From contig JAFXXN010000123.1 of NCBI GenBank assembly GCA_017542245.1, positions 1 to 64,000 of the forward strand: a DNA stretch of 64,000 nucleotides. Direction: 5' to 3'. Under the pieces are notes generated by a model. The model was given only the letters and a program-made list of their open reading frames with translations. It made no database searches and was not told the DNA's origin. The translations under genes and the position numbers were made by a program. Shown in pieces: positions 1 to 64,000 of this stretch; position 1 is the first letter of the stretch, and every line of letters starts with the position of its first letter. Source of the stretch: Lachnospiraceae bacterium (GTDB lineage Bacteria > Bacillota > Clostridia > Lachnospirales > Lachnospiraceae).

Positions 1-75
1 GAAGACGTACTAAACAGGATAATGCCGTGGTCAGAGGAACTTCCGGATTGTTGCAGAAAAACAAAAACAAGGTAA
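1..75 (+). CDS. C-terminal end of a probable IS66-family transposase (partial)
   Basis: An open frame runs from the window edge to a TAA at 73-75 and encodes 24 residues containing a PWSEELPDCC stretch. Tails of the form PWS..LP..C are common at the end of IS66 TnpC transposases, which is the basis of this call. Only the last codons are visible, so the family is tentative. A stem-loop directly downstream fits the end of a rightward transcript. The main alternative is that this is noncoding. Confidence 0.4.
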   Translation, partial: EDVLNRIMPWSEELPDCCRKTKTR

Positions 76-83
76 TAACCTAT

Positions 84-110
84 GCCAGCCTTGAGGGCTG
101 GCTTTATTTG
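84..110 (+). terminator. Rho-independent terminator for the rightward gene at the window edge
   Basis: GCCAGCC (84-90) and GGCTGGC (96-102) form a 7-bp GC-rich stem with a 5-nt loop, followed by TTTATTTG. The T-rich side lies to the right, so it best serves the plus-strand gene ending at 75. It may also stop the leftward rml transcript, although that side has no T run. Confidence 0.6.
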
Positions 111-205
111 AGGTCAGGACGGGTTATTTACCATTTACCTTCCTTCTGCCACCGCTTTCAGATGCTCCCCATAGGGACTCTTCCCATATGTCTTTGCACT
201 CTCCA

Positions 206-1012
206 TCAATTTATCCTTATCAATAATCCATTGATGAAAGCTATCTCCTCTGGAGCAGAAATAGTAATTCCTTGCCTTGACTGTACCATCTCAACAAACT
301 CAGCAGCTTGGAGTAATGATGCCGTAGTACCAGTATCAAGCCATGCGAACCCCCGTCCAAGTAGTTGAACATCTAGCATTCCATCCTGTAAATACATTTC
401 GTTAAGAGTTGTTATCTCTAGTTCTCCTCTTGCTGATGGCTTAACCTGGTTAGCCATATCACTAACTCCGGAAGGATAAAAATATAAACCGGTAACAGCA
501 TAATTTGATTTCGGATTGGAAGGCTTTTCCTCTATAGATAATACCCTTCCAGTATCATCGAACTCAACCACTCCGAATCTTTCCGGATCAGGAACATAAT
601 AACCGAATACTGTAGCACGTTTGTTCTGTTCTGCATTTTTAACTGCTTCTTTAAGCATAGTGCGGAATCCATTACCATAGAAGATGTTATCTCCCAGAAC
701 CATGGCCCCAGCTTCACCGTCTAAAAACTCTTCTCCCAAAATAAAAGCCTGCGCAAGGCCATCTGGTGAAGGCTGCACTTTATAAGACAACGAAATACCA
801 AACTGGCTTCCGTCCCCCAATAATGCCTCAAATCTTGGAGTATCATCAGGGGTACTGATTATAAGTATATCCTTTATTCCAGCAAGCATCAGAGTGCTTA
901 ATGGGTAATAAACCATCGGTTTATCATATATAGGAAGTAACTGCTTACTTGTTACCTTAGTTAATGGATAAAGTCTTGTTCCGCTTCCACCTGCAAGAAC
1001 TATCCCCTTCAT
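206..1012 (-). CDS. rfbA: Glucose-1-phosphate thymidylyltransferase, 3' end frameshifted
   Basis: Makes dTDP-glucose from glucose-1-phosphate and dTTP, the first step of dTDP-L-rhamnose synthesis. The N-terminus has the nucleotide-binding [11 protein letters not shown] signature and the [12 protein letters not shown] motif. The visible frame stops after 268 residues in a non-homologous tail (LLIRIN). The usual ending is present one frame over: reading from about 224 down to a TAA at 135-137 gives a tail containing IDKDKL, SAKTYGKSPYGEHL and AEGR. One base is therefore missing near 225-226. The intact gene would be 135-1012 and about 290 residues, the family length. The catalytic core is intact, but the C-terminal helices are lost, so activity is uncertain. 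It lies 3 bp from rfbC. Confidence 0.93.
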
Positions 1013-1015
1013 AGT

Positions 1016-1582
1016 CTACCTCCATTTATCGGCCCATTCAAAACTTTGTTCACTAAATCTAGGATGCTTTCCATCCTTTTCACTAGTCTTATATTCAATA
1101 TCTAGCTTAGGCCATTCAACTGATATATCAGGATCATCCCACGGTATGCCACCCTCACTTGATGGATCATAAACATCAGTACATTTGTATACAAATTCCG
1201 CTTTATCTGAGAGCACAAGAAATCCATGCGCAAAGCCTTCTGGAATATAGAACATATTCTTCTTTTCACTACTTAATACTACTCCTACCCACTGACCATA
1301 GGTCTCTGAACCTGGTCTTACATCAACAGCCACATCAAAAACAGCACCATGGGTAACCCTTACAAGTTTACCTTGAGTATGTTCTTTCTGAAAATGCAGT
1401 CCCCTAAGAACCCCCTTCGTTGATGAACTCTCATTATCCTGAACAAATTCCTTGCTTATCCCTGCATTATAAAACTGTTCCTTCTTATACGTCTCCATAA
1501 AATAACCACGATTATCTCCAAATACCTGAGGGGTTATAATATATACTCCTTTTAATTTTGTCTCTTCAAATTTAAATGCCAT
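1016..1582 (-). CDS. rfbC: dTDP-4-dehydrorhamnose 3,5-epimerase
   Basis: Epimerises dTDP-4-keto-6-deoxyglucose at C3 and C5, the third step of dTDP-rhamnose synthesis. The 188-residue protein is the full family length and has the cupin motif GVLRGLHFQ with the catalytic His, followed by GKLVRVTHGAVFDVAVD. The start ATG is preceded by GGAGG and overlaps the rfbD stop by one base, so the two are translationally coupled. The rest of the pathway here is rfbA and rfbD; the 4,6-dehydratase rfbB is not in the window. Confidence 0.96.
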   Translation of the reverse strand: MAFKFEETKLKGVYIITPQVFGDNRGYFMETYKKEQFYNAGISKEFVQDNESSSTKGVLRGLHFQKEHTQGKLVRVTHGAVFDVAVDVRPGSETYGQWVGVVLSSEKKNMFYIPEGFAHGFLVLSDKAEFVYKCTDVYDPSSEGGIPWDDPDISVEWPKLDIEYKTSEKDGKHPRFSEQSFEWADKWR

Positions 1583-2484
1583 TACAAATTAGCCTCCTTA
1601 AGATACCTTGATACTGCATCCTGCCATATAGGAAGAGGAGCAAACCCAGCTTCCACCAATTTTGATTTGTCCAACCGAGAATTCGACGGTCTGGCAGCTA
1701 TAGACAAACCGTATTCCCGGGTGGTTACTGGAATCACCTTTGTCTTTAGTCCATATTGCTTATAAAACTCACAGCAGAAATCATACCATGAGATATATCC
1801 GTTTGTTTCCGACTCGGAGTTTGTTGCATGATAATATCCATATTTATCAGTTTCTACCATATCTACGAGCAATCTAGAAAGATCAGAGGTATATGTAGGA
1901 GTCCCTATTTGGTCATTAACAACTCTTACACTGTCGTGAGTCTTGCCCACATTAATCATTGTCTTTAGAAAATTCTTCCCATTCAGACCAAATACCCATG
2001 CAATACGTACTATAAAAAACTTCTTAAGTATCTCTGCTACAGCCTTTTCCCCTTCAAGTTTTGTATATCCATAGTAGTTCAGGGGAGCATAGTTCTTATC
2101 ATCTGGTTTCCACGGAGCAGTCCCTTGACCATTAAACACATAATCCGTGCTAATATAAATCATTTTTGCACCACTGTAAGCACAGGCTTCAGCAATATTC
2201 CTCGTTCCTTCAACATTTATAGCATATACAAGAGCTTTCTTACTTTCATCTTCAGCACCATCAACATTAGTCCAAGCTGCACAGTGAATAACTGCATCAT
2301 ACTTTCCATCTTTAATCATATCTATAATAGATGATTTTTCTGTAATATCAGCCTTAATAAACGTAGTTTTATACGAAATAAGTAAATTAATATCTGTCCC
2401 AGTAACTTCAAATCCACGATTTAACGCTTCATTTACAACATCATAACCAAGCTGACCACTAACCCCTGTAACCAATAGTTTCAT
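1582..2484 (-). CDS. rfbD: dTDP-4-dehydrorhamnose reductase
   Basis: NAD(P)H-dependent last step to dTDP-L-rhamnose. The N-terminus has the Rossmann motif VTGVSGQLG and the protein carries the YxxxK catalytic pair in YYGYTKLEGEKA and an STDYVFNG segment. I place the start at the ATG at 2484 (300 residues) because AAGGAG lies just upstream and MKLLVTG is the canonical N-terminus. A longer open frame extends to 2568 but would add 28 unrelated residues and overlap the neighbouring gene. dTDP-rhamnose is probably used by the DUF1972 glycosyltransferase at 30582-31847. Confidence 0.95.
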   Translation of the reverse strand: MKLLVTGVSGQLGYDVVNEALNRGFEVTGTDINLLISYKTTFIKADITEKSSIIDMIKDGKYDAVIHCAAWTNVDGAEDESKKALVYAINVEGTRNIAEACAYSGAKMIYISTDYVFNGQGTAPWKPDDKNYAPLNYYGYTKLEGEKAVAEILKKFFIVRIAWVFGLNGKNFLKTMINVGKTHDSVRVVNDQIGTPTYTSDLSRLLVDMVETDKYGYYHATNSESETNGYISWYDFCCEFYKQYGLKTKVIPVTTREYGLSIAARPSNSRLDKSKLVEAGFAPLPIWQDAVSRYLKEANL

Positions 2485-2555
2485 AATATAAATGCTCCTT
2501 GTGTCATATACCGAATCCTTTAAATACATTTTATTATCATAAAGATATAGAATAA

Positions 2556-3731
2556 TTAATACTTCCATGTTCTATTAGATCCACCCCCAAAACGAACCGT
2601 TTTAATTATTCTATTCTCTATATCAATCGTAAACACATCAAATGCTTGTTCAGATACTGTACCCGAAGTCCTTATTACCAAAGGATCATTATTATACGTA
2701 GCATCGCAAGTTGTAGTAATGTATAACACACCATCTTTTATATCACTATCATCCCGATGATTATGTCCTGAAATGAAGCAAATAATATCATTTGTAGTAT
2801 TAGTAAAATCTTCATCAATATGTACATCAATATTTTCATTGTCATACTTAGCTATGGATTTATTGTTTATCGCAGATGCTATAGCTGGTAAACCAGCTCC
2901 AGCCCCACCCCCTGCAATATTTCCGTTTGGACAAGAATGTGTAATAATAATAAAATGATAATTCTCAACCTCTTTAATTCTTTCAATAATCCAGTTATGT
3001 TGATTTTGATCAATAAGTGGTTGCACCCCAAACGGGACTTCCCCACTTGTTATATTCTGGTATCCATTTATAAATATAAAACGAATTTTATGAATATCAT
3101 CATCAAGCATATAATACATATCGGACGTACCTGTTATATCACTTTCATTATTATTCATTATATGATCATAAGTAAAAGTTTCTGATTCTGTATACCCTGT
3201 ATTTTCTTCAGATGAAGTTTTGATGGTATAATCATGATTTCCTCTAATTTGATATACCTTTCCAACATATTCAACCCATTCGCACCAATTATCAACTTCT
3301 GATAAAAGCGTTTCTTTACTTCCGAATGCTCCTATTACATCTCCACCAAAAATACAAAACGGAACATTTGTTTTATCAAGAATATACTTCATCAAATATT
3401 TACTATTTCCTTGATTAGCTTGTAGATGTACATCAGTAATAAATGCAAAGGATATTCCATTTACAATATCTGTATTTATATTTACCTGATCAATTCTCTG
3501 AGAAATCCAAGAATTAGTATAATACTTGGGTAATTCTGGGATTAGATACTCTTCGCCATCATTACCATTATTAGTCAAAATACTTGGATTTTCTGTTTCA
3601 ACTGTATTCTCAACAGATGTACTTATTGAGTCTAAAGAACCATTTTCATCTATTTTAAAAGCACAAGCATTCAAAGAAAAAACAAACCCCAATAACAATA
3701 TAATAATTTTCTTTTTCATCTTTTTACTCAT
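2556..3731 (-). CDS. Lipoprotein calcineurin-like metallophosphoesterase
   Basis: Probably a surface-anchored phosphohydrolase. A lysine-rich N-terminus, a hydrophobic stretch and a lipobox (LNAC) predict lipidation. The dimetal phosphoesterase motifs appear in order: DVH (TDVHL), GGDVIG, RGNHD, THSCPNG and GHNHRDD. I chose the ATG at 3731 (391 residues) because AGAAGG lies 8 nt upstream; a TTG at 3737 is less likely. The substrate is unknown. Its position beside polysaccharide genes could mean it trims phosphodiester decorations, but that is inference. Confidence 0.85.
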   Translation of the reverse strand: MSKKMKKKIIILLLGFVFSLNACAFKIDENGSLDSISTSVENTVETENPSILTNNGNDGEEYLIPELPKYYTNSWISQRIDQVNINTDIVNGISFAFITDVHLQANQGNSKYLMKYILDKTNVPFCIFGGDVIGAFGSKETLLSEVDNWCEWVEYVGKVYQIRGNHDYTIKTSSEENTGYTESETFTYDHIMNNNESDITGTSDMYYMLDDDIHKIRFIFINGYQNITSGEVPFGVQPLIDQNQHNWIIERIKEVENYHFIIITHSCPNGNIAGGGAGAGLPAIASAINNKSIAKYDNENIDVHIDEDFTNTTNDIICFISGHNHRDDSDIKDGVLYITTTCDATYNNDPLVIRTSGTVSEQAFDVFTIDIENRIIKTVRFGGGSNRTWKY

Positions 3732-3804
3732 ATTCAAAACCTTCTGTAATTTTCATAAATTCTTTGATTATTCCTACTGCAATATCCTCTTTTAGTTTTA
3801 GCTC

Positions 3805-4014
3805 TCAATCACATGAAATTTGAACTACATCAATTTCTGATATTATATTTTTATTTATATCTAAAAAATCATACCATATCTTGTTTCTAAAAATATACGC
3901 ATTATCTCCTGTCGCATCTATGCCTAACAACAGATATGTCAATGCTCTACCCTTGAAAGATAGTTTGAAACATTTATGATAAGCGATATCATACCACTTT
4001 TTATAGTTCAGAAT
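3805..4014 (-). pseudogene. Remnant of a protein-coding segment
   Basis: Between the metallophosphoesterase and the HTH gene, the minus strand has a 70-codon open stretch with protein-like composition and no usable start codon. It is offset by one frame from the end of the HTH gene (4001-4462) and overlaps its last codons. It could be the lost C-terminus of that protein after a frameshift or the tail of a deleted gene. I do not recognise the family. Confidence 0.3.
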
Positions 4015-4462
4015 TCATTTTTTTATTTCTCCAACGTTCCACCCTCTTGGCGTTTCCGCTTTTATTCTCTAGTTCATATACCACCTTTTCATATGGCAGA
4101 TACATAGATACGCAAGCAACCGTTAACTTTAGCCTTTGTGCTACCAAAGGTATGGATTTCAGCTTATCATATTCTCTTTGTACTTCACGGGATCTTTCTG
4201 TGCTCCAACATCCTCCGGTTATCAGAATCTTTCTGATTTTTGCCGTAGATAGCTCAATATCATAAGAATTCATTAGTTTTTTTCTAAAGCCTTCTAATGA
4301 CAGATGATTTGACCTCTCTCCCGGTTTCCAATCCACCCCAAATGGCTTACTATCCTCAGTCTGATCATCATAACGATCCTCATACAGACCGCATATATAT
4401 TCCACATACTCTGCACTAGGATCAGCTTTTATCTTCTTTCTGCCATCAACTTTTCCCAACAT
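4001..4462 (-). CDS. Small helix-turn-helix family protein (YLPY.K motif)
   Basis: A 153-residue basic protein. The central part reads KIRKILITGG, then SREV, a helix-turn-helix-like segment (LVAQRLKLTVACVSMYLPYEK) and NAKRVERWR. This layout matches a widespread but uncharacterised Firmicutes family with a YLPYxKxxY signature after an HTH. DNA binding is likely; the target is unknown. A consensus promoter lies 77-105 bp upstream, so it is transcribed on its own. Its end overlaps a possible remnant in another frame, so a C-terminal truncation is possible. Confidence 0.65.
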   Translation of the reverse strand: MLGKVDGRKKIKADPSAEYVEYICGLYEDRYDDQTEDSKPFGVDWKPGERSNHLSLEGFRKKLMNSYDIELSTAKIRKILITGGCWSTERSREVQREYDKLKSIPLVAQRLKLTVACVSMYLPYEKVVYELENKSGNAKRVERWRNKKMNSEL

Positions 4463-4538
4463 CGTACAATCCTTAATCTCTATAAATTTCTTGATCTATC
4501 GACCATTTATTGATCATCTATTAATTCTAACAATTGTC

Positions 4539-4567
4539 ATTATACTATCACTAAAATAAAAAGTCAA
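4539..4567 (-). promoter_or_regulatory. Sigma-70-type promoter for the HTH gene
   Basis: On the minus strand TTGACT (4567-4562) and TATAAT (4544-4539) are separated by exactly 17 bp, a near-perfect vegetative promoter. It points at the gene starting at 4462. Confidence 0.8.
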
Positions 4568-4574
4568 ACACTTA

Positions 4575-4602
4575 ATTTCTATTAACACATTTCTATTAAC
4601 AC
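4575..4602. repeat. Two tandem 14-bp repeats
   Basis: ATTTCTATTAACAC occurs twice back to back (4575-4588 and 4589-4602), immediately upstream of the -35 box of the HTH gene promoter. It could be a binding site for a regulator, or simple slippage. Confidence 0.7.
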
Positions 4603-4618
4603 ATACAATCGGTTGACA

Positions 4619-4660
4619 CGAGAAATTCAGCGGTCATAAATCATTCCCGCTAAATTCTCG
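4619..4660. repeat. Imperfect inverted repeat in the intergenic region
   Basis: About 15 bp at 4619-4633 (CGAGAAATTCAGCGG) pairs imperfectly with 4646-4660 across a 12-nt loop. There is no T run on either side, so it is not a typical terminator. The remaining intergenic sequence up to 4862 shows nothing else recognisable. Confidence 0.55.
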
Positions 4661-4862
4661 CATCAAACCATACTCTAATGGAAGCTACCAAAAATCCGCA
4701 TAATAAGCTGTACATAAAGTGAGACAAACATTAAATGTTTTCAAATCCATTCAAAGTCCATTCATGCCTCGATATAATCACATTATGAAATCGCCCAATG
4801 CGGTACGTTCAATTTTGCTACTCTTCTTTAGTAGGTGACAATCAGAACCCTCCCCAGTGTCA

Positions 4863-7800
4863 TCAACCGAATCCGACTGTAACCTTAATCCACTTTTTCC
4901 CAACACCAGGAATTTCAACACCTAAATTAACCTCGCCAAAACTTTCTGCCACAATCAGTCCGTTTTCATCAATTCTAGCAATATCACTATCATCCGTGAA
5001 CCAGCCAAAATCTACAGTATTACCATCAGGTCCAATAACAGTAGCTGAAAGCTGCATCGTCTCACAAGGTGAAAGTTCTACATCACCTGAAGAAAGAGTC
5101 ACTTCAACAACACTTATCACAGCCTTCTGTGTATTGCCGTACTGGTCGGTGGCTGTAACCTTCGCGGTGCCCCTTGAAACGCCACAGACACCGGTAAACA
5201 GTTTGCCATCCTCATCGGTAGCATTAATCTCATTGAATTTAACGATATTGGCATTCTCAGTCATCCAAGTAATTGTCCTATCTACGCCCTTATCATCTAC
5301 TTCAAGGCGAGTTCCCTGTCCAGCAATAAATGTTCGCGAACTAAAGGACAAGGTAAATGAATCAACCTCAGAACATTCGTATTGTGAACACCATTCTTCG
5401 TGATCACCATTCGTGCCACTACATTCAGGACATTCATCTGTAGCTATAATCTCTATCACAACATCCGCTGAATAATCACCCACTACCAGTCTGAAATATA
5501 AATATGTATCTTTCTCACAAGCAGGTGTGTATTCCAGATTTCTAATGATGCTTACATCGCCTTCTTCCAGTTTAGTGTAGTTTTCCCCATCCTCACTGTA
5601 CAGATAGTAATATGTATCATCCTCAACTGTACTCTGAACATAAGGAATTAACACAACTTTATCTCCATAAGAAGGATTAGGTACATAGCAGTAAACAGTA
5701 TCAGATTGTGCCCTCAAGCCAACAGGCTGAGTAAAAGGACAACCCTCAAAAGCATCAACAGCCAAGGATCCTACTACCTCTCTAAGATCATCCAAATCGT
5801 AGTCAGTGCCAAGATAGCCTTCTAAGCCACCAAAACTAAACTCACTAAGGTTGGAACAGTCCGCAAATGCACAAGTTTCAATTGTAGTTGCAGCAGCACT
5901 AAGTCTAAATTCTTCCAGATTGCAGCCCCTAAACGCCTCTGCCTCGATTACGCAAATGCCACTGCCGTTAGTAATCTCATTCAAATTAGAGCAGTTCTTA
6001 AACGCACGAGCTCCAATTGAAACAACAGAGTCAGGAATCCGTATGGATGTAAGTGTGGAATTATCCATAAATGCCTCTGCACCTATCTCGGTAATATTCA
6101 TGTCATTAATCGAGTCAGGAATTGTAACGCTGTAAGATGAACCTTTGTATTCGATAACTTCAAGATTGCCGTCATCCAGCATCTTATATATAACATTATC
6201 CTTTTCAAAAGTCTCATCACCCTCTTCATCAATCCACGTAGCATACAGGCTTATATCCTGTGTAACTGTAATCTTTGAAGGGAAAACACCGTTTTCGGTT
6301 CTCCACCCTGCAAAATGATAACCATCCTTATACGGTATCCCTATCTCACCGGGATAGAGCACGCCGGAGTATCTGTATGCGCCACGATTGGAAGGAGTAA
6401 GAATAATCACGCCGTTTTCATCGCCTGCGTCATTACCCCAGAGAACACCGCCATCCAGTGCAAGATGTACCTCGGGATAATCATAATTGACCCACTCAGC
6501 CCTTATGATCATGCCGGATCTTACACGAACACCATTGTAAATAGGTACAAATATTACAGGATCGTTGTTTTCAGAGCCGTTTTCGGAGCCATTAGCAGAA
6601 CCATTGTCATTTGTATAACCAACGCTCCAGCCGATGAACTCGCAACCTTCCTTCTCAGGGTAGAAATTACGGTTCAAGTCGTATACAGTTATGTAATCAC
6701 CCTCAATTTGATACATGGTTACACTATCATCATAAAGCGGATTTCCATCTTCATCAGAATCATAGCAGAACTGACCACCGGCAAAATCAATCGGTATCTG
6801 GATTGGCTGTGCCCAGATAGCATAAACCTTTACAGTTCCTAACGAAGCAAGATCAATCTCCCAGTCAGTAACTGCATCCGTTGCATTCTTGTCAAGTGAC
6901 CAGCCTATAAACCTATACTGAACCGGATAGATAAAATACTCGCCTGTTTCCTGATTGTATGGATATTGATACCTCTCAGGCCACCACTCGCCGATATTAT
7001 ATGTTTCTTCGTCGTAATTATGATTTTGAACACGCACGGTTTCCTTGTAGCTTTCACCATCCCAGTTCCAGCCGCCACCATTAGCATCATAGATTATGGT
7101 AAGCTTCGGAGCATATACTGCATAAAGAGTGATAAAGAATCCCTCTTCAAGCTCAGGGAAAGTAACTGCATCATCTGCCGTTCCTGCTTCTCCATAGTCC
7201 GAAAGCATTTTATAATCTTCATCCCAAATAAGCTCCGCATATGGATCATCCAGTGAGGAATCAAAAACAAAATCAGGATCCTTTGACCAGCCAACAAACT
7301 CATAATGTATTTCATTTGTTACTTCGCCGTTGTCACCATATTCATACTCAACCTTATTAGGTCTCCAGCCATCCAGCCATTCCTCATCATCCTGGCGTTG
7401 GTTACGATAATGAACCTCACCGGAAGTCTCACCACTCTCTGAATTCCAAGCTTCGTTGCCGTTTTCATCAAGGAACAGACCGCCGTTTGCATCATAAGTA
7501 ATTCCTATAACCTTAACCCAGTCAGGATACAAGTCATACTCATCACCATAAGAAGGAACGATCATCTCATCGTCCATTATCACAGGCTCACCCTTATCAT
7601 CATACATAATCCAGTGGCGTGCCTCCCAGTGTCCCATCTCAGGGAATTCTTCGCCGAAGTAATAATGATATCCAGCGCTTAAGATATGCTCACGGTAACC
7701 ATTATCACCGTTAGGCCAAGAACTGTAATCATTGCTCTCACCTTCATCGTCACCGTCATGGTAACGTACTACAGGGTTCTTCTTCCAAACAGCATATAAG

Positions 7801-10469
7801 TACACATCCTCTGTTTTATCCGAAACAAGCAATGTCTGAATATTAAGTGAACTGATATTGTCATAAGAAATAAGAACTTCTTCGTAAGGCTGATACTCAG
7901 CTTCAGCAGCATTAGGTGCTACGCTGTAGCCAATAAATTCCCAATGATCATCAGGGCTGTTAGGAGTCCAGCCGTCTATATAATAGGTATCACCTACGCA
8001 TGCGTCTCTGTCAAAAGTAACAATGTCGTATTTTTGGGTATCATTATTCCACCAGCTTCCCTTAGAGATATCTGATACGTAATGAACCGTAGTCAGTTTT
8101 CTCCAATGAGCATAGTAATGAAAATCAGCGCCGTCCTCAATCAGGATCTCTGTATCGTCAACTCGGTTTCCGCCAGTTGCGGCATCATACCAACCGATAA
8201 ACTCATACTTAATATTGTAACCTTCTTCAGAGCCATCATCAACGTGTTCTACATAGCTGTCTTCTATCCAACAGCCGATACGGTAATAACGTCCTGCATC
8301 TCCGTAGTGAACCTCTGTATCCCTTGTACCTACGAGAACATCATCTCCAACTTCCTCATCCCGTTCATAAATTCCCCAGTTGCCGCCATTTGCATGGTAG
8401 GTAATGGTAGGACGCTTGTGCCATACGGCATAGATGGTAGTATCACGAGAAAGAAGCAGTTTATCACCAACCTCATATTCCACTTTTCCCGCAGCAGCCC
8501 ATCGCTGATAAGAAGTCCAGCCCATGAAATCATAGCCTTCACGCCTCAGACCAAAGTCACATATCCAGTATCTTCCAAGATATTCTTCTTCAACCCTAGA
8601 ATCAGCCCAAGTTCCATCATCAAGACAGATCTCGCCACCGTTTGCATCGTAGGTAAACTCATGCAGTGTCTCGCTGTAAGGAATGTAGATGGCATAGAAT
8701 GTAGTATCTTCCGTAAGGACATAATTGTAACCACACTCTACATCCTTTGCATTCTGGTCTGTACTCCAACCTGCGAATCTGTGATTGTCGTCTATCCAAG
8801 GCTGATTTCTTTCGCCATTTGCATCATTTACCCAGAAGTCTCCTACTTCTTCCTCAGAAGTCTTTACGGTAATATAATTGTCATTTTCATCATATTCATA
8901 CCAGTAGCCACCATTTGCGTTATAGGTAACAGTAACACGTTCATGTGCTTCACGCCATGTAGCCTTTACAGTTATGTTTCCTGTCAGGTATACTCTGTTA
9001 ACCTTGTTACCGTTTACCGTCCAGCCGTCAAACTCGTATCCCTCTTTCATAGGCTCATGCCAGCCTATCCAGTAATATCCGCCAAGCTGGTACTCTGTAT
9101 GAGTAGTAAACGCAGGCTCAGGATCACCGTTTTCATCAGTGTAGCCGAAATCCCACTCGCCGCCGTTTGCATCATAGGTTATAGCATAAGCAGGGTCCCA
9201 CTGAGCATAGAATGTAGCACTCTTAGTAAGGTTGACTGTCCTTCCTAAACATGTGCCATTAATATCCGAAGACCAACCTATAAATACATAGCCTTCTCTT
9301 TCCGGCTCTTCCCAGTTAATGGAATAACGTCCGGGCTCTACGCCATAATCTGTCTGTGATGTCTCCCCGTTGTAGAAATGTCCGCCATTAGCATTGTATA
9401 CTACGTCGCAGGACTCTTCCCAAATTGCGTTGAAGATATGGTCAGCATCGACTGTTACAGCGGTAACCATATCGTTGTTACGCCATGAATCACCCCAGCC
9501 AATGAAACGATGACCTGCAAGAGTAGGCTCCGGAACACCTTCACCTACATAATAGATACCGCCATCACAATAGGTAGTGTATGATGTGGTACCATCAGGG
9601 AAGGTGGCATCTTCACTACAGGTGTTGTAGGTGATGGTATATTGACTTTCAATAATAAGTTCACCATCATCTCCAAAAATATAAACCTCACCGTCTATAG
9701 TCTGCTCTCCCCTGAGCATCTTGCCTGAAGCATTAAAGTAATACGTCTTTCCCTCTATGGTCTGCCAGCCGGTCACCATCTTGCCGTCTTCAGCCATATA
9801 GTACATATTGGTGCCAAGCGGAAGCCAGCCAGTCACCATCTTGCCGTCCGTAGCAAAATAGTACCAGCTTCCGCCTATCTGTCCCCAGCCACCTACCTTC
9901 AGCGACCCGTCGGACAGGAAATAGTATGTGGAGCCGTCTATATCCATGAAGCCAACAGCCAGAGTCCCATCTTCCAGGTAATAGTACATCTTGCCGTCCT
10001 CTTCATACCAGCCTGCCTCAGAGTTCTCTATCAGAGCACCGTCATCACCGAACGTGTATGCCTCACCATCTATCGTCTGCTCTCCCCTGAGCATCTTGCC
10101 TGAAGCATTAAAGTAATACGTCTTTCCCTCTATGGTCTGCCAGCCGGTCACCATCTTGCCGTCTTCAGCCATATAGTACATATTGGTGCCAAGTGGAAGC
10201 CAGCCGGTCACCATCTTGCCGTTCGCAGCAAAATAGTACCAGTATATATCTATTTTCTGCCACCCCGTCTTCATCATTCCATTGTCGTCAAAATAGTACC
10301 ACTTTCCATTTACCTGATAAAGACCAGTAGCAATAGTATCATCATCTATATAATAATACCAATTACCGCTACCATCCTGCTGCCAACCCTTATTAGCAGC
10401 TAGTGTTGGCACAGGTATAGAAGTAAATACTAATATACCAACAAGAATGAAGCATAAGATTTTTTTCAT
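4863..10469 (-). CDS. Large secreted surface protein with choline-binding-type, InlB-type, LRR and Ig-like repeats
   Basis: An 1868-residue secreted protein with a Sec signal peptide (lysines, then a hydrophobic core ending in TLAA near residue 25). Residues about 25-270 are cell-wall-binding repeats of the choline-binding type (GW...G.WYYF...GKMVTGW). Residues about 275-1480 are more than ten InlB/Flg_new repeats (TYNANGG ... F.GW ... YAIW). Residues about 1500-1620 are BspA-type leucine-rich repeats (IGAEAF, IPDSV). The end has Big_2-like Ig domains. The first repeats would hold it on choline-bearing wall polymer; the rest look adhesive. GGAGGTGG lies 6 nt before the ATG. The gene sits beside a complete phosphocholine-decoration gene set, which fits a choline anchor. 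No LPXTG was seen. Confidence 0.88.
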   Translation of the reverse strand: MKKILCFILVGILVFTSIPVPTLAANKGWQQDGSGNWYYYIDDDTIATGLYQVNGKWYYFDDNGMMKTGWQKIDIYWYYFAANGKMVTGWLPLGTNMYYMAEDGKMVTGWQTIEGKTYYFNASGKMLRGEQTIDGEAYTFGDDGALIENSEAGWYEEDGKMYYYLEDGTLAVGFMDIDGSTYYFLSDGSLKVGGWGQIGGSWYYFATDGKMVTGWLPLGTNMYYMAEDGKMVTGWQTIEGKTYYFNASGKMLRGEQTIDGEVYIFGDDGELIIESQYTITYNTCSEDATFPDGTTSYTTYCDGGIYYVGEGVPEPTLAGHRFIGWGDSWRNNDMVTAVTVDADHIFNAIWEESCDVVYNANGGHFYNGETSQTDYGVEPGRYSINWEEPEREGYVFIGWSSDINGTCLGRTVNLTKSATFYAQWDPAYAITYDANGGEWDFGYTDENGDPEPAFTTHTEYQLGGYYWIGWHEPMKEGYEFDGWTVNGNKVNRVYLTGNITVKATWREAHERVTVTYNANGGYWYEYDENDNYITVKTSEEEVGDFWVNDANGERNQPWIDDNHRFAGWSTDQNAKDVECGYNYVLTEDTTFYAIYIPYSETLHEFTYDANGGEICLDDGTWADSRVEEEYLGRYWICDFGLRREGYDFMGWTSYQRWAAAGKVEYEVGDKLLLSRDTTIYAVWHKRPTITYHANGGNWGIYERDEEVGDDVLVGTRDTEVHYGDAGRYYRIGCWIEDSYVEHVDDGSEEGYNIKYEFIGWYDAATGGNRVDDTEILIEDGADFHYYAHWRKLTTVHYVSDISKGSWWNNDTQKYDIVTFDRDACVGDTYYIDGWTPNSPDDHWEFIGYSVAPNAAEAEYQPYEEVLISYDNISSLNIQTLLVSDKTEDVYLYAVWKKNPVVRYHDGDDEGESNDYSSWPNGDNGYREHILSAGYHYYFGEEFPEMGHWEARHWIMYDDKGEPVIMDDEMIVPSYGDEYDLYPDWVKVIGITYDANGGLFLDENGNEAWNSESGETSGEVHYRNQRQDDEEWLDGWRPNKVEYEYGDNGEVTNEIHYEFVGWSKDPDFVFDSSLDDPYAELIWDEDYKMLSDYGEAGTADDAVTFPELEEGFFITLYAVYAPKLTIIYDANGGGWNWDGESYKETVRVQNHNYDEETYNIGEWWPERYQYPYNQETGEYFIYPVQYRFIGWSLDKNATDAVTDWEIDLASLGTVKVYAIWAQPIQIPIDFAGGQFCYDSDEDGNPLYDDSVTMYQIEGDYITVYDLNRNFYPEKEGCEFIGWSVGYTNDNGSANGSENGSENNDPVIFVPIYNGVRVRSGMIIRAEWVNYDYPEVHLALDGGVLWGNDAGDENGVIILTPSNRGAYRYSGVLYPGEIGIPYKDGYHFAGWRTENGVFPSKITVTQDISLYATWIDEEGDETFEKDNVIYKMLDDGNLEVIEYKGSSYSVTIPDSINDMNITEIGAEAFMDNSTLTSIRIPDSVVSIGARAFKNCSNLNEITNGSGICVIEAEAFRGCNLEEFRLSAAATTIETCAFADCSNLSEFSFGGLEGYLGTDYDLDDLREVVGSLAVDAFEGCPFTQPVGLRAQSDTVYCYVPNPSYGDKVVLIPYVQSTVEDDTYYYLYSEDGENYTKLEEGDVSIIRNLEYTPACEKDTYLYFRLVVGDYSADVVIEIIATDECPECSGTNGDHEEWCSQYECSEVDSFTLSFSSRTFIAGQGTRLEVDDKGVDRTITWMTENANIVKFNEINATDEDGKLFTGVCGVSRGTAKVTATDQYGNTQKAVISVVEVTLSSGDVELSPCETMQLSATVIGPDGNTVDFGWFTDDSDIARIDENGLIVAESFGEVNLGVEIPGVGKKWIKVTVGFG
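9700..10242. repeat. 168-bp near-identical direct repeats within the surface-protein gene
   Basis: Positions 9700-9867 and 10075-10242 match at all but 4 bases and are exactly 375 bp (125 codons) apart, so the frame is kept. They encode part of the wall-binding repeats. The near identity, unlike the diverged neighbouring repeats, points to recent duplication or gene conversion. Confidence 0.85.
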
Positions 10470-10503
10470 AAAATACCACCTCCAAAATTATATTTTTAAA
10501 GTC

Positions 10504-10530
10504 AAAAAAGGCATCTTTATGCCTTCTTTG
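10504..10530 (-). terminator. Rho-independent terminator of the polysaccharide operon
   Basis: On the minus strand AAGGCAT, a 4-nt loop and ATGCCTT are followed by TTTTTT, just after the stop codon of the BCCT transporter at 10539. It separates the long operon from the surface-protein gene. Confidence 0.85.
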
Positions 10531-10538
10531 ATTTTAAA

Positions 10539-12101
10539 TCACTTTATTTTTTTCATTCCATTTTCTTCTTCATCCATATACTTCTTGGAATCCTTAATAA
10601 AACTTGCAACAATCAGGATCATAACGATACCGATAGGAAATGCTGCAATTATGGAAACAGTCTGAAGATTAGCCATCGTGCCCTCAGAAAAGATTAAAGC
10701 TATAGGAAGCATAATAAGGAGAATAGCCCAAAAAAGTTTCATCTTCTTGCTTGCAGTTTCGTCATTCTCCATATCCTTATAACTATAGTTTGAAGCCACC
10801 ATCGTAATACTATCAAACGATGTTGCATAAAAAGCAAACATCGCAAGGGCTAGTACCACAAGGAATATTGCCGGCAAAGGAAGCTGATTAATTATGTCAA
10901 TAATCGTTTGATATAAATCATCACCATTTGTATGATACTGAGCAACGGCATCAAATTTTCCATGAACTTTCATTCCAAGGCCGAAATTTCCAAGAACAAT
11001 AAATGAAATCAAGGTGCTGGCCGTTCCAAATACGTATGACCCCATAATAACTTGTTTTACGGTTCTGCCACGGCTAATCATTCCCATAAAGAACGGAGCT
11101 GCAACACACCATACCATCCAGTATGCCCAATAAAATATAGTCCAGTTCTGCGCAAATCCCGCCTCTGATCTGGTTGCATCCGTCCATGTTGAAAGGCTGA
11201 TAAAGTTCTGTACCATATTACCTATCGAAGTAAGACCAGTCTCAAATGAGAATCTTGTTTCTCCGCCAAACAAAAATACATATGATAGAATAAAACCAAA
11301 TAGTATCATGCAGATCTTAGAAAGCATATTGACACCTTTAAGACCATTTAATACTGAGCAAGTATAAATTCCGCAAACAATCAACAGAATTGCGATTGAG
11401 ACAAACTTCGTGCTTTCGATTCCAAATAAGCTTGTCAATACCATTGAAAGAAGAGGAGTTGCGATTGAGAAGGTAGTTGCAGTTCCTGCTATAAGAGCAA
11501 TAACTGCAAGAAGGTCTATTACCTTTCCCCAAGGTCCATCGGTATGCTTACCGAGTATCGGTCTGCATGCCTCAGAGTATTTCTGTTTGTGACATCCCCT
11601 AACATGGAGCATAAATCCGAAGCAAGCTGCAAGAACTGCATAAAAACTCCAAGGAATCAGACTCCAGTGATATAAAGGATATGTCGGTGCCCATTCATTT
11701 ATATCCCCAAGTCCCAATACACGAGTCTCTTCATAATAATATATCCATTCACAGAAGGAATAGAAAAGGATATCTGAAGCCAGACCACAGGTAAAAACCA
11801 TTGCTCCCCATGAGAAGAATCCATACTTAGGCTTCTCACCGGGTTTTCCGATTGTAATAGAGCCGATTTTGGAATATGAAAGCCATATGGAAACAAGAAA
11901 GAATCCCAGTCCGATAACAAGATAATAAGATCCCATCTTGTCTCCCAGAAAGCTCCTTATTACCTCAAGTGCATTGGTTGAATTTTCAGGTGCAATAATA
12001 AAATAAGCACACAAAATCAGAATACAGGCAAGCGGGATTATAGTAGTAAAGGGATCTATTCTCCTCTTTTTGTCACCTTGTTTTGCGGTTTTGCTTTTCA
12101 T
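10539..12101 (-). CDS. BCCT-family choline/betaine transporter
   Basis: A 520-residue membrane transporter of the betaine/carnitine/choline family with about 12 hydrophobic segments. Recognisable family segments are the tryptophan-rich FYWAYWMVWCVAAPFFMG helix, ISRGRT, and the late segment FYATSFDSIT. The ATG follows GGAGGA and overlaps the stop of licC in an ATGA arrangement. Because the next genes encode LicC and LicA domains, choline is the most likely substrate, supplying phosphocholine synthesis. It is the last gene of the operon and is followed by a terminator. Substrate assignment is inferred from context. Confidence 0.88.
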   Translation of the reverse strand: MKSKTAKQGDKKRRIDPFTTIIPLACILILCAYFIIAPENSTNALEVIRSFLGDKMGSYYLVIGLGFFLVSIWLSYSKIGSITIGKPGEKPKYGFFSWGAMVFTCGLASDILFYSFCEWIYYYEETRVLGLGDINEWAPTYPLYHWSLIPWSFYAVLAACFGFMLHVRGCHKQKYSEACRPILGKHTDGPWGKVIDLLAVIALIAGTATTFSIATPLLSMVLTSLFGIESTKFVSIAILLIVCGIYTCSVLNGLKGVNMLSKICMILFGFILSYVFLFGGETRFSFETGLTSIGNMVQNFISLSTWTDATRSEAGFAQNWTIFYWAYWMVWCVAAPFFMGMISRGRTVKQVIMGSYVFGTASTLISFIVLGNFGLGMKVHGKFDAVAQYHTNGDDLYQTIIDIINQLPLPAIFLVVLALAMFAFYATSFDSITMVASNYSYKDMENDETASKKMKLFWAILLIMLPIALIFSEGTMANLQTVSIIAAFPIGIVMILIVASFIKDSKKYMDEEENGMKKIK

Positions 12102-12847
12102 AATTGATGTCCTCCAGTGTGGTTTTTATATTTATATTTTTGATAAGTTTTATCAATCTTTATCAATTCATCAAGATTATCAATCTCAATTATGTCCGAC
12201 AATTTCATTTCTCTTATTCCCAAACGATAATCCTCAAAATGACAGAACATAGCTACATCATCCCAGTAAATCTGTTGATTGCCAGATTCAAATTCCTGTT
12301 CTAGATGCTTCCTAAGCTGTTCCCCATCCGACGCAGACCACCGAGATATCGAATATAGCTGCCATCCATGCTTTCCACCAGTCCTAGAGCAGGACTTGAC
12401 TATCCCATCTTCAACATTCATTAGCCATTCATCTGTCTCTCCTTCACACCATACTGCATTGTATCCAGATAACTCAAAATACGGATTAAGTATATCAGCA
12501 TTGTAAATAATTTGATCCCCATCCAAGATAATACAATCCCTAAGGTAATCGCGAGCCATATACAGTGATGAGATATTATTGCAAGAATCATAATAGGGGT
12601 TTTCAATAATCTTAATATCTTCCTGTCCTTCAGCCCATTCATAAAACTGATTCTTAAGATATCCCACAACCACATAAATTTCTTTAATGCTGTTCTTCCT
12701 CAAACCCTCTACAACAGTATCTATCATCCTAACTCCGTTAACCTTCACTAGAGGTTTTGGAATCTCGAAAGTAAGTGGTTGCATTCGTTTACCTATTCCC
12801 GCTGCCATAACGATAGCTCTTTTAACAGTGTAAAACTCGTCATTCAA
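12098..12847 (-). CDS. licC: LicC-like choline-phosphate cytidylyltransferase
   Basis: A 249-residue sugar-nucleotidyltransferase-type enzyme. It has the nucleotide-binding loop MAAGIGKRMQPLT, the KPLVKVNG lysine motif, and DGDQI for metal binding, as in pneumococcal LicC. The expected reaction is phosphocholine + CTP to CDP-choline. It is sandwiched between a choline transporter and a LicC-LicA fusion, so two LicC-type domains occur side by side. One of them may act on another substrate, for example phosphoethanolamine or aminoethylphosphonate. The ATGA overlap with the downstream transporter indicates coupling. Confidence 0.8.
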   Translation of the reverse strand: MNDEFYTVKRAIVMAAGIGKRMQPLTFEIPKPLVKVNGVRMIDTVVEGLRKNSIKEIYVVVGYLKNQFYEWAEGQEDIKIIENPYYDSCNNISSLYMARDYLRDCIILDGDQIIYNADILNPYFELSGYNAVWCEGETDEWLMNVEDGIVKSCSRTGGKHGWQLYSISRWSASDGEQLRKHLEQEFESGNQQIYWDDVAMFCHFEDYRLGIREMKLSDIIEIDNLDELIKIDKTYQKYKYKNHTGGHQL

Positions 12848-12862
12848 GTTCTATCCCCCCTT

Positions 12863-14503
12863 CTATGATTCTTCTTCACTCATCATTTCTTTTGCCAACT
12901 TATAAAAATCCTTTGCATAACGATACTGGCGAAGAGAATACTCGCCAAACTCCACTCCTAGTTTACGTTTGTACTCGCACCAATTCGACCACAAAAGGCC
13001 ACATATAGCTATATAGCAATATATTTTTGTTCGAATTTCCTTACCACAATCACCTCTAAAGTAAATATCTATCAGTCGGTCACATAGTTTCTTGTCATAT
13101 AAACTATAAATACAGAACATAGCTATATCTACATGAGGATCCTGCATACCTGAATATTCCCAATCAGTAAGCTGAAGAGCTTCACCCTCTTCCGTTTGAT
13201 AAAACAAGAAATTGTCTGGCACAGCATCTATATGAGTTAAACACCAATCCTTTTTCAATCCATCTAAATAGTTCTTTAACGAAAAAACATTACTCTTTGT
13301 AACTTTATAATCCCGAAACACAGAAGGATTCCCATCCCATAAGGATTCATAAAACTCTATCTGACCAAATATATCAAAAGTATGTGACACTTTTAAATTC
13401 ATAGAATGAAAAGCTTTTAGCTTCCTCATACATTTTTTAAGATCCCTTATATCCTCTGAATTACATGCTCGAATGCCTTCAAGGTATCTTGTAATCTTAT
13501 AACCATTTTCTGGATTGATATAGACCGGATCATCACATAACCCCATTCCACTTATTGTGCTAAAAACTTCAGCCTCGTGTTTTCGGTCAATCAACAGGTC
13601 AGTACCTTCGCCAGGAATACGCATAATATACTTCTCATCCCTTACTCTGAAAAGGAACGAGCGATTAGTCATACCTTTTTTCAATACACAGATATCAACA
13701 ATCTCATCTTCTTTACAATCTAAAGCATAAGCAATTGTAGCTATAGCATCTGATTTTAATTGATTCGAACCAGAATCAAGATCTCTCAGCTGTTCATACG
13801 TGTTTATTTCCACTATATCTGACATATGAACAACATTAGCACGAAGAATCATTCTATCCTTTTGATAAAGAGCTTTCTCCCAAAAACTGTCATTATGCCC
13901 TTCATTATCCATACTTTTTAGTCGATTTTTGACAAGAATTGATTCAGGCTCTCCTAAATAGGCTATCCCTATCATTCCATTTCCAGCTTTCTTTTCAGAA
14001 ACCCTTACCAATTCCATTTTCCTATTAACACGAACTTCTGATTCTTCATCTACCAAATCACTAACCATATACCAAGAATATAATTCTTTTTCATGAAACG
14101 GATTAGTACTGCACCAGATATCACAAGGAACTATATATGTGCTATTTATGCGATTGGCTACTAAGGCTAAAGAGTGAAGATTGTTTTTGTTAGCATATTC
14201 TTCATTAACAACCAAATGAACCCCATATTCATCAATAAGATATTCAAATTGATCTTTTAAGAATCCAACTACAACCGTTATGTCTTTAATTCCAACAGAA
14301 CGTAATTGCCTGATAAGTCGATCTATCAATCTCTCACCATTAACTTCTAGCAAAGCCTTGGGTACTGTCATATTTATTGGTACCATTCTCATACCAAAAC
14401 CTGCAGCAAGAATAATAGCGTTACTTGGAGTCCCTACTTTATCCTCTATATTTTTTTCAAAATCCAACACTTTCTTACCATCTAAATATTCTTCTACAGA
14501 CAT
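12863..14503 (-). CDS. Fusion of a LicC-type cytidylyltransferase and a LicA-type choline kinase
   Basis: A 546-residue two-domain protein. Residues about 28-235 repeat the LicC fold (ILAAGFGMRMVPIN, VPKALLEVNGE, PCDIW). Residues about 250-540 are a choline/ethanolamine kinase: the catalytic THIDAVPDNFLF (HxDxxxxN) and the DWEYSGMQDPHVDIA metal-binding motif are intact. One polypeptide could thus phosphorylate choline and make CDP-choline. The ATG at 14503 follows GGGAG; an upstream TTG at 14515 is possible but weaker. It starts 18 bp after the preceding gene. The fusion order is cytidylyltransferase then kinase. Confidence 0.85.
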   Translation of the reverse strand: MSVEEYLDGKKVLDFEKNIEDKVGTPSNAIILAAGFGMRMVPINMTVPKALLEVNGERLIDRLIRQLRSVGIKDITVVVGFLKDQFEYLIDEYGVHLVVNEEYANKNNLHSLALVANRINSTYIVPCDIWCSTNPFHEKELYSWYMVSDLVDEESEVRVNRKMELVRVSEKKAGNGMIGIAYLGEPESILVKNRLKSMDNEGHNDSFWEKALYQKDRMILRANVVHMSDIVEINTYEQLRDLDSGSNQLKSDAIATIAYALDCKEDEIVDICVLKKGMTNRSFLFRVRDEKYIMRIPGEGTDLLIDRKHEAEVFSTISGMGLCDDPVYINPENGYKITRYLEGIRACNSEDIRDLKKCMRKLKAFHSMNLKVSHTFDIFGQIEFYESLWDGNPSVFRDYKVTKSNVFSLKNYLDGLKKDWCLTHIDAVPDNFLFYQTEEGEALQLTDWEYSGMQDPHVDIAMFCIYSLYDKKLCDRLIDIYFRGDCGKEIRTKIYCYIAICGLLWSNWCEYKRKLGVEFGEYSLRQYRYAKDFYKLAKEMMSEEES

Positions 14504-14520
14504 AATTTCTCCCAACCGAT

Positions 14521-15849
14521 TTATATTTCCACAAAGTTTTCTTTCTTATAAAAGGAATCCATAACACGACATATAGCACCAGATACATCACTGCTTATAT
14601 ACGCACTTTCAATCCCGGTATTTATCGTCTTAACAAAATCAACTAACTCGTATCTTATACCTTCACCTTCAAGAGGATAAAAATATCTACGATTATCACT
14701 TGAATTTTCATATCTAATTTCAAAATAATCTGTTTTCCACCAAGGTGCTGGTACATATATATATCCTTTTGTACCAGATATAATCATTTCTCCTTCTGAT
14801 TTAATTCCCCTTCCAACCTTAAGTGTAGCTGTCGCATGTGTATATAAAAAGTCTATTTTGGTAAACTGATCAAAATCATCATTGCTCAATCTACTCACAA
14901 TATTAATATTCAAATATTCTGTACCCAAAATCTGTACTATAGGAAGCAAAGCCGTCGGCCCCCACAAACAAATACTATTCCAAGCATATTTCTTATCATC
15001 AACTTCCTGAATACTGGTACAAGTTGTATCAATAGATATTATGTCCCCTATCCTTCCTGACTTTACCAAAAGTAGCAATCTATAATATGCGGTTGAATAA
15101 GCAGTCTTTATAGAATTCATAAGAACTACATTCTTAATTTTGGCCAATTCATTCAATTCCTTGAACTGCTCTTCTTTTAATGCAATCGGAGACTCACATA
15201 AGATATGTACTCCTTGAGCAATTGCTTCTTTAATCTGTTCATAGTGTTCTGAAGGATGAGATAAAACATATATTGCATCACATCGTTTTAAAAAATCTGA
15301 AAAATCTTGTGTAATATAAATATCTGACGACCCAAGAATATTTTTAATATCTTTGTTTCTAGCATAAACACCACTAATCTCAATACCATTAACATACTTG
15401 CATTCATTATAATATTTTACAAGAATTCTAGATTCATAATCTCCAACGAAACCCATCCTTATTTTTCTCTGCTCTGCCCTAACCTCTGAACTTGAAACCC
15501 CCTCAGTTCTAGGAAGATAAATCACCTTACAATACTCATTTAAATAATCAAATTTTCCCTCCCAATCTGAGCCTACTGTAAAGATGTCAACATTGAAACG
15601 CCTAATATCATCTATTTTCTGACCATCATATTCCTCAACAATTATTTCATCAGCAAGTCCCGTCCGTTGTAATGCCTCTATACGCTCCATTAATGGTTGT
15701 TGAACATTTATCTTTCCACGCGTCATATCGAAATCATCAGATGTAACACCCACAATAAGATAATCTCCTAATGCTTTAGCACGCTCCAATAACTTAATGT
15801 GACCGAAATGAAGAAGATCATAAGTTCCATATGTAATTACTCTGGTCAT
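14521..15849 (-). CDS. Fusion of a TagD-type cytidylyltransferase and a Gfo/Idh/MocA oxidoreductase
   Basis: A 442-residue fusion. Residues 1-125 resemble glycerol-3-phosphate cytidylyltransferase (VITYGTYDLLHFGH with the HxGH motif, and the late EGVSSSEVR segment). From about 130 a Rossmann domain begins (RMGFVGDYES) and continues as a Gfo/Idh/MocA oxidoreductase, with CESPIAL typical of the E-K/P region. The ATG at 15849 follows GAGG and gives the usual TagD N-terminus; another ATG at 15861 overlaps the upstream stop. It probably makes and oxidises a CDP-linked small polyol. The next gene is an aminotransferase, which suggests the oxidised product is aminated. Substrates are unknown. Confidence 0.8.
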   Translation of the reverse strand: MTRVITYGTYDLLHFGHIKLLERAKALGDYLIVGVTSDDFDMTRGKINVQQPLMERIEALQRTGLADEIIVEEYDGQKIDDIRRFNVDIFTVGSDWEGKFDYLNEYCKVIYLPRTEGVSSSEVRAEQRKIRMGFVGDYESRILVKYYNECKYVNGIEISGVYARNKDIKNILGSSDIYITQDFSDFLKRCDAIYVLSHPSEHYEQIKEAIAQGVHILCESPIALKEEQFKELNELAKIKNVVLMNSIKTAYSTAYYRLLLLVKSGRIGDIISIDTTCTSIQEVDDKKYAWNSICLWGPTALLPIVQILGTEYLNINIVSRLSNDDFDQFTKIDFLYTHATATLKVGRGIKSEGEMIISGTKGYIYVPAPWWKTDYFEIRYENSSDNRRYFYPLEGEGIRYELVDFVKTINTGIESAYISSDVSGAICRVMDSFYKKENFVEI

Positions 15850-15857
15850 TTTTAACC

Positions 15858-16934
15858 TCATATCAAATTTCTTTTTTGCATATCATAAAAAGCGGCAATT
15901 AAAGTATCAAAATCCTCTTCTTTCAGTGCTCCAATATGGCCAACTCGAAAAACTTTGTCTTTTAAATCTCCACCATTTGGGCATACCCATATATCATATT
16001 CATCCTTTAACACAGAAAAAATATCATAAGCCGACCTGCCATTAGTAACAGTCAATGGAGTTACTGCATTCGGAAGAGAATGAGATATTATCTCAAATGG
16101 TAATTCAGATAATTTGCTACGGAAATATCTTGCAAGAGATCCTATTCTTTCAACTTCAAAATCTACTCCACCCGATGCTTCTATATCCTTTAATCTTTTA
16201 TTAATTTGAATAAGAATACTAACAGCACAAGTAAATGGAGTTTGACCACGTTCCTGATTACTAATTGCTAATTTTAAGTCCATATAAAGCGTTTTAGGAT
16301 TATTATGTTCTACTTTATTTATTGCTTTTGGAGACATTACTATAATAGATACTCCAGGAGGACAAGCCAAAGCCTTTTGAGATCCCGTAATCATAACATC
16401 GACATCCAATTTTTCCATATCAAAAGGATCACAAAGGAATGAACTAATTGAATCAACTACCAAAAACAAATTATTTCTCTTACAAAACTCACTTATCAGT
16501 TTTATATTATATAGTACTCCAATAGAAGTTTCATCAATATTTACAAGAAATCCTGTATAATCTTTACCATCATATGGTGTCAAATCGCATTCTGATACAC
16601 TATGTCCAAATTTAGGGCGAATAACCGTAAACGAAACATTATGTATCTCCAGAAGCTCTACAAATCGATGTCCAAAAGTTCCTCCATCAATCACAAGAAC
16701 GTTATCAGAAGAATCAAAAAGATTCATTACTACTGCTTCCATAGAAAGCGTTCCAGATCCAGTCATGAAAACAACCTTTGAATTATTAGGAGCTTTTGAA
16801 AACTTAAGAATATATTTCTCATTTTCTTTCATAATTTCAGAAAACTCATTAGTTCTAAAATATGGTACTTGAATTGCCCCTAAAGCAAGCACAGATTCAT
16901 CACACATAACGGGACCAACTGTAAAATTTAGCAT
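15858..16934 (-). CDS. Class V PLP-dependent aminotransferase (AGT/PhnW-like)
   Basis: A 358-residue PLP enzyme of the alanine-glyoxylate / 2-aminoethylphosphonate transaminase group: TVGPV near the start, MTGSGTLSMEAV for phosphate binding, VVDSISSF with the PLP aspartate, and ITGSQKALACPPG with the Schiff-base lysine. PhnW would make aminoethylphosphonate, but no PEP mutase or phosphonopyruvate decarboxylase is in the window. Its stop overlaps the upstream end of the TagD-oxidoreductase gene, suggesting that it aminates the product of that fusion. The actual substrate is not known. Confidence 0.82.
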   Translation of the reverse strand: MLNFTVGPVMCDESVLALGAIQVPYFRTNEFSEIMKENEKYILKFSKAPNNSKVVFMTGSGTLSMEAVVMNLFDSSDNVLVIDGGTFGHRFVELLEIHNVSFTVIRPKFGHSVSECDLTPYDGKDYTGFLVNIDETSIGVLYNIKLISEFCKRNNLFLVVDSISSFLCDPFDMEKLDVDVMITGSQKALACPPGVSIIVMSPKAINKVEHNNPKTLYMDLKLAISNQERGQTPFTCAVSILIQINKRLKDIEASGGVDFEVERIGSLARYFRSKLSELPFEIISHSLPNAVTPLTVTNGRSAYDIFSVLKDEYDIWVCPNGGDLKDKVFRVGHIGALKEEDFDTLIAAFYDMQKRNLI

Positions 16935-16962
16935 TTTTTCACCTCATCAATATATTATTCTA

Positions 16963-18414
16963 TCATCCTACCGATTTAAAGAGAGCAATAATACTTTTTC
17001 TTCTAATAAAACAAAAAATAGCAAATAATATTATTAAAGTGTATCTTATTATGATAAACAAATATAGAACCGGGAGAATCACTGATAAAATACAAGTAAT
17101 AAGCACTATAAACAAAATGGATTTATTATTATATGCTTTCTTTCCGAAGTTATCAGTTGATATTTTTTGAGCAAAAAGATAATGAAAAACAAAAAGGAAT
17201 AAATACCCGACTAGTGTAGTATACCCAGCTGCAAAATACCCAAAAATCGGGATAAAAATCCAGTTCAATACAATATTAATTACAGCAGCAATCGCCGAAG
17301 CCATCATAATATTCCTTGTTTTTGAAAAGTAAAATTCATAATTACAGAAAAAACTGTAGACAAATCTTACAAACACTGCCATACAAACAGCTGGTATTAC
17401 GTAAATAGCTTCATTATAGTTTTTACCACCCATTATTAAAACACACTCTGGGGCAATTATAATACCTAGACTTGAAATAAGCAATGCACCAATAGCAAGT
17501 TTCATACTTTCATTATTTAATACATCTGTTTTTTTCTCTTTCATAAGCCTATATGCTCTAGGAACAAATGCACTATTGATTGCATTAAAAACAATATTCA
17601 TCATTGATGAAATTTGATAGGCTAAACTATATATACCAGCTTTAGAATCATCTTCAAAATATTTAATCATTAATCTATCAGATTGACCTAATACTATCAT
17701 CGATAAATAATGAGGAATAAGAGGAACGTTATATTTTATAGCATATCTCCAAATCAGCTTATCATAAATAACTTTTCCTTTATATGTATTTAAGATAAAG
17801 AAAAAAGAACCAAAAACAATATAAACAATAAGCGTTCCCCATATCGGTCCATATTGCCTTAATGAAGTGAACAAAATAAGGCAAATACTGAGTAGTGGAA
17901 TAAACACCGAAACTATTATGGTAACAATAACCATTAATATATAATTATTATCTATACGTTGTTTTGTACACCAAAGTGAAAAAGCTGGATAAAAAATATA
18001 ATATCCAAAAAGCATTAACATCGTTGGAGTATCATATCCTAATAAATTATTTATTGGCTCTCTAAAGCAAAAATATACTAATAAATATATAAGTGATATT
18101 GTCGTTCCGAGCCATTGAATTGCAGATGTACATTCCGACTCAGTATCTTTATGATCCACAAGAATTTTTGTGTATACACCACAGAACAAATTCAAAGTTG
18201 CAAATATAATAATTATATCTCGCCAAGAAAGAAATACCGAATATATACCATATTCATCTGTTGTTAAAAGTCTTGTGATTATCGGGATTGTGAGAAATGA
18301 TATGCCCTTTTGCATCACATTACAGATTGTGTACCATATAACAGACTTTTTCTCGACTGATAGTCTTCTATATTTCTTTAATGGGCTAATTATAATATGT
18401 TGCAATCTGTTCAT
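16963..18414 (-). CDS. Wzx-like polysaccharide flippase
   Basis: A 483-residue integral membrane protein with about 12-14 hydrophobic segments in the MOP/polysaccharide-transporter fold. The N-terminal segment FLTIPIITRLLTTDEYGIYSVF is typical of Wzx/RfbX flippases. It would move undecaprenyl-linked repeat units across the membrane and pairs with the Wzy-like gene at 23393-24457. The start overlaps the end of the upstream TagF-like gene by 4 bp. Confidence 0.88.
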   Translation of the reverse strand: MNRLQHIIISPLKKYRRLSVEKKSVIWYTICNVMQKGISFLTIPIITRLLTTDEYGIYSVFLSWRDIIIIFATLNLFCGVYTKILVDHKDTESECTSAIQWLGTTISLIYLLVYFCFREPINNLLGYDTPTMLMLFGYYIFYPAFSLWCTKQRIDNNYILMVIVTIIVSVFIPLLSICLILFTSLRQYGPIWGTLIVYIVFGSFFFILNTYKGKVIYDKLIWRYAIKYNVPLIPHYLSMIVLGQSDRLMIKYFEDDSKAGIYSLAYQISSMMNIVFNAINSAFVPRAYRLMKEKKTDVLNNESMKLAIGALLISSLGIIIAPECVLIMGGKNYNEAIYVIPAVCMAVFVRFVYSFFCNYEFYFSKTRNIMMASAIAAVINIVLNWIFIPIFGYFAAGYTTLVGYLFLFVFHYLFAQKISTDNFGKKAYNNKSILFIVLITCILSVILPVLYLFIIIRYTLIILFAIFCFIRRKSIIALFKSVG

Positions 18415-19652
18415 TTATTCATAACCTCTTTTAGCAACTTGTAACATCTCTTTGTAGCATTAAAATCATCATATTTATACCATAAAGAAAAAATTCGTTT
18501 ATTATCTTCCGTTTCCACCCATGATCCATCAAGTGCCTTTGAAAGAGCTACCTTCATCTCGTCCCAAGTATACACTACATCACCATAACACACAGACTGA
18601 ATTGGATCAAATGAAAATCCTCTACTGTCATTGTATTCATCATAATCAGAAAAAAGAAAAATTGAAGGTTTATGTGTAAGGAAAAAATCAACAATAATGC
18701 TTGAATAATCTGAAATCATAACATCAGATATACTCATCAAATCATAAACCGAAAAATCATATGTACACTTAAAGTCTAATACATTACCTGAAAAATCAGC
18801 ATTATATACTCTCTGATGAGGATGAAATTTAGTAACAATTATCGCATTGTATTTTTCGAGTAAAACATTTAGTTCATCGTAATCTTCAAAACCAAAGATA
18901 TTCGTCTTACTTACATCAACATCATATTTTCTGAAAGTGGGAGCGTATAGTATTATTTTTTTTCCGTCAGCATTATTATCCTTTAACCACTTCCTAACAG
19001 CCATTTTTTTATCTGAATATTTCAGTGTATCATTTCTCGGAAATCCTATATCCAGTATTTTATCTAAATCGGTATGTCTCTCGGACGATTCAATTTTTGC
19101 GGTCATGAGTGAAGTTTCACAAATATAATCAAAATGATTATGCGAAAAATCATCAAACTCTATTCCACCCTTTTTAAATGGAGCTCCATAATTTAAACTG
19201 ATAAGAGTTTGTCCTTTAACATTATCAAAAAAATGAGCCCATCCGGTATCTGCAATCCATATTTCCGAAGTAAATTTTAATATTGTATTTCTAATATATC
19301 TCTTAATGAAATCAAAATTAAAATTCTTCTTTTCATCCCCCCAACATGATTCAATAAGAAAAATATTCACGTAATGATTATTTATTTTTTTTATATAACT
19401 GTTTATTATTTGTATTCTATCAATATCATATATCTCCAAAACAATATCCAATTTATGTCCCTTATAGTTATTCAGCAGAAAATTTGTCAATTTTAAACAA
19501 TTGTCAGAATTACAATTTATCAAATCATATTTATCTTTTTTTCCATTTCTATGTGGCTCAACATATATTCGTCCCTTATGCTTTGGGGTAATCTTATTTA
19601 TAATTTTATGCGAAAATCTAAAAATTCTTTTTTTTAAAGGAGATTTGCTCAT
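18411..19652 (-). CDS. CDP-glycerol glycerophosphotransferase-family (TagF-like) protein
   Basis: A 413-residue protein related to teichoic-acid glycerophosphotransferases. Family motifs are ILYAPTFRKYDVD, KFHPHQR, and ISDYSSIIVDFFLTHKPSIFLFSDYDEY. It transfers glycerol-phosphate-type units from a CDP donor to a membrane-bound acceptor. The ATG at 19652 follows AAAGGA; an upstream TTG at 19670 would add six residues. The donor might be made by the TagD-type fusion at 14521-15849 in the same operon. It is shorter than full TagF polymerases, so a single-unit transferase is plausible. Confidence 0.82.
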   Translation of the reverse strand: MSKSPLKKRIFRFSHKIINKITPKHKGRIYVEPHRNGKKDKYDLINCNSDNCLKLTNFLLNNYKGHKLDIVLEIYDIDRIQIINSYIKKINNHYVNIFLIESCWGDEKKNFNFDFIKRYIRNTILKFTSEIWIADTGWAHFFDNVKGQTLISLNYGAPFKKGGIEFDDFSHNHFDYICETSLMTAKIESSERHTDLDKILDIGFPRNDTLKYSDKKMAVRKWLKDNNADGKKIILYAPTFRKYDVDVSKTNIFGFEDYDELNVLLEKYNAIIVTKFHPHQRVYNADFSGNVLDFKCTYDFSVYDLMSISDVMISDYSSIIVDFFLTHKPSIFLFSDYDEYNDSRGFSFDPIQSVCYGDVVYTWDEMKVALSKALDGSWVETEDNKRIFSLWYKYDDFNATKRCYKLLKEVMNK

Positions 19653-19692
19653 TTTTTGTTTTCCTTTCAATATAATTCATTTACAGTTTCTT

Positions 19693-20166
19693 TTAAATAT
19701 TTTCTTTGTTTTTAACAATCCACTCGATAAAACTTCTTACTGCACCTTCTCCACCTTTATATGGCGAAACGAAATCTGCAATATCTCTAACTTCATCAAC
19801 AGCGTCTGCTGGACATCCGATTATTCCTCCAGATTCTTTTATACATTGCATACATTTTAAATCATTTAAATCATCTCCAATATATGCAATCATACTCAAA
19901 TCCTTTATAATCTTATATAATAATTGCAACTTGTCAAATATATTTTGATATATTTCTGTAACATTAAGTTCTTTACATCTCTCAGTCACAATATCACTTT
20001 TTCTACCAGTAATAATTATCGGAATCAATTCGTATTTATTTAAAATATTACGAATTCCATAACCATCTTTAATATTAAACGCTTTCACCATTTCACCGTT
20101 TGAGGACATATATATTTTACCATCAGTTAACGTTCCATCTACATCCATACATAAATACTTAATCAT
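19693..20166 (-). CDS. KdsC-like HAD phosphatase
   Basis: A 157-residue capless HAD phosphatase of the KdsC / N-acylneuraminate-9-phosphatase type. Motif I is DVDGTLTDG (nucleophile and acid Asp), motif II lies in IIITGR, and motif IV is AYIGDDLNDL. It dephosphorylates an ulosonate-8- or 9-phosphate-type sugar acid. Neighbours are a metal-dependent aldolase (20179-21765) and a NeuA-like cytidylyltransferase (22555-23199), which together form a plausible keto-deoxy-acid pathway. Confidence 0.85.
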   Translation of the reverse strand: MIKYLCMDVDGTLTDGKIYMSSNGEMVKAFNIKDGYGIRNILNKYELIPIIITGRKSDIVTERCKELNVTEIYQNIFDKLQLLYKIIKDLSMIAYIGDDLNDLKCMQCIKESGGIIGCPADAVDEVRDIADFVSPYKGGEGAVRSFIEWIVKNKENI

Positions 20167-20178
20167 ATATAAATTCTC

Positions 20179-21765
20179 CTATTGGTAAAGTGACGGAGTA
20201 ACAAATACAAACTCAATCCCCATATCAGTGTATTTTTTAATCAGATTTTTATAATACTTGTTTCTTCTTTCTGCTTGTTCATAGTTTACTGGATTCCTTA
20301 AATTGGGATCATAATAATTTTCATTTATATTTATCGAAAATCCATCGAATCCAGCAAGTAAAATCTTTTTTACTCCGCATCTCCACAATAATTTTAAAGC
20401 TATAACTGCAGAAGAATCATGAGTTCTGTCATCAATTTCTATCCAATTAGCATAATTTAGTACCTTCACCGATCCTCTTCCACCTTTAGAAACGTTTGAG
20501 GGAACTATTATACTTTTTCCATCAGCAACTGCCTGGACATAAATATCTAAACGTGTTGTAAGCATATAATCATATTTTAAATTCAATGTACTGTTCAATC
20601 CAATAGTAACGATATTTTCTTTATCTGATAATTCATTAATCTTTTCAATATAATCTCCAACACTTTTTCCAGGTGCAACGAGAAGTACCATTTTTTGAGA
20701 AAACTCATTCTCTAGTTCATTAATTACTGCAGTATCATCAACTGATTTTCTCTCATTATATTGTCTATATAATTCTTCAGCATATTCTTTGTCAAATGAA
20801 ATCTTCTTTTCATCCTCAATCATGCTAAGCAGTTCACCAACTTGATCAATTGGAAGCATATGTTTATTGTAGAAATGACTTGCATAAGATGGTGTACAAT
20901 GATATGCAGATGAAAGATAATACTCAGGAGCATATCCCCAGTAAAACTCGTTATGAAGTTGATTCACAACCTTATCGATAACTTCTAGTAATGGGGATAT
21001 TATATATTTTTTCCCGTAGAAAAGGTTTAAATGTTCAAGTAGAATTTCCGTATTAAGATTTCCAGCTCCTTTTCCCATACCCATAATAGAACAATCGAGT
21101 ATTATATCTCTAGTGGTCGGAAATTGTAGCATTGCCATTGCATTAGAATAGGACAACTGTAAGTTGTTATGGCTATGAAACCCAAGTGGCATAGATGAAA
21201 TTAAATTGTGATCTACTAGATTAAGCATCCTACTCATATCGTTAGGACGCATCTCACCAAAACTATCAACAATATAAAACCCTGATGCATTTGGTAATTC
21301 TCTATTAACTAAATCTATAAATTCTAACAGTTCAGAATCTGAATATCTTAGAGTTATCATTGGTTGAATATAGAATTTGTATCCTTTTTCAATTAACTTC
21401 TGCCCAATAGATATAATATCATTTCTGTTTTTCTTATGAAAAGCACATCGTATTCCGTCAATACTATTTTCAGTTCTATCATCAAAATCATTGACATTAT
21501 ATTTACCGTAATCCATCATAGCCACATATGTAACATTAGGATTTTTTTTCTTAAGTATACTCTGCGGGATTACTTTTTCATTGATATATTGAGTACGTCC
21601 TGAAGCAGACCCATTTTTACTGTCAATATATCCCATCTCAATTATGTCAACACCAGATTTTTCTAAACTCATAAGAATTTTTTCCATATATGACTGTCCA
21701 AAATTAAAATTATTAACACAACCACCATCTCTTAGTGTAACATCTAAAACTTTTAAGCTTTTCAT
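20179..21765 (-). CDS. DRE-TIM (HMGL-type) aldolase fused to an MptE/DUF115-like C-terminal domain
   Basis: 528 residues. Residues 1-290 are a DRE-TIM metallolyase related to 4-hydroxy-2-oxovalerate aldolase: DVTLRDGG with the metal Asp and catalytic Arg, and GFHSHNNLQLS with the HxH metal ligands. Residues about 355-528 form a second Rossmann-like domain (LLVAPGKSV, ILLAGFDGF) resembling DUF115/MptE proteins. The N-terminal half should make or break a C-C bond between pyruvate and an aldehyde. No NeuB or KdsA homologue occurs in the window, so this enzyme may supply the carbon skeleton for the CMP-activated acid implied by the flanking KdsC- and NeuA-like genes. The role of the fused domain is unknown. 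Confidence 0.8.
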   Translation of the reverse strand: MKSLKVLDVTLRDGGCVNNFNFGQSYMEKILMSLEKSGVDIIEMGYIDSKNGSASGRTQYINEKVIPQSILKKKNPNVTYVAMMDYGKYNVNDFDDRTENSIDGIRCAFHKKNRNDIISIGQKLIEKGYKFYIQPMITLRYSDSELLEFIDLVNRELPNASGFYIVDSFGEMRPNDMSRMLNLVDHNLISSMPLGFHSHNNLQLSYSNAMAMLQFPTTRDIILDCSIMGMGKGAGNLNTEILLEHLNLFYGKKYIISPLLEVIDKVVNQLHNEFYWGYAPEYYLSSAYHCTPSYASHFYNKHMLPIDQVGELLSMIEDEKKISFDKEYAEELYRQYNERKSVDDTAVINELENEFSQKMVLLVAPGKSVGDYIEKINELSDKENIVTIGLNSTLNLKYDYMLTTRLDIYVQAVADGKSIIVPSNVSKGGRGSVKVLNYANWIEIDDRTHDSSAVIALKLLWRCGVKKILLAGFDGFSININENYYDPNLRNPVNYEQAERRNKYYKNLIKKYTDMGIEFVFVTPSLYQ

Positions 21766-21848
21766 CTTGTAACTCTCTATTCTTAAAAAATATTTATCTA
21801 ATGCATTATTATCTAGATATCAGTTATTTCTATCTATGAAAAATATAT

Positions 21849-22478
21849 TTACTTATCGTAAAAATGTTTAATAATTCTTTCAATCTCATCAATATCCTTT
21901 TCCCACCAACTTGTATCGAGTATTTTCTTTTCTGTAACACTATCAAATCTTTTTTTAATCATTTTGGCAGGTACCCCCCCCCAAATAGTAAATGGTTCAA
22001 CATTTTTCGTAACAACAGCTCCTGCTGCTATTATTGCCCCATCTCCTATTTTACATCCTTGTAAAATTATCACGTTACTTCCTACCCATACATCATTTCC
22101 TATTACCGGAGGTTCAAAAAAATCTTTCCAGTTCGAATACTTCTTAGCCTTACTATCTGCATATATACGAGGAGATGTAGAGAAGAAATTTACAGGGTGT
22201 TCTGGACAACCAATCTGACAATTATATCCTATACTACTAAAACGTCCGATTTTTACATCATTAAACAGAATACTACCAGCTGATATTTTTGAATAATCTC
22301 CAATTTTTACGTTAGATCTAATATCACAATCACGTCCAATATATATTTTTTTACCAAGTTCACAATCTAGCGATACCATATCACTTTTAATATAACAATT
22401 TTTATATATTTTTTTATAACTTATCCTTTTTAAAACACTATATAAACCTGGAAAAACCAATTTAATATGCGATACCAT
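21849..22478 (-). CDS. Left-handed beta-helix acyltransferase with a G9 tract
   Basis: A 209-residue CatB/LacA-type hexapeptide transferase. Hexapeptide repeats (IGRDCDIRSNVKIGDYSKI, VWVGSNVIILQGCKIGDGAIIAAGAVV) end in the family hallmark WGGVPAKMI. It probably O- or N-acetylates a sugar of the surface polymer. The WGG codons are encoded by nine consecutive G (plus-strand C at 21974-21982). Slippage there would shift the frame after about residue 165, so the gene could be phase-variable. The tract is in frame here. Confidence 0.85.
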   Translation of the reverse strand: MVSHIKLVFPGLYSVLKRISYKKIYKNCYIKSDMVSLDCELGKKIYIGRDCDIRSNVKIGDYSKISAGSILFNDVKIGRFSSIGYNCQIGCPEHPVNFFSTSPRIYADSKAKKYSNWKDFFEPPVIGNDVWVGSNVIILQGCKIGDGAIIAAGAVVTKNVEPFTIWGGVPAKMIKKRFDSVTEKKILDTSWWEKDIDEIERIIKHFYDK

Positions 22479-22554
22479 TTGTCACCTCAATAATATAATG
22501 CAAACAAATACTCTAAAACACAAAAAATCATCCAAAATAATTTAATTATTATAC

Positions 22555-23199
22555 TTAAACATTAATATTCACAAATAATCTTGCTAAATCAAAATCCTTT
22601 TCTTCATCTATATCAATAGCTTCCTTAAAATCAACTTCTTTAATGTATGGTTTTTCTCCAATTCGTCTATGATATCTTTCAAAAACAGATTTAGTAAACA
22701 CATAAATACCTGATGTCTCTTGAAATATAGGCTTTAAATCTTGTGTTCTTGGAATATTGGAAGCATCGAAATTTAGCGGTTCACCATCTTGCCATAAATA
22801 ATCTTGCAATTTTATAGCGCAAAATGCCGAATCATACTTTCCAGATTTAACTGCTTCAATGCACGTTTTCATAGTTTCTAATTTAATAAACGGAGCTGTA
22901 GCATGTGCATATATATATATATCAGATGGGATTTTTTCCATAAAAACTGTAAAAATTTGTGTAAAATTCGAGCTGGGTTCATCAAGGAAACTAGGCCTTT
23001 TCACGAAATCAACCCCATCCGGGAGAAAAGGAATTATATCATCTTTCGAACAAAATACATTAATGCTATCGCATAAGTTAGTTTCTTTTAGACTATCAAG
23101 TTCCCATTGCAAAAGAGGCTTGTTACCAAGAATTCTAGTGTTTTTCCCAGGACATCTTTCATTATTCATTTTAATTGGCATAATCGCTACTATATTCAT
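22555..23199 (-). CDS. NeuA-like acylneuraminate/keto-deoxy-acid cytidylyltransferase
   Basis: A 214-residue CTP-dependent enzyme that activates a sugar acid as the CMP form. It has AIMPIKMNNERCPGKN (nucleotide-binding), NKPLLQWELDSL, YAHATAPFI and ETSGIYVF, as in NeuA and PseF/LegF relatives. The ATG at 23199 has GGAGG 5 nt upstream; the four codons before it are probably untranslated. No NeuB or NeuC is present, so the substrate may not be sialic acid. Confidence 0.85.
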   Translation of the reverse strand: MNIVAIMPIKMNNERCPGKNTRILGNKPLLQWELDSLKETNLCDSINVFCSKDDIIPFLPDGVDFVKRPSFLDEPSSNFTQIFTVFMEKIPSDIYIYAHATAPFIKLETMKTCIEAVKSGKYDSAFCAIKLQDYLWQDGEPLNFDASNIPRTQDLKPIFQETSGIYVFTKSVFERYHRRIGEKPYIKEVDFKEAIDIDEEKDFDLARLFVNINV

Positions 23200-23392
23200 A
23201 ATTACCTCCATATAATCACACTTTTGAAATAAAAAATCTTATTTATATTTCAAATTTATTTTTTTCATCCTTTATTATAGAAAATAGTGATAAAACTATA
23301 TGTATCCATACACCCATATACGTTTTACTTGAAGCACTAACCAGCAGTGAAAAAACAATCGTAAAAAAGAGAGACATCAGAATAGGCTTAAT

Positions 23393-24457
23393 CTATTTGC
23401 AGTTATTTTTTATATCCAAACACTTAAACAACTTATAATAAGCTGTTCCAAATAACATCAAGCCAACATAACCAAATTGTGCCATAATCATAGCAATATA
23501 ATTATCATTGAGAATCCCACCATACCCCGTATGAGACAACCCATATCTATCATTAAAACCATATTCCCAGTATAGAGGAGAATAATATCTGGCAGCCATT
23601 TCTCCACCATAAGACCCAAATCCCGCTCCTAGTGGAAAAAATCTATTGGCTGTCTTAATACCATAAACTAACAATACTGCTCGCGGAGCCTCTGTATTCA
23701 TTAAATATTTTTCTATTTCATAAAAAGCTATAATTATAGATAAAATTCCTACTGCTATTAAGGTTTTAATTTTAAGTTGTTTTTTCTTTTCATAATATAT
23801 TTTAAAGAAAAACAAAAACGCTATACTACACCAAACAATAATCGCTGTTGTAAAGAAACATGTTACACAATACATAAAAATATAGATGTTTTTTTCTTTC
23901 TTTTTTCGTAAAGTATAAAACAGTATTATCATACATCCTGTGAGAAGAAAATACGTTTGAATCGCATTCCCATATATGAATCCAAAACTGTTTATACCAT
24001 ACTCTCTTTTAACAGTCATCCCTATGTCTACAAATTGGCTTATCACCGAACATAAAAAAGCAAAAAACATCAAAACTTTAGCAATCGGATTTAGATAATT
24101 ACAAGCTGCCATAACATCTGATTGCTTAAATAAATTTCTAAATGCAATAATAACAGCTAAACATTTTGTAAATTCTACCCAATCAAAAACAATAACCCAT
24201 ATGCTTGTAATTATTCCATAAACATAATTGGATAGAAAACCTATTAAAGATAACAATACAATAATAATAAATACGATTTTCTCAGAATGTGCTAACTTTT
24301 TTGTAAAAAAACGAATTGTAATATATACAAATGAAAATATACCGATAATTTCATCAAAATAATCAATAAGTGGTATATTAAAAATACGTAACAACGGCAT
24401 ACTTAGAATTAAAGCAACTATTACCAATCCTTTAAATGTTACTTTTTTTGCATACAT
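23393..24457 (-). CDS. Wzy-like O-antigen/polysaccharide polymerase, interrupted by an in-frame amber codon
   Basis: A multi-spanning membrane protein of 354 residues with about ten hydrophobic helices and a large loop (GAGFGSYGGEMAARYYSPLYWEYGF) typical of Wzy ligases/polymerases. The TAG at 23393-23395 is not the natural end: the same frame continues for 49 codons of hydrophobic sequence to a TAA at 23243-23245, giving a 404-residue protein of usual Wzy length. The stop removes what appears to be the last transmembrane helix. The gene may be inactive, or TAG may be read through. It would polymerise the units flipped by 16963-18414. Confidence 0.8.
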   Translation of the reverse strand: MYAKKVTFKGLVIVALILSMPLLRIFNIPLIDYFDEIIGIFSFVYITIRFFTKKLAHSEKIVFIIIVLLSLIGFLSNYVYGIITSIWVIVFDWVEFTKCLAVIIAFRNLFKQSDVMAACNYLNPIAKVLMFFAFLCSVISQFVDIGMTVKREYGINSFGFIYGNAIQTYFLLTGCMIILFYTLRKKKEKNIYIFMYCVTCFFTTAIIVWCSIAFLFFFKIYYEKKKQLKIKTLIAVGILSIIIAFYEIEKYLMNTEAPRAVLLVYGIKTANRFFPLGAGFGSYGGEMAARYYSPLYWEYGFNDRYGLSHTGYGGILNDNYIAMIMAQFGYVGLMLFGTAYYKLFKCLDIKNNCK

Positions 24458-24468
24458 TATTAGTCCTC

Positions 24469-25350
24469 TTATTTAACAATTGAATCAAAGTCTTTTCTTT
24501 CAAACACCTCAAGTTTTCCACCCCTAGTAGCATTATATATCTTTACACCACGTAATTCAGCCTCTTTCTTTGCTGAACTATATATCATTTCATTCATAAC
24601 AGGATCAGTTACTCCAAACTTTTTATTATCTCCTTGCCCGAATTGGTTATATACATCCTTATATCTATCATCAAAGTAAGTTTTATTTACACCTAAGTTT
24701 CTTACTATTCTTCTATTTTTATCCATTTGATATTCGAAATTATTATCTACCCCAAGAAGATATATTTCACTAAACCCCATATACATCGCAAACTGTATGC
24801 TTGAATAAGTGACTGTTGTGCCATCAATAATATATTTATCACAACAAGTTGAAAACGGCATTGATTTTCCATATTTTATCAGGGGCCTTTTGTCGCACAA
24901 ATAGCAAATTGCATTTTCCACTTCTAAGCTAAATTCCGTTATGCTATTATAACTTAAAAATACAGGAAAATCATAATCGCATATTCTGCTGTACTCCCCT
25001 CGTATCATCTGTCTATCCTGGCAAAAATAAAAACTAGGTCTCCACAATGTTTTGTCAAACATAAGCCATATTCTATTTGCAGCAAATGTAAATTCGTCCT
25101 TAAGCTTCTCTAAATCGTTTGAATTCAGGCTTGGGCCATTTCCAATTACAAAACAACGTTTCCCTTTATATTTATCTTTTAACGATAATATTTTCATTCG
25201 GTTTTCTGTCTTATTATATTTGTTTCTATATTTTTTATATCTGAACGTCTCTTTAATTAACCAATATCTTCTTCTGATAAAAGATAATATATTTGAATTT
25301 GTTATAACGCTTTTAGCTATTTTTTTTAATTTATTAAAAGCTTTTTTCAC
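24469..25350 (-). CDS. DUF115/MptE-like protein, possible glycosyltransferase
   Basis: A 293-residue protein with a Rossmann-type core starting at RCFVIGNGPSLNSNDLEKL, followed by FTFAANRIW and the late YLLGVDNNF. The GNGPSL segment is shared by DUF115 (6-hydroxymethylpterin diphosphokinase-like) proteins and GT42 sialyltransferases, which use CMP-sugars. In a polysaccharide operon next to a NeuA-like enzyme, a CMP-sugar transferase is a reasonable guess but unproven. It starts one base inside the end of the next upstream gene. Confidence 0.6.
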   Translation of the reverse strand: MKKAFNKLKKIAKSVITNSNILSFIRRRYWLIKETFRYKKYRNKYNKTENRMKILSLKDKYKGKRCFVIGNGPSLNSNDLEKLKDEFTFAANRIWLMFDKTLWRPSFYFCQDRQMIRGEYSRICDYDFPVFLSYNSITEFSLEVENAICYLCDKRPLIKYGKSMPFSTCCDKYIIDGTTVTYSSIQFAMYMGFSEIYLLGVDNNFEYQMDKNRRIVRNLGVNKTYFDDRYKDVYNQFGQGDNKKFGVTDPVMNEMIYSSAKKEAELRGVKIYNATRGGKLEVFERKDFDSIVK

Positions 25351-26300
25351 TAAATTTTCTCCTGCATTATCATTTGGTAATATGTATTAATTTTATTGTC
25401 TTCAATATTCTTATAACTAAGTTTATGAAAAGGGGTTTGTGCTTTTATTGAATTCCAAATATCCTCATTGTATTCTTCAAATAGTTTAAGTAATAAAATA
25501 TGAGGGGTTGAATTATCCCTAGGCACTATTTTCTCCCATTCTTTATTATATCTTTCAAGGACTATAGACATAAAATCATGTAAAAGGAAATAATCATTCA
25601 ATTTATTATTCTTTTTCCAATATTCATAACAAAGATTCCTTGTGGCCATTAGAATTTTATTGTTTGTTTTTGCGTTTATAAGCCAACTTGACATATAAAT
25701 TGCTTTCCCATCTCTGCCCGGTTTAAGACTTTGATAAAAAAACAAATCAGAATTAAAAAAATAATCTGGAATACTTTCTCTTTTCTCGCTACAGAAAACT
25801 GTTGAATCTAACCACAATCCACCATATTTAATCAAAAGCTCCAATCTTAATAAATCTGTTAAATGAGTATCTGTTATTGCTCCTTTTTTCCATTTTTTTA
25901 ATATATATTCCGGAAGTTTAACATAATCACTCATATTCTTTGAAGTAATAAGCACAATATCTCTATCAGTCAAATTCTTTTTTGATGATTTAAAACATTT
26001 TTGAACTAAGGGAGGGGCATTTTGAATTCCTTGTAGCCAACAAATCCAAACCTTATTACTATAATTATGTGTAAGAAAAGAATCATAGCTATTATCAAAT
26101 TGGTCTAATATTGATCTATATTTTTTTTCCAATCTTTGTCTAGATTTTAACTGCGTTGATAGTCTAAGAATTTCAAGAGCCGTTCGAGATTTCCCCAAAA
26201 GAACAAACTCAGAAATGGCAGTCCCAAGGCATTTGGAACGTGCATATTGCTTTATTAATTTCATTCCACCTTGTTTTTGAAATATATCTTTTAATCCCAT
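25350..26300 (-). CDS. Capsular polysaccharide-type glycosyltransferase (GT32-like)
   Basis: A 316-residue protein with the DxD-region signature of the Caps_synth/GT32 group: TDLLRLELLIKYGGLWLDSTV, where LD.TV takes the place of the metal-binding DxD. KVWICWLQGIQNAPPLVQKCF near residue 85 is also typical. It should add a sugar to the repeat unit. I chose the ATG at 26300, 8 nt after AAGGG; a GTG at 26309 is the alternative and overlaps the upstream stop. Confidence 0.8.
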   Translation of the reverse strand: MGLKDIFQKQGGMKLIKQYARSKCLGTAISEFVLLGKSRTALEILRLSTQLKSRQRLEKKYRSILDQFDNSYDSFLTHNYSNKVWICWLQGIQNAPPLVQKCFKSSKKNLTDRDIVLITSKNMSDYVKLPEYILKKWKKGAITDTHLTDLLRLELLIKYGGLWLDSTVFCSEKRESIPDYFFNSDLFFYQSLKPGRDGKAIYMSSWLINAKTNNKILMATRNLCYEYWKKNNKLNDYFLLHDFMSIVLERYNKEWEKIVPRDNSTPHILLLKLFEEYNEDIWNSIKAQTPFHKLSYKNIEDNKINTYYQMIMQEKI

Positions 26301-26305
26301 CCATA

Positions 26306-27367
26306 TCACCCTTTAGTTTTTAATATCTCCAAAGTTCTTTTTATTCCAGTATTTATGTCATACTTTGCCGTCCAACCAAGTTTAATTAATTTATTTCCAT
26401 CTAATCTAGCTTTAGTAGCCCTACTATATCCTGCGGATTCAATATTATTAGGTATCTCATACACCACTCTTTTCCCTGAAATATTTGCAATAACTTCAGC
26501 CAAATCCTTTAAACAAATATCTGATTTCACATCTGCTATATTGTATGCTTCACCACAAATACCTTTTAAAATAATATAAAGCATTCCACTCACTGCATCA
26601 GTAACATATGTGTAACTATAGTATTGTGATCCATCTGACTTCAGCACTATATTTTCACCCTTTATTCCATTAATAATAAATTGACTGACTGCTTTTGTAT
26701 CACTCATAGACATAGTAGGTCCATATGTTCTTGTAATTCTCGGAATAACTATATCAAGTTTTTCTTGTGACATATAGGCTTGACAAAGAGCTTCTCCACA
26801 TCTTTTACTTTCAGGATATCCTGCCCGCAATGTATTGCAATCAATATAACCACAATACTCTTCACTAAATAATTCTAAATCTCCTCTATTTTCTCCATAT
26901 ATTTCATTTGAGCTAGTAAATACAAACCGTTTTGCGGAATGATCAACTGCAAAATCGAGCATATTTTTTAATCCAATAATATTAGTTGTAATCGTTCCAA
27001 CCGGATCTGTAGAATAAAGTAGCGGATGTGTATTTGAAGCCATATGAATAACATAGTCTATTGAATCTATATCACTTCTTTCTAATGGTTTTTTAATATC
27101 GTGAGATATTATTTTTAGTAGAGAATTTCCTATCCATTTAGAAAATCTTTTTATTGCCTTTTGTTCATTTCTGCTTAATGCATAAATAGTACAAGCTAGA
27201 TCACTTTGATTTCCATACATTATAACATCAACAAAAAACGAACCAACAAGACCTGTTGCTCCAGATATAAGAATCTTTTTTCCCTTTAATTTATCCCAAG
27301 GTAAATTTAAATTAAGTACATATTTAATATCTTCAATATATAAATCATTACTATATAAATCAATCAT
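26306..27367 (-). CDS. NAD-dependent epimerase/dehydratase (extended SDR)
   Basis: A 353-residue extended short-chain dehydrogenase. The Rossmann motif GATGLVGSFF is near residue 35, FTSSNEIYGE carries the catalytic Ser region, and YPESK is the YxxxK pair. Such enzymes epimerise, dehydrate or decarboxylate NDP-sugars. It lies between a glycosyltransferase and the broken TPP carboligase. With the IspD-like gene, it may act on the same cytidylyl-activated unit. Substrate unknown. Confidence 0.83.
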   Translation of the reverse strand: MIDLYSNDLYIEDIKYVLNLNLPWDKLKGKKILISGATGLVGSFFVDVIMYGNQSDLACTIYALSRNEQKAIKRFSKWIGNSLLKIISHDIKKPLERSDIDSIDYVIHMASNTHPLLYSTDPVGTITTNIIGLKNMLDFAVDHSAKRFVFTSSNEIYGENRGDLELFSEEYCGYIDCNTLRAGYPESKRCGEALCQAYMSQEKLDIVIPRITRTYGPTMSMSDTKAVSQFIINGIKGENIVLKSDGSQYYSYTYVTDAVSGMLYIILKGICGEAYNIADVKSDICLKDLAEVIANISGKRVVYEIPNNIESAGYSRATKARLDGNKLIKLGWTAKYDINTGIKRTLEILKTKG

Positions 27368-27379
27368 ATAAACAATAAA

Positions 27380-28498
27380 TCATCCTCTTAATATTCTTAT
27401 TACTTCATTTTCTACATTTTCATCTAAATCAGGTCTTACTCTACCTGTTTCAAATTTTATTTTAGGTGTTAAAAAACTCTCCTTCGGAAGTAAAATATCA
27501 ATCAGACAAGCCTTATCATCCAAAATCCAATTCTTATAAGAATCAAGTTCATCATAAGAATTCAAAGAAGTCGCTCTAATTCCGTATGCTTCTGATATTT
27601 TCTTAAAATCAGGAACTGAATAACCACCTGATAGTGCAGTATTCGCAAATCTACCATTCATATCAAAATATTGGGTTTCACTTATTTTACCTAGAACATG
27701 ATTGTTAAGTACAAATATTTTTATAGGCATTTTTTCCCTCTTAACCGTTTCAAGTTCTTGAATATTCATTTGAAAACCACCATCACCAGTAATACAGAAG
27801 GACTTTTTGTACCCCGTAGAAACACATGCGCCAATAGCAAAGGGAAGTCCACATCCCATAGTTCCATACCCACCACTGATATGTATTCTTCCTTTATGAC
27901 CTTTTAAAACTAAAGACTGGGCACACCAACATTGATTCATACCAACATCCACTGAAACAATCGGATTTTCAGGAAGTAATGTTGCTATTTTTTCTATCGC
28001 TAAATTTCCTGGCTGTTTATCATATATATCCAGTATTTTTTTAGCTTTTAAGCATTTTTCTCTCCATCCCGAATAATCTCCGATTTCTTCATCCAAAAGC
28101 ATACGCATAAAATCTCGGGCATCTGTATGAAATTTTTTTTCGTCTTCCTTAATATTTCGACTTAGCTCATACTCGTCTATGTCACATCTAACAAGTTTCG
28201 CCTTCGGCGCAAAATTCTTTGTGTACCGACCAACTTGTCTTATTCCTAATCTAGCTCCAATACTGATTACAAGGTCGCATTCATTAATTATCATATTAGC
28301 AATACGATTTCCATGAGTCCCAATGAATCCAATATGAAAATCATCTTGAGCTAAGTCTACACCATTCATAGTAGTAAGGATAGGAATATTTGTTCTGTTA
28401 GCAAATTCATGAACTAAATCTACCGCTCCAGCGGTTCGAACTCCATTACCCAATAATAATATTGGCTTGTTGTATGTTGAGCGGAAAATCAATGACAA
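27380..28498 (-). pseudogene. TPP-dependent carboligase (acetolactate-synthase-like), C-terminal fragment
   Basis: This frame encodes the middle and C-terminal domains of a thiamine-diphosphate enzyme: PILLLGNGVR begins the central domain, and GDGGFQMNIQELETVKR...NNH is the TPP/Mg2+-binding motif. The only start is a TTG with no clear ribosome binding site. The N-terminal domain is in the other frame upstream. The join near 28465 lacks the usual linker of several tens of residues between the domains, so a deletion that also shifted the frame is likely. Two separate subunits cannot be excluded. Confidence 0.75.
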
Positions 28499-28979
28499 CT
28501 CCTCCTTTTCTTCCTAATAAAGCCATATTATAGGCTCTGCTGACAATATCTTTAAATCCTTCTGAACTATTCGCTGTTACAGAATATTTTGTAATGTTTC
28601 TCGTCATTGAAACTATGTCCATCTCCTGAAATCCATTTTGTCGTATTCCGGAAAAGCCTTTCATTTCATTGGTCGGTACATTTCCACATATGCCCATAAC
28701 GGGGATACCATCAAACCATGCATCTGCTAACCCACCAAGTCCATTGATAGCTCCAGGACCCGAGGTAGTAAAGTAAACCCCCAATTTTCCACTTGTTCTT
28801 GCAAATCCATTTGCTGCTAATGCACAACCTTGCTCATGATAACATACATGTGTTCGTATTTCGTCCCCTCTTACATAAAGTGCATCCATAAAAGGCACTA
28901 TATATCCCCCAGCATATCCAAAAATATCTGTAACTCCATGTTTTATTAAAAAATCTACTAGATACTCTGAACAATTCAT
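28446..28979 (-). pseudogene. TPP-dependent carboligase, N-terminal fragment
   Basis: 177 residues matching the N-terminal PYR domain of acetolactate-synthase-like enzymes: FGYAGGYIVPFMDAL, YHEQGCALAANGFAR with the catalytic glutamate, TSGPGAINGLGGLADAW and the domain end GGVVIDFPLNIQ, followed by an abrupt stop. The sequence then continues in the other frame as the rest of the enzyme. Relatives such as YerE add a two-carbon unit from pyruvate to a CDP-keto-sugar; the neighbouring cytidylyltransferase and epimerase would fit such a role, but the gene appears broken here. Confidence 0.75.
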
Positions 28980-28999
28980 CAGTTTTTACCTCTTTGTAA

Positions 29000-29752
29000 T
29001 CAACTATACATTAAATCTTCTGATATATCAAGTAAGGCTTCAAATAACGCCAAATCTTCCCTTTTGGTTATTTTGATATTACAAGTTGTACCATCTGCAA
29101 AAAAAACGCGTTCCCCACAATGAATTAGTAACGAACTTGTAAAAGTTGTATTATGAATATTCTCCTCTTCAGCTTGTTTGTAACAATTTAATACAAGAGA
29201 ATACCTATATGCTTGTGGTGATGCAGTTAACATAACATGATCCCTGTCTATATCTGTTATCCCAGATTCAAAGTCATCTGTATATACTATAGGTGGATGA
29301 CAAGATATTGAAGAAGAGGCATTTCCTTTTTCTTGTGCTACACGAATTACTTCATTGATAGCTTTTTGTGGAAGTATCGGACGGACAGCATCATGAATTA
29401 TAACAATATCTTCTTTATTAATTTTATCGTTTAGGAAAAAAACTCCATTTCTTATAGAATCATGGCCTGTTTTTCCGCCTTCTATAATCCATTTAACTTT
29501 TGTCAATGAATATTTAACTGTTATTTCTTTCATTTTATCTATCCACTCATTCACACATACAACTACTATTTCCTTTATCTGTGGATTATTCTGAAAAGCC
29601 TCTAAAGTATAGGCTACTATCGGTTTTTTCCTAACTTCTATAAACTGCTTAGGGATATCAGCACCCATTCTAGTGCCAACTCCTCCTGCTAGTAAAATCA
29701 CATAATTATCCATATCAACATTTTTATGATGATCAAAAACTCTATTGATCAC
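29000..29752 (-). CDS. IspD/TarI-like cytidylyltransferase
   Basis: A 250-residue enzyme of the IspD family: VILLAGGVGTRMGADIPKQF for CTP binding, the HDAVRP segment, and TASPQAYR. Those in surface-polymer operons make CDP-ribitol or a similar CDP-polyol rather than the isoprenoid intermediate. It begins with a GTG that overlaps the licD stop (29749-29751). An internal ATG at 29713 gives a more standard N-terminus but lacks a good ribosome binding site. LicD upstream could transfer the resulting phospho-unit. Confidence 0.83.
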   Translation of the reverse strand: MINRVFDHHKNVDMDNYVILLAGGVGTRMGADIPKQFIEVRKKPIVAYTLEAFQNNPQIKEIVVVCVNEWIDKMKEITVKYSLTKVKWIIEGGKTGHDSIRNGVFFLNDKINKEDIVIIHDAVRPILPQKAINEVIRVAQEKGNASSSISCHPPIVYTDDFESGITDIDRDHVMLTASPQAYRYSLVLNCYKQAEEENIHNTTFTSSLLIHCGERVFFADGTTCNIKITKREDLALFEALLDISEDLMYS

Positions 29753-30594
29753 TCACTATCTCTACTTTTTAATATTCTTACCCTATGAGCTACTTGTAAT
29801 TCTTTAGGAGGCATTTTCATAAAATCTCCATATATCATTTTTAATATGCCTCTCCCATTATGCGGTGTCTTAACATATCCATCTTCAAATTTCTCATTCC
29901 TTGGTTCTCCCCAAAATATGGTAGGTACCAATTCTCTTTCTCTATACCGTCCCAGAAGATTTCCAGACAACCTACATTTTAACATATCATATTTTCTTAA
30001 TGTGTTCTCCATATGATTCAGTACTTTGTCAGTGTTAATAATCTTATTCATAGGTAATTTTTTTGATAACGCAATTAATAATCTTTCGATAGCTCCTCTC
30101 TGCCTTATGGCATCAGATTGTGTTTTAATATGTGCTGCTTGTATTAAGTATCTATGCAGAAGTATATACCAAATATAAAGCTTTCTTCTCCATTTTCCAT
30201 TGGGAACACCATCTATTGGATAAATATCGAGCCATACGCTAGATTTTCTCGGTATTTCAGCAAGATTTATTTCTATTTCAGATTTCAAGTCCATGAATTG
30301 TAAAAAAGCAAAATGCCAACTCTTGTCTGTCCATCTATCACAAACTCCATATCCTTCCGATAAATAATTCTTTGCAATTCTCTGAAATCTGTCAAAATCC
30401 TTTCTAGGCATAACAATATCTATATCATCATCCCATGGAATAAAACCTTTATGACGTTTAACGCCTATTAATGCTCCCCCGGTAAAATAATGTACTAACC
30501 CATTTTCTTCACATATTTCTGCAAATTTCCTGTATAAATTCAATGCAATCGCTTGGACTTTCTTTACTTGCTCAATATTATCTATTTCTGCCAT
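29749..30594 (-). CDS. licD: LicD-family phosphotransferase
   Basis: A 281-residue LicD/fukutin-type transferase. The hallmark GGALIGVKRHKGFIPWDDDIDIVMPR lies near residue 40, with the DDDID metal site intact. These proteins move a phospho-unit, classically phosphocholine, from a CDP donor onto a glycan. The choline donor could come from the LicA/LicC genes of the same operon, or another unit from the adjacent IspD-like gene. It overlaps both neighbours by a few bases. Confidence 0.88.
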   Translation of the reverse strand: MAEIDNIEQVKKVQAIALNLYRKFAEICEENGLVHYFTGGALIGVKRHKGFIPWDDDIDIVMPRKDFDRFQRIAKNYLSEGYGVCDRWTDKSWHFAFLQFMDLKSEIEINLAEIPRKSSVWLDIYPIDGVPNGKWRRKLYIWYILLHRYLIQAAHIKTQSDAIRQRGAIERLLIALSKKLPMNKIINTDKVLNHMENTLRKYDMLKCRLSGNLLGRYRERELVPTIFWGEPRNEKFEDGYVKTPHNGRGILKMIYGDFMKMPPKELQVAHRVRILKSRDSE

Positions 30595-31847
30595 AGACTT
30601 AAATACTCCTTACCAATAAAATTCCAATTAAATGCTTCTTTTATACGCATCTTTGCTTTTATGCCATATTTTCTTCGTTCACTTAATTCCATTGAATCCA
30701 CATTATCTATCAATCTACTTAAACTATGGAGCTTCTCATTCCAATATAGTGCTGAATCCTCTGCCACCTCTCTATTAAAGCCTACTTCAATCAGTAAATT
30801 CAAATCTGTACTTGTAAGGGCTTCCAACAAACTCGGATTGGTTCCTCCAACTGTATGCCCATGAAAGTTTCCATAAGCATTTTCTCTAATCTTCTTAAGT
30901 AATTCCGGATTGTATACTGTTCCAACAAACTTTATTCTTTTATCATTCTTCCAATGAAGTTTATTTTCAAGTTCATTTAGCAACTTATCATTTTTTGTGG
31001 TTATAATTGCAAAGTCCTTAGTTGATTTACTCATCATAAACTCACGTATCATTATTTCAAAGCTGTTTTCCGGAACAAATCTTCCACAACACATATAATA
31101 TTCATTACACTTCAAACCATGTTCATTAAGCCATCTGACAAACGTAGGATCATCATCTGCCAAAGTGCTTGGAGTAATATCTGCTCCGTATGAAATATAT
31201 GTCGTCTTAGGTTGATACTTTTCATATTCTGAACAAATATACTTTTCAATATTTACAGAATCACATACTAAAAGATCTGAATGTTTGACCATTAATCTTT
31301 CAGATTCTTTCCAATATTTTCTGATAGGGCCTGACCACTTTGCTCTTTTCCACTCATGCCCATCAGGGTTCACATAAACCTTAGTTCCCAATTTGTGAGC
31401 TTTCTTAACGAGGCTACAAAAGAATGGTCCTATTCTACATGCTAAAACATATATTGCTGCATCATTTATTTGATGTTTCTTAATATAGTTTAAACACCAC
31501 TTAAATGCTTTAATATCATATTCTATAGCCTGCGCCGCCCCTATCTGCGGTACATGAAGTTTTATAACATTAGCATTGTGATATCTGAAAGTTCTAACTT
31601 GACCCTTCTCATCCTTCTTTATACTTGAGACACCGAATAGCTTTGTCTCATCCATTGCACCATCACCATTTGCTTTGGTAACGATATAATATTGTATAGA
31701 TGTCTCATTTTGGTGAACCTCTGTCAATTTGTCCAAGAATGTTTCATAGCCACCATATTGGCCGATACTTTTTGCCCCGATTATAAAAATATTTCTTTTT
31801 TTATTATAGCTTAATTTACTTTGGTATTCATTTAATGCTGATGGCAT
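30582..31847 (-). CDS. DUF1972/GT4 glycosyltransferase, probable rhamnosyltransferase
   Basis: A 421-residue protein. DUF1972 begins at NIFIIGAKSIGQYGGYETFLDKL, and the C-terminal GT4 part has YMCCGRFVPENSFE, VGTVYNPELL and GHTVGGTNPSLLEAL with the donor-binding glutamate. Pneumococcal Cps2T/WchF, which adds rhamnose from dTDP-L-rhamnose, has this architecture, and the dTDP-rhamnose genes are at the left of the window. It is the first gene of the long operon and has AGAGG upstream. Confidence 0.85.
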   Translation of the reverse strand: MPSALNEYQSKLSYNKKRNIFIIGAKSIGQYGGYETFLDKLTEVHQNETSIQYYIVTKANGDGAMDETKLFGVSSIKKDEKGQVRTFRYHNANVIKLHVPQIGAAQAIEYDIKAFKWCLNYIKKHQINDAAIYVLACRIGPFFCSLVKKAHKLGTKVYVNPDGHEWKRAKWSGPIRKYWKESERLMVKHSDLLVCDSVNIEKYICSEYEKYQPKTTYISYGADITPSTLADDDPTFVRWLNEHGLKCNEYYMCCGRFVPENSFEIMIREFMMSKSTKDFAIITTKNDKLLNELENKLHWKNDKRIKFVGTVYNPELLKKIRENAYGNFHGHTVGGTNPSLLEALTSTDLNLLIEVGFNREVAEDSALYWNEKLHSLSRLIDNVDSMELSERRKYGIKAKMRIKEAFNWNFIGKEYLSLWQK

Positions 31848-31863
31848 AAAATCTTAAACCTCT

Positions 31864-31893
31864 ATTCTAATAAATTTTTTTCAGTTAATACAA
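31864..31893 (-). promoter_or_regulatory. Possible promoter of the polysaccharide operon
   Basis: On the minus strand TTGTAT (31893-31888) and TAGAAT (31869-31864) are 18 bp apart, about 17 bp before the first gene of the operon. The match is moderate and would give a very short leader, so this is a candidate only. Confidence 0.35.
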
Positions 31894-31973
31894 AAATTTA
31901 AGTTTTTATAATTCAGATGATTTCCATCTTTTGTTCACCTAGGACATGATTTTCTAATTCCTTCTAAAATCTA

Positions 31974-32339
31974 TCACCCTGATATATTCTGCAAATACTC
32001 CCTCAGCCCACTCAGCTGTTCAGCATTCATCCTCTTCATTTTCTTAGATATATCCTTCTTAAGATTATTCAGATTAATGCCCTCCTCTTTTATATCCGGA
32101 AGCTTAGTTATCAAATCGTTTGGCTCGACATTAAAAAGCGAGCAAACAAGGAACACCTTCTCTAAAGTGAACTTCCTCTTAGGGTCATCTCCCCTTTCGA
32201 GCCTTGCGTAGTATTGTGGATCTATACCTAACTTTTCTGACATATCCTTTTGAGTAAGAAGGTATTTAACCCGAAGCTTCTTGATATTACGAGCTACGGC
32301 TTTAAAACACTCGTCAAACATTTCTTCGCTGTATTCCAT
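31974..32339 (-). CDS. XRE-family transcriptional regulator
   Basis: A 121-residue cytoplasmic regulator with a Cro/C1-type HTH at residues about 14-75 (KKLRVKYLLTQKDMSEKLGIDPQYYARLERG) and a charged C-terminal tail. The ATG at 32339 has AGGAGG 5 nt upstream; codons back to 32357 are open but unlikely. A consensus promoter lies at 32402-32430. It stands just upstream of the polysaccharide operon and close to the ICE end, so it could control either. The ending helix KRMNAEQLSGLREYL may mediate dimerisation. Confidence 0.82.
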   Translation of the reverse strand: MEYSEEMFDECFKAVARNIKKLRVKYLLTQKDMSEKLGIDPQYYARLERGDDPKRKFTLEKVFLVCSLFNVEPNDLITKLPDIKEEGINLNNLKKDISKKMKRMNAEQLSGLREYLQNISG

Positions 32340-32401
32340 AATCCCTCCTGTTATCAAACCGGTATCATACTACTATAAAATAGTCTTATCCACAATACTT
32401 A

Positions 32402-32430
32402 AATATACCATTATGACATATTAAAGTCAA
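32402..32430 (-). promoter_or_regulatory. Sigma-70-type promoter for the XRE regulator
   Basis: TTGACT (32430-32425) and TATATT (32407-32402) on the minus strand are 17 bp apart, about 63 bp before the regulator start. Confidence 0.7.
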
Positions 32431-32479
32431 GCAATAAACTTTATCAAAAACATACATAAATTGCTATTGTTTAAGGCTT

Positions 32480-32695
32480 CTATTGTGCATTTTGTACATC
32501 GTTCTTTACATGTGTTACAATATCTTCTATCCTGCAGTCTAAGATATTACATAATTTGTCCAAGGATTCCGTGCTCACCGGCTGGTTTCTCTTTAGTCTC
32601 GTAAGGGTTGCATGGCTTAATCCCATGAGATTCAGCCTGTACTGAGAAACGCCATGCTCCTTCAAATAATCCCAAAGTTTATCGTATACTATCAT
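32480..32695 (-). CDS. Small XRE-family regulator
   Basis: A 71-residue HTH protein of the short Cro-like type: YDKLWDYLKEHGVSQYRLN, LSHATLTRLKRNQPVSTESLDKLCNILDCRIEDIV. The ATG at 32695 gives the usual family start. The frame is open to 32812 but the extra 39 residues are cysteine-rich and unrelated. It is transcribed divergently from the regulator at 32891 and shares its intergenic region, a common lysis/lysogeny-type switch layout in mobile elements. Confidence 0.78.
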   Translation of the reverse strand: MIVYDKLWDYLKEHGVSQYRLNLMGLSHATLTRLKRNQPVSTESLDKLCNILDCRIEDIVTHVKNDVQNAQ

Positions 32696-32789
32696 CTCAC
32701 ATACCCTATCGCAGGCATGACAGCCAAATGCGAAGTGCCTGCTCTTCACATCTGTGCCTGAAAGGGTTCCTTTCAAGCAAAAATTCCTC

Positions 32790-32818
32790 TTGATTTTTAA
32801 AATATTATGCAATATAAT
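32790..32818 (+). promoter_or_regulatory. Promoter of the divergent XRE gene
   Basis: TTGATT (32790-32795) and TATAAT (32813-32818) on the plus strand are 17 bp apart. Transcription would start near 32825 and read into the regulator at 32891. Confidence 0.7.
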
Positions 32819-32848
32819 CCCTTTTTAGAGTAGTTTAATTATTTAGTT

Positions 32849-32868
32849 AATAACTACATATAGTTATT
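32849..32868. promoter_or_regulatory. Operator-like palindrome
   Basis: AATAACTA, a 4-nt spacer and TAGTTATT form a perfect 8-bp inverted repeat in the leader of the XRE gene, between its promoter and ribosome binding site. It is a good candidate for autoregulation by one of the flanking HTH proteins. Confidence 0.55.
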
Positions 32869-32890
32869 ATTTAACTGGAGGTGATTATCT

Positions 32891-33181
32891 ATGGCGATAA
32901 ACTACATAACCGTTGGCAAGCTTATCCGGTATTACAGGCTTAAATCCAGGATAACTCAGGAAGAACTAGCGTTCAGGATTGATTCTACGGCTGCATACAT
33001 AAGCAACCTTGAAACGGGTAAGAAGAAACCCAGTCTCGATAAACTGACCCAGATAGCAGAAATACTGGGAGTCACGGTCAATGACTTCATATATGACCCG
33101 CTACAGACCCACGCTCCAACTTCTGCTTCCGGTGAACTTGACAGGATACTGATATCTTTACTACATACCGATATCATATAA
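32891..33181 (+). CDS. XRE-family regulator of the integrative element
   Basis: A 96-residue regulator with a Cro/C1 HTH at residues 8-65 (GKLIRYYRLKSRITQEELAFRIDSTAAYISNLETGKKKPSLDKL). GGAGGTGA lies just upstream of the ATG. It is the first gene reading toward the serine recombinase and is followed by a long hairpin, so it may be transcribed separately. It is a likely switch for integration or excision. Confidence 0.85.
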   Translation: MAINYITVGKLIRYYRLKSRITQEELAFRIDSTAAYISNLETGKKKPSLDKLTQIAEILGVTVNDFIYDPLQTHAPTSASGELDRILISLLHTDII

Positions 33182-33200
33182 TAGAATAAGGAAAATGTGA

Positions 33201-33257
33201 ATATCCTATTGGTTAACAACGATAATATGAAAAAACTGTTGTTAACCAATAGGATAT
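33201..33257 (+). terminator. Perfect 20-bp inverted repeat followed by GTTTTT
   Basis: 33201-33220 (ATATCCTATTGGTTAACAAC) is the exact reverse complement of 33238-33257, with a 17-nt loop. T-rich sequence follows, so it can act as a terminator for the XRE gene. A third, slightly altered half-copy (TTAACCATCAGGATAT) lies at 33262-33277, which is more typical of protein-binding sites. It may combine regulatory and terminator roles upstream of the recombinase. Confidence 0.6.
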
Positions 33258-33351
33258 GTTTTTAACCATCAGGATATGGAACTATTCTAAAAATACCATT
33301 ATTATCATATTACCGTAAGGAAATACTACAAGGGAAGAAGGTGGTTTATGC

Positions 33352-35163
33352 TTGGAAGAGTCTAAAAATGACATAAAACAGAAAATACGCGAAAGATACA
33401 AAGGTGTCAGCGAGGATGTCCTGGATGTAATCCCCGCTACTCCGCAGGAAGACTTCTATAAATCTGAAGTCCGTAAACGTGTTGGTATCTACTGCCGTGT
33501 CTCGACCGGAGATCCTAACCAGACCTCTTCTTATGAACTACAGAAGAACCATTATGAAGATCTGGTAAACCGTCGTGCCAACTGGGAGTTAGTAGATATA
33601 TATGCTGACGAAGGCATATCAGGTACTTCCTTGCAGCATAGGGATAACTTCATCCGTATGATAAACGACTGCCGTGATGGGAAAATAGACCTGATAGTGA
33701 CTAAAAGCGTATCCCGATTTGCCCGTAATATCATAGACTGTATTGGATATGTCCGTCAGCTAAAGGCCGCCACCCCGCCCATAGGCATATTTTTTGAGAC
33801 TGAGAACATCTTTACCCTTGACGAAAACTCTGAGATGGCTCTATCCTTTATAGCCACCTTAGCCCAGGAAGAAAGCCATACCAAATCTGAGATTATGAAC
33901 GCCTCTATAGAGATGCGCTTCAGACGTGGCATATTCCTGACTCCGGTTCTTTTAGGATATGACCACGATGAAAACGGTAATCTCGTCATAAACGAGAATG
34001 AAGCAAAGACCGTACGTCTTATCTTCTTTTCCTACCTTTATGGCTACTCTACCCAACAGATAGCTGATGCGCTTACAGAACTTGAGCGGCTTACCAAGAA
34101 GGGTAACAACTATTGGTCTTCCCAAAGTATCCTAGGGGTTTTATCTAATGAAAGGTACTGTGGTGATGTACTTGCAAGAAAGACCTATACTCCGAACTAC
34201 CTTGATCACAAATCGAAAAAAAATAACAAGAACCGCAACCAGTATAGGCATAAGGAACACCACGAGCCTATCATATCCCGTGAAGACTTCTTTGCAGTTC
34301 AGAAGATGATACGGAATGCTAAATACGGCAACAAGGGATATTTCCCGGAGATGCATGTGATAAGCTCCGGGCTACTCAGAGGTTATGTTTCGGTTCATCC
34401 CAAGTGGGCAGGTTTCACTGAAGATGACTACTATATGGCCAGTGACAGCATAAATGAAGGTATATCCCTGATAGCTTCTAAGCCTATAGAGATCGAGGTA
34501 CACAAAGGTGACTTTGACCTTACCGGATATGAGCTGGTGCGCTCTGAGTTTATGACAACTTATGGACAAATGTTCGTAACGGCCACTTCCTCTATCCTTT
34601 CCTTCAACAAGGCAAGTATACTTAAGATGTCAGTAAACACACAAGTAAGGAAAGTCGAGCTTTGGGTATATCCCAACAAACATCTTCTTGCGGTCAAACC
34701 TGCACCCAACGATTCTCGCTACTCTGTTGAATGGTGTAAATATCCTTCAGGTAAAGCAGAACCCAAGACCGTAAGCGGAAGTGCTTTTCTCCCCACTCTG
34801 TATAAGATGTTTGGCTGGAGAACAGAAAGGAATTATAGGATAAAAGGGACAGCCTATAATACAAGGGATGGAACTATCATAATCTATGATGCTCATAATG
34901 CTGTTATGTTTGTGGAAGAAGAAATCGCTGATAAGCGTAAAAAGATGGTAGCATTCCCCGCCAGATGGGCTGATAACTTCGGGGATAACTACTATAAGAG
35001 TAAAGCAATATCCATAGATGAAGAGGAAAAGGAGGATGATACTTCTGATACTCCCGATTCCATATATAAGATTGATAACGAAGAAGGCGTTACCACACAT
35101 GAAGAAGCTGCCAAACAGATTGCTGATATCATAAAACAGATGGGAGGACCCAAGGATGGATGA
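33352..35163 (+). CDS. Large serine recombinase (integrase of the element)
   Basis: A 603-residue serine integrase. The resolvase domain spans about residues 43-190 (GIYCRVSTGDP with the catalytic Ser, then DEGISGTS and SVSRFARN). The Recombinase domain follows at about 200-310 (GYDHDENGNLVINENEAKTVRLIF). The usual Cys zinc ribbon is not visible; instead there is a C-terminal domain at about 395-540 (VRSEF ... LAVKPAP ... MFGW) that recurs in the next gene. The start is a TTG with AAGGTGG upstream; an out-of-frame ATG at 33348 opens a five-codon frame across it. It should integrate and excise the element. Confidence 0.9.
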   Translation: MEESKNDIKQKIRERYKGVSEDVLDVIPATPQEDFYKSEVRKRVGIYCRVSTGDPNQTSSYELQKNHYEDLVNRRANWELVDIYADEGISGTSLQHRDNFIRMINDCRDGKIDLIVTKSVSRFARNIIDCIGYVRQLKAATPPIGIFFETENIFTLDENSEMALSFIATLAQEESHTKSEIMNASIEMRFRRGIFLTPVLLGYDHDENGNLVINENEAKTVRLIFFSYLYGYSTQQIADALTELERLTKKGNNYWSSQSILGVLSNERYCGDVLARKTYTPNYLDHKSKKNNKNRNQYRHKEHHEPIISREDFFAVQKMIRNAKYGNKGYFPEMHVISSGLLRGYVSVHPKWAGFTEDDYYMASDSINEGISLIASKPIEIEVHKGDFDLTGYELVRSEFMTTYGQMFVTATSSILSFNKASILKMSVNTQVRKVELWVYPNKHLLAVKPAPNDSRYSVEWCKYPSGKAEPKTVSGSAFLPTLYKMFGWRTERNYRIKGTAYNTRDGTIIIYDAHNAVMFVEEEIADKRKKMVAFPARWADNFGDNYYKSKAISIDEEEKEDDTSDTPDSIYKIDNEEGVTTHEEAAKQIADIIKQMGGPKDG

Positions 35164-36001
35164 TAAAAAGATGGATAATATCACCTCGTTAAAGGAATGT
35201 ACCAAGATTTCTCAAGTTTCCAATTTTTCCCAGGATTCCCAAGAAGATGACGGAACTGCTATACAGGATCCAAATTTCTCCCTGAACGGTTATCAGGTAG
35301 TACGTGGTGAGTTCTTTGCACATCTCTTCGAGCCTTCTGTTACACTTAACAAAGAAAAGGTATCCGTCAACTCCGCTTGTATCCGTAAGCTGCCGAAGAC
35401 AGATTATGTACAGTTCCTAGTAAACCCTGCTGAAAAAAAGCTGGCTGTCAAGCCCTGTACTGAAGAAACCAGAGACTCATTCCGTTGGTCTTCCACGAGT
35501 TCAGATAACCGAGTACACCCCAAAAGCATAACCTGCAGGATATTCTTTGCCAAGGTTATGAAACTTATGGGTTGGGATCCCCGATGCAGATATAAGATAC
35601 TGGGAAAGCTTATACGAACTAAGAATGACTGTCTTTTCGTATTCGATCTCACTTCAGCAGAAATGTACAAGAAGAAATCTTCTGTCGCTGGTGAAAAGAC
35701 TTCTAACCGTGCTATATACCCTGAGGATTGGAGCGACCAATTTGGTCTCTCTGCCAAAGAGCACCAGGATAATGTCCTGATAAAGATTTTTGATGATTAT
35801 ACTGTATTCAAAATAAACAAAGATGAAGAGAAGGAGGCTATAATAAATGAACCTTATAAACCAACTAAATCCGAACAACCAGACAGTTCCGCAGAAAATG
35901 GAACAGATAACCCAGACAGAGCAGATGCTACAGATGGAGCAAGCAACTCCAACGAATCAGATGATGCAGGCAGAACTAACGAAGCAAATGAACAAGACTG
36001 A
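35156..36001 (+). CDS. Paralogue of the recombinase C-terminal domain, no catalytic domain
   Basis: A 281-residue protein. Residues about 40-190 align with the C-terminal domain of the upstream recombinase: VRGEFF for VRSEF, KKLAVKPC for LLAVKPAP, KLMGWDPRCRYKI for KMFGWRTERNYRI, then FDLTSAEMY. It lacks the resolvase and Recombinase domains. The ATG follows GGGAGG and overlaps the recombinase stop by 8 bp. It may bind DNA or the recombinase as a directionality or accessory factor. Its acidic tail overlaps the next gene by 155 bp. Confidence 0.7.
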   Translation: MDDKKMDNITSLKECTKISQVSNFSQDSQEDDGTAIQDPNFSLNGYQVVRGEFFAHLFEPSVTLNKEKVSVNSACIRKLPKTDYVQFLVNPAEKKLAVKPCTEETRDSFRWSSTSSDNRVHPKSITCRIFFAKVMKLMGWDPRCRYKILGKLIRTKNDCLFVFDLTSAEMYKKKSSVAGEKTSNRAIYPEDWSDQFGLSAKEHQDNVLIKIFDDYTVFKINKDEEKEAIINEPYKPTKSEQPDSSAENGTDNPDRADATDGASNSNESDDAGRTNEANEQD

Positions 36002-37079
36002 TCTGTTAAATGAAGCAGAACAAATGAGTCAAGCGATGCAACAGAATACAACGCATCAAGCAAGTCAAGCTGAACGAACAGTCCCTTCACTTGACCTGGA
36101 TCAGATTGATCACCAGATACTGCTTATACAAATGAAGCATGATTTACGTAATATCCCAGGCAACTCTGTAAACATCAAGATTAATCCAATATTATCAAGA
36201 CTTGTCCAACCCTTAAATGAGCGTGAGCAGGAAGTGCTTTTCGATAAGTTATCTTCTTTCGATACTGTTCCGGTCATACATATCTGGCGAAACTGCCATC
36301 TTGCAGACCAGTATGTTTATGAACTATGTACTGATTATAGTATTCCCTATAGGATTGTTGAGTTATCTTTTGAAAACATCAATCAAGCTGCTCTGTACAT
36401 ATGTTCTATCCAGCTCTCCAATGAGAACCTTACTCCGGAGTATAAGATGTATATCATAGGTCAGAAGCTTGAATACATCCTTCAAGGCTCATACTTGGGA
36501 ATTGAAGCGAACTCAAAATATAATCTCGCTGCTAAGATGGGACATAAGCTTTTCCTTTCCGCAGGCACAATAGTTAAGTACCATACTATATCAAATGCTC
36601 TAAATACCGTTTTCGATCAGGATGAGGACTTTGCTAGGAATATTCTTCTCGGTAAAGTCCGTATATCCCACGAGAACATCCCGGAGCTTGCCCGACTTAT
36701 GCCCGACGAGATTAAAGCCGTAGCTGCCGCTGCCAAAAGGGATAATCTAGGACGTATGACACTTTCATTTATCCGTAACGAGGCTCAATGGAGTCACGTA
36801 AAGAATCGTGCTCCACAGAGCCGAAGGGAACGTACAGAGGAAAAGATGGTCAAGCACGCAACCATACGTCAGATGCCCCAGTATGATCCCGATTCGGAAG
36901 CTAACAGCTTATGTATGACCATTGACTCCTGGATTTCTTCCATCCAGCGTGTTCATAGTTCAAGCAACTTTGGAAAGATCACTACCAAAGCCAGTCTCCA
37001 GCTTATGAAAAAGCTCTCTTTCCTTGAGCATACCGTAAAGACTGTACAGGAATCACTGGTAGAGAGGGGGACCGCATGA
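35847..37079 (+). CDS. ParB-like nuclease-domain protein
   Basis: A 410-residue protein. The first 80 residues are Gln/Met-rich and read in a second frame across the end of the previous gene. The segment VIHIWRNCHLADQY ... AALYICSIQLSNENLTPEYKMYIIGQKLEY resembles ParB-like proteins of Firmicutes mobile elements (their ICRNQL..RNLT...R..IGK motif). AAGGAGG lies 9 nt before the ATG, which supports this start despite the overlap. A role in element maintenance or regulation is likely. Confidence 0.65.
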   Translation: MNLINQLNPNNQTVPQKMEQITQTEQMLQMEQATPTNQMMQAELTKQMNKTDLLNEAEQMSQAMQQNTTHQASQAERTVPSLDLDQIDHQILLIQMKHDLRNIPGNSVNIKINPILSRLVQPLNEREQEVLFDKLSSFDTVPVIHIWRNCHLADQYVYELCTDYSIPYRIVELSFENINQAALYICSIQLSNENLTPEYKMYIIGQKLEYILQGSYLGIEANSKYNLAAKMGHKLFLSAGTIVKYHTISNALNTVFDQDEDFARNILLGKVRISHENIPELARLMPDEIKAVAAAAKRDNLGRMTLSFIRNEAQWSHVKNRAPQSRRERTEEKMVKHATIRQMPQYDPDSEANSLCMTIDSWISSIQRVHSSSNFGKITTKASLQLMKKLSFLEHTVKTVQESLVERGTA

Positions 37080-38101
37080 GTGCCGAAAATGAATACAATG
37101 AGTTCGTACCACGTGTTCATTTTGAACTTATACCGATAAAAAATCTTGTCTCCAACCAGAAATATCAGCGGGAACTTTCAATGATTCATGTCAACAAAGC
37201 AGTACTAAACTTCGACTTGAACCAGATAAATCCTATAAAGGTAAGCCGCCGTGACGGTACCAATTATGTTTTCAACGGTCAACACACTGCCGAAATCGTT
37301 GCTATGGCTTCCGGCAGCCGTGATACTCCCGTATGGTGCATGATCTACGATGATCTGGAATATACTATGGAAGCCGATATTTTCGCCAATCAGATGAAAA
37401 ATGTTAAGGCATTGACTGCTGTAGAAATATTCAACGCCAATTGTGAGGCCGGTAACGAAGATTCCCTGATTATTCGGGATATGATAGAGTCCTATGATAT
37501 GAAGGTGGGTTCATCTCCTCTTCCCGGCAATATTATGGCTATCGGCACTATCGAGACTATTTATTATAAATATGGCTACAAAGTCCTTGACAGAGTCTTA
37601 AAGCTCATAATCGGCACTTGGGAAGGCGAACAGAAATCATTCTCTGCCAATATTCTTAATGGTGTCACCCGTCTGATATGTGCATACGGAACCAATCTTG
37701 ATGACGATGTTTTCAAGGAAAAACTCGGTATAATCTCCATAAAAGAAATCACTAAAGTAGCTAAGGAACGCCGTGCAGGCTCACTTGGATACGCAGAGGC
37801 AATGCTTATATACTATAACAAAAAACTCAAACATTCATTGCAGTGGAACCTGCTGTATGTGACTAAGAATGACAAGAAAAAAGCCAAGATGAATGATGGT
37901 GGGGATGATATTTCCAGAGATGGAACTTCCCGACAAGTTGTCGGGAAGTTGGAGGATAATGATGCCGGCAATATAACAACCGGCAAGGATATTAGAAATA
38001 CCGATAAAAACAATATGGCTGAGAACAATAATCCGGTTGTCTTAGATGAAGAAAAAGTCCAGCCAGATAATTCACGAACTAAACGGAAGGAAACTGCTTG
38101 A
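37076..38101 (+). CDS. DUF6551/ParB-like protein carrying an inserted palindromic element
   Basis: A 341-residue protein. The N-terminus (IPIKNLVSNQKYQRELS ... INPIKVSRRDGTNYVFNGQHTAEIV) is a ParB-like fold of the DUF6551 type. The remainder to about residue 270 is helical. The C-terminal 60 residues are hydrophilic and include GTSRQVVGKLED, encoded by a 27-bp palindrome that also occurs in the CD1107-like gene. Start and upstream stop overlap as ATGA. It pairs with the preceding ParB-like protein. Confidence 0.68.
   Translation: MSAENEYNEFVPRVHFELIPIKNLVSNQKYQRELSMIHVNKAVLNFDLNQINPIKVSRRDGTNYVFNGQHTAEIVAMASGSRDTPVWCMIYDDLEYTMEADIFANQMKNVKALTAVEIFNANCEAGNEDSLIIRDMIESYDMKVGSSPLPGNIMAIGTIETIYYKYGYKVLDRVLKLIIGTWEGEQKSFSANILNGVTRLICAYGTNLDDDVFKEKLGIISIKEITKVAKERRAGSLGYAEAMLIYYNKKLKHSLQWNLLYVTKNDKKKAKMNDGGDDISRDGTSRQVVGKLEDNDAGNITTGKDIRNTDKNNMAENNNPVVLDEEKVQPDNSRTKRKETA
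37924..37950 (+). repeat. 27-bp palindromic element inside a coding sequence (copy 1)
   Basis: A perfect 13-bp inverted repeat with a 1-nt centre (arm AACTTCCCGACAA). Together with flanking bases (GATGG before, GAGGAT after) it matches a second copy at 51600-51626 on the other strand. In both genes it encodes the same peptide, GTSRQVVGKLED. Confidence 0.85.
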
Positions 38102-38134
38102 AGAGTTACTCAAAAACTTCCTGAACAAAAAAAT

Positions 38135-38171
38135 ATCCGGAAAAGTCCTCTATTGGTGGACTCTTCCGGAT
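38135..38171 (-). terminator. Terminator between convergent genes
   Basis: ATCCGGAAAAGTCC (38135-38148) and GGACTCTTCCGGAT (38158-38171) form a 14-bp stem with one mismatch. On the minus strand it is followed by ATTTTTTTG, a clear terminator for radC and the transfer operon. It may also act on the rightward recombinase operon. Confidence 0.85.
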
Positions 38172-38176
38172 TCTGT

Positions 38177-38893
38177 TTATATAGTCTGTTCAATGCTTCG
38201 TGGTTCTTTAGATTTTGAAACTATCATTGCCTTTTTCTCGACCAGTTTATTCTTCTCAGCAATCTCATTCTTTACTGATACCCGTTTCTTTGAATTCCAA
38301 TCTGTTATAAACTTTTGTGATTGTTCTGTTACAAACCGTGGTGATTGTTCACTAACAAACCTTGGAGATTCCTCAGCAATAAATCTCGGTGACTGCTCTG
38401 CTACAAAACTAAACAGCTCCGGGTTCGTGTTTCGGATACTTGTATGTAGACCCGAACCACCTGCTACTATTATATGGTCAGTGACTGGGATACCAATGAG
38501 CCGTCCTGCTTCTACCATACGTTTCGTAACGGATAAATCTGCCTGGCTCGGTGTCAAAGAACCTGACGGATGATTATGCAATCCGATAAGGGCAGCCGCA
38601 TTTGTCATAATCGCCGCCTTGAATATATTCTGAATCGGAACCATTGTCTGATTCAGGTCACCTACTGCAATCAGGTTAAAGGCTGTTGGTGATAGAGATG
38701 TCGGGGCTATAGTCCGTTTCTGACTGTCAAGGAGCAGTATGTAAAAATGTTCTCTGTCAAGCTCAGCCATAGCCTTTGCCATTACTTCCACCGCCTTTTC
38801 AGAATTCGTTATTGGCTCAGATGAGTACAGCGGATCTGCCTCTTTCAGACAGAGCCTTACCGATACCTGCTTCAATTCATATTCATCTGCCAT
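38177..38893 (-). CDS. radC: RadC-like JAB-domain protein with tandem-repeat tail
   Basis: A 238-residue protein of the RadC/JAB family often found on mobile elements. The metalloprotease-like motif LHNHPSGSLTPSQAD (HxHx7Sx2D) is intact near residue 120. The tail contains four diverged 8-residue repeats around EQSPRFV. The ATG at 38893 follows AGGAGG and overlaps the upstream small gene by 11 bp. Its biochemical role is unsettled. It is the last gene of the leftward operon. Confidence 0.85.
   Translation of the reverse strand: MADEYELKQVSVRLCLKEADPLYSSEPITNSEKAVEVMAKAMAELDREHFYILLLDSQKRTIAPTSLSPTAFNLIAVGDLNQTMVPIQNIFKAAIMTNAAALIGLHNHPSGSLTPSQADLSVTKRMVEAGRLIGIPVTDHIIVAGGSGLHTSIRNTNPELFSFVAEQSPRFIAEESPRFVSEQSPRFVTEQSQKFITDWNSKKRVSVKNEIAEKNKLVEKKAMIVSKSKEPRSIEQTI
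38317..38412. repeat. Four 24-bp tandem repeats in radC
   Basis: Units at 38317, 38341, 38365 and 38389 are each 24 bp (consensus GTGATTGTTCxxxxACAAACCxTG on the plus strand). They encode the SPRF repeats at the protein tail. The frame is kept whatever the copy number. Confidence 0.8.
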
Positions 38894-39071
38894 CCGTTCC
38901 TCCTGCAAACTCTATCCTTACACTTACTATCTTCCCATCGTTCTCCTTTAGGAATTCAGCAAATTCCGACGTACTGTTAAGTGTAACTACTACATCCATT
39001 TCTTTTGAGGCTTTGAGTGTTTCAGTGGTTTCTATGATTTCTGTATGTTCAATTTCATTCATATGGTTCAT
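38883..39071 (-). CDS. Small acidic element-encoded protein
   Basis: A 62-residue protein, acidic and without recognised domains. AAGGAG lies 5 nt before the ATG. The start overlaps the stop of the 2673-residue gene (ATGA) and the end overlaps radC, so it is translated as part of this operon. The C-terminal half (LKENDGKIVSVRIEF) looks like a small beta-rich fold. Function unknown. Confidence 0.65.
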   Translation of the reverse strand: MNHMNEIEHTEIIETTETLKASKEMDVVVTLNSTSEFAEFLKENDGKIVSVRIEFAGGTDGR

Positions 39072-42000
39072 ATTGCTCCTTTTTCGGTATTCTTCTTAAG
39101 TATGTCGCACGTTTTAATCGGCACAGCCTTGCAAGACTTACTTTCTTGTATCTGACGCATCTTATCTTGTAGCTTTTGATGAAATGGTCCGGAACTCTTA
39201 TTTCCCTTACCATCCTTAATATCATTTGTTTCTATCCGTAAAGCCTGCTTACCCTGAGGTATGGGTGTGTATGCCACTTCCGGCTCAGATGCTATATATG
39301 CTGCTTTCTTTTCACTTGCGATTGCAAGGTTATTATCTCCCCCTGCTTCTTCATCAATATCTAGGGCATTATCTCCCTTTTCATCCATATTTAAGAGTGC
39401 ATTCAGTTCTGATAGTCTCATTAGCTTATCATTCAGCTCCTGCTCTTTTTCAAAGGGCTTTGTGACTTCTGCCTTGGCGATTTCCAGCTGCTGTTCAGCA
39501 TTCTTTAGTTTCAGCTCTACTTCCTCTAACTGCTTTTCCATTCCTTCAAGAAGATTGTTTATACGGGTGATATTTCCGGATGCATCAGCTCCTATCTCTA
39601 TTTCGTGACTTATCTTTCCTTTTAGTATCAGGTTGAACTTTGATGTGAAAGGTTCAAACTTTGCCGACATCTTAAATCCTAGGTACTCTCCTATTTCTGT
39701 CGGGTCTCTGAATGCTTTCATCTCCCTGCAAATTGAGATCAGTGCTGAACCTGCATCCTTTCTTTCCTCATAGGTCTTTCCTGCTACTGTCATTCGGAAG
39801 TTTTCGGATTGTTCCTTACCTTCAGCTTTTTTAGGATTATCTGTTTTAGTTAGAATGTAAGCTTTATCAGGTGATACAACAGTCGTTTGTTGAGACTTCT
39901 CTGGTTTATTAGCATCATATAGTGAAATATCTGCCTTGAATCCTTCTATCCTCTCCTTTAATGTTTCTATTAGTTTCGGATAGTGTACAGCTATCTGATC
40001 CTCCAGCCTATATTTCTGGCTGGTATGGTTAGCCTTTAGTAGCTTCAATTTACTCACCTGAATATCGAGGTCCATTTTCTCACGGATATATGGATTGCCG
40101 GTAGCAAGTGCTTTTACCTCTGCATATGATAGTGCTGCATCATCTATGTCCTCACAGCTCCTCACCGGGCTTTTGCTTGTCATTATCTGCCCTATGAATT
40201 TCTGCTTGTTCTCGATCAACTGCCAACTGTATGCATCAAATGTGCCCTCGGTGACATATCTGAAGATACTTACTTTTGGATTAGTATTACCTTGTCTTAA
40301 TATCCTCCCTTCCTGCTGCTCGATGTCCGAGGGTCTCCACGGTACATCGAGGTGGTGCAGGGCTATAAGTTTGTCCTGCACGTTAGTTCCTGCGCCCATC
40401 TTAGCAGTTGAACCTATAAGGAATCTTACTTGCCCGCTCCTTACCTTTGCGAACAGTTCCGTTTTCCTAAGTTCAGTATTTGCCTCGTGGATAAAGGCTA
40501 TCTGCTCTCTCGGTACTCCCTTTGCAACGAGTTTTTCCCTTATGTCATCATATACATTGAAAGTCCCATCACCTTTTGGAGTCGAGAGGTCACAGAATAT
40601 CAACTGTGTAGACTTTTTCTCAGCCGTGTCCTGCCATATTTTATATGCCCTATCTATGCAGGCGTTAGTCTTGCTGTTTTCATCATCAGGTAGCATATCC
40701 GATATCAGCCTCTGGTCAAGAGCAAGCTTCCTTCCATCATTCGTGATTTTGAGCATATTGTCTTCCGACGGATCCACAGCCCTATTGCGCACCAGCTCTG
40801 CCCTATCTGCCAGTGACTTTACCATCTCTTTCTGTGCTTCTGACGGTTTCAGCACTACATTCTCATACTCCGCTTCTGGTACCGGAAGGTTCAGCATATC
40901 CGATGTCTCGATATCTGCACTCTCCTTAAATAACGATATAAGTTCAGGCAGATTGAAGAATTTTGAGAATCTGGTCTTCGCCCTATATCCCGTTCCTTCA
41001 GGTGCTAATTCTATTGCAGTCTGTGTCTCACCGAAGGTTGCCGCCCAGCTGTCAAACTGCCCTAACCCCATCTGCTGCAATGTACTGTTCTGCAGGTATC
41101 TCATAACCGTGTAAAGCTCACACATTGAGTTAGAGACAGGTGTCCCGGATGCAAATGTAATTCCTTTTCCACCAGTCAATTCATCTAGATACTGGCATTT
41201 ATTGAACATATCCTGGGACTTCTGAGCCTCTGTCTGTGCTATACCGGCAACATTACGCATCTTGGTATATAGGAAGAGGTTCTTGTAGCCGTGGCTTTCG
41301 TCTACAAAAAGCCTATCAACGCCCAATTGCTCAAAGGTTATGACATTATCCTTTCTTGTCTGATCATTCAGTTTATCAAGCTTAGCCACAAGATTTTTCC
41401 TGCTCTTTTCCATCTGCTTTATGGTATAACGCTCACCGTGATCAGCCTTTGTCTGCTGTATCGCCATCTCTATTTCGTCTATCTGTTTTTCTATAATGGC
41501 AATTTGGCGCTCAGTGGACAGCGGTATACGTTCAAACTGACTATGACCGATGATGACTGCATCATAATCACCGGTAGCTATACGTGAGCAGAACTTCTTT
41601 CTATTGGCAGGTTCAAAGTCCTTTTTAGTTGCTGCAAGGATATTTGCTCCGGGATATAGGCGCAGAAAATCACTCGCCCACTGCTCTGTCAGATGATTTG
41701 GAACTACAAACAATGACTTCTGGCATAAGCCTAAACGCTTGCTCTCCATAGCTGCTGCAGCCATACTCCAGGTCTTACCTGCACCTACCACATGAGCTAA
41801 AAGCGTGTTATTTCCATATAGGATATGGGCTACAGCATTCTTCTGGTGCGGTCTTAATTCTATATCCGGAGTCATACCCGGGAATGTCAGATGTGATCCA
41901 TCATACTCGCGGGGTCTAGTGGAGTTGAACAGCTCGTTATATTTCCCGACAAGCTCCATTCTTCTCTCCTGGTCACGGAATACCCAATCCTTGAAAGCCT

Positions 42001-45000
42001 CTCGTATGGCTTCCTGCTTTTGGGACGCTAGCATTGTTTCCTTTTTGTTGAGGATTCTCTTTTCTTTTCCATCCTCCATCTCTATATCAAATATCCTTGT
42101 ATCTTTTAAATTTAGGGAATCTTCCAGTATCTTATAGGCATTTGCCCTGCCGGTACCATAGGTGGAATGCACAAGCGCATTTCCATAATCTGCATTCTTT
42201 CCGCTCACATTCCACTGTCCTGTGATATCAGAATAATTGACAGATACCGTTCCTCTGTCAATCAGATAATCAGGGGTATGAAAGGTATCCCTCATAAAGT
42301 CCACTATGAACCTCGGCTCTATCCATGTAGCACCTATGCGGACTTCTATTTCGGAAGCATCAAGGTCTTTAGGCTGGACTCGCTCAAGGGCAAAGACGTT
42401 TATAGAATAATCATAGGTATCTGCTTTTTCCCCGGTCTTATCACTGTCAAGAGGATTTATTATATTATCAGTTATGCCCTTGCTTATATCATTATTATCA
42501 GCATACCTCCTAGCTACTTGAAGCTTATGTCTCACGTTACCCGACAGATACTCATCAGCCGTCTCCCATTTCACAGTAAGAGGATTTTTGAATATTATAC
42601 CTTTGAGTTCTTCTGTCAGCTCATTTTCTGACTTACCGGTTAGCTTACTCATATATTCAAGGTCTATACCTGCCTTTTCTGACAGCGATACCGCAAGTGC
42701 TTCCGATGCTGTGTCTACACTCGTCACGGGTTCTGCTTTCTTTATCGTGCGCTTAGTGAACATATCCGCCTTGCCCTGGAACTTACCCTCATCATCAAGT
42801 TTTTCAAGGGAACAAAGCAGACAGTATGAGGAATCCTGATTGAATGCCCTCTTATTGGTCTGTGAGCTGATAAGCCCGTAAGTCTTTGAGAAATCATCAT
42901 AAAGAGCGTTCAGCTCCTTCTGTTTAATGCTTATTGCTTCATCCGAATAATCATCCATCTGCATATTTATCAGCTGCTGCGTGCAGTCACGGATGCCTAT
43001 CATACCCTTTATCCTTGCTTCCATATTTTCTGACATACCTGCAGGATGCATAATGCTGTTCTCACGGTAATATACCTTATCATCCACAAGGCAATAACTG
43101 AAGTTCTTTACAGTGGGGTCAGCAGGGATGATATCACTTTTTAAGTTACTATTTTCTGTTAAGGAACTGTCTATTGAGTCAAGACCGTTTTCTCCCAAAC
43201 CTGGTGAGAGTTCAGGGATATCATAAGTTCCAGTGATATGGCTCATAGCTCCTAATAATTGTTCCGAGAGCGGTCTTGTGATATCAGGCTGGCAGGTGCT
43301 CTCCATACCGAAAGGTCCCGTCACCATCTCCATCTTTCCCATTATCATCTCAGGATGATCTATGAAATAGCTGTTCATCGCAACACCGTTTTCATCCATC
43401 CCGAGATGTACCCAGTCCGGTTCTAAATCAACAAGCCTATCACGTTTCTTAAAAAAGAGAATGTCGGAAGTTACTTCTGTTCCGGCATTCTCTTTAAATG
43501 CTGTATTTGGCAGGCGGATTGCTCCGATGAGTTCTGCCCTTTGTGCTAAATATCTTCTTACTGATGGATTCTGCTTATCCATAGTACCTTTGCTCGTGAC
43601 AAAGGCTACCACTCCGCCCGGTCTAACCTTGTCCAGCGACTTTGCAAAGAAATAATCGTGTATCAGAAAATTGTTCTTATCATACTGACGGTCAGGTATC
43701 TTGTAATCACCGAAAGGTACATTACCTATGGCTACATCAAAGAAATCGTTAGGAAAGTCTGTTTTCTCATAGCCTTTTACCTGGATATTGGCTTTGGGAT
43801 ATAATAGTTTTGCTATCCGTCCTGATACAGAATCCAGCTCAACTCCGTATAATCGGCTATCGCTCATATTTTCGGGAAGCATACCAAAGAAGTTGCCGAT
43901 CCCCATAGCAGGCTCTAGTATATTGCCCCTACGGAATCCCATATGGTCTAGTGCTTCATATATGCTGCCTATCACCGTCGGCGAAGTATAATGTGCATTA
44001 AGAGTACTGCTACGGGCACTAGCATACTCTTCAGGCGAAAGCAGGTTCTTCAGTTCGTTATATTCACTTCTCCAATTTGTCTTACTTTCATCAAAAGCAT
44101 CTGAAAGACCGCCCCAACCGACATATTTTGAAAGAACCTCCTGCTCATTTAGAGTGGCTACTCTCTGTTCTGATTCTATGAGCTGAAGTGTCTTTATCGC
44201 TTCGATATTATTCCGGAACTTCTCCTTCGGAGTGCCTGCACCAAGATTCTCATTTGTTATATGGAAGTTCTGAGCCTTTGCTGCCATCTCCTCACGGACT
44301 TTTTTCTGCTGTTCAAGTTCTAATTTTTCCTGCTCAGAAATCCTTTCCACGATTTCGGTTTCTTCTGTTCCAGTAAGCCGTTCATTATTTTCCGTTTCCT
44401 GGATTTCAGACTGTATGTCATTATCCTTTTGCAGAAAAGCATCTTGAAATCTGCCCTCAAGCCTTTTAGGGAAGTGCTCATCCTCCACATCATCAGCCGT
44501 GAGAGTCTGTTGCAGTTCTTCCTGCTCCTCCTTTAACTGCTCCTGAGCATTTTTAAGCTTCCGCTGCTCATATTCTTCCTTGGCTTCGGGTCTTAGGTAA
44601 ATGTTTTCATTCACCATCTTACGGATAATCTTTTCAACCTGATTCCAGTTAAGCAGGATATCTGCATACGGAGCCATCAGATTCCCTTTTCTAAGCCGTA
44701 ACCCTTTTCCGTCATGGTCTGCCCAGCTGTATTCCGTCCCTATGAGAGCATCCGAGCGCCCGCCTATGCCATACTCCTTTTTCAGGAATGCGACATTATC
44801 TTTTGTTTCGTGATGCTCATTGAAATACTCATATATTCTGAAATTTCTCTCTTGGAAACCGCTTCCACCACGTATCAATTCTTCAATTTCATCCTGTGTC
44901 ACGAAGTCTCCCTGGTTCACAGTGACTTCATCCTTCAAGGGATACGTAATCATTTCTTTATCAAGGTCGATCAGTTCATTTATAAGATACTCCGGGCGCT

Positions 45001-47089
45001 TTACATATCTCCATCTTAAGCCTTTCCTGCCATCTTCGATATCAGTCTGTGCTTTTTGCAGCTCCGATATCACTGTTTGCCGACCTTCATGTGTGGCAAT
45101 GCGATCTGCGACAGTTTCCATCCGGCTTGGGTATCCCTTATCCGTTCCAAAAACAGACTCCGGTATATTCTCTATCCCATCTACAAAAAAATATGTGATA
45201 GCCTCGCTAAGCCTTTTTCTTTCATATGGCATCACAAGGAATGCTTCGCTCCTGCCCATATATGAGCCGTTTTCAACCTGACGCCTGATATTTGCTTCTA
45301 TCTCATCCCAATCCATCACAAGGAGATTGTTTTCAAAGGCTGACGTCCCATATCCGGCTTCTACGCCGTTTCCATTGAACCAGAATGCTACCGGGTGTTT
45401 ATCAAAGGTGTAACCCTTTGCGACTATTTTGTATTCATCCTTAAGGAACTCTACCATTTCAGCAGGAGTTTTGCCTTCCTGATATTTTGCGTATATGCGC
45501 TTCCTCGATTCCCTTTGACCTCCCCCTGAACGCAGAACCTCATCTATCTGGTCAGCGGACAAAGAAAAAGCAGCGGGCTTAGTGTGCTTCACACTTGCTT
45601 CCGCTGCTGTGATTGTTCCCATCTGCTCTTCCATAGAAGGGAATAGGTCAAATAAATTAAGTTGTCGTGGCTCTGGGCTGTCAGTATGTTCTGTATCCTC
45701 AAACCTCAGCAAGCCATTCTGGGATACTGATCTGACCGTATTTTCTTGTTGCTCTTGTTCATCGGGCAGATTATCGTCTTTTATGCGTATACCAGTTCCT
45801 TCAGTACCATCTCCTCTGCCGATGCCCTGATGTTGTTCATCATCCTTACCCACTTCATCTGTTCGGTTGCTTTGAGGTTCTCGTTCACTCCCTCGGCTTT
45901 CGCCATCTGCTCTGTCAGCAGGTCCATTCTTTCCTCTGCCTGCTTTTGGATTGTCAGGCAGTGTTCCATCAAGGTTCCTTTGAGGAGCATCGCTCCGTAT
46001 ATTCCCCGTCTGTTGTCCTTCAGGAATTGTCTCCTCTTCATTCCGTACTTCGTGAGCGGCTCCTCCGGTTCCTCGTTCGATTTTAGGCTCGGTATCAGAT
46101 AATCCCCTGCCTGTATGTACTGTACTCCCATCTGCTCCATTAAGCTCTGTGCCATATGTGCTCCTTTCCCCGTTAACATTTACGGTGTTTGTGTTTTCAC
46201 TATCTTTTTGTATATCTTCTGTATAGTTTATACCATCGGTTAATATATTTCCATCTGCATTATATACCTTTTCATATCCGTTTTCAAGTATTTTTTCATT
46301 TTTACGGATAGTATTTTGTAATTGGATATTTCTGTCACATTCCCTTACAGTTCGTCCTATTTCATTTAATAGCGGATCTGCCTGATCTCTTATGGCATTC
46401 CCGAGCACATTCAAGGTATCCACGGAGTTGAACTTGTTTAGATATATAAAGCTTTCATACCAGGAACTGGGAACATATTCCTCACCGCACCTTGACAATA
46501 CCATATAGCAAAGGCTGTCTGCCACTGTCCGGGCAAACGGATCTTCCATTTCATACGTCTCTAATCCCTCAAACTTGCTGCCGTCCACATAGTGTTTCAA
46601 TTCTCCGTCTACATATTCCTCGATTGTTTCAGCCGCTATCAACTCGCACAACTCCCGAATTGTCTGACGGAATGAGCCACCTTCTATGACTCTGGGACCG
46701 TATTTGTCTTTTAATGCATCTATTACAGCCTGATGATATTCCGGTTTCATCTGCCAAGGGATAGGTTTATGACCTATGAACCTTGCTTCATGCACGTCTT
46801 TTACGTCAAAAACATATTTGAGCCGGGGTTTGGGCACTCCGTCATCATCTATCAGGGCTATACCTTTTGCTCCTCTGTTTACCCAGCAGTTCATCCGATT
46901 GTTCCACAGTTCCATAGATGCACATGCTGTAGCATCCGGACGCTGAGCATATATCAGGATCTGATCCTCAAACGGATACCAAGTAAACCGGGATGCATTT
47001 ACAAGGAACTTCTTCCATTCCTCGGGATCCTCCGCTATGAGCTTTGAAACATACTCAGATAAACCTTTAAGTTCTTGTAATCTTGTCAT
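39068..47089 (-). CDS. Giant DNA methylase-SNF2 helicase protein (antirestriction type)
   Basis: A 2673-residue multidomain protein. The N-terminus (WKKFLVNASRFTWYPFEDQ, LIYAQRPDATA, WVNRGAKGIALID) is the ArdC-like region. An N6-adenine methylase lies near residues 950-1250 (EPAMGIGNFFG, then GNVPFGDY for the NPPY-type motif). An SNF2 helicase follows: Walker A HVVGAGKT near 1768, DESH near 1928 and GRILRQG near 2260. A coiled coil is near 2500-2560. Similar proteins are standard cargo in Tn1549-like elements; phage P1 DarB, an antirestriction protein, shares the methylase-helicase plan. It probably protects incoming element DNA. GGAGG precedes the ATG. Confidence 0.88.
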   Translation of the reverse strand: MTRLQELKGLSEYVSKLIAEDPEEWKKFLVNASRFTWYPFEDQILIYAQRPDATACASMELWNNRMNCWVNRGAKGIALIDDDGVPKPRLKYVFDVKDVHEARFIGHKPIPWQMKPEYHQAVIDALKDKYGPRVIEGGSFRQTIRELCELIAAETIEEYVDGELKHYVDGSKFEGLETYEMEDPFARTVADSLCYMVLSRCGEEYVPSSWYESFIYLNKFNSVDTLNVLGNAIRDQADPLLNEIGRTVRECDRNIQLQNTIRKNEKILENGYEKVYNADGNILTDGINYTEDIQKDSENTNTVNVNGERSTYGTELNGADGSTVHTGRGLSDTEPKIERGTGGAAHEVRNEEETIPEGQQTGNIRSDAPQRNLDGTLPDNPKAGRGKNGPADRADGESRGSEREPQSNRTDEVGKDDEQHQGIGRGDGTEGTGIRIKDDNLPDEQEQQENTVRSVSQNGLLRFEDTEHTDSPEPRQLNLFDLFPSMEEQMGTITAAEASVKHTKPAAFSLSADQIDEVLRSGGGQRESRKRIYAKYQEGKTPAEMVEFLKDEYKIVAKGYTFDKHPVAFWFNGNGVEAGYGTSAFENNLLVMDWDEIEANIRRQVENGSYMGRSEAFLVMPYERKRLSEAITYFFVDGIENIPESVFGTDKGYPSRMETVADRIATHEGRQTVISELQKAQTDIEDGRKGLRWRYVKRPEYLINELIDLDKEMITYPLKDEVTVNQGDFVTQDEIEELIRGGSGFQERNFRIYEYFNEHHETKDNVAFLKKEYGIGGRSDALIGTEYSWADHDGKGLRLRKGNLMAPYADILLNWNQVEKIIRKMVNENIYLRPEAKEEYEQRKLKNAQEQLKEEQEELQQTLTADDVEDEHFPKRLEGRFQDAFLQKDNDIQSEIQETENNERLTGTEETEIVERISEQEKLELEQQKKVREEMAAKAQNFHITNENLGAGTPKEKFRNNIEAIKTLQLIESEQRVATLNEQEVLSKYVGWGGLSDAFDESKTNWRSEYNELKNLLSPEEYASARSSTLNAHYTSPTVIGSIYEALDHMGFRRGNILEPAMGIGNFFGMLPENMSDSRLYGVELDSVSGRIAKLLYPKANIQVKGYEKTDFPNDFFDVAIGNVPFGDYKIPDRQYDKNNFLIHDYFFAKSLDKVRPGGVVAFVTSKGTMDKQNPSVRRYLAQRAELIGAIRLPNTAFKENAGTEVTSDILFFKKRDRLVDLEPDWVHLGMDENGVAMNSYFIDHPEMIMGKMEMVTGPFGMESTCQPDITRPLSEQLLGAMSHITGTYDIPELSPGLGENGLDSIDSSLTENSNLKSDIIPADPTVKNFSYCLVDDKVYYRENSIMHPAGMSENMEARIKGMIGIRDCTQQLINMQMDDYSDEAISIKQKELNALYDDFSKTYGLISSQTNKRAFNQDSSYCLLCSLEKLDDEGKFQGKADMFTKRTIKKAEPVTSVDTASEALAVSLSEKAGIDLEYMSKLTGKSENELTEELKGIIFKNPLTVKWETADEYLSGNVRHKLQVARRYADNNDISKGITDNIINPLDSDKTGEKADTYDYSINVFALERVQPKDLDASEIEVRIGATWIEPRFIVDFMRDTFHTPDYLIDRGTVSVNYSDITGQWNVSGKNADYGNALVHSTYGTGRANAYKILEDSLNLKDTRIFDIEMEDGKEKRILNKKETMLASQKQEAIREAFKDWVFRDQERRMELVGKYNELFNSTRPREYDGSHLTFPGMTPDIELRPHQKNAVAHILYGNNTLLAHVVGAGKTWSMAAAAMESKRLGLCQKSLFVVPNHLTEQWASDFLRLYPGANILAATKKDFEPANRKKFCSRIATGDYDAVIIGHSQFERIPLSTERQIAIIEKQIDEIEMAIQQTKADHGERYTIKQMEKSRKNLVAKLDKLNDQTRKDNVITFEQLGVDRLFVDESHGYKNLFLYTKMRNVAGIAQTEAQKSQDMFNKCQYLDELTGGKGITFASGTPVSNSMCELYTVMRYLQNSTLQQMGLGQFDSWAATFGETQTAIELAPEGTGYRAKTRFSKFFNLPELISLFKESADIETSDMLNLPVPEAEYENVVLKPSEAQKEMVKSLADRAELVRNRAVDPSEDNMLKITNDGRKLALDQRLISDMLPDDENSKTNACIDRAYKIWQDTAEKKSTQLIFCDLSTPKGDGTFNVYDDIREKLVAKGVPREQIAFIHEANTELRKTELFAKVRSGQVRFLIGSTAKMGAGTNVQDKLIALHHLDVPWRPSDIEQQEGRILRQGNTNPKVSIFRYVTEGTFDAYSWQLIENKQKFIGQIMTSKSPVRSCEDIDDAALSYAEVKALATGNPYIREKMDLDIQVSKLKLLKANHTSQKYRLEDQIAVHYPKLIETLKERIEGFKADISLYDANKPEKSQQTTVVSPDKAYILTKTDNPKKAEGKEQSENFRMTVAGKTYEERKDAGSALISICREMKAFRDPTEIGEYLGFKMSAKFEPFTSKFNLILKGKISHEIEIGADASGNITRINNLLEGMEKQLEEVELKLKNAEQQLEIAKAEVTKPFEKEQELNDKLMRLSELNALLNMDEKGDNALDIDEEAGGDNNLAIASEKKAAYIASEPEVAYTPIPQGKQALRIETNDIKDGKGNKSSGPFHQKLQDKMRQIQESKSCKAVPIKTCDILKKNTEKGAI

Positions 47090-47109
47090 TGTTCCTCCAC
47101 AAAATAAAA

Positions 47110-47145
47110 ATGCACAGGGATAAGATTGCTCTTAAACCTGTGCAT
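47110..47145 (-). terminator. Terminator after the HEPN gene
   Basis: ATGCACAGG (47110-47118) pairs with CCTGTGCAT (47137-47145). On the minus strand it is followed by TTTTATTTT. It ends the HEPN-MNT transcript before the giant gene. Confidence 0.75.
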
Positions 47146-47196
47146 ATATTACATATTTAGTTGTGTTACATTATCATCTATATTACGATAAAACTT

Positions 47197-47625
47197 TTAA
47201 TGATATGTTCTGCGAATCCTATCTTTCCATACCAGAATCTCTTGATAGCATTTCTTCAAGGTATCCATCCTTACCACAAAATGTAAATCGTACCTTCCCT
47301 GCGCCTCCCATGATGCTATTATGAATTTCTTTTCATTTATCCATTTAGGAACATCCAGACTAATTCCTAAAGAAATGGCATATGTTATCAGATCATCTAA
47401 ACTATGTTTATATATCTGAGTATTATTTGTCCGTAATCCTGATTCATATATTTGAAACTTTATTAGTTTTTCAGCAGCTTGTTGTAAATGATAGCCAGCT
47501 AGCCCTTTATAAGATTTACTAGCTTTCGCTGAAAGACTATCTGCTTTATTCATTGCAGCCTCAGCCATAAACAAATCTGCTTCTACTTGCCCCAGTGATA
47601 AAGGATTAGTATTATTCGCACTCAT
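47197..47625 (-). CDS. HEPN-domain protein of a HEPN-MNT pair
   Basis: A 142-residue helical protein with the HEPN signature (EADLFMAEAAMNKADSL, GLAGYHLQQAAEKLIKF, IYKHSLDDLI). In HEPN-MNT modules this is the toxin, usually an RNase, neutralised by the nucleotidyltransferase partner. The classic Rx4-6H ribonuclease motif is not clear here, since the arginine before KHS is too far from the histidine. It overlaps the MNT gene by 14 bp, so the pair is coupled. It could act in defence or element maintenance. Confidence 0.78.
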   Translation of the reverse strand: MSANNTNPLSLGQVEADLFMAEAAMNKADSLSAKASKSYKGLAGYHLQQAAEKLIKFQIYESGLRTNNTQIYKHSLDDLITYAISLGISLDVPKWINEKKFIIASWEAQGRYDLHFVVRMDTLKKCYQEILVWKDRIRRTYH

Positions 47626-47980
47626 ATACCACTTCTCCCTTTTTTATTTCTTCAAGTATTGCACTCTTATCCTTAGTATCGCTTTTAAAGTATAACAGAT
47701 CATAATTTTGTGAATGGTTGTCAAATAGGAATAATTGTCTGGCAAAGCGTTCATATTTTTTTGAGGTAAGGGCTTTTGATCTACTATGCGTTCCAAAAAT
47801 AGCAAGATCTATATCTGATATTTCAGTACATCTTTCTTCAGTGCTTGACCCAAAAAGTATTATTCTCTTAATAAAATCACACTTTCGAGCAGAGTCTACT
47901 ATATTTTCCATATATTTCCGTTTAATGTCGGCAACCTTAAAATGACAATTGCCGATACTCATTGTATTAACTTTGCACAT
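47612..47980 (-). CDS. MNT-domain nucleotidyltransferase of a HEPN-MNT pair
   Basis: A 122-residue minimal nucleotidyltransferase. The active-site motif RIILFGSSTEERCTEISDIDLAIF (GSx..DxD) is complete. Such antitoxins modify and silence the HEPN partner by adding nucleotides. The ATG at 47980 has AAGGAGG upstream; a GTG at 47989 is less likely. A perfect-spacing promoter lies at 48050-48078, so the pair is expressed separately from the transfer genes. Confidence 0.82.
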   Translation of the reverse strand: MCKVNTMSIGNCHFKVADIKRKYMENIVDSARKCDFIKRIILFGSSTEERCTEISDIDLAIFGTHSRSKALTSKKYERFARQLFLFDNHSQNYDLLYFKSDTKDKSAILEEIKKGEVVYECE

Positions 47981-48049
47981 AGCTATCACCTCCTTGCACT
48001 GAATACCTAATATCCAAATTCACAGATAATAATCCCTTTGTATCATTAT

Positions 48050-48078
48050 ATTATACACGTTCCTAAAGATTTTGGCAA
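48050..48078 (-). promoter_or_regulatory. Sigma-70 promoter of the HEPN-MNT pair
   Basis: TTGCCA (48078-48073) and TATAAT (48055-48050) on the minus strand are 17 bp apart, about 70 bp before the MNT start. Confidence 0.8.
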
Positions 48079-48100
48079 GTATTATTCATGAATTAATGAC

Positions 48101-49264
48101 TCATAACTCAACATGTATATTTTTAGACGGCGTTGCCTTCTCTGCAGTATTCTTAGCTATAAGGTTTTTCTTATCAGCTATCTGCGCCTTTACAGATATC
48201 TTTTCCCTAGAAGCTTCTGATTTCTCAGCCCTCTCTGTTTTAGCCTCATAAGCTACTTTCTCTTCACCGACTGCTGCAGTAAGAGCTTGGTCTACCGCCT
48301 GGAACATCTGCTTCGATGCCTGACGTTCCTCATATCTGTCGGCACGCATCAGTTCGTGTGCCTGTGAATCATATGCATAGGCATGTTCCGAGAGCACCTC
48401 TTTTTCAAGTACCTCGTGAACATTGACATCATGTATCATCGCCTCTAATGTCTTTCTGTCAATGCTTCCATCATTCGGCATAAGGATACACTCATTTATG
48501 CTTGAAGGAATCACTATGAAATCCCCGCCTAATTTTTCCGCTATATTATCCATTCTTTCAGTATCAGCAAGATATTTTGCTCCATACAACTTATTTTCAG
48601 AAGTGAGCACGTACATCTGGGGTCCTGTTTCCGGAGGGAGCAGAAAATCCAAGGAAGAATCATCATCCGGAACATCAGGGTACATTGCGTTTTTGAGCAT
48701 ATCCCTCATACTGCCAAACAGCATATTTTCGTTTTGGGAAAGATTTTCCATAGCCACACGGTCTAGCTCATCTGCTGATATCTGCCAGTTTTCCATAAGG
48801 CTATCGGTAACTACCGTATTCATTATCCCATCAGTATTCTTTCCGAGATCCACACAATATATGACAGCAAGATCCTCTATCTGCTTATAAGGCTTGTTCT
48901 TTAGATATTCACTGTTACTCTCAAGATTTATCAGTCTGCAGTCAATCCTATCCTTCATCGCTTCAAAATTCATTATACTGTTAATATCAATATCAAGATG
49001 AGGATCTGCATTCATCCTGATATCTGCTATTTTTTCCATTTCTGCATTAAAATCACCTGTTCTCTCATATGCCATGAATGATTCATTTAAATTTATTGCA
49101 GGTGAAACCCTCTCGTTCTCATTATTGATATACAACGAGTCCTGGATGGTATCATTGTTCTTCGTCACCTGCTTGATCCTTACATCAGCATTTGCATACT
49201 CTTCTGTCAGATGCTCTTTTATATGGTCAACTACCTGTTGCTTAAACTCTTCATAGTTCATCAT
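48101..49264 (-). CDS. DUF5688-family element protein
   Basis: A 387-residue acidic protein similar in layout to DUF5688 proteins of Firmicutes conjugative elements: an N-terminal YEEFKQQVVDHIKEHL helix, NLNESFMAYERTGDF, and a central VYCVDLGKN-like strand. Function unknown. The ATG overlaps the stop of the upstream 50-residue gene (ATGA). The C-terminal 60 residues are charged and low in complexity, with an SxKAQIADKKNLIAKN stretch resembling the radC tail. Confidence 0.68.
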   Translation of the reverse strand: MMNYEEFKQQVVDHIKEHLTEEYANADVRIKQVTKNNDTIQDSLYINNENERVSPAINLNESFMAYERTGDFNAEMEKIADIRMNADPHLDIDINSIMNFEAMKDRIDCRLINLESNSEYLKNKPYKQIEDLAVIYCVDLGKNTDGIMNTVVTDSLMENWQISADELDRVAMENLSQNENMLFGSMRDMLKNAMYPDVPDDDSSLDFLLPPETGPQMYVLTSENKLYGAKYLADTERMDNIAEKLGGDFIVIPSSINECILMPNDGSIDRKTLEAMIHDVNVHEVLEKEVLSEHAYAYDSQAHELMRADRYEERQASKQMFQAVDQALTAAVGEEKVAYEAKTERAEKSEASREKISVKAQIADKKNLIAKNTAEKATPSKNIHVEL

Positions 49265-49413
49265 GCCTTTGCTCCCTTCTGCCTGATTGCCTCAGCTGCC
49301 TTCTGCATATTCTCGGATAATTTCTTGTATGCCATTATCCTTTTCTGTAACGCATCCATATCCATCTTTTCATAGTCATATTCTATGGGCTTTCTGTCGT
49401 TTTCAGTACTCAT
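49261..49413 (-). CDS. 50-residue element-encoded protein
   Basis: Encodes a 50-residue charged protein (MSTENDRKPIEYDYEKMDM ... AIRQKGAKA), mostly helical. GGAGGG lies 8 nt before the ATG. The stop overlaps the start of the DUF5688 gene, and the upstream gene ends 14 bp away. Tight packing and the ribosome binding site make it a likely real gene. Function unknown. Confidence 0.65.
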   Translation of the reverse strand: MSTENDRKPIEYDYEKMDMDALQKRIMAYKKLSENMQKAAEAIRQKGAKA

Positions 49414-49427
49414 CGTTCTGTCCCTCC

Positions 49428-50111
49428 TTATATTTCCTTGTTTTCTCTGTTGATAGGGTTCTTCGTCCTTCTTGCCAGTGTCTCTGCCAATGTCTCTCGT
49501 TTCTCGCTCAGTTTATCCTTAAATGATGTTTTTTCTCTGGGACGCACTTCATCCATCAATTTCTTTAAATCTTTGTTTGATATCGGTGCTGACTCCCTCT
49601 GGTAAATCGGCTTGCCATTAGGCTCTACTCCGACTATAAAGTCTCTTTTTACAGTAGTATGCCCATCCGCCGGCATCTTAAGCCACATCCCGTTAACTGT
49701 ATAATTATCTATATGAATCTGATCCGCCCTTGCAACAAATGACAGCCAAGGACTTTTATCATCCCTGTCCGCATTGGGTATCTTGATTTCCCTGTATGTT
49801 TTACCATCCTTAGCCTCAAACTCATCTCCCACAAGTCCTTTTGCGAACTTCAAAGTAATCTCTTTATATTCAGGCTTCGGATTGTTTGGAGCCATCCCCG
49901 ATTCTCCATCAACTATTGGTATATTACCAAGCGGCTTATACTGTGGCCGCTCATAAGGTCTGGAGTTATCAGGCTGAAGCTCTATCGTACCTGACATCCT
50001 GGGTGAGTTGGTGTTCCCGATAAACGGATTGTTTTCACCTATTTCTACGAAGCCCGTGTTAATCTGATTCTGTGTTTCCTCTCTGAATCGTTCTTCTAAT
50101 GTCTGTGCCAT
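49428..50111 (-). CDS. Hypothetical conjugative-element protein
   Basis: A 227-residue soluble protein with no signal peptide. It has a proline/asparagine-rich first third, a compact central region (KEITLKFAKGLVGDEFEAKDGKTYREIKIPN ... WLSFVARADQIHID) resembling small beta-barrel proteins, and a basic helical tail. I recognise it only as a gene of Tn1549-type elements, lying between DUF5688 and CD1107. AGGAGAA lies just before the ATG. Confidence 0.6.
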   Translation of the reverse strand: MAQTLEERFREETQNQINTGFVEIGENNPFIGNTNSPRMSGTIELQPDNSRPYERPQYKPLGNIPIVDGESGMAPNNPKPEYKEITLKFAKGLVGDEFEAKDGKTYREIKIPNADRDDKSPWLSFVARADQIHIDNYTVNGMWLKMPADGHTTVKRDFIVGVEPNGKPIYQRESAPISNKDLKKLMDEVRPREKTSFKDKLSEKRETLAETLARRTKNPINRENKEI

Positions 50112-50173
50112 GATTCTTCTCCTTTAATTTTTTATTTGTTCTTTTGTCCTTATTTTGGTGTTACTAACAAATA

Positions 50174-51769
50174 TTATTGTTTAGGTTCTTCATCCTTAGT
50201 TATCCCTAAATAATCTTCTTCGGTATCCTCAGTGTTTTGCTCTTCACCGGACTCTTCAACTGTATCATCTGGATCCTGATTTTTGCGCCTCTTTACTACC
50301 TTGAAGTAATACCCTAGGATTATAGCAATCACTCCGGCAACCGCCATAATGATATAGCTCATATTTCTCTGTATGAAGCTTGGCTCTTGAGTCTTCCCTT
50401 CTTCCTGTGCAGCTTGCTGAGCATTTTCAATTTTTTGTACTTCATCATCAGTCATCTGCTTTGTTCCCGAATATCCTTCATCAGTATCAGCATTTCCGTT
50501 ATTATTTGATAGGGCTGAATCCTTGATAGCAGAATCCTTTGCAGCAGAATTTCTTGGCAATGACTGCGAATCACTTTTTACAACGTGGAGCAAATCATTC
50601 TCCGTAATATCTGTTAAAAAGCGAACTGTCTCTCTATCACCGATCTTATCTATAATAAGATAGAATGACTTTCCGCTTTTAGTGTTTATGGTATAGAACT
50701 CACGGCCCAGTAAAGTTTCATCATACTCGTTGTTAGACAGATAACCCAAGATATCTCCTAATACCGATATATTTATGCCGTCCTTATCTGTCTTATCTCC
50801 ATTATTATCATCGCTGATTATTCCAATTTCAGATAGCAAATCTGAAATATCCTGAGCCGATGTTATCACATTTCCATCATTGTCTACCTTTATATGTTCC
50901 GTGACCTCAGCTGTTGAATCACTTATGTCCGTTGGATGAGTGTCCTTTGGCAATTCTGTTGCAGGAACATAATCTGAATCAGAATCCTTGCTTTTATAAT
51001 ATGGGTTCTTAACAGTGTATTTTTCAGATTTATTCCCGGCATTGTCTGTTGCTTGAATATAAAATTTCTCATAACCCGCATCAAACTGTGAAAGACGAAT
51101 TGTCAGTTTTCCATTTTTCAATTCCGTATACTCATAGCCATTTATGATTATACTTTTCACACCTGATAGACTGTCCTTCGGCACTACTTCGAGAATTCCT
51201 TCGCTTACGGACGCATTTAATGTCGGGGCTTCTTTATCAAAACAAGTTATCTTCCTGCTACGTTCATATGTGCGCCCACTTGTATCTGTTGCTATTACAT
51301 GAATTGTACAGTCTTCTGTGATTTCAAGATTCATTGTCTCCGTCACATCGGTATAACTGCCTTTCTTACCTGCCCTTGCCTTAACACTCTTGATGCTTGG
51401 CATAGAGCCATCCTTGGTTTTAAGGCTAAATGTTATTGTTGTTTTCTCGTTGTAATAACCATCCGGTATGTCGATGTATATCTCTATATCCGGCAAAGTC
51501 TCTAAAGAGGTGTTGCCAGAGTTATCTTCTCCCGATTTCTGAGATGGCTCCGGCATATCCGGATTTAATTCTTTTATATCTGTACTATCACCATCTTCTA
51601 ACTTCCCGACAACTTGTCGGGAAGTTCCATCCTCCGAAGTCATCTCGTCTGCGTGAACAGATATAAGGCTGATTCTTTCAATTAATAAAATAGCCACGGC
51701 AATTATAAATATGGTTTTGAAAGCAAGCCTCTTATTGATTGACTTCGGTTTCTCTATCCTTGATTTCAT
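50174..51769 (-). CDS. CD1107/DUF4366-family surface protein of the element
   Basis: A 531-residue membrane-anchored protein. A signal/anchor segment (residues 18-40, ending SVHADE) leads to an extracellular part with two Ig-like domains (IPDGYYNEKTTITFSL; KEAPTLNASV). A late transmembrane helix (YIIMAVAGVIAIILGYYF) and a cytoplasmic acidic tail follow. CD1107-type proteins are always found with the M23 and VirB4 genes of such elements and are probably part of the cell-envelope channel. Near residue 45 it carries GTSRQVVGKLED, encoded by the 27-bp palindrome also found at 37924. Confidence 0.8.
   Translation of the reverse strand: MKSRIEKPKSINKRLAFKTIFIIAVAILLIERISLISVHADEMTSEDGTSRQVVGKLEDGDSTDIKELNPDMPEPSQKSGEDNSGNTSLETLPDIEIYIDIPDGYYNEKTTITFSLKTKDGSMPSIKSVKARAGKKGSYTDVTETMNLEITEDCTIHVIATDTSGRTYERSRKITCFDKEAPTLNASVSEGILEVVPKDSLSGVKSIIINGYEYTELKNGKLTIRLSQFDAGYEKFYIQATDNAGNKSEKYTVKNPYYKSKDSDSDYVPATELPKDTHPTDISDSTAEVTEHIKVDNDGNVITSAQDISDLLSEIGIISDDNNGDKTDKDGINISVLGDILGYLSNNEYDETLLGREFYTINTKSGKSFYLIIDKIGDRETVRFLTDITENDLLHVVKSDSQSLPRNSAAKDSAIKDSALSNNNGNADTDEGYSGTKQMTDDEVQKIENAQQAAQEEGKTQEPSFIQRNMSYIIMAVAGVIAIILGYYFKVVKRRKNQDPDDTVEESGEEQNTEDTEEDYLGITKDEEPKQ
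51600..51626 (-). repeat. 27-bp palindromic element inside a coding sequence (copy 2)
   Basis: Identical on the minus strand to the palindrome at 37924-37950, including about 10 flanking bases. It lies just after the signal segment of the CD1107-like gene and is read in the same frame as copy 1. Confidence 0.85.
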
Positions 51770-52007
51770 CCTTGTTTACCTTGCCCTCCTTTTTCAGTTT
51801 TCTAAAATATGACCTAAGTTCCTCACCATTGGCATTCAGCAGGTTCAAAAGCTCCGGGAACGATATCCTGTTCCTTGCTAAATGCGGTTTTACCTTTTTC
51901 AGCACAATATCTTCGATCTGTTTTTCCACATCGTCTTTTTCCTCTGTTGCTTTATGTATCGTGCTTTCCAAGATAGCCTTCCTTTTTTCTAATTGCTCTA
52001 AATTCAC
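51732..52007 (-). CDS. DUF4315-family protein
   Basis: A 91-residue protein of the DUF4315 type: an N-terminal coiled coil (EKRKAILESTIHKATEEKDDVEKQIEDIVL) and a C-terminal ISFPELLNLLNANGEELR segment. It overlaps the upstream M23 gene by 4 bp and the CD1107-like gene by 38 bp. The same order is seen in other Tn1549-like elements. Function unknown. Confidence 0.75.
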   Translation of the reverse strand: MNLEQLEKRKAILESTIHKATEEKDDVEKQIEDIVLKKVKPHLARNRISFPELLNLLNANGEELRSYFRKLKKEGKVNKDEIKDRETEVNQ

Positions 52008-54559
52008 TTTTTCGTTTGCTCCTTTCCGTTCTTTGTATAAAATAACGGGTTGAAATATGTTCCATCTACTGTGAGTTCCATATGGATGCAGCTACCTTCT
52101 TGGGAACCGTTCCCGCCCGACAATCCGATTTGTTCACCTTCGGCTACTTTCTGGTCTTTCGTGACGCTTACACTACTTAAATGCGCATAGGATACAGATA
52201 ATTTTCCTTCATCAGTTATTGTTACATAAGTTCCTAACATTTCATCAGATCCGACATTCGTCACAGTTCCGGTTATTGAAGATAATACCTGCGTACCTTC
52301 TGCAACTGAAATATCAAGTCCTTTGTGCATCTCATCTTCTTCGGTTACCGGATTTCTTCTGTAACCATAGTAACTTTTTACAGACCAAGGCGTAGCTACA
52401 GGAGATCCTAATACCTGCATCAGTCCATGTGTTGAGCTGTACAGCTGATACATCTGCCTCTTTTCCCCACTTCCAGATAGTTTCTCATCAATTATCCCAC
52501 TTAATGAGTTCGCTATAAGTTCAACCTTAAGAATGTATACTGTGTATTTCTCTTCGACAAGCTCGTATTCCGGTTCATCATCGTCATCATCCTCCTCATC
52601 ATCTTCTTCGCCATCATCATCGTCAGACTCTTCTTCAGGATCATCCTCTTCATCAGGGTTTTCATCCTCGTCGTCTTCTTCATCATCTCCTTCCTCTTCT
52701 TCCTCATCTTCTACCGGTTTCAGCACCCATCGTGTTCGGACATCCTCATCCTCTGTCAGCTTAAGTTCATACATAGCCTCAAATAATGCATCTATTTCTT
52801 CCATAGCTTCAGTACCTATTTCACCATACTGAGCTGAGAGATAATTTATCAGGGTATATGGATCGTGTCCTATATCCGCCAATGTATAAGTGTATTCATC
52901 ATAATCTGGATATTCTTCTTCGATACCATCTATCTTTTGCCGTAAGCCCATCTCAAGTGCTGACATCTTCAAGTCTGCTGCATCTATCTGATAAGGATTA
53001 CTCTGATAGCTTGAAGCTTCTTCTACAGATAACGCTTCTACTGTCGTGGGTATAACACTCATCGCACCCTCGCCACCAAATACCAGCAAAACTACTATGA
53101 ATGCAACTATCCCTATCATTACCTTACTTCCATGGAAAGCAGTGTCTATCATGAATTTGCTAATAGAAATGGATTTCTTAGCTCCTTCAGCTGTTGTCTT
53201 ACCTGCCTTGGCAGCTCGTTTTGCTTTTCTCTTGAGTAAAAGTCTTTTTCTGCTCAGCCTTTTTCGGTTTGCTTCCTTTTTCACCTGAGATTCTGTCTTT
53301 GGCTTTTTAGTGTTACTGATGGATTTTTCCGTTATAAAGCTTGATGTTTCTCTGCCTTCATCAGATACAAAATCTTTTGTTTTCTTTACAGTATCAAAAC
53401 CTACCCTTGCAACCTTACCACCTGCGTTCTCTGTTGCTTTTAATGCATCCGAAGAAGCGCTATCGTCCTTTTCACCAGTGGCTTTTGAGATTGTAATTCT
53501 TGCCTTTTGCAGTGCTAATGCTACGGCATCTGAGCTTATACCACCTGCTCTTTTAAGAACATCTCTATTGGAGGATTTATCCATATTGATACCGATTGAA
53601 TTACTTATAGTATCACCCGGGGTTATAGCGATGTCTTGACTATATGATTTATCTGTCAGATTCTCTCTATGAACACCATTAAGTTTTTCTCTTGGGTTCT
53701 CTATTAAATTATTCTCTGAAGTATTTATATTTTTTTCTTCTCTTGAATTTCCTTTATAATTTTCATCCTTACTTTCTTTTATGATTTCTTCTTGAAAATC
53801 TTCCGAAATGTTTCCTTTTTTCGCTATTCGATTTGCCCTCTGCTGTTTCTTTAAAGCATTCTTGCTATTATCATAAGCGTCATCATTTTTATGATTTTCA
53901 GGATTTTCAGGATTTTCAGGATTTTCAGGATTTTCAATTTTTTCAAGATTTTCAAAGCTTTTAAGTTTTACAAGATTTCCAGGTTCTTCAAGGCTTTCTG
54001 GCTTTTCAAGGGGTTCTAGCTTCTCAAGATTTTTCCGATTTACATATTCTTTATGATTACTGTCTATACGTTCTTCTTCATATGGGGATACTCTTGTTCC
54101 CATATTTCCTTGCTGAATACGTCTTTCAGGTCGTCTGCGATTTTTAGGATTATCCTGTCTTTCTCGGAAATCATCTAAGTCACTTTCTCCTTCTGGTTGT
54201 ATTCTTTCTTGGATATTTCGAAAAATGCGTAATTCATTACCTTCGAAATCTCCGTTGCTCATTCGTAAAGCCTCTTCGACTTCTCCTTCGGAGTTACTTT
54301 TTTCTCCAATAGATCTGCCAGATTCAAGAATGACATCATTCTCTAAATTTGCATTCTCTCTAGGATCTCCTCTATATCCATCTGTTTCGATTTCATATTG
54401 TTCTATATCATCCTTGCATTTCTTTGGTCTTTTATGATGTACTTTAGGGCCGTCTCTGGAGTTTTCTGTACTGGTAGCACTGAAACCCTCAACTTCGTGA
54501 AAACTGCCAGTTTTCTTTTCTATTTTCTCTGATGTATCGTTTTCTATAATTTCATCCAT
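52004..54559 (-). CDS. CD1108-type membrane protein with M23 peptidase-like domain
   Basis: An 851-residue protein. Residues 1-480 are charged, low in complexity and likely cytoplasmic, with repeats of NPE. A transmembrane helix (KVMIGIVAFIVVLLVFGG) lies near residue 490, followed by a lysozyme-like/linker region, a run of about 45 mostly Asp/Glu residues, and an M23/LytM domain at the end (YYGYRRNPV, HKGLDIS with HxxxD, YAHLSSV). The final motif reads GSCIHMEL where active LytM enzymes have HxH, so the first His is Cys. It would locally remodel peptidoglycan for the transfer channel, or act as a scaffold if inactive. Confidence 0.8.
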   Translation of the reverse strand: MDEIIENDTSEKIEKKTGSFHEVEGFSATSTENSRDGPKVHHKRPKKCKDDIEQYEIETDGYRGDPRENANLENDVILESGRSIGEKSNSEGEVEEALRMSNGDFEGNELRIFRNIQERIQPEGESDLDDFRERQDNPKNRRRPERRIQQGNMGTRVSPYEEERIDSNHKEYVNRKNLEKLEPLEKPESLEEPGNLVKLKSFENLEKIENPENPENPENPENHKNDDAYDNSKNALKKQQRANRIAKKGNISEDFQEEIIKESKDENYKGNSREEKNINTSENNLIENPREKLNGVHRENLTDKSYSQDIAITPGDTISNSIGINMDKSSNRDVLKRAGGISSDAVALALQKARITISKATGEKDDSASSDALKATENAGGKVARVGFDTVKKTKDFVSDEGRETSSFITEKSISNTKKPKTESQVKKEANRKRLSRKRLLLKRKAKRAAKAGKTTAEGAKKSISISKFMIDTAFHGSKVMIGIVAFIVVLLVFGGEGAMSVIPTTVEALSVEEASSYQSNPYQIDAADLKMSALEMGLRQKIDGIEEEYPDYDEYTYTLADIGHDPYTLINYLSAQYGEIGTEAMEEIDALFEAMYELKLTEDEDVRTRWVLKPVEDEEEEEGDDEEDDEDENPDEEDDPEEESDDDDGEEDDEEDDDDDEPEYELVEEKYTVYILKVELIANSLSGIIDEKLSGSGEKRQMYQLYSSTHGLMQVLGSPVATPWSVKSYYGYRRNPVTEEDEMHKGLDISVAEGTQVLSSITGTVTNVGSDEMLGTYVTITDEGKLSVSYAHLSSVSVTKDQKVAEGEQIGLSGGNGSQEGSCIHMELTVDGTYFNPLFYTKNGKEQTKK
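53893..53937. repeat. Five 9-bp tandem repeats
   Basis: GATTTTCAG is repeated five times (last copy with one change), encoding NPE repeats in the cytoplasmic part of the M23 protein. The 9-bp unit keeps the frame. Confidence 0.8.
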
Positions 54560-54584
54560 ATTGCCTCTTTATTCTCCTTATTTG

Positions 54585-54994
54585 CTACTGTGAAGACTCG
54601 CATAATATATGCTCGTTTATGGTTTCTTCTTTTTCTTTCTTTTCTCCAAACTTGGTGCTCATTATCTGGTAGGATTTTGTATCTTTCGGATATGAATCCA
54701 TAAACGGTATTTTCTTATTACCAAATACAAGAAGTCCGCAACCGCATTCTGCATTGAAGATGTATTCCAGTTCCACAGGGTTTAGTCCCAGCTTCTCCTT
54801 AAGCAGTTCCTTGTCATTTTCGGTCTGCTTCATTATATAAATGAACTGGCTTGTGCTCAGGATTGTCTGTACCTTTTCCGTCTGTAACAGGTCATACATA
54901 TTCTGAGTTATACCGGTTGGAATACCGCCCCATTTTCTGAAACGTTTCCAGATTTCAGCACAGTATTCTGCAGTACGGCCATCCCTCAATAAAA
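54585..54994 (-). CDS. VirB4-like conjugation ATPase, 3' exon
   Basis: Encodes the last 136 residues of the ATPase, including EIWKRFRKWGGIPTGITQN, a strong CD1110-family signature, and STSQFIYIM. It is separated from the 5' exon (57772-60196) by the group II intron. Read alone, the frame runs back into intron sequence to 55058 and would give a meaningless N-terminus. Spliced, the junction codon is C|TT and the motif becomes DEFHLLLRDGRTAEY, as in intact relatives. Confidence 0.85.
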
Positions 54995-57771
54995 ATGACG
55001 ATAGGTCAGGTCCTTTCGGACCTTTCGCCCCGTCCCACACCGTGCAAGCAGTTTTCACAGCACACGGCGTTCCATGGGATTAGTCTTTATTATTAACGTA
55101 GTAGTTTTCAAGGATTGAATAGCTTAACAAGATTGATAGATGTTCTGCCTACCTTGTTTCGCCACTTGTTGAGTTTCTGAATCTGAGCTGACTTCGTACA
55201 ACCGAGTCGCCCAATTATGGTTTTCATAGTATCCAAATCTTCCGTATTTATAAGTGTGACTACATCCTTATGAACTATTCTCAGATTACTATACATATCG
55301 CTGCCACCTTCATTCTTTGGTGTAAGTCTTATGCACGCAACTTCATCGAAAAGTAACTGAACCTTGCTTAACTCACATTTTCCTTTGCTAGCAACAAACC
55401 TAGAGAGCCTGTTATCACAGAACTCAATACTTTCACCGATAACTTCCGTCTTGCTAAGTTCCTCCAGCACATCAGCATAAGCAGTATTTCTTAGCATTTT
55501 ATGAATAGTTTCTCTGCCACTTTCTGTATAGCGGTTTACGCTTGGACTGTGACACATAGGATTTTTATGTCGGGCATAGGCAACTGGAACAATTATCATT
55601 CCGTTTATGTAGCGTACCTGTTTTGAATCCTTGTACTTCTCATAGAAATACTCATCCATAGCTCCTCTAAGCTGTGGCGGTTTCTCCTTGGAAATATCGT
55701 TTAGTCTCGTTGCATGTTTTATCACCGCATCTAAAGGTGAAAACAGCTTATGCACGTCTTCACAGACCATTGTTGCTATGCTGTAATACTGATGCATACC
55801 CACAACTTTCTGATTATAGGCTATGACGTCATTCTGCTGTTCTTGCGGATAGGCGTGAGCCTTGCATACTTTGCGCATTGCCATCTTCAGATTTTTCTGC
55901 TGTGTTGCTAATGCTTTATCAGTCATGTGAGATTTAATGACCCATTTCTTTCCTTTTCGGATAAGTTTAAATCTTATTCCTAAGAAGTCGCTGTATCCAG
56001 TTTCTAAGTTTGTTATCTTCGATTTTTCTTTGGATGTTTCCAGCTTCAGTCTCTCCATCAGCCATTTCTCTACGGCAAACTTCAACCTTACTGCGTCTTT
56101 GTATGATTTACAGAAAATTTTAAAATCATCTGCATATCTTATCAGATGGCATTCTTTAAGTTTTGTTGTCCTAAGCTTTTTATACAGATTTCCTTTACTG
56201 TCCGCTCCGTTCTTGCTCGTGAGAATGTCGCTGGGTGAGGGGTTATGCAATGGCATATTCTCCCACTGGCTTGCTACCCACCAGTCAAGTTCATTGAGGA
56301 CTATATTGGCTAACAGCGGACTTAGCACCCCGCCCTGCGGTGTTCCTTTATCGGGGGTACTTCGTACTCCGTTGTCCTCGATAGGGGCTTTTAGCATCTT
56401 ACTGATAAGGCAGATAAGCCCTTTATCTCGTATACCCAAAGTCCAAATCTGTTTTAGAAGCTTTCCATGGTCAACATTATCAAAGAAGCCCTTGATGTCT
56501 ACATCTACAACATAATGGAAGCCGTTTACTTGTGCCAGCTTGTAGCACATTGCTACTGCATGGTTTGTGCTTCTGTTCGGTCTGAATCCATAACTTCTGT
56601 CATAAAATTTAGCCTCACAGATAGGCTCCATTATCTGAAGGACGCTCTGTTGAACAATTCTGTCTATAACTGTTGGGATTCCTAACGGTCTGAACTTGCC
56701 ATTCGGCTTTGGGATATATACACGTCTAACCGCTTTGGGCTGGTAGTTGCGTATCTTCTCTTTTACCTTGCTGACTAGCACAGCTTCTGGCACTTCTCTC
56801 AAATGCTTGAAAGCTATGCCATCCACTCCCGCTGTGTTACTTCCGTCATTGTTTTTCAGATTTCTGTACGCCATTTTGATATTGGCATCCGAACTTATGA
56901 TACTGATTAGATTTTTGAATACTTTTCCTTCCGTGCTATCCGCGTAAAGTTTGTCCAACACATCTACCATGTTGTAATACTCTGCATGGCGGATAGTACT
57001 TTTCTTCAGCAATTCCTTTCCTTGCATAGTCAACATCACCTCACTTTCGTAAGACTTTGTTTCTTTTAGTCATACTCGAACCTATGAATGTTAACTACGT
57101 TATTTTATAAACTATCTTGTCGGCTGGGGATTGTTCCAGCCGTCCCACTGGAGGCTATTGCTCCACTTCCATTACAAAAGCTTCAACGCTCATGCCTCCG
57201 CTCTCACAACGATTAAGACAAGTTATACACATTTCTGTGCTTTCCTTGCCAACAGGTCATTGCGTGTGTAACCGCTCGCTGTTCGTTGCTTTCACCGTTC
57301 CGATATGATACATAGAATCTCCGTACTTAGGTGCTTCCTTTGAGCCTGCTGGATTATACTGCCTGTAACAGTATCCCGACTTTCACTTCCACCTGATTAC
57401 TTTTCGGTATCCAGCGCCAAACCATTGGCATATGCCTTTCGACATATTCGAATTAAGACCCTTTAAATCGTCAGTTCGTCCCCACTTTCGTGGATTCTCA
57501 CCATATACGGCTCACTACATAATCACCAGTAGCCCATGCCTCCATGAACCTTTCCTCAGCTTGACCTGTTAGGGCTGGCTTTTTGCTCTTCAGCCTAGCT
57601 TTACGACCCTTTCGCCTTACACTAGCTACTCACGCCGTAGGCAGTTTACGTGCGTCCCTTCGTGGCGTTACCCACTCATTTGAACGGCATCATATCAGTT
57701 GTATCAGCAAATTTGCCTTGCGGCGGGCTTTGCTGACCCCGTGACCTATTAAGCCACGGAACGGTTCGCCC
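54995..57771 (-). mobile_element. Group II intron inside the virB4 DEFH motif
   Basis: A 2777-nt retroelement on the coding strand of virB4. It starts at GGGCGAACC (57771) and ends at CGTCAT (54995). The 3' end has a domain-V-like helix (GCCGTGTGC ... GCACGGTGTG) and a domain-VI-like helix with the CCTGACCTATCG branch-point region. The 57028-57771 segment is structured intron RNA with no gene. Removing the interval joins exons of 2425 and 410 nt (945 codons in total) and recreates DEFHLLLR. The first bases are GGGCG rather than the common GTGCG. Confidence 0.88.
55108..57027 (-). CDS. ltrA: Group II intron reverse transcriptase/maturase
   Basis: A 639-residue intron-encoded protein. The reverse transcriptase domain has RRVYIPKPNGKFRPLGIPT, the TPQGGVLSPLLANI block and the catalytic YADD (IRYADDFKIF). 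The maturase domain is at about 380-500. The C-terminal HNH region is recognisable (CELSKVQLL ... EGGSDMYSNLRIVHKDV) but its histidine positions are replaced, so the endonuclease is probably inactive. The ATG at 57027 follows GAGGTG; codons back to 57039 are open. Confidence 0.9.
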   Translation of the reverse strand: MQGKELLKKSTIRHAEYYNMVDVLDKLYADSTEGKVFKNLISIISSDANIKMAYRNLKNNDGSNTAGVDGIAFKHLREVPEAVLVSKVKEKIRNYQPKAVRRVYIPKPNGKFRPLGIPTVIDRIVQQSVLQIMEPICEAKFYDRSYGFRPNRSTNHAVAMCYKLAQVNGFHYVVDVDIKGFFDNVDHGKLLKQIWTLGIRDKGLICLISKMLKAPIEDNGVRSTPDKGTPQGGVLSPLLANIVLNELDWWVASQWENMPLHNPSPSDILTSKNGADSKGNLYKKLRTTKLKECHLIRYADDFKIFCKSYKDAVRLKFAVEKWLMERLKLETSKEKSKITNLETGYSDFLGIRFKLIRKGKKWVIKSHMTDKALATQQKNLKMAMRKVCKAHAYPQEQQNDVIAYNQKVVGMHQYYSIATMVCEDVHKLFSPLDAVIKHATRLNDISKEKPPQLRGAMDEYFYEKYKDSKQVRYINGMIIVPVAYARHKNPMCHSPSVNRYTESGRETIHKMLRNTAYADVLEELSKTEVIGESIEFCDNRLSRFVASKGKCELSKVQLLFDEVACIRLTPKNEGGSDMYSNLRIVHKDVVTLINTEDLDTMKTIIGRLGCTKSAQIQKLNKWRNKVGRTSINLVKLFNP

Positions 57772-60196
57772 GATGAAATTCGTCACAGTAGTATCTCGTT
57801 GAAACGCCTTTTCCTCTGTTTCTTGATACTCTGGTCCATACTGCATCCTGAACTATGAGCATTCCAAGATCCTTTAGTTCTGTTCCTAAGTCCCTTATGT
57901 CGAAACATATGATCCTGTTGTGACTGTCCACATTTGTCCTATTATTAAAATAATTCTGTGTACCATGCACGTGCAGGAGCATACTATTCGCAAGGTGTGC
58001 AGCTTTTCTTTTGATAAGGTCGGCATACTCGCTATTTGTTATGTAATCCGGCTCATAGTCTGTCAGAGCATTATACAAATCTTCAAGCGTCGGCATTTCT
58101 TCCGGTACGGGATTCTTAAAATACCCTTTATAGATTTCACTGAGGCAGTTATCTATAATTCCTCTTTCCTCTGATTCAAGACCATACTTTGCATCAACCA
58201 TACATTCACAAAGCGTAAGCACGAATACGGATTTTGTTTTCAATGCGTCCTTATCATTTTCAAACCTTGAATCTATATCCAGAGGGTTCAGATAATCTGC
58301 CGAGTTTGTTGCCAGTTTTACCACGGTTCCGCCAAGAGACTCAACCAAAGGAAAATACTCGCCTTCCGGATCACAGATGATTATGTCGTCATCCGTATTC
58401 GTAAAGACACTATATATCTCCCTTTTTGCCGCAAAAGATTTTCCTGATCCCGGAATACCTATTATCAGCCCATTCGGATTATCAAGTTGCTTTCGATCTC
58501 CCAGGATGAGATTTTTTGAAAATTTATTAAGACCGTAATAAATAAAATTACCATCCTGCATCAGCTCATAAGTTCTGAACGGTGCCAATATTCCCGCGTT
58601 ATTTGTTAGCATAAGCCTTGGCTGATTCAACTCACATATACCTATCGGAGCGGATGCATTTATTGCTACCTCCTGAGAATATTTCAGAGGATATACCGTA
58701 CATCCGATACCCTTGAACTTTGAAAAAACCTTATCGTGTATGTTATTCACTTCTCTTTTGGTCTTTCCAAATGCGGTCACAAGGAACGTTGTCCTGATGA
58801 GCTTCTGATTTGATTCATTCAGATTTCTCAGAATTTCCCTTGCGTTTTTCTCTTCCTCAACAACTTTGCTTGAAATAATGTCACTGTCAACACCTGCATC
58901 AAATGCCTTTTTCTGCTGATTCATCTTTGCTGATTGTGAGTTTATAAGAGCCTCTCTGGTTATCTTTAATGCTTCAGAAGGGTCTAAGGTCTGCATATGT
59001 ATGGATACCGCAAAGCATTCGTTGATATCAGCAAGTGACTCTATCATGGTTTCATCCACATTTGCACAGGTAAACTCAAGATATCGGGTACTCATACATT
59101 GCCCTTCGGTCTTTACCAGGCCAGCCTTAGAAAAATCCATTTTTTTAGGAACAATATAATCCTTAAAACCATCACCCGTTTTCTGCATATCTTCATACGA
59201 AAAGCCAAACTTACCTATTTTGTCCTGATTGAAGAATTCATACATAAGCTTCATTCTTTCAGTTCCGTCAAGAATTCTTGCTTCACTTCCGATATTTGCA
59301 AGGTTTCCTATTACTTCCTCTGCCTTCTTTGTAAGCTTGTCTCTTGCTTCCCAGATGTTAACTGCTTTCTGCCCGAGAATGAGGTATCTGTTTTTCACAA
59401 TACTGTCCGTAGATTTCTCAAACAGATTTTTAAGAATTTCCGTGTTTTCCTTTCTGATAAAGTCAAATTCATCATTTCGTAACGGTATTTCAAGCTTATC
59501 CGAGATTTTCCTTCTGTCACGTCGCCTGCTGAACAGAAACACTTTGTAATCCATCTCCGGCGGAAATGCATTGAGGATATCCGAATAACTCTGCAGGATG
59601 CTGTCACGTTCTCTTTTATCTAGCATCTTGTAATTCGTATCATCAAATTCAATCATCACGGTATAATAGCCTTTCTTTACCTGGCATATACCGTCCGGAG
59701 ATATCTGGCTGAAGGTAACAGTCTGTTGGACGGAGATACCGTCCTGTTTCTCCTCTTTCTTACCGGATAGAAGAAGCTTCAGGTCTCGTTTTCTCAAATA
59801 TTCCTTTATTGTCAGTTTCTTTTTCTGTTCAAGAGCCTGCACCTCATTTACCAGCTGTTCTCTTCTTTTCATCCGTTCAAATCTGTTTTCTTTTCTATAC
59901 TCACGCTTCATTGGACGGAAGAATCTCCATTTGATAAATCTCAGAAAATATTTTTCTGCAGGCAGACCATCCTTTTCATATATGGAGCATATGATAGCCG
60001 GAAACAACAGTGCTACCATAAACAATGCTGCTGATTCTTTTCCGATTATATCTTTTGTCAGCAGATAGAACGGGACGCCTATCAGTACTGCAATTCCGTA
60101 GCATAGTATCTGCCGTTTTGAGAAACTTCCAATGAATCTGCTTTTTACTTTTGTGGGATCCTTTATCATATCTGACGATAAAGGTGTCTGTTTCAT
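57772..60196 (-). CDS. PrgI-VirB4-like conjugation ATPase, 5' exon
   Basis: Encodes residues 1-808. The N-terminus is a PrgI-type membrane domain with two hydrophobic helices at about 30-70. The VirB4/TraE domain follows, with Walker A (IIGIPGSGKS) near 584, IICDPEGEYFPL, and YYCDEFH at the exon end. With the 3' exon it makes a 944-residue ATPase (CD1110 family) that powers the type IV secretion channel. Without splicing, translation ends after seven intron-encoded residues, before the DEFH-following part of the ATPase. GGAAGGTG precedes the ATG. Confidence 0.88.
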
Positions 60197-60220
60197 CTGT
60201 TTGTCACCTTCCTTCTATAG

Positions 60221-61099
60221 TTAACCCCTAGCATTTAGAATCGCTTTGGCAAGAGAACCTGTCTTAAATAATGAGAAGCACAGAACTACTGTATGTGCCA
60301 TCAGCTGCCATATGGCTTCTGAGATATTTTCTGCTACAACAAGTCCGGATACGAGTGCTGCATATATTCCGATACAAACCATTATGAAGAATCCTTGCAG
60401 AGCTAGGGCAAATATACCTTTCAGATAATTCGATCCAATGCTGCCCCACTCCTTGTTTCCGAATGTTGCGAATGGTACGGGAGCTACTGAAACATACAAG
60501 TAAATCTCTATCATCCTGCCGTACATAATGACGGTTACAAGAATGCTCATAATGTTTATGGCCATTTGTGCGAACATTGACTGAAACACTAAGCTCCACA
60601 ATTCTCCGGTGGTCAAGGCATCAAGTTTTGCGTGTATTGTTAATACATCACCCCATACATCAGGAATAGCTGCTTCTTGATATATGGCAGCTCCGGCTTT
60701 CAATGTAACCTGACTCCCAAGATCAAATACTGCCATAACTATATCCGATGTTTTTCCAAGCAAAAATACCGCTATACCTGCCTTGAAAATGTATTTCAGG
60801 AATATTGCAGTATCAATGTCACGCATATTGTTTCTGTCGATGACCATTGTTATCAGTTCATAACATAGAACATAAGTGATAATTACAGCCGCAACGGGTA
60901 CCATCACCGTTTCAGATAACTGGCGTATGATGGTAAATATACTTCCGTTCCATGTACTCGGCGTCTGGCTTACTTCAAGAGCCGTACTGGCTACATTGTT
61001 GTTAAGGCTGTTGAAAAGGCCGGCTAGATTGTCTTCTATCCAGCCTTTCAGCATATCTCTTATGAATTCATTTATGGGATCGGTAATGAAATCAAACAT
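60221..61099 (-). CDS. VirB6/TrbL-like channel protein (CD1112 family)
   Basis: A 292-residue membrane protein with about six to seven hydrophobic helices. The N-terminus is amphipathic (DPINEFIRDMLKGWIEDNLAGLFNSLN), as in CD1112-type VirB6 proteins. It forms the inner-membrane part of the conjugation channel. AAGGTGA precedes the ATG, and the gene fits tightly between the pilin-like gene and virB4. Confidence 0.87.
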   Translation of the reverse strand: MFDFITDPINEFIRDMLKGWIEDNLAGLFNSLNNNVASTALEVSQTPSTWNGSIFTIIRQLSETVMVPVAAVIITYVLCYELITMVIDRNNMRDIDTAIFLKYIFKAGIAVFLLGKTSDIVMAVFDLGSQVTLKAGAAIYQEAAIPDVWGDVLTIHAKLDALTTGELWSLVFQSMFAQMAINIMSILVTVIMYGRMIEIYLYVSVAPVPFATFGNKEWGSIGSNYLKGIFALALQGFFIMVCIGIYAALVSGLVVAENISEAIWQLMAHTVVLCFSLFKTGSLAKAILNARG

Positions 61100-61110
61100 A
61101 GGCGTTCACC

Positions 61111-61470
61111 TTATTCTCCGCCACCTTCACCACCTTCTCCGCCTCCTCCGAAGAGTCCGCCAAGAAGCGGTATAACGGTCTGTGCTACGATGATGATACC
61201 TCCACCGGCCATAAGCTGCTTCAATCCGTTGTTCTTATCGGTGGGGTTACCATTTCCGTATGATTCGAGCAGGTTTATGATTCCCCAGATACCAATACCT
61301 GCCCCGATAGCAGTGATAACTGTTTTTAATGTACTGACTGCACTAGAGAAGAATCCCATTGCGTATATGCCATCAACGGCAAATCCGAAAAATCTTGCTA
61401 CTACTCCGACAAACAAGAAAAAATATGGCATAAACTGTTCCGCAACAATTGCATGCATTAATAAAATCAT
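61111..61470 (-). CDS. Maff2-family pilin-like protein
   Basis: A 119-residue hydrophobic protein with three helices and a glycine/glutamate-rich tail (LFGGGGEGGEGGGE). This matches Maff2 mobile-element proteins, which resemble VirB2-type subunits with paired helices (AVSTLKTVITAIGAGIGIWGIINLL; LKQLMAGGGIIIVAQTVIPLLGG). Together with TraX it may form or be modified as the surface component of the mating channel. GGAGA lies upstream of the ATG. Confidence 0.8.
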   Translation of the reverse strand: MILLMHAIVAEQFMPYFFLFVGVVARFFGFAVDGIYAMGFFSSAVSTLKTVITAIGAGIGIWGIINLLESYGNGNPTDKNNGLKQLMAGGGIIIVAQTVIPLLGGLFGGGGEGGEGGGE

Positions 61471-61505
61471 TTTCGTTTATCTCCTTTTCTGTTTTCTAAT
61501 AAAAT

Positions 61506-61575
61506 AAGGGCAGAGAGCTTTGTATTCATACCTTCGTAATCTTCTAGGTTTTATATGTTTCCGCTCCCTGCCCTT
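61506..61575. repeat. Long-loop inverted repeat upstream of Maff2
   Basis: AAGGGCAGAGAGC (61506-61518) pairs with GCTCCCTGCCCTT (61563-61575) with one mismatch and a 44-nt loop. On the minus strand a T-rich stretch follows. It may be an attenuator or terminator in the 5' leader of the pilin-like gene. Confidence 0.55.
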
Positions 61576-61644
61576 TGTTTGGCAATGCCCTTATATATTC
61601 AGTTGTAATTTTTGCTTTTTAAATTTACCTTTATGGTAAAGTTA

Positions 61645-61710
61645 CTATTTTGTAGGTTCCCTCGCCCAATGAGGTGCTGTGGGACGATTTTGTGTGATAT
61701 ATTTTCCCAT
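61645..61710 (-). CDS. Possible 21-residue peptide
   Basis: ATG at 61710 opens MGKYITQNRPTAPHWAREPTK with GGAGGT 10 nt upstream, in an otherwise gene-free 276-bp stretch between traX and the pilin-like gene. Size alone makes it uncertain; the strong ribosome binding site and the codons support it. It may be a leader peptide. Confidence 0.35.
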   Translation of the reverse strand: MGKYITQNRPTAPHWAREPTK

Positions 61711-61746
61711 TACATTGTTACCTCCGACAACTATAACTTTCCGATT

Positions 61747-62469
61747 TCATAGAATTATCCATAATAATAGCAGGTGCAACGGATAAAACACATAGAAAAA
61801 CCACTTATGTATCTTACTTTTGCTATCTGCTTCTCTATTATATGCCTTTAATAACGGAATCACTAGAAACATTCCTATGTAATATATTCCTTCGTACCAT
61901 TGCTGGCCTGTCTGTTGAACAATTACCATTATGCTTATAAACATCAATGCACTGATTACTGCATATTTTATCAAGTGTTTTGTGCAGTTACTCCTATATC
62001 CGAAGAACATCCATGCCAGAATCGGTCCGATCATTCCCCAGTCACAGCTCATGGTTAATATCACAAATGCAGTTATCACAATACCTTGTATAGGCTGTTT
62101 TTTTGCCTTGTTTACTGCATCTAGCATAAGAAATGTAAAAAATAAAGTTATTATCACATTTAGATTAGTTGCCATCCCATTTTCAAATCGGAGCAACATA
62201 TATGGCGCTTGTGATACCAATCCAAAGCACAGCAATCTTATACCATATTTCAGCCGTGATGATGTATAGAGATATCCTTCACCAACAAAATAGAACATTA
62301 CCGGAGCGGTTATCCTGCCGATAGTTCTCATAATGACATATAAGACTATCTGTGCAGGACTCTTTTCCGGTGGGAGGAGAAATACTGCCATATGGTCGAG
62401 AAGCATTGCTGCTATGGCTATATACTTTATCTGTGTCCTATCTAGCGATATCTTCCCTTCTTTCATCAT
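61747..62469 (-). CDS. traX: TraX-family membrane protein
   Basis: A 240-residue membrane protein with about eight helices and the TraX N-terminus (QIKYIAIAAMLLDHMAVFL) and later GRITAPVMFYFVGEGY. In the F plasmid TraX acetylates the pilin N-terminus; the pilin-like Maff2 gene is next, so the same role is plausible here. Its ATG overlaps the end of virD4 by 32 bp. Confidence 0.82.
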   Translation of the reverse strand: MMKEGKISLDRTQIKYIAIAAMLLDHMAVFLLPPEKSPAQIVLYVIMRTIGRITAPVMFYFVGEGYLYTSSRLKYGIRLLCFGLVSQAPYMLLRFENGMATNLNVIITLFFTFLMLDAVNKAKKQPIQGIVITAFVILTMSCDWGMIGPILAWMFFGYRSNCTKHLIKYAVISALMFISIMVIVQQTGQQWYEGIYYIGMFLVIPLLKAYNREADSKSKIHKWFFYVFYPLHLLLLWIIL

Positions 62470-64000
62470 CCGTTTCCTCTATTGTTCCCATATTGTATAC
62501 ATCTACCACCTGGTTCTTTCTTAATCTCAGCTGTGTCGAAAGATATTTGCTCACATCAAAGGCATTCATCTTTTTGTCATAATCCGATAACAGCTTATAT
62601 CGTTTATGCTTTGTTATATCAAACTTACTTGATAAGAACGGGCGGACTCCCTTTACCTGAAGGATGCATTTGGATCCGTCCATAACTGCTATCTCATCCG
62701 GAGTCATAAGCTCCTTGCCCATCCGTTGGTTGTTCGTCCCGCTTGACGGGGACTGTCCTTTGTTTTCCGAATAAGTCTGAACATCTATGGTTTCTTTACC
62801 TAAAAGCTCCGATAGTTCCTTTAATGTTTCTTTTCCTTTGCCTCCCAAAAAAAGATGCGTATCACAGTTGTCGACAATTGTTTCTGCGTGTTCCTTATAA
62901 AGTGCTTTTAGCTGCGCCTTTGATTGAAGTATAATGCTGGTCGATATCTCGCGGCTTCTTATTACTGCTATTTTCTGCTCAAAATCAGGTATTCTTCCTA
63001 TGTTAGCAAATTCGTCCAGGATCAGCCTGACATGATATTTCAGTTTTCCCTCCGGTCTTTTGAATGCCTGGTCACATAGCATATTCAACATCTGAGATTC
63101 GAGCATAGCTACAAGAAAGTTATAAGTTTTTTCAGTATCTGACATCATCATAAAGAATGCAGTCTTTCTTTCACTTATCATATCAAGTTCAAGTTCATCA
63201 TATTCTGTAATCTCTCGAAGATCCTTTGTATCAAAGGGTTCAAGCCTTACAGCAGCTGAAATCAAGATAGATTTCAGGGTCTTGCCGGCGGCCAATTTTA
63301 GCTTGGCATATTGACGTACTGCGAAGTGGTCTGGTACTTCTCTTTCAAGGTCTTCAAAGATAAGATCTATAGCATTTTTAAAGTCCTCATCATCCTCTCT
63401 GACCTCGCATGCACTTATCATATCTGATAACGTTCCAAAATTTTGCTCTTCCGGAATGCACTCATAAAATATGAATCCGATGAATGCCATATATAACAAT
63501 CTTTCCGATTTGTCCCAGAATGGATCTGAAGCATGGCCGTCACCCTTTGTATTTTCCATAAATATCGTGACGAATTTCATTATATCCTGCTCATTTCGGA
63601 TATATGCAAACGGATTGTAATGCATCGACTTTGATAAATCTATGGTGTTGAATACTACAATCCTATACCCGCCCTGTTCTAGTAAATGACCTGTCTGTTT
63701 TATGAGTTGCCCTTTCGGGTCAGTAATGACGTAGGATCCAATGAGTTGCATAATATTCGGAAGCACAAAGAATCTTGTCTTTCCTGAACCTGAACCACCT
63801 ACAATAAGTACGTTCTTGTTTATGTCATATTTAACTTCTATACACTTGCCGGTCAGCCTGATCCACTCTGTAAGGGTAAGGATTATGTTGTTGTCGGGAT
63901 TTTGGCTGTCTCTAAACGGCTCTATGTCATCTGCATTGCTCCATTTGGCTGAGCCATATTCATAGCCTGTCCGGTATTTCTTGGCATTGCTCCGTTTGTA
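62438..64000 (-). CDS. VirD4-like coupling ATPase (CD1115 family), N-terminus cut by window edge
   Basis: 520 residues are visible; the frame is open to the window edge. Walker A is VGGSGSGKTRFF (about 63815), followed by YVITDPKGQLIKQTGHLLE and the Walker-B region LILDEFANIGRIPDF. This is the coupling protein that brings the relaxosome to the mating channel. The membrane-spanning start should lie beyond 64000. The frame contains an internal ATG at 63766, but the Walker A motif lies upstream of it, so the gene is longer. Confidence 0.9.
   Translation of the reverse strand, partial: YKRSNAKKYRTGYEYGSAKWSNADDIEPFRDSQNPDNNIILTLTEWIRLTGKCIEVKYDINKNVLIVGGSGSGKTRFFVLPNIMQLIGSYVITDPKGQLIKQTGHLLEQGGYRIVVFNTIDLSKSMHYNPFAYIRNEQDIMKFVTIFMENTKGDGHASDPFWDKSERLLYMAFIGFIFYECIPEEQNFGTLSDMISACEVREDDEDFKNAIDLIFEDLEREVPDHFAVRQYAKLKLAAGKTLKSILISAAVRLEPFDTKDLREITEYDELELDMISERKTAFFMMMSDTEKTYNFLVAMLESQMLNMLCDQAFKRPEGKLKYHVRLILDEFANIGRIPDFEQKIAVIRSREISTSIILQSKAQLKALYKEHAETIVDNCDTHLFLGGKGKETLKELSELLGKETIDVQTYSENKGQSPSSGTNNQRMGKELMTPDEIAVMDGSKCILQVKGVRPFLSSKFDITKHKRYKLLSDYDKKMNAFDVSKYLSTQLRLRKNQVVDVYNMGTIEETDDERREDIAR

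Follow-up and report, generated by a model that had tools for sequence, protein, structure and literature searches.

Results

Gene content of the aldolase locus

We analyzed a 64,000-nucleotide stretch of DNA from a Lachnospiraceae bacterium (GCA_017542245.1, contig JAFXXN010000123.1, positions 1 to 64,000), which we refer to as the window. A run of genes on its minus strand contains the following features:

19693..20166, minus strand: KdsC/YrbI-family HAD phosphatase (TIGR01670, 145.7 bits, cut-off 106.95), DVDGTLTDG motif intact
20179..21765, minus strand: DRE-TIM aldolase of 528 aa (PF00682, 61.1 bits, cut-off 29), fused to a C-terminal MptE/GT42-like domain
21849..22478, minus strand: hexapeptide-repeat acyltransferase (PF00132, 77.9 bits), between aldolase and synthetase
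22555..23211, minus strand: CMP-ulosonate synthetase, NeuA-like (PF02348, 49.5 bits, cut-off 22.6)
23393..24457, minus strand: Wzy-like polymerase ORF, 354 aa (the name is our reading)
24469..25350, minus strand: GNGPSL (MptE-like) protein (PF01973, 55.1 bits, cut-off 34.6)
27380..28979, minus strand: ThDP (acetolactate-synthase-like) enzyme in two overlapping ORFs (27380-28498 and 28446-28979)

The initial annotation had drawn attention to the co-occurrence of the phosphatase, aldolase, synthetase, and GNGPSL genes at 19693-25350, and we confirmed it: all four ORFs are intact and each is matched by a profile. The closest solved relatives of the phosphatase are KdsC-type phosphatases; its score against the KdsC equivalog NF007019 is 134.7 bits, under the cut-off of 208, and it is predicted to strip the phosphate from a 2-keto-3-deoxy acid phosphate. 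The synthetase falls short of the cut-offs of both the PseF and KdsB models. By cluster labels in 61 loci, the hexapeptide acyltransferase directly adjoins the aldolase in the window only, and the Wzy-like ORF compares with one of 416 aa in a related locus, L033. Flippase-like and polymerase-like genes neighbor the cluster.

The aldolase resembles pyruvate aldolases and retains their metal motif

The aldolase domain occupies approximately residues 1-330, with the HMGL-like PF00682 match spanning residues 4-243, and is followed by a C-terminal domain at approximately residues 340-528. Among solved structures, an aldolase profile finds 3dxi, a putative aldolase (6e-49), and the DmpG-type 1nvm (8e-26), and the closest named PDB relatives are 4-hydroxy-2-oxovalerate aldolases. 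Models of these aldolases also rank top among named families (89.4 bits); the score against the TIGR03217 equivalog is 82.5 bits, under its cut-off of 286. The metal motifs, which had been described as intact, are so throughout a 45-sequence alignment (A2), where R12, D13, H197, and H199 of the RD and HxH motifs are invariant. Across 153 classified aldolase loci (147 different sequences, as near-identical copies were reached twice), only seven miss the strict HxHNN pattern; five of these read HLHEN and two were unread. The window aldolase has Cys16 where DmpG has its catalytic base, His21; in the 153 loci, the residue at this position is Tyr in 122, Cys in 14, His in one, and other or unread in 16. 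With mostly Tyr at this position, and Cys in the window, the mechanism must differ in detail from that of DmpG.

That substitution would also fit a Claisen-type DRE-TIM condensing enzyme that takes an acyl-CoA donor, as isopropylmalate and homocitrate synthases do, or else a lyase; a non-sugar acid would then be made or degraded. Isopropylmalate synthase models do score (NF002085, 47.6 bits). We nevertheless regard this as quite unlikely, because the 4-hydroxy-2-oxovalerate aldolases score best among named families and because the genes surrounding the aldolase are KdsC, NeuA/KdsB, and sialyltransferase-like. We predict that the aldolase condenses pyruvate with an aldehyde to a 2-keto-3-deoxy acid.

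The C-terminal domain gave a sub-threshold MptE-like match as a single sequence (17.5 versus 34.6 bits) and, by hhalign against the MptE-like profile, a probability of 94 (E 1.4e-7). We considered this domain as a possible CMP-sugar transferase; it is, however, also found on the long aldolases of type B loci, in which the aldolase is paired with a ThDP enzyme. Short aldolases without it occur in three type B loci (L192, L195, and L196) and in one synthetase locus (L184). A shorter, more distant aldolase class (six loci, L186-L191), which served as a negative control, had no labeled partner. In a plasmid search, distant relatives appeared in seven records, named "aldolase catalytic domain-containing protein" or "4-hydroxy-2-oxovalerate aldolase."

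The genome contains no convincing NeuB or KdsA

neuB and kdsA genes are a usual sign of a genome's capacity for ulosonic acids, and the window had been noted to contain neither. Their absence extends to the whole assembly, which is 97.06% complete, with a few per cent missing (8.58% contamination, 203 contigs), and which holds no convincing copy of either. Among the matches listed, none to PF03102 (NeuB) reached E≤1e-5; a looser limit yielded one match of 24.2 bits (E 4e-5), just above the cut-off of 22.1, and the same ORF matched TIGR01362 (KdsA) at 78 bits, far under the cut-off of 314. The ORFs that follow it are presumably TyrA, AroB, AroA, and AroC, as named from their first residues. Because it precedes these genes, we take it to be a DAHP synthase, and we rejected the possibility that another part of the assembled genome encodes a NeuB or KdsA, as this sole weak match sits in an aro-type operon. 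There was likewise no match to KdsD (TIGR00393) at E≤1e-5.

PF03102 matches occur in at least 210 of 299 genomes of the family, although many of them have weak E values (about 1e-6 to 1e-11) and could instead represent DAHP synthases.

The synthetase is found beside the aldolase across genomes

Searching the 299 family genomes for synthetases of the window subtype (at least 280 bits) gave 19 matches, 13 of which were seeds of the profile used (A4). Seventeen lie beside an aldolase, including all six non-seed matches. The other two, in loci without an aldolase, have KdsA in its place, and a direct rescan of the 19 stretches with our own NeuB profile (E<1e-3) found NeuB in none, so the conserved co-occurrence without neuB that had been proposed as a check holds in this family. 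All of the 17 pairs but that of the window, whose gap is 793 bp, have their aldolase and synthetase genes 12-124 bp apart. The association extends to KdsB-like synthetases: of 26 scoring at least 129 bits among the matches listed, 21 share a contig with an aldolase (15 within 200 bp), three are beside KdsA, one is alone, and one is beside NeuB, the NeuB positions compared here being part of the NeuB matches. KdsA itself scored above its cut-off in only seven of the 299 genomes among the matches listed.

We also classified aldolase loci by their neighbors, which were labeled with HMMs built from window and locus proteins; the family loci were selected for carrying the aldolase, and one locus scan gave at least 80 loci. 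A synthetase with no labeled ThDP enzyme within 9 kb was found in 92 of the 153 (CMP-type loci), lying within 200 bp of the aldolase in 82. In L132, a Campylobacterales contig, aldolase and KdsB are fused into one 768-aa protein. L094 has a synthetase-aldolase pair and, 3.5 kb away, synthetase-KdsA-KdsD-KdsC. Because the named records are mostly metagenome bins, an isolated unexpected host may reflect mis-binning. Aldolase and synthetase co-occur more often than by chance, and the aldolase has repeatedly swapped NeuA-like and KdsB-like partners, with 21 changes between synthetase subtypes required on the aldolase tree.

Since the aldolase occupies the place of two PEP-dependent synthases, it might itself use PEP instead of pyruvate, as a convergent synthase. 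We consider this very improbable: its homology is to pyruvate aldolases, and we know of no DRE-TIM enzyme with PEP as its carbon donor.

Other observations count against an aldolase route. A phosphatase neighbors the aldolase in only part of the CMP-type loci (30 of 57 in the named set and 21 of 35 in the family set), of 12 genomes with aldolase loci that we checked, six have KdsA as well, and no aldehyde-supplying gene could be named. We considered Kdo itself as the acid: KdsD was not found in the genome of the window, and only two of 140 aldolases have it within 6 kb, one of them beside a KdsA. Only L184, which is outside the 140 and reads synthetase-short aldolase-KdsD, hints at arabinose 5-phosphate as the aldehyde.

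A second partner of the aldolase is a ThDP enzyme

The remaining classified loci comprise 43 that have a ThDP enzyme but lack a synthetase (type B), 13 with neither partner, and five with both, namely the window and four others. With 43 of 153 loci pairing it with a ThDP enzyme alone, we abandoned the idea that the aldolase serves CMP sugars exclusively. It also pairs with ThDP enzymes that probably belong to branched-sugar pathways, a point the initial annotation had missed; the CDP-dideoxyhexose genes RfbF or RfbH are present in 27 of the 43 type B loci. ErwE couples CDP-4-keto-3,6-dideoxyglucose with a hydroxylated 2-oxo acid, for example 4-hydroxy-2-oxopentanoate, according to passages of the review PMC12247030, which name no aldolase as the source of the keto acid for YerE/ErwE. 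A word search of papers on mycobacterial LOS did not find "aldolase." In these other loci, YerE-like ThDP enzymes for branched sugars probably receive their 4-hydroxy-2-oxo acids from the aldolase.

Both ThDP ORFs of the window were labeled TPP by HMM, the first scoring 235 bits against NF006524 (cut-off 738). The enzyme belongs to the ThDP family that partners the aldolase in other loci, and its link to the CMP pathway is uncertain. Two window ORFs match the RfbF profile, but they sit at the locus's far end and we read them as LicC/LicA-like; none matches RfbH.

The presence of both partners in the window raises another explanation, in which aldolase and synthetase serve two sugars of one polysaccharide: the aldolase would make the keto acid for the ThDP enzyme, and the acid for CMP activation would have another origin, either an unrecognized synthase or salvage. 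The four other loci with both partners and the 43 with the ThDP enzyme alone speak for it. We judge it unlikely in view of the 92 loci that have aldolase and synthetase with no labeled ThDP enzyme nearby, the short gaps between the two genes in the window subtype, the L132 fusion, and the two subtype loci in which KdsA replaces the aldolase.

Candidate CMP-sugar transferases accompany the synthetase

The GNGPSL protein had been suggested as a possible CMP-sugar transferase, and its family profile lends this weight by reaching GT42 CMP-sialyltransferases. A profile of 20 relatives finds CstII-type enzymes (2x62, 9.9e-9; 9c08, 3.1e-6) and, more weakly, the pterin pyrophosphokinase 8sd5 (3.8e-4); the single sequence has no GT42 match. 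In the region after GxD, where the alignment is poor, no His was seen in the window protein; the catalytic His of CstII is presumably His188. From these profile matches, the GNGPSL family is a distant relative of GT42 sialyltransferases and a candidate CMP-sugar transferase. It occurs in 30 of 92 CMP-type loci and in none of 43 ThDP-type loci. Taking all CMP-sugar transferase candidates, the counts are 62 of 92 versus 0 of 43 (Fisher p=9e-16), with transferase HMMs that were built from type A loci.

Discussion

Taken together, our data make it fairly likely that a CMP-activated 2-keto-3-deoxy sugar acid (ulosonic acid) is both produced and consumed by this cluster, without a PEP-dependent NeuB or KdsA. 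In the aldolase reaction, the metal-bound enolate of pyruvate would add to an aldehyde, for which an aldose phosphate is the most likely candidate, to give a 2-keto-3-deoxy acid phosphate. The KdsC-family phosphatase would then remove the phosphate, and the NeuA-like enzyme would use CTP to form the CMP-ulosonate. The GT42-like GNGPSL protein would move the ulosonate from CMP onto a surface polysaccharide, which the neighboring flippase-like and polymerase-like genes may export and extend. Within this scheme, we infer the pyruvate donor, the aldehyde, the order of steps, and the transferase activity. That the aldolase takes over the acid-making step from NeuB/KdsA, as originally proposed, is supported by the partner counts, the L132 fusion, and the genome that has no convincing copy of either enzyme.

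We also lean, by a little, toward a broader reading, in which the DRE-TIM aldolase, often with a HAD phosphatase, forms an undescribed, widely transferred module that would serve bacterial surface glycans broadly as a source of 2-keto-3-deoxy sugar acids. These acids would be used in two ways. In one, NeuA- or KdsB-type enzymes would activate them with CMP, which would amount to a third way to ulosonic acids, one that needs no PEP and gives Gram-positive gut bacteria Kdo-like sugars in the absence of KdsA. In the other, ThDP-dependent enzymes would attach them, with decarboxylation, to CDP-4-keto sugars, giving branched higher-carbon sugars. In the titles and abstract openings of the open-access papers that our searches listed, we found no description of an aldolase route to CMP-ulosonic acids. 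If our reading is correct, many gut Firmicutes, Bacteroidales, and others make CMP-ulosonic acids that would escape notice, a source would be suggested for the hydroxylated keto acids of erwiniose- and caryophyllose-type enzymes, and a pyruvate aldolase family tuned to sugar aldehydes could be of use to chemists.

Sialic acids, Kdo, and their relatives are, as far as we know, made by the PEP-condensing NeuB or KdsA. The window shares with the Kdo pathway (KdsD-KdsA-KdsC-KdsB) a KdsC-family phosphatase and a CMP-ulosonate synthetase, whose subtype is also found beside KdsA and KdsD (L094, L176, and L177); it differs in that its genome has no detected KdsA or KdsD and the position of KdsA is taken by a DRE-TIM aldolase. 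The host family appears to be Gram-positive, so use of the acid in LPS is not expected. With the sialic, legionaminic, and pseudaminic acid pathways (NeuB-NeuA) it shares PF02348-type CMP activation and candidate transfer by GT42-, GT52-, or polyST-related enzymes, whereas no convincing NeuB is present in its genome and no window-subtype synthetase lies beside one. The aldolase itself is like the DmpG-type 1nvm and 3dxi in its DRE-TIM fold family and RD and HxH metal motif, but has Cys at the His21 position, an MptE/GT42-like C terminus, and a polysaccharide setting. Finally, the type B loci, with their ThDP enzyme and frequent RfbF or RfbH, resemble the systems of erwiniose and caryophyllose synthesis with YerE-like ThDP enzymes (ErwE and MMAR_2332) that passages of PMC12247030 describe.

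Gene content of the aldolase cluster and its genome

The principal features of the aldolase cluster, and a ThDP enzyme gene in its neighbourhood, were assigned as follows.

19693-25350, minus strand: transcribed from 25350 as GNGPSL (MptE-like) protein, Wzy-like protein, NeuA-like cytidylyltransferase, hexapeptide acyltransferase, aldolase and KdsC-like phosphatase
23393-24457, minus strand: the Wzy-like gene, so named from a reading of the ORF, whose product falls about 60 residues short of the length of its L033 relative
27380-28979: acetolactate-synthase-like ThDP gene, present as two overlapping ORFs in different frames

The aldolase comprises two domains: residues 4-243 are HMGL-like, and the profile of the C-terminal domain aligns with that of the MptE-like family (hhalign probability 94, E 1.4e-7). 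Its metal ligands are intact. The position of DmpG His21 is occupied by Cys in the window aldolase and by Tyr in 122 of 153 classified loci, and a different proton relay would therefore be expected.

The initial annotation had proposed that this aldolase condenses pyruvate with an aldehyde, giving the sugar acid without NeuB or KdsA. Searches of the window's own assembly (completeness 97.06%, contamination 8.58%) at E<=1e-5 returned no match to NeuB (PF03102) or KdsD (TIGR00393) and one to the CMP-ulosonate synthetase family PF02348, whose score identifies it as the window gene; two further full-length aldolase paralogues are present (contigs 7 and 146). At a looser limit, PF03102 gave a single match (E 4e-5, 24.2 bits) that barely exceeded the Pfam cut-off of 22.1, at a site also matching KdsA (TIGR01362) with 78 bits against a cut-off of 314. 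Because this ORF precedes ORFs that we take to encode prephenate dehydrogenase, AroB, AroA and AroC, we regard it as a DAHP synthase; given its low scores and aro-type neighbours, it was rejected as NeuB or KdsA. No convincing PEP-dependent synthase was thus found in this 97.06%-complete assembly.

KdsB-like and window-subtype CMP-ulosonate synthetases mostly lie near the aldolase

In 299 genomes of the same family we asked where PF02348 synthetases lie relative to NeuB, KdsA and the aldolase. The best 26 PF02348 matches (129 bits or more) are KdsB-like, and all four tested against curated KdsB-subfamily cut-offs reached them (L038, L040 and L045 for NF009905; L049 for NF003952). An aldolase lies on the same contig in 21 of these 26, within 200 bp in 15 and 2.9-16 kb away in the remainder. 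KdsA, which exceeds its cut-off in 7 of the 299 genomes, is found within 1.4 kb in three; one is partnered by NeuB, and one, near a contig end (G236), has no partner. Among the next 34 PF02348 matches compared, at least 26 have NeuB on the same contig.

The subtype to which the window synthetase belongs behaved similarly. Its profile (A4) gave 19 matches at our threshold of 280 bits or more, followed by a drop to 166 bits. An aldolase is 12-793 bp away in 17 of the 19 and KdsA is 11 and 22 bp away in the other two, while the NeuB profile found no match at E<1e-3 in any of the 19 stretches. Thirteen of the 19 were seeds of the profile; all six non-seed matches adjoin an aldolase. Below the drop, one of the next five matches (128-166 bits) is near KdsA and four have no partner among the matches listed, and at least 14 of the following 18 compared have NeuB within 2.2 kb. 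The same subtype also occurs in the KdsA-KdsD loci L094, L176 and L177.

The aldolase itself is widespread, with matches at E<=1e-20 in 124 of the 299 genomes and stronger ones (E<1e-38) in 70, among the matches listed. A scan of named genomes yielded at least 565 relatives; the analysis used the 80 best loci. These records are for the most part metagenome bins, and their titles, among the matches listed, cover Clostridia, Bacilli, Bacteroidales, Gastranaerophilales, Spirochaetes, Fusobacterium, Campylobacterales, Akkermansia and archaea.

At least one fusion of aldolase and KdsB occurs in the named set of 80 loci: a 768-aa protein in a Campylobacterales bin (L132), with aldolase at residues 1-270 and KdsB at 525-765 (NF003952, 234.3 bits; cut-off 193). 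Its gene is followed by a weak match (42 bits) to HAD2, a second class of phosphatase neighbour; a NeuB ORF at the contig edge is incomplete, and KdsA exceeds its cut-off elsewhere in the genome. Behind the named loci, KdsA was above cut-off in six of 12 genomes checked and not in the other six, so one genome can have both the aldolase route and Kdo synthesis. L094 carries synthetase-aldolase and, 3.5 kb further, synthetase-KdsA-KdsD-KdsC; L184 has the order synthetase-short aldolase-KdsD. On one Gastranaerophilales contig, KdsB-like, NeuA-like and aldolase genes occur twice each in a single run (L143:1-6367).

The co-occurrence is real and general. Gene order, partner exclusivity, the one fusion and homology support the proposal that the aldolase acts in place of NeuB/KdsA, an activity that is predicted. 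Our searches of an open-access library yielded no description of such a route.

The GNGPSL protein and other features of the window

A role as CMP-sugar transferase had also been suggested for the GNGPSL protein. A profile of 20 relatives matched seven Campylobacter-type GT42 sialyltransferases (1e-8 to 1e-7) and two more sialyltransferases (3e-6 and 4e-5), as well as 5mu5 ("uncharacterized protein", 1e-4) and the pterin pyrophosphokinase 8sd5 (4e-4). The family shares with GT42 a GxGPSL loop, an Asn and a GxD motif; in this comparison the catalytic His was not evident. The profile matches and shared motifs argue for the protein as a candidate CMP-sugar transferase.

Features elsewhere in the window are as follows; those other than 14521-16934 were named from a reading of the ORFs.

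4863-14515 and 29749-30594: phosphocholine set framing the polysaccharide genes, with a 1868-aa choline-binding-like repeat protein, a BCCT-type transporter, LicC/LicA-like proteins and a LicD-like protein
14521-16934: TagD-like cytidylyltransferase and Gfo/Idh/MocA oxidoreductase in one fused protein, adjoined by a PhnW-like class V aminotransferase
33352-63766: integrative conjugative element-like region with recombinase-like, 2673-aa helicase/methylase-like, VirB4- and VirD4-like proteins
55108-57039: group II intron-type reverse transcriptase within that region

The phosphocholine genes suggest that the polysaccharide is a phosphocholine-decorated polymer. The TagD-like fusion and the PhnW-like aminotransferase are an unusual pair that, at a guess, may make an amino-alcohol CDP donor.

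Two kinds of aldolase locus

We classed 153 aldolase loci by labelled neighbours within a 9 kb radius as type A (synthetase only) or type B (ThDP enzyme only).

Table. Aldolase loci by type
Set: A; B; both; neither
All (n=153): 92; 43; 5; 13
Family (n=76): 35; 32; 3; 6
Named (n=77): 57; 11; 2; 7

The window is one of the five loci with both. In type A, aldolase and synthetase are within 200 bp in 82 of 92 loci. A candidate CMP-sugar transferase, either MptE/GT42-like or related to GT52 or polysialyltransferases, accompanies 62 of 92 A loci and none of 43 B loci, and KdsC 23 and none; RfbF or RfbH is labelled in 27 of 43 B loci and 16 of 92 A loci. HAD2 occurs near 29 of 92 A and 24 of 43 B loci; phosphatases are about equally common near both types (family set, 21/35 A and 18/32 B) and far from universal. 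Proteins of 632-916 aa (cluster c10: L041, L044, L045, L046, L053, L059, L076, L081, L086, L087) recur next to GT52/polysialyltransferase-related genes, chiefly in KdsB-type aldolase loci; the L041 member has a weak HAD match.

On a FastTree aldolase tree, in which some branches are long, the A/B label requires nine changes, at least six of them forced by well-supported branches, against a mean of 37 for shuffled labels. Synthetase subtype requires 21 changes.

In type B loci the aldolase would supply a 2-keto-3-deoxy acid to the ThDP enzyme; since pyruvate aldolases make such acids, it would be a natural source. Counting against this reading, 16 of 43 B loci have neither RfbF nor RfbH labelled, and the word "aldolase" occurs nowhere in the mycobacterial LOS papers searched for it. 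YerE-like ThDP enzymes are known from the synthesis of the branched sugars erwiniose and caryophyllose. According to a review (PMC12247030), ErwE forms erwiniose from CDP-4-keto-3,6-dideoxyglucose and a hydroxylated keto acid; pyruvate is not a substrate, and longer chains bearing functional groups (e.g., 4-hydroxy-2-oxobutanoate, -pentanoate and -hexanoate) are preferred, a preference resembled by that of MMAR_2332 (caryophyllose). Caryophyllose is described in PMC5706390 as a 3,6-dideoxyhexose with a 1,3,4,5-tetrahydroxyhexyl branch at C4, and this branch, deoxygenated beside the attachment carbon, would fit decarboxylative transfer from a 2-keto-3-deoxy acid.
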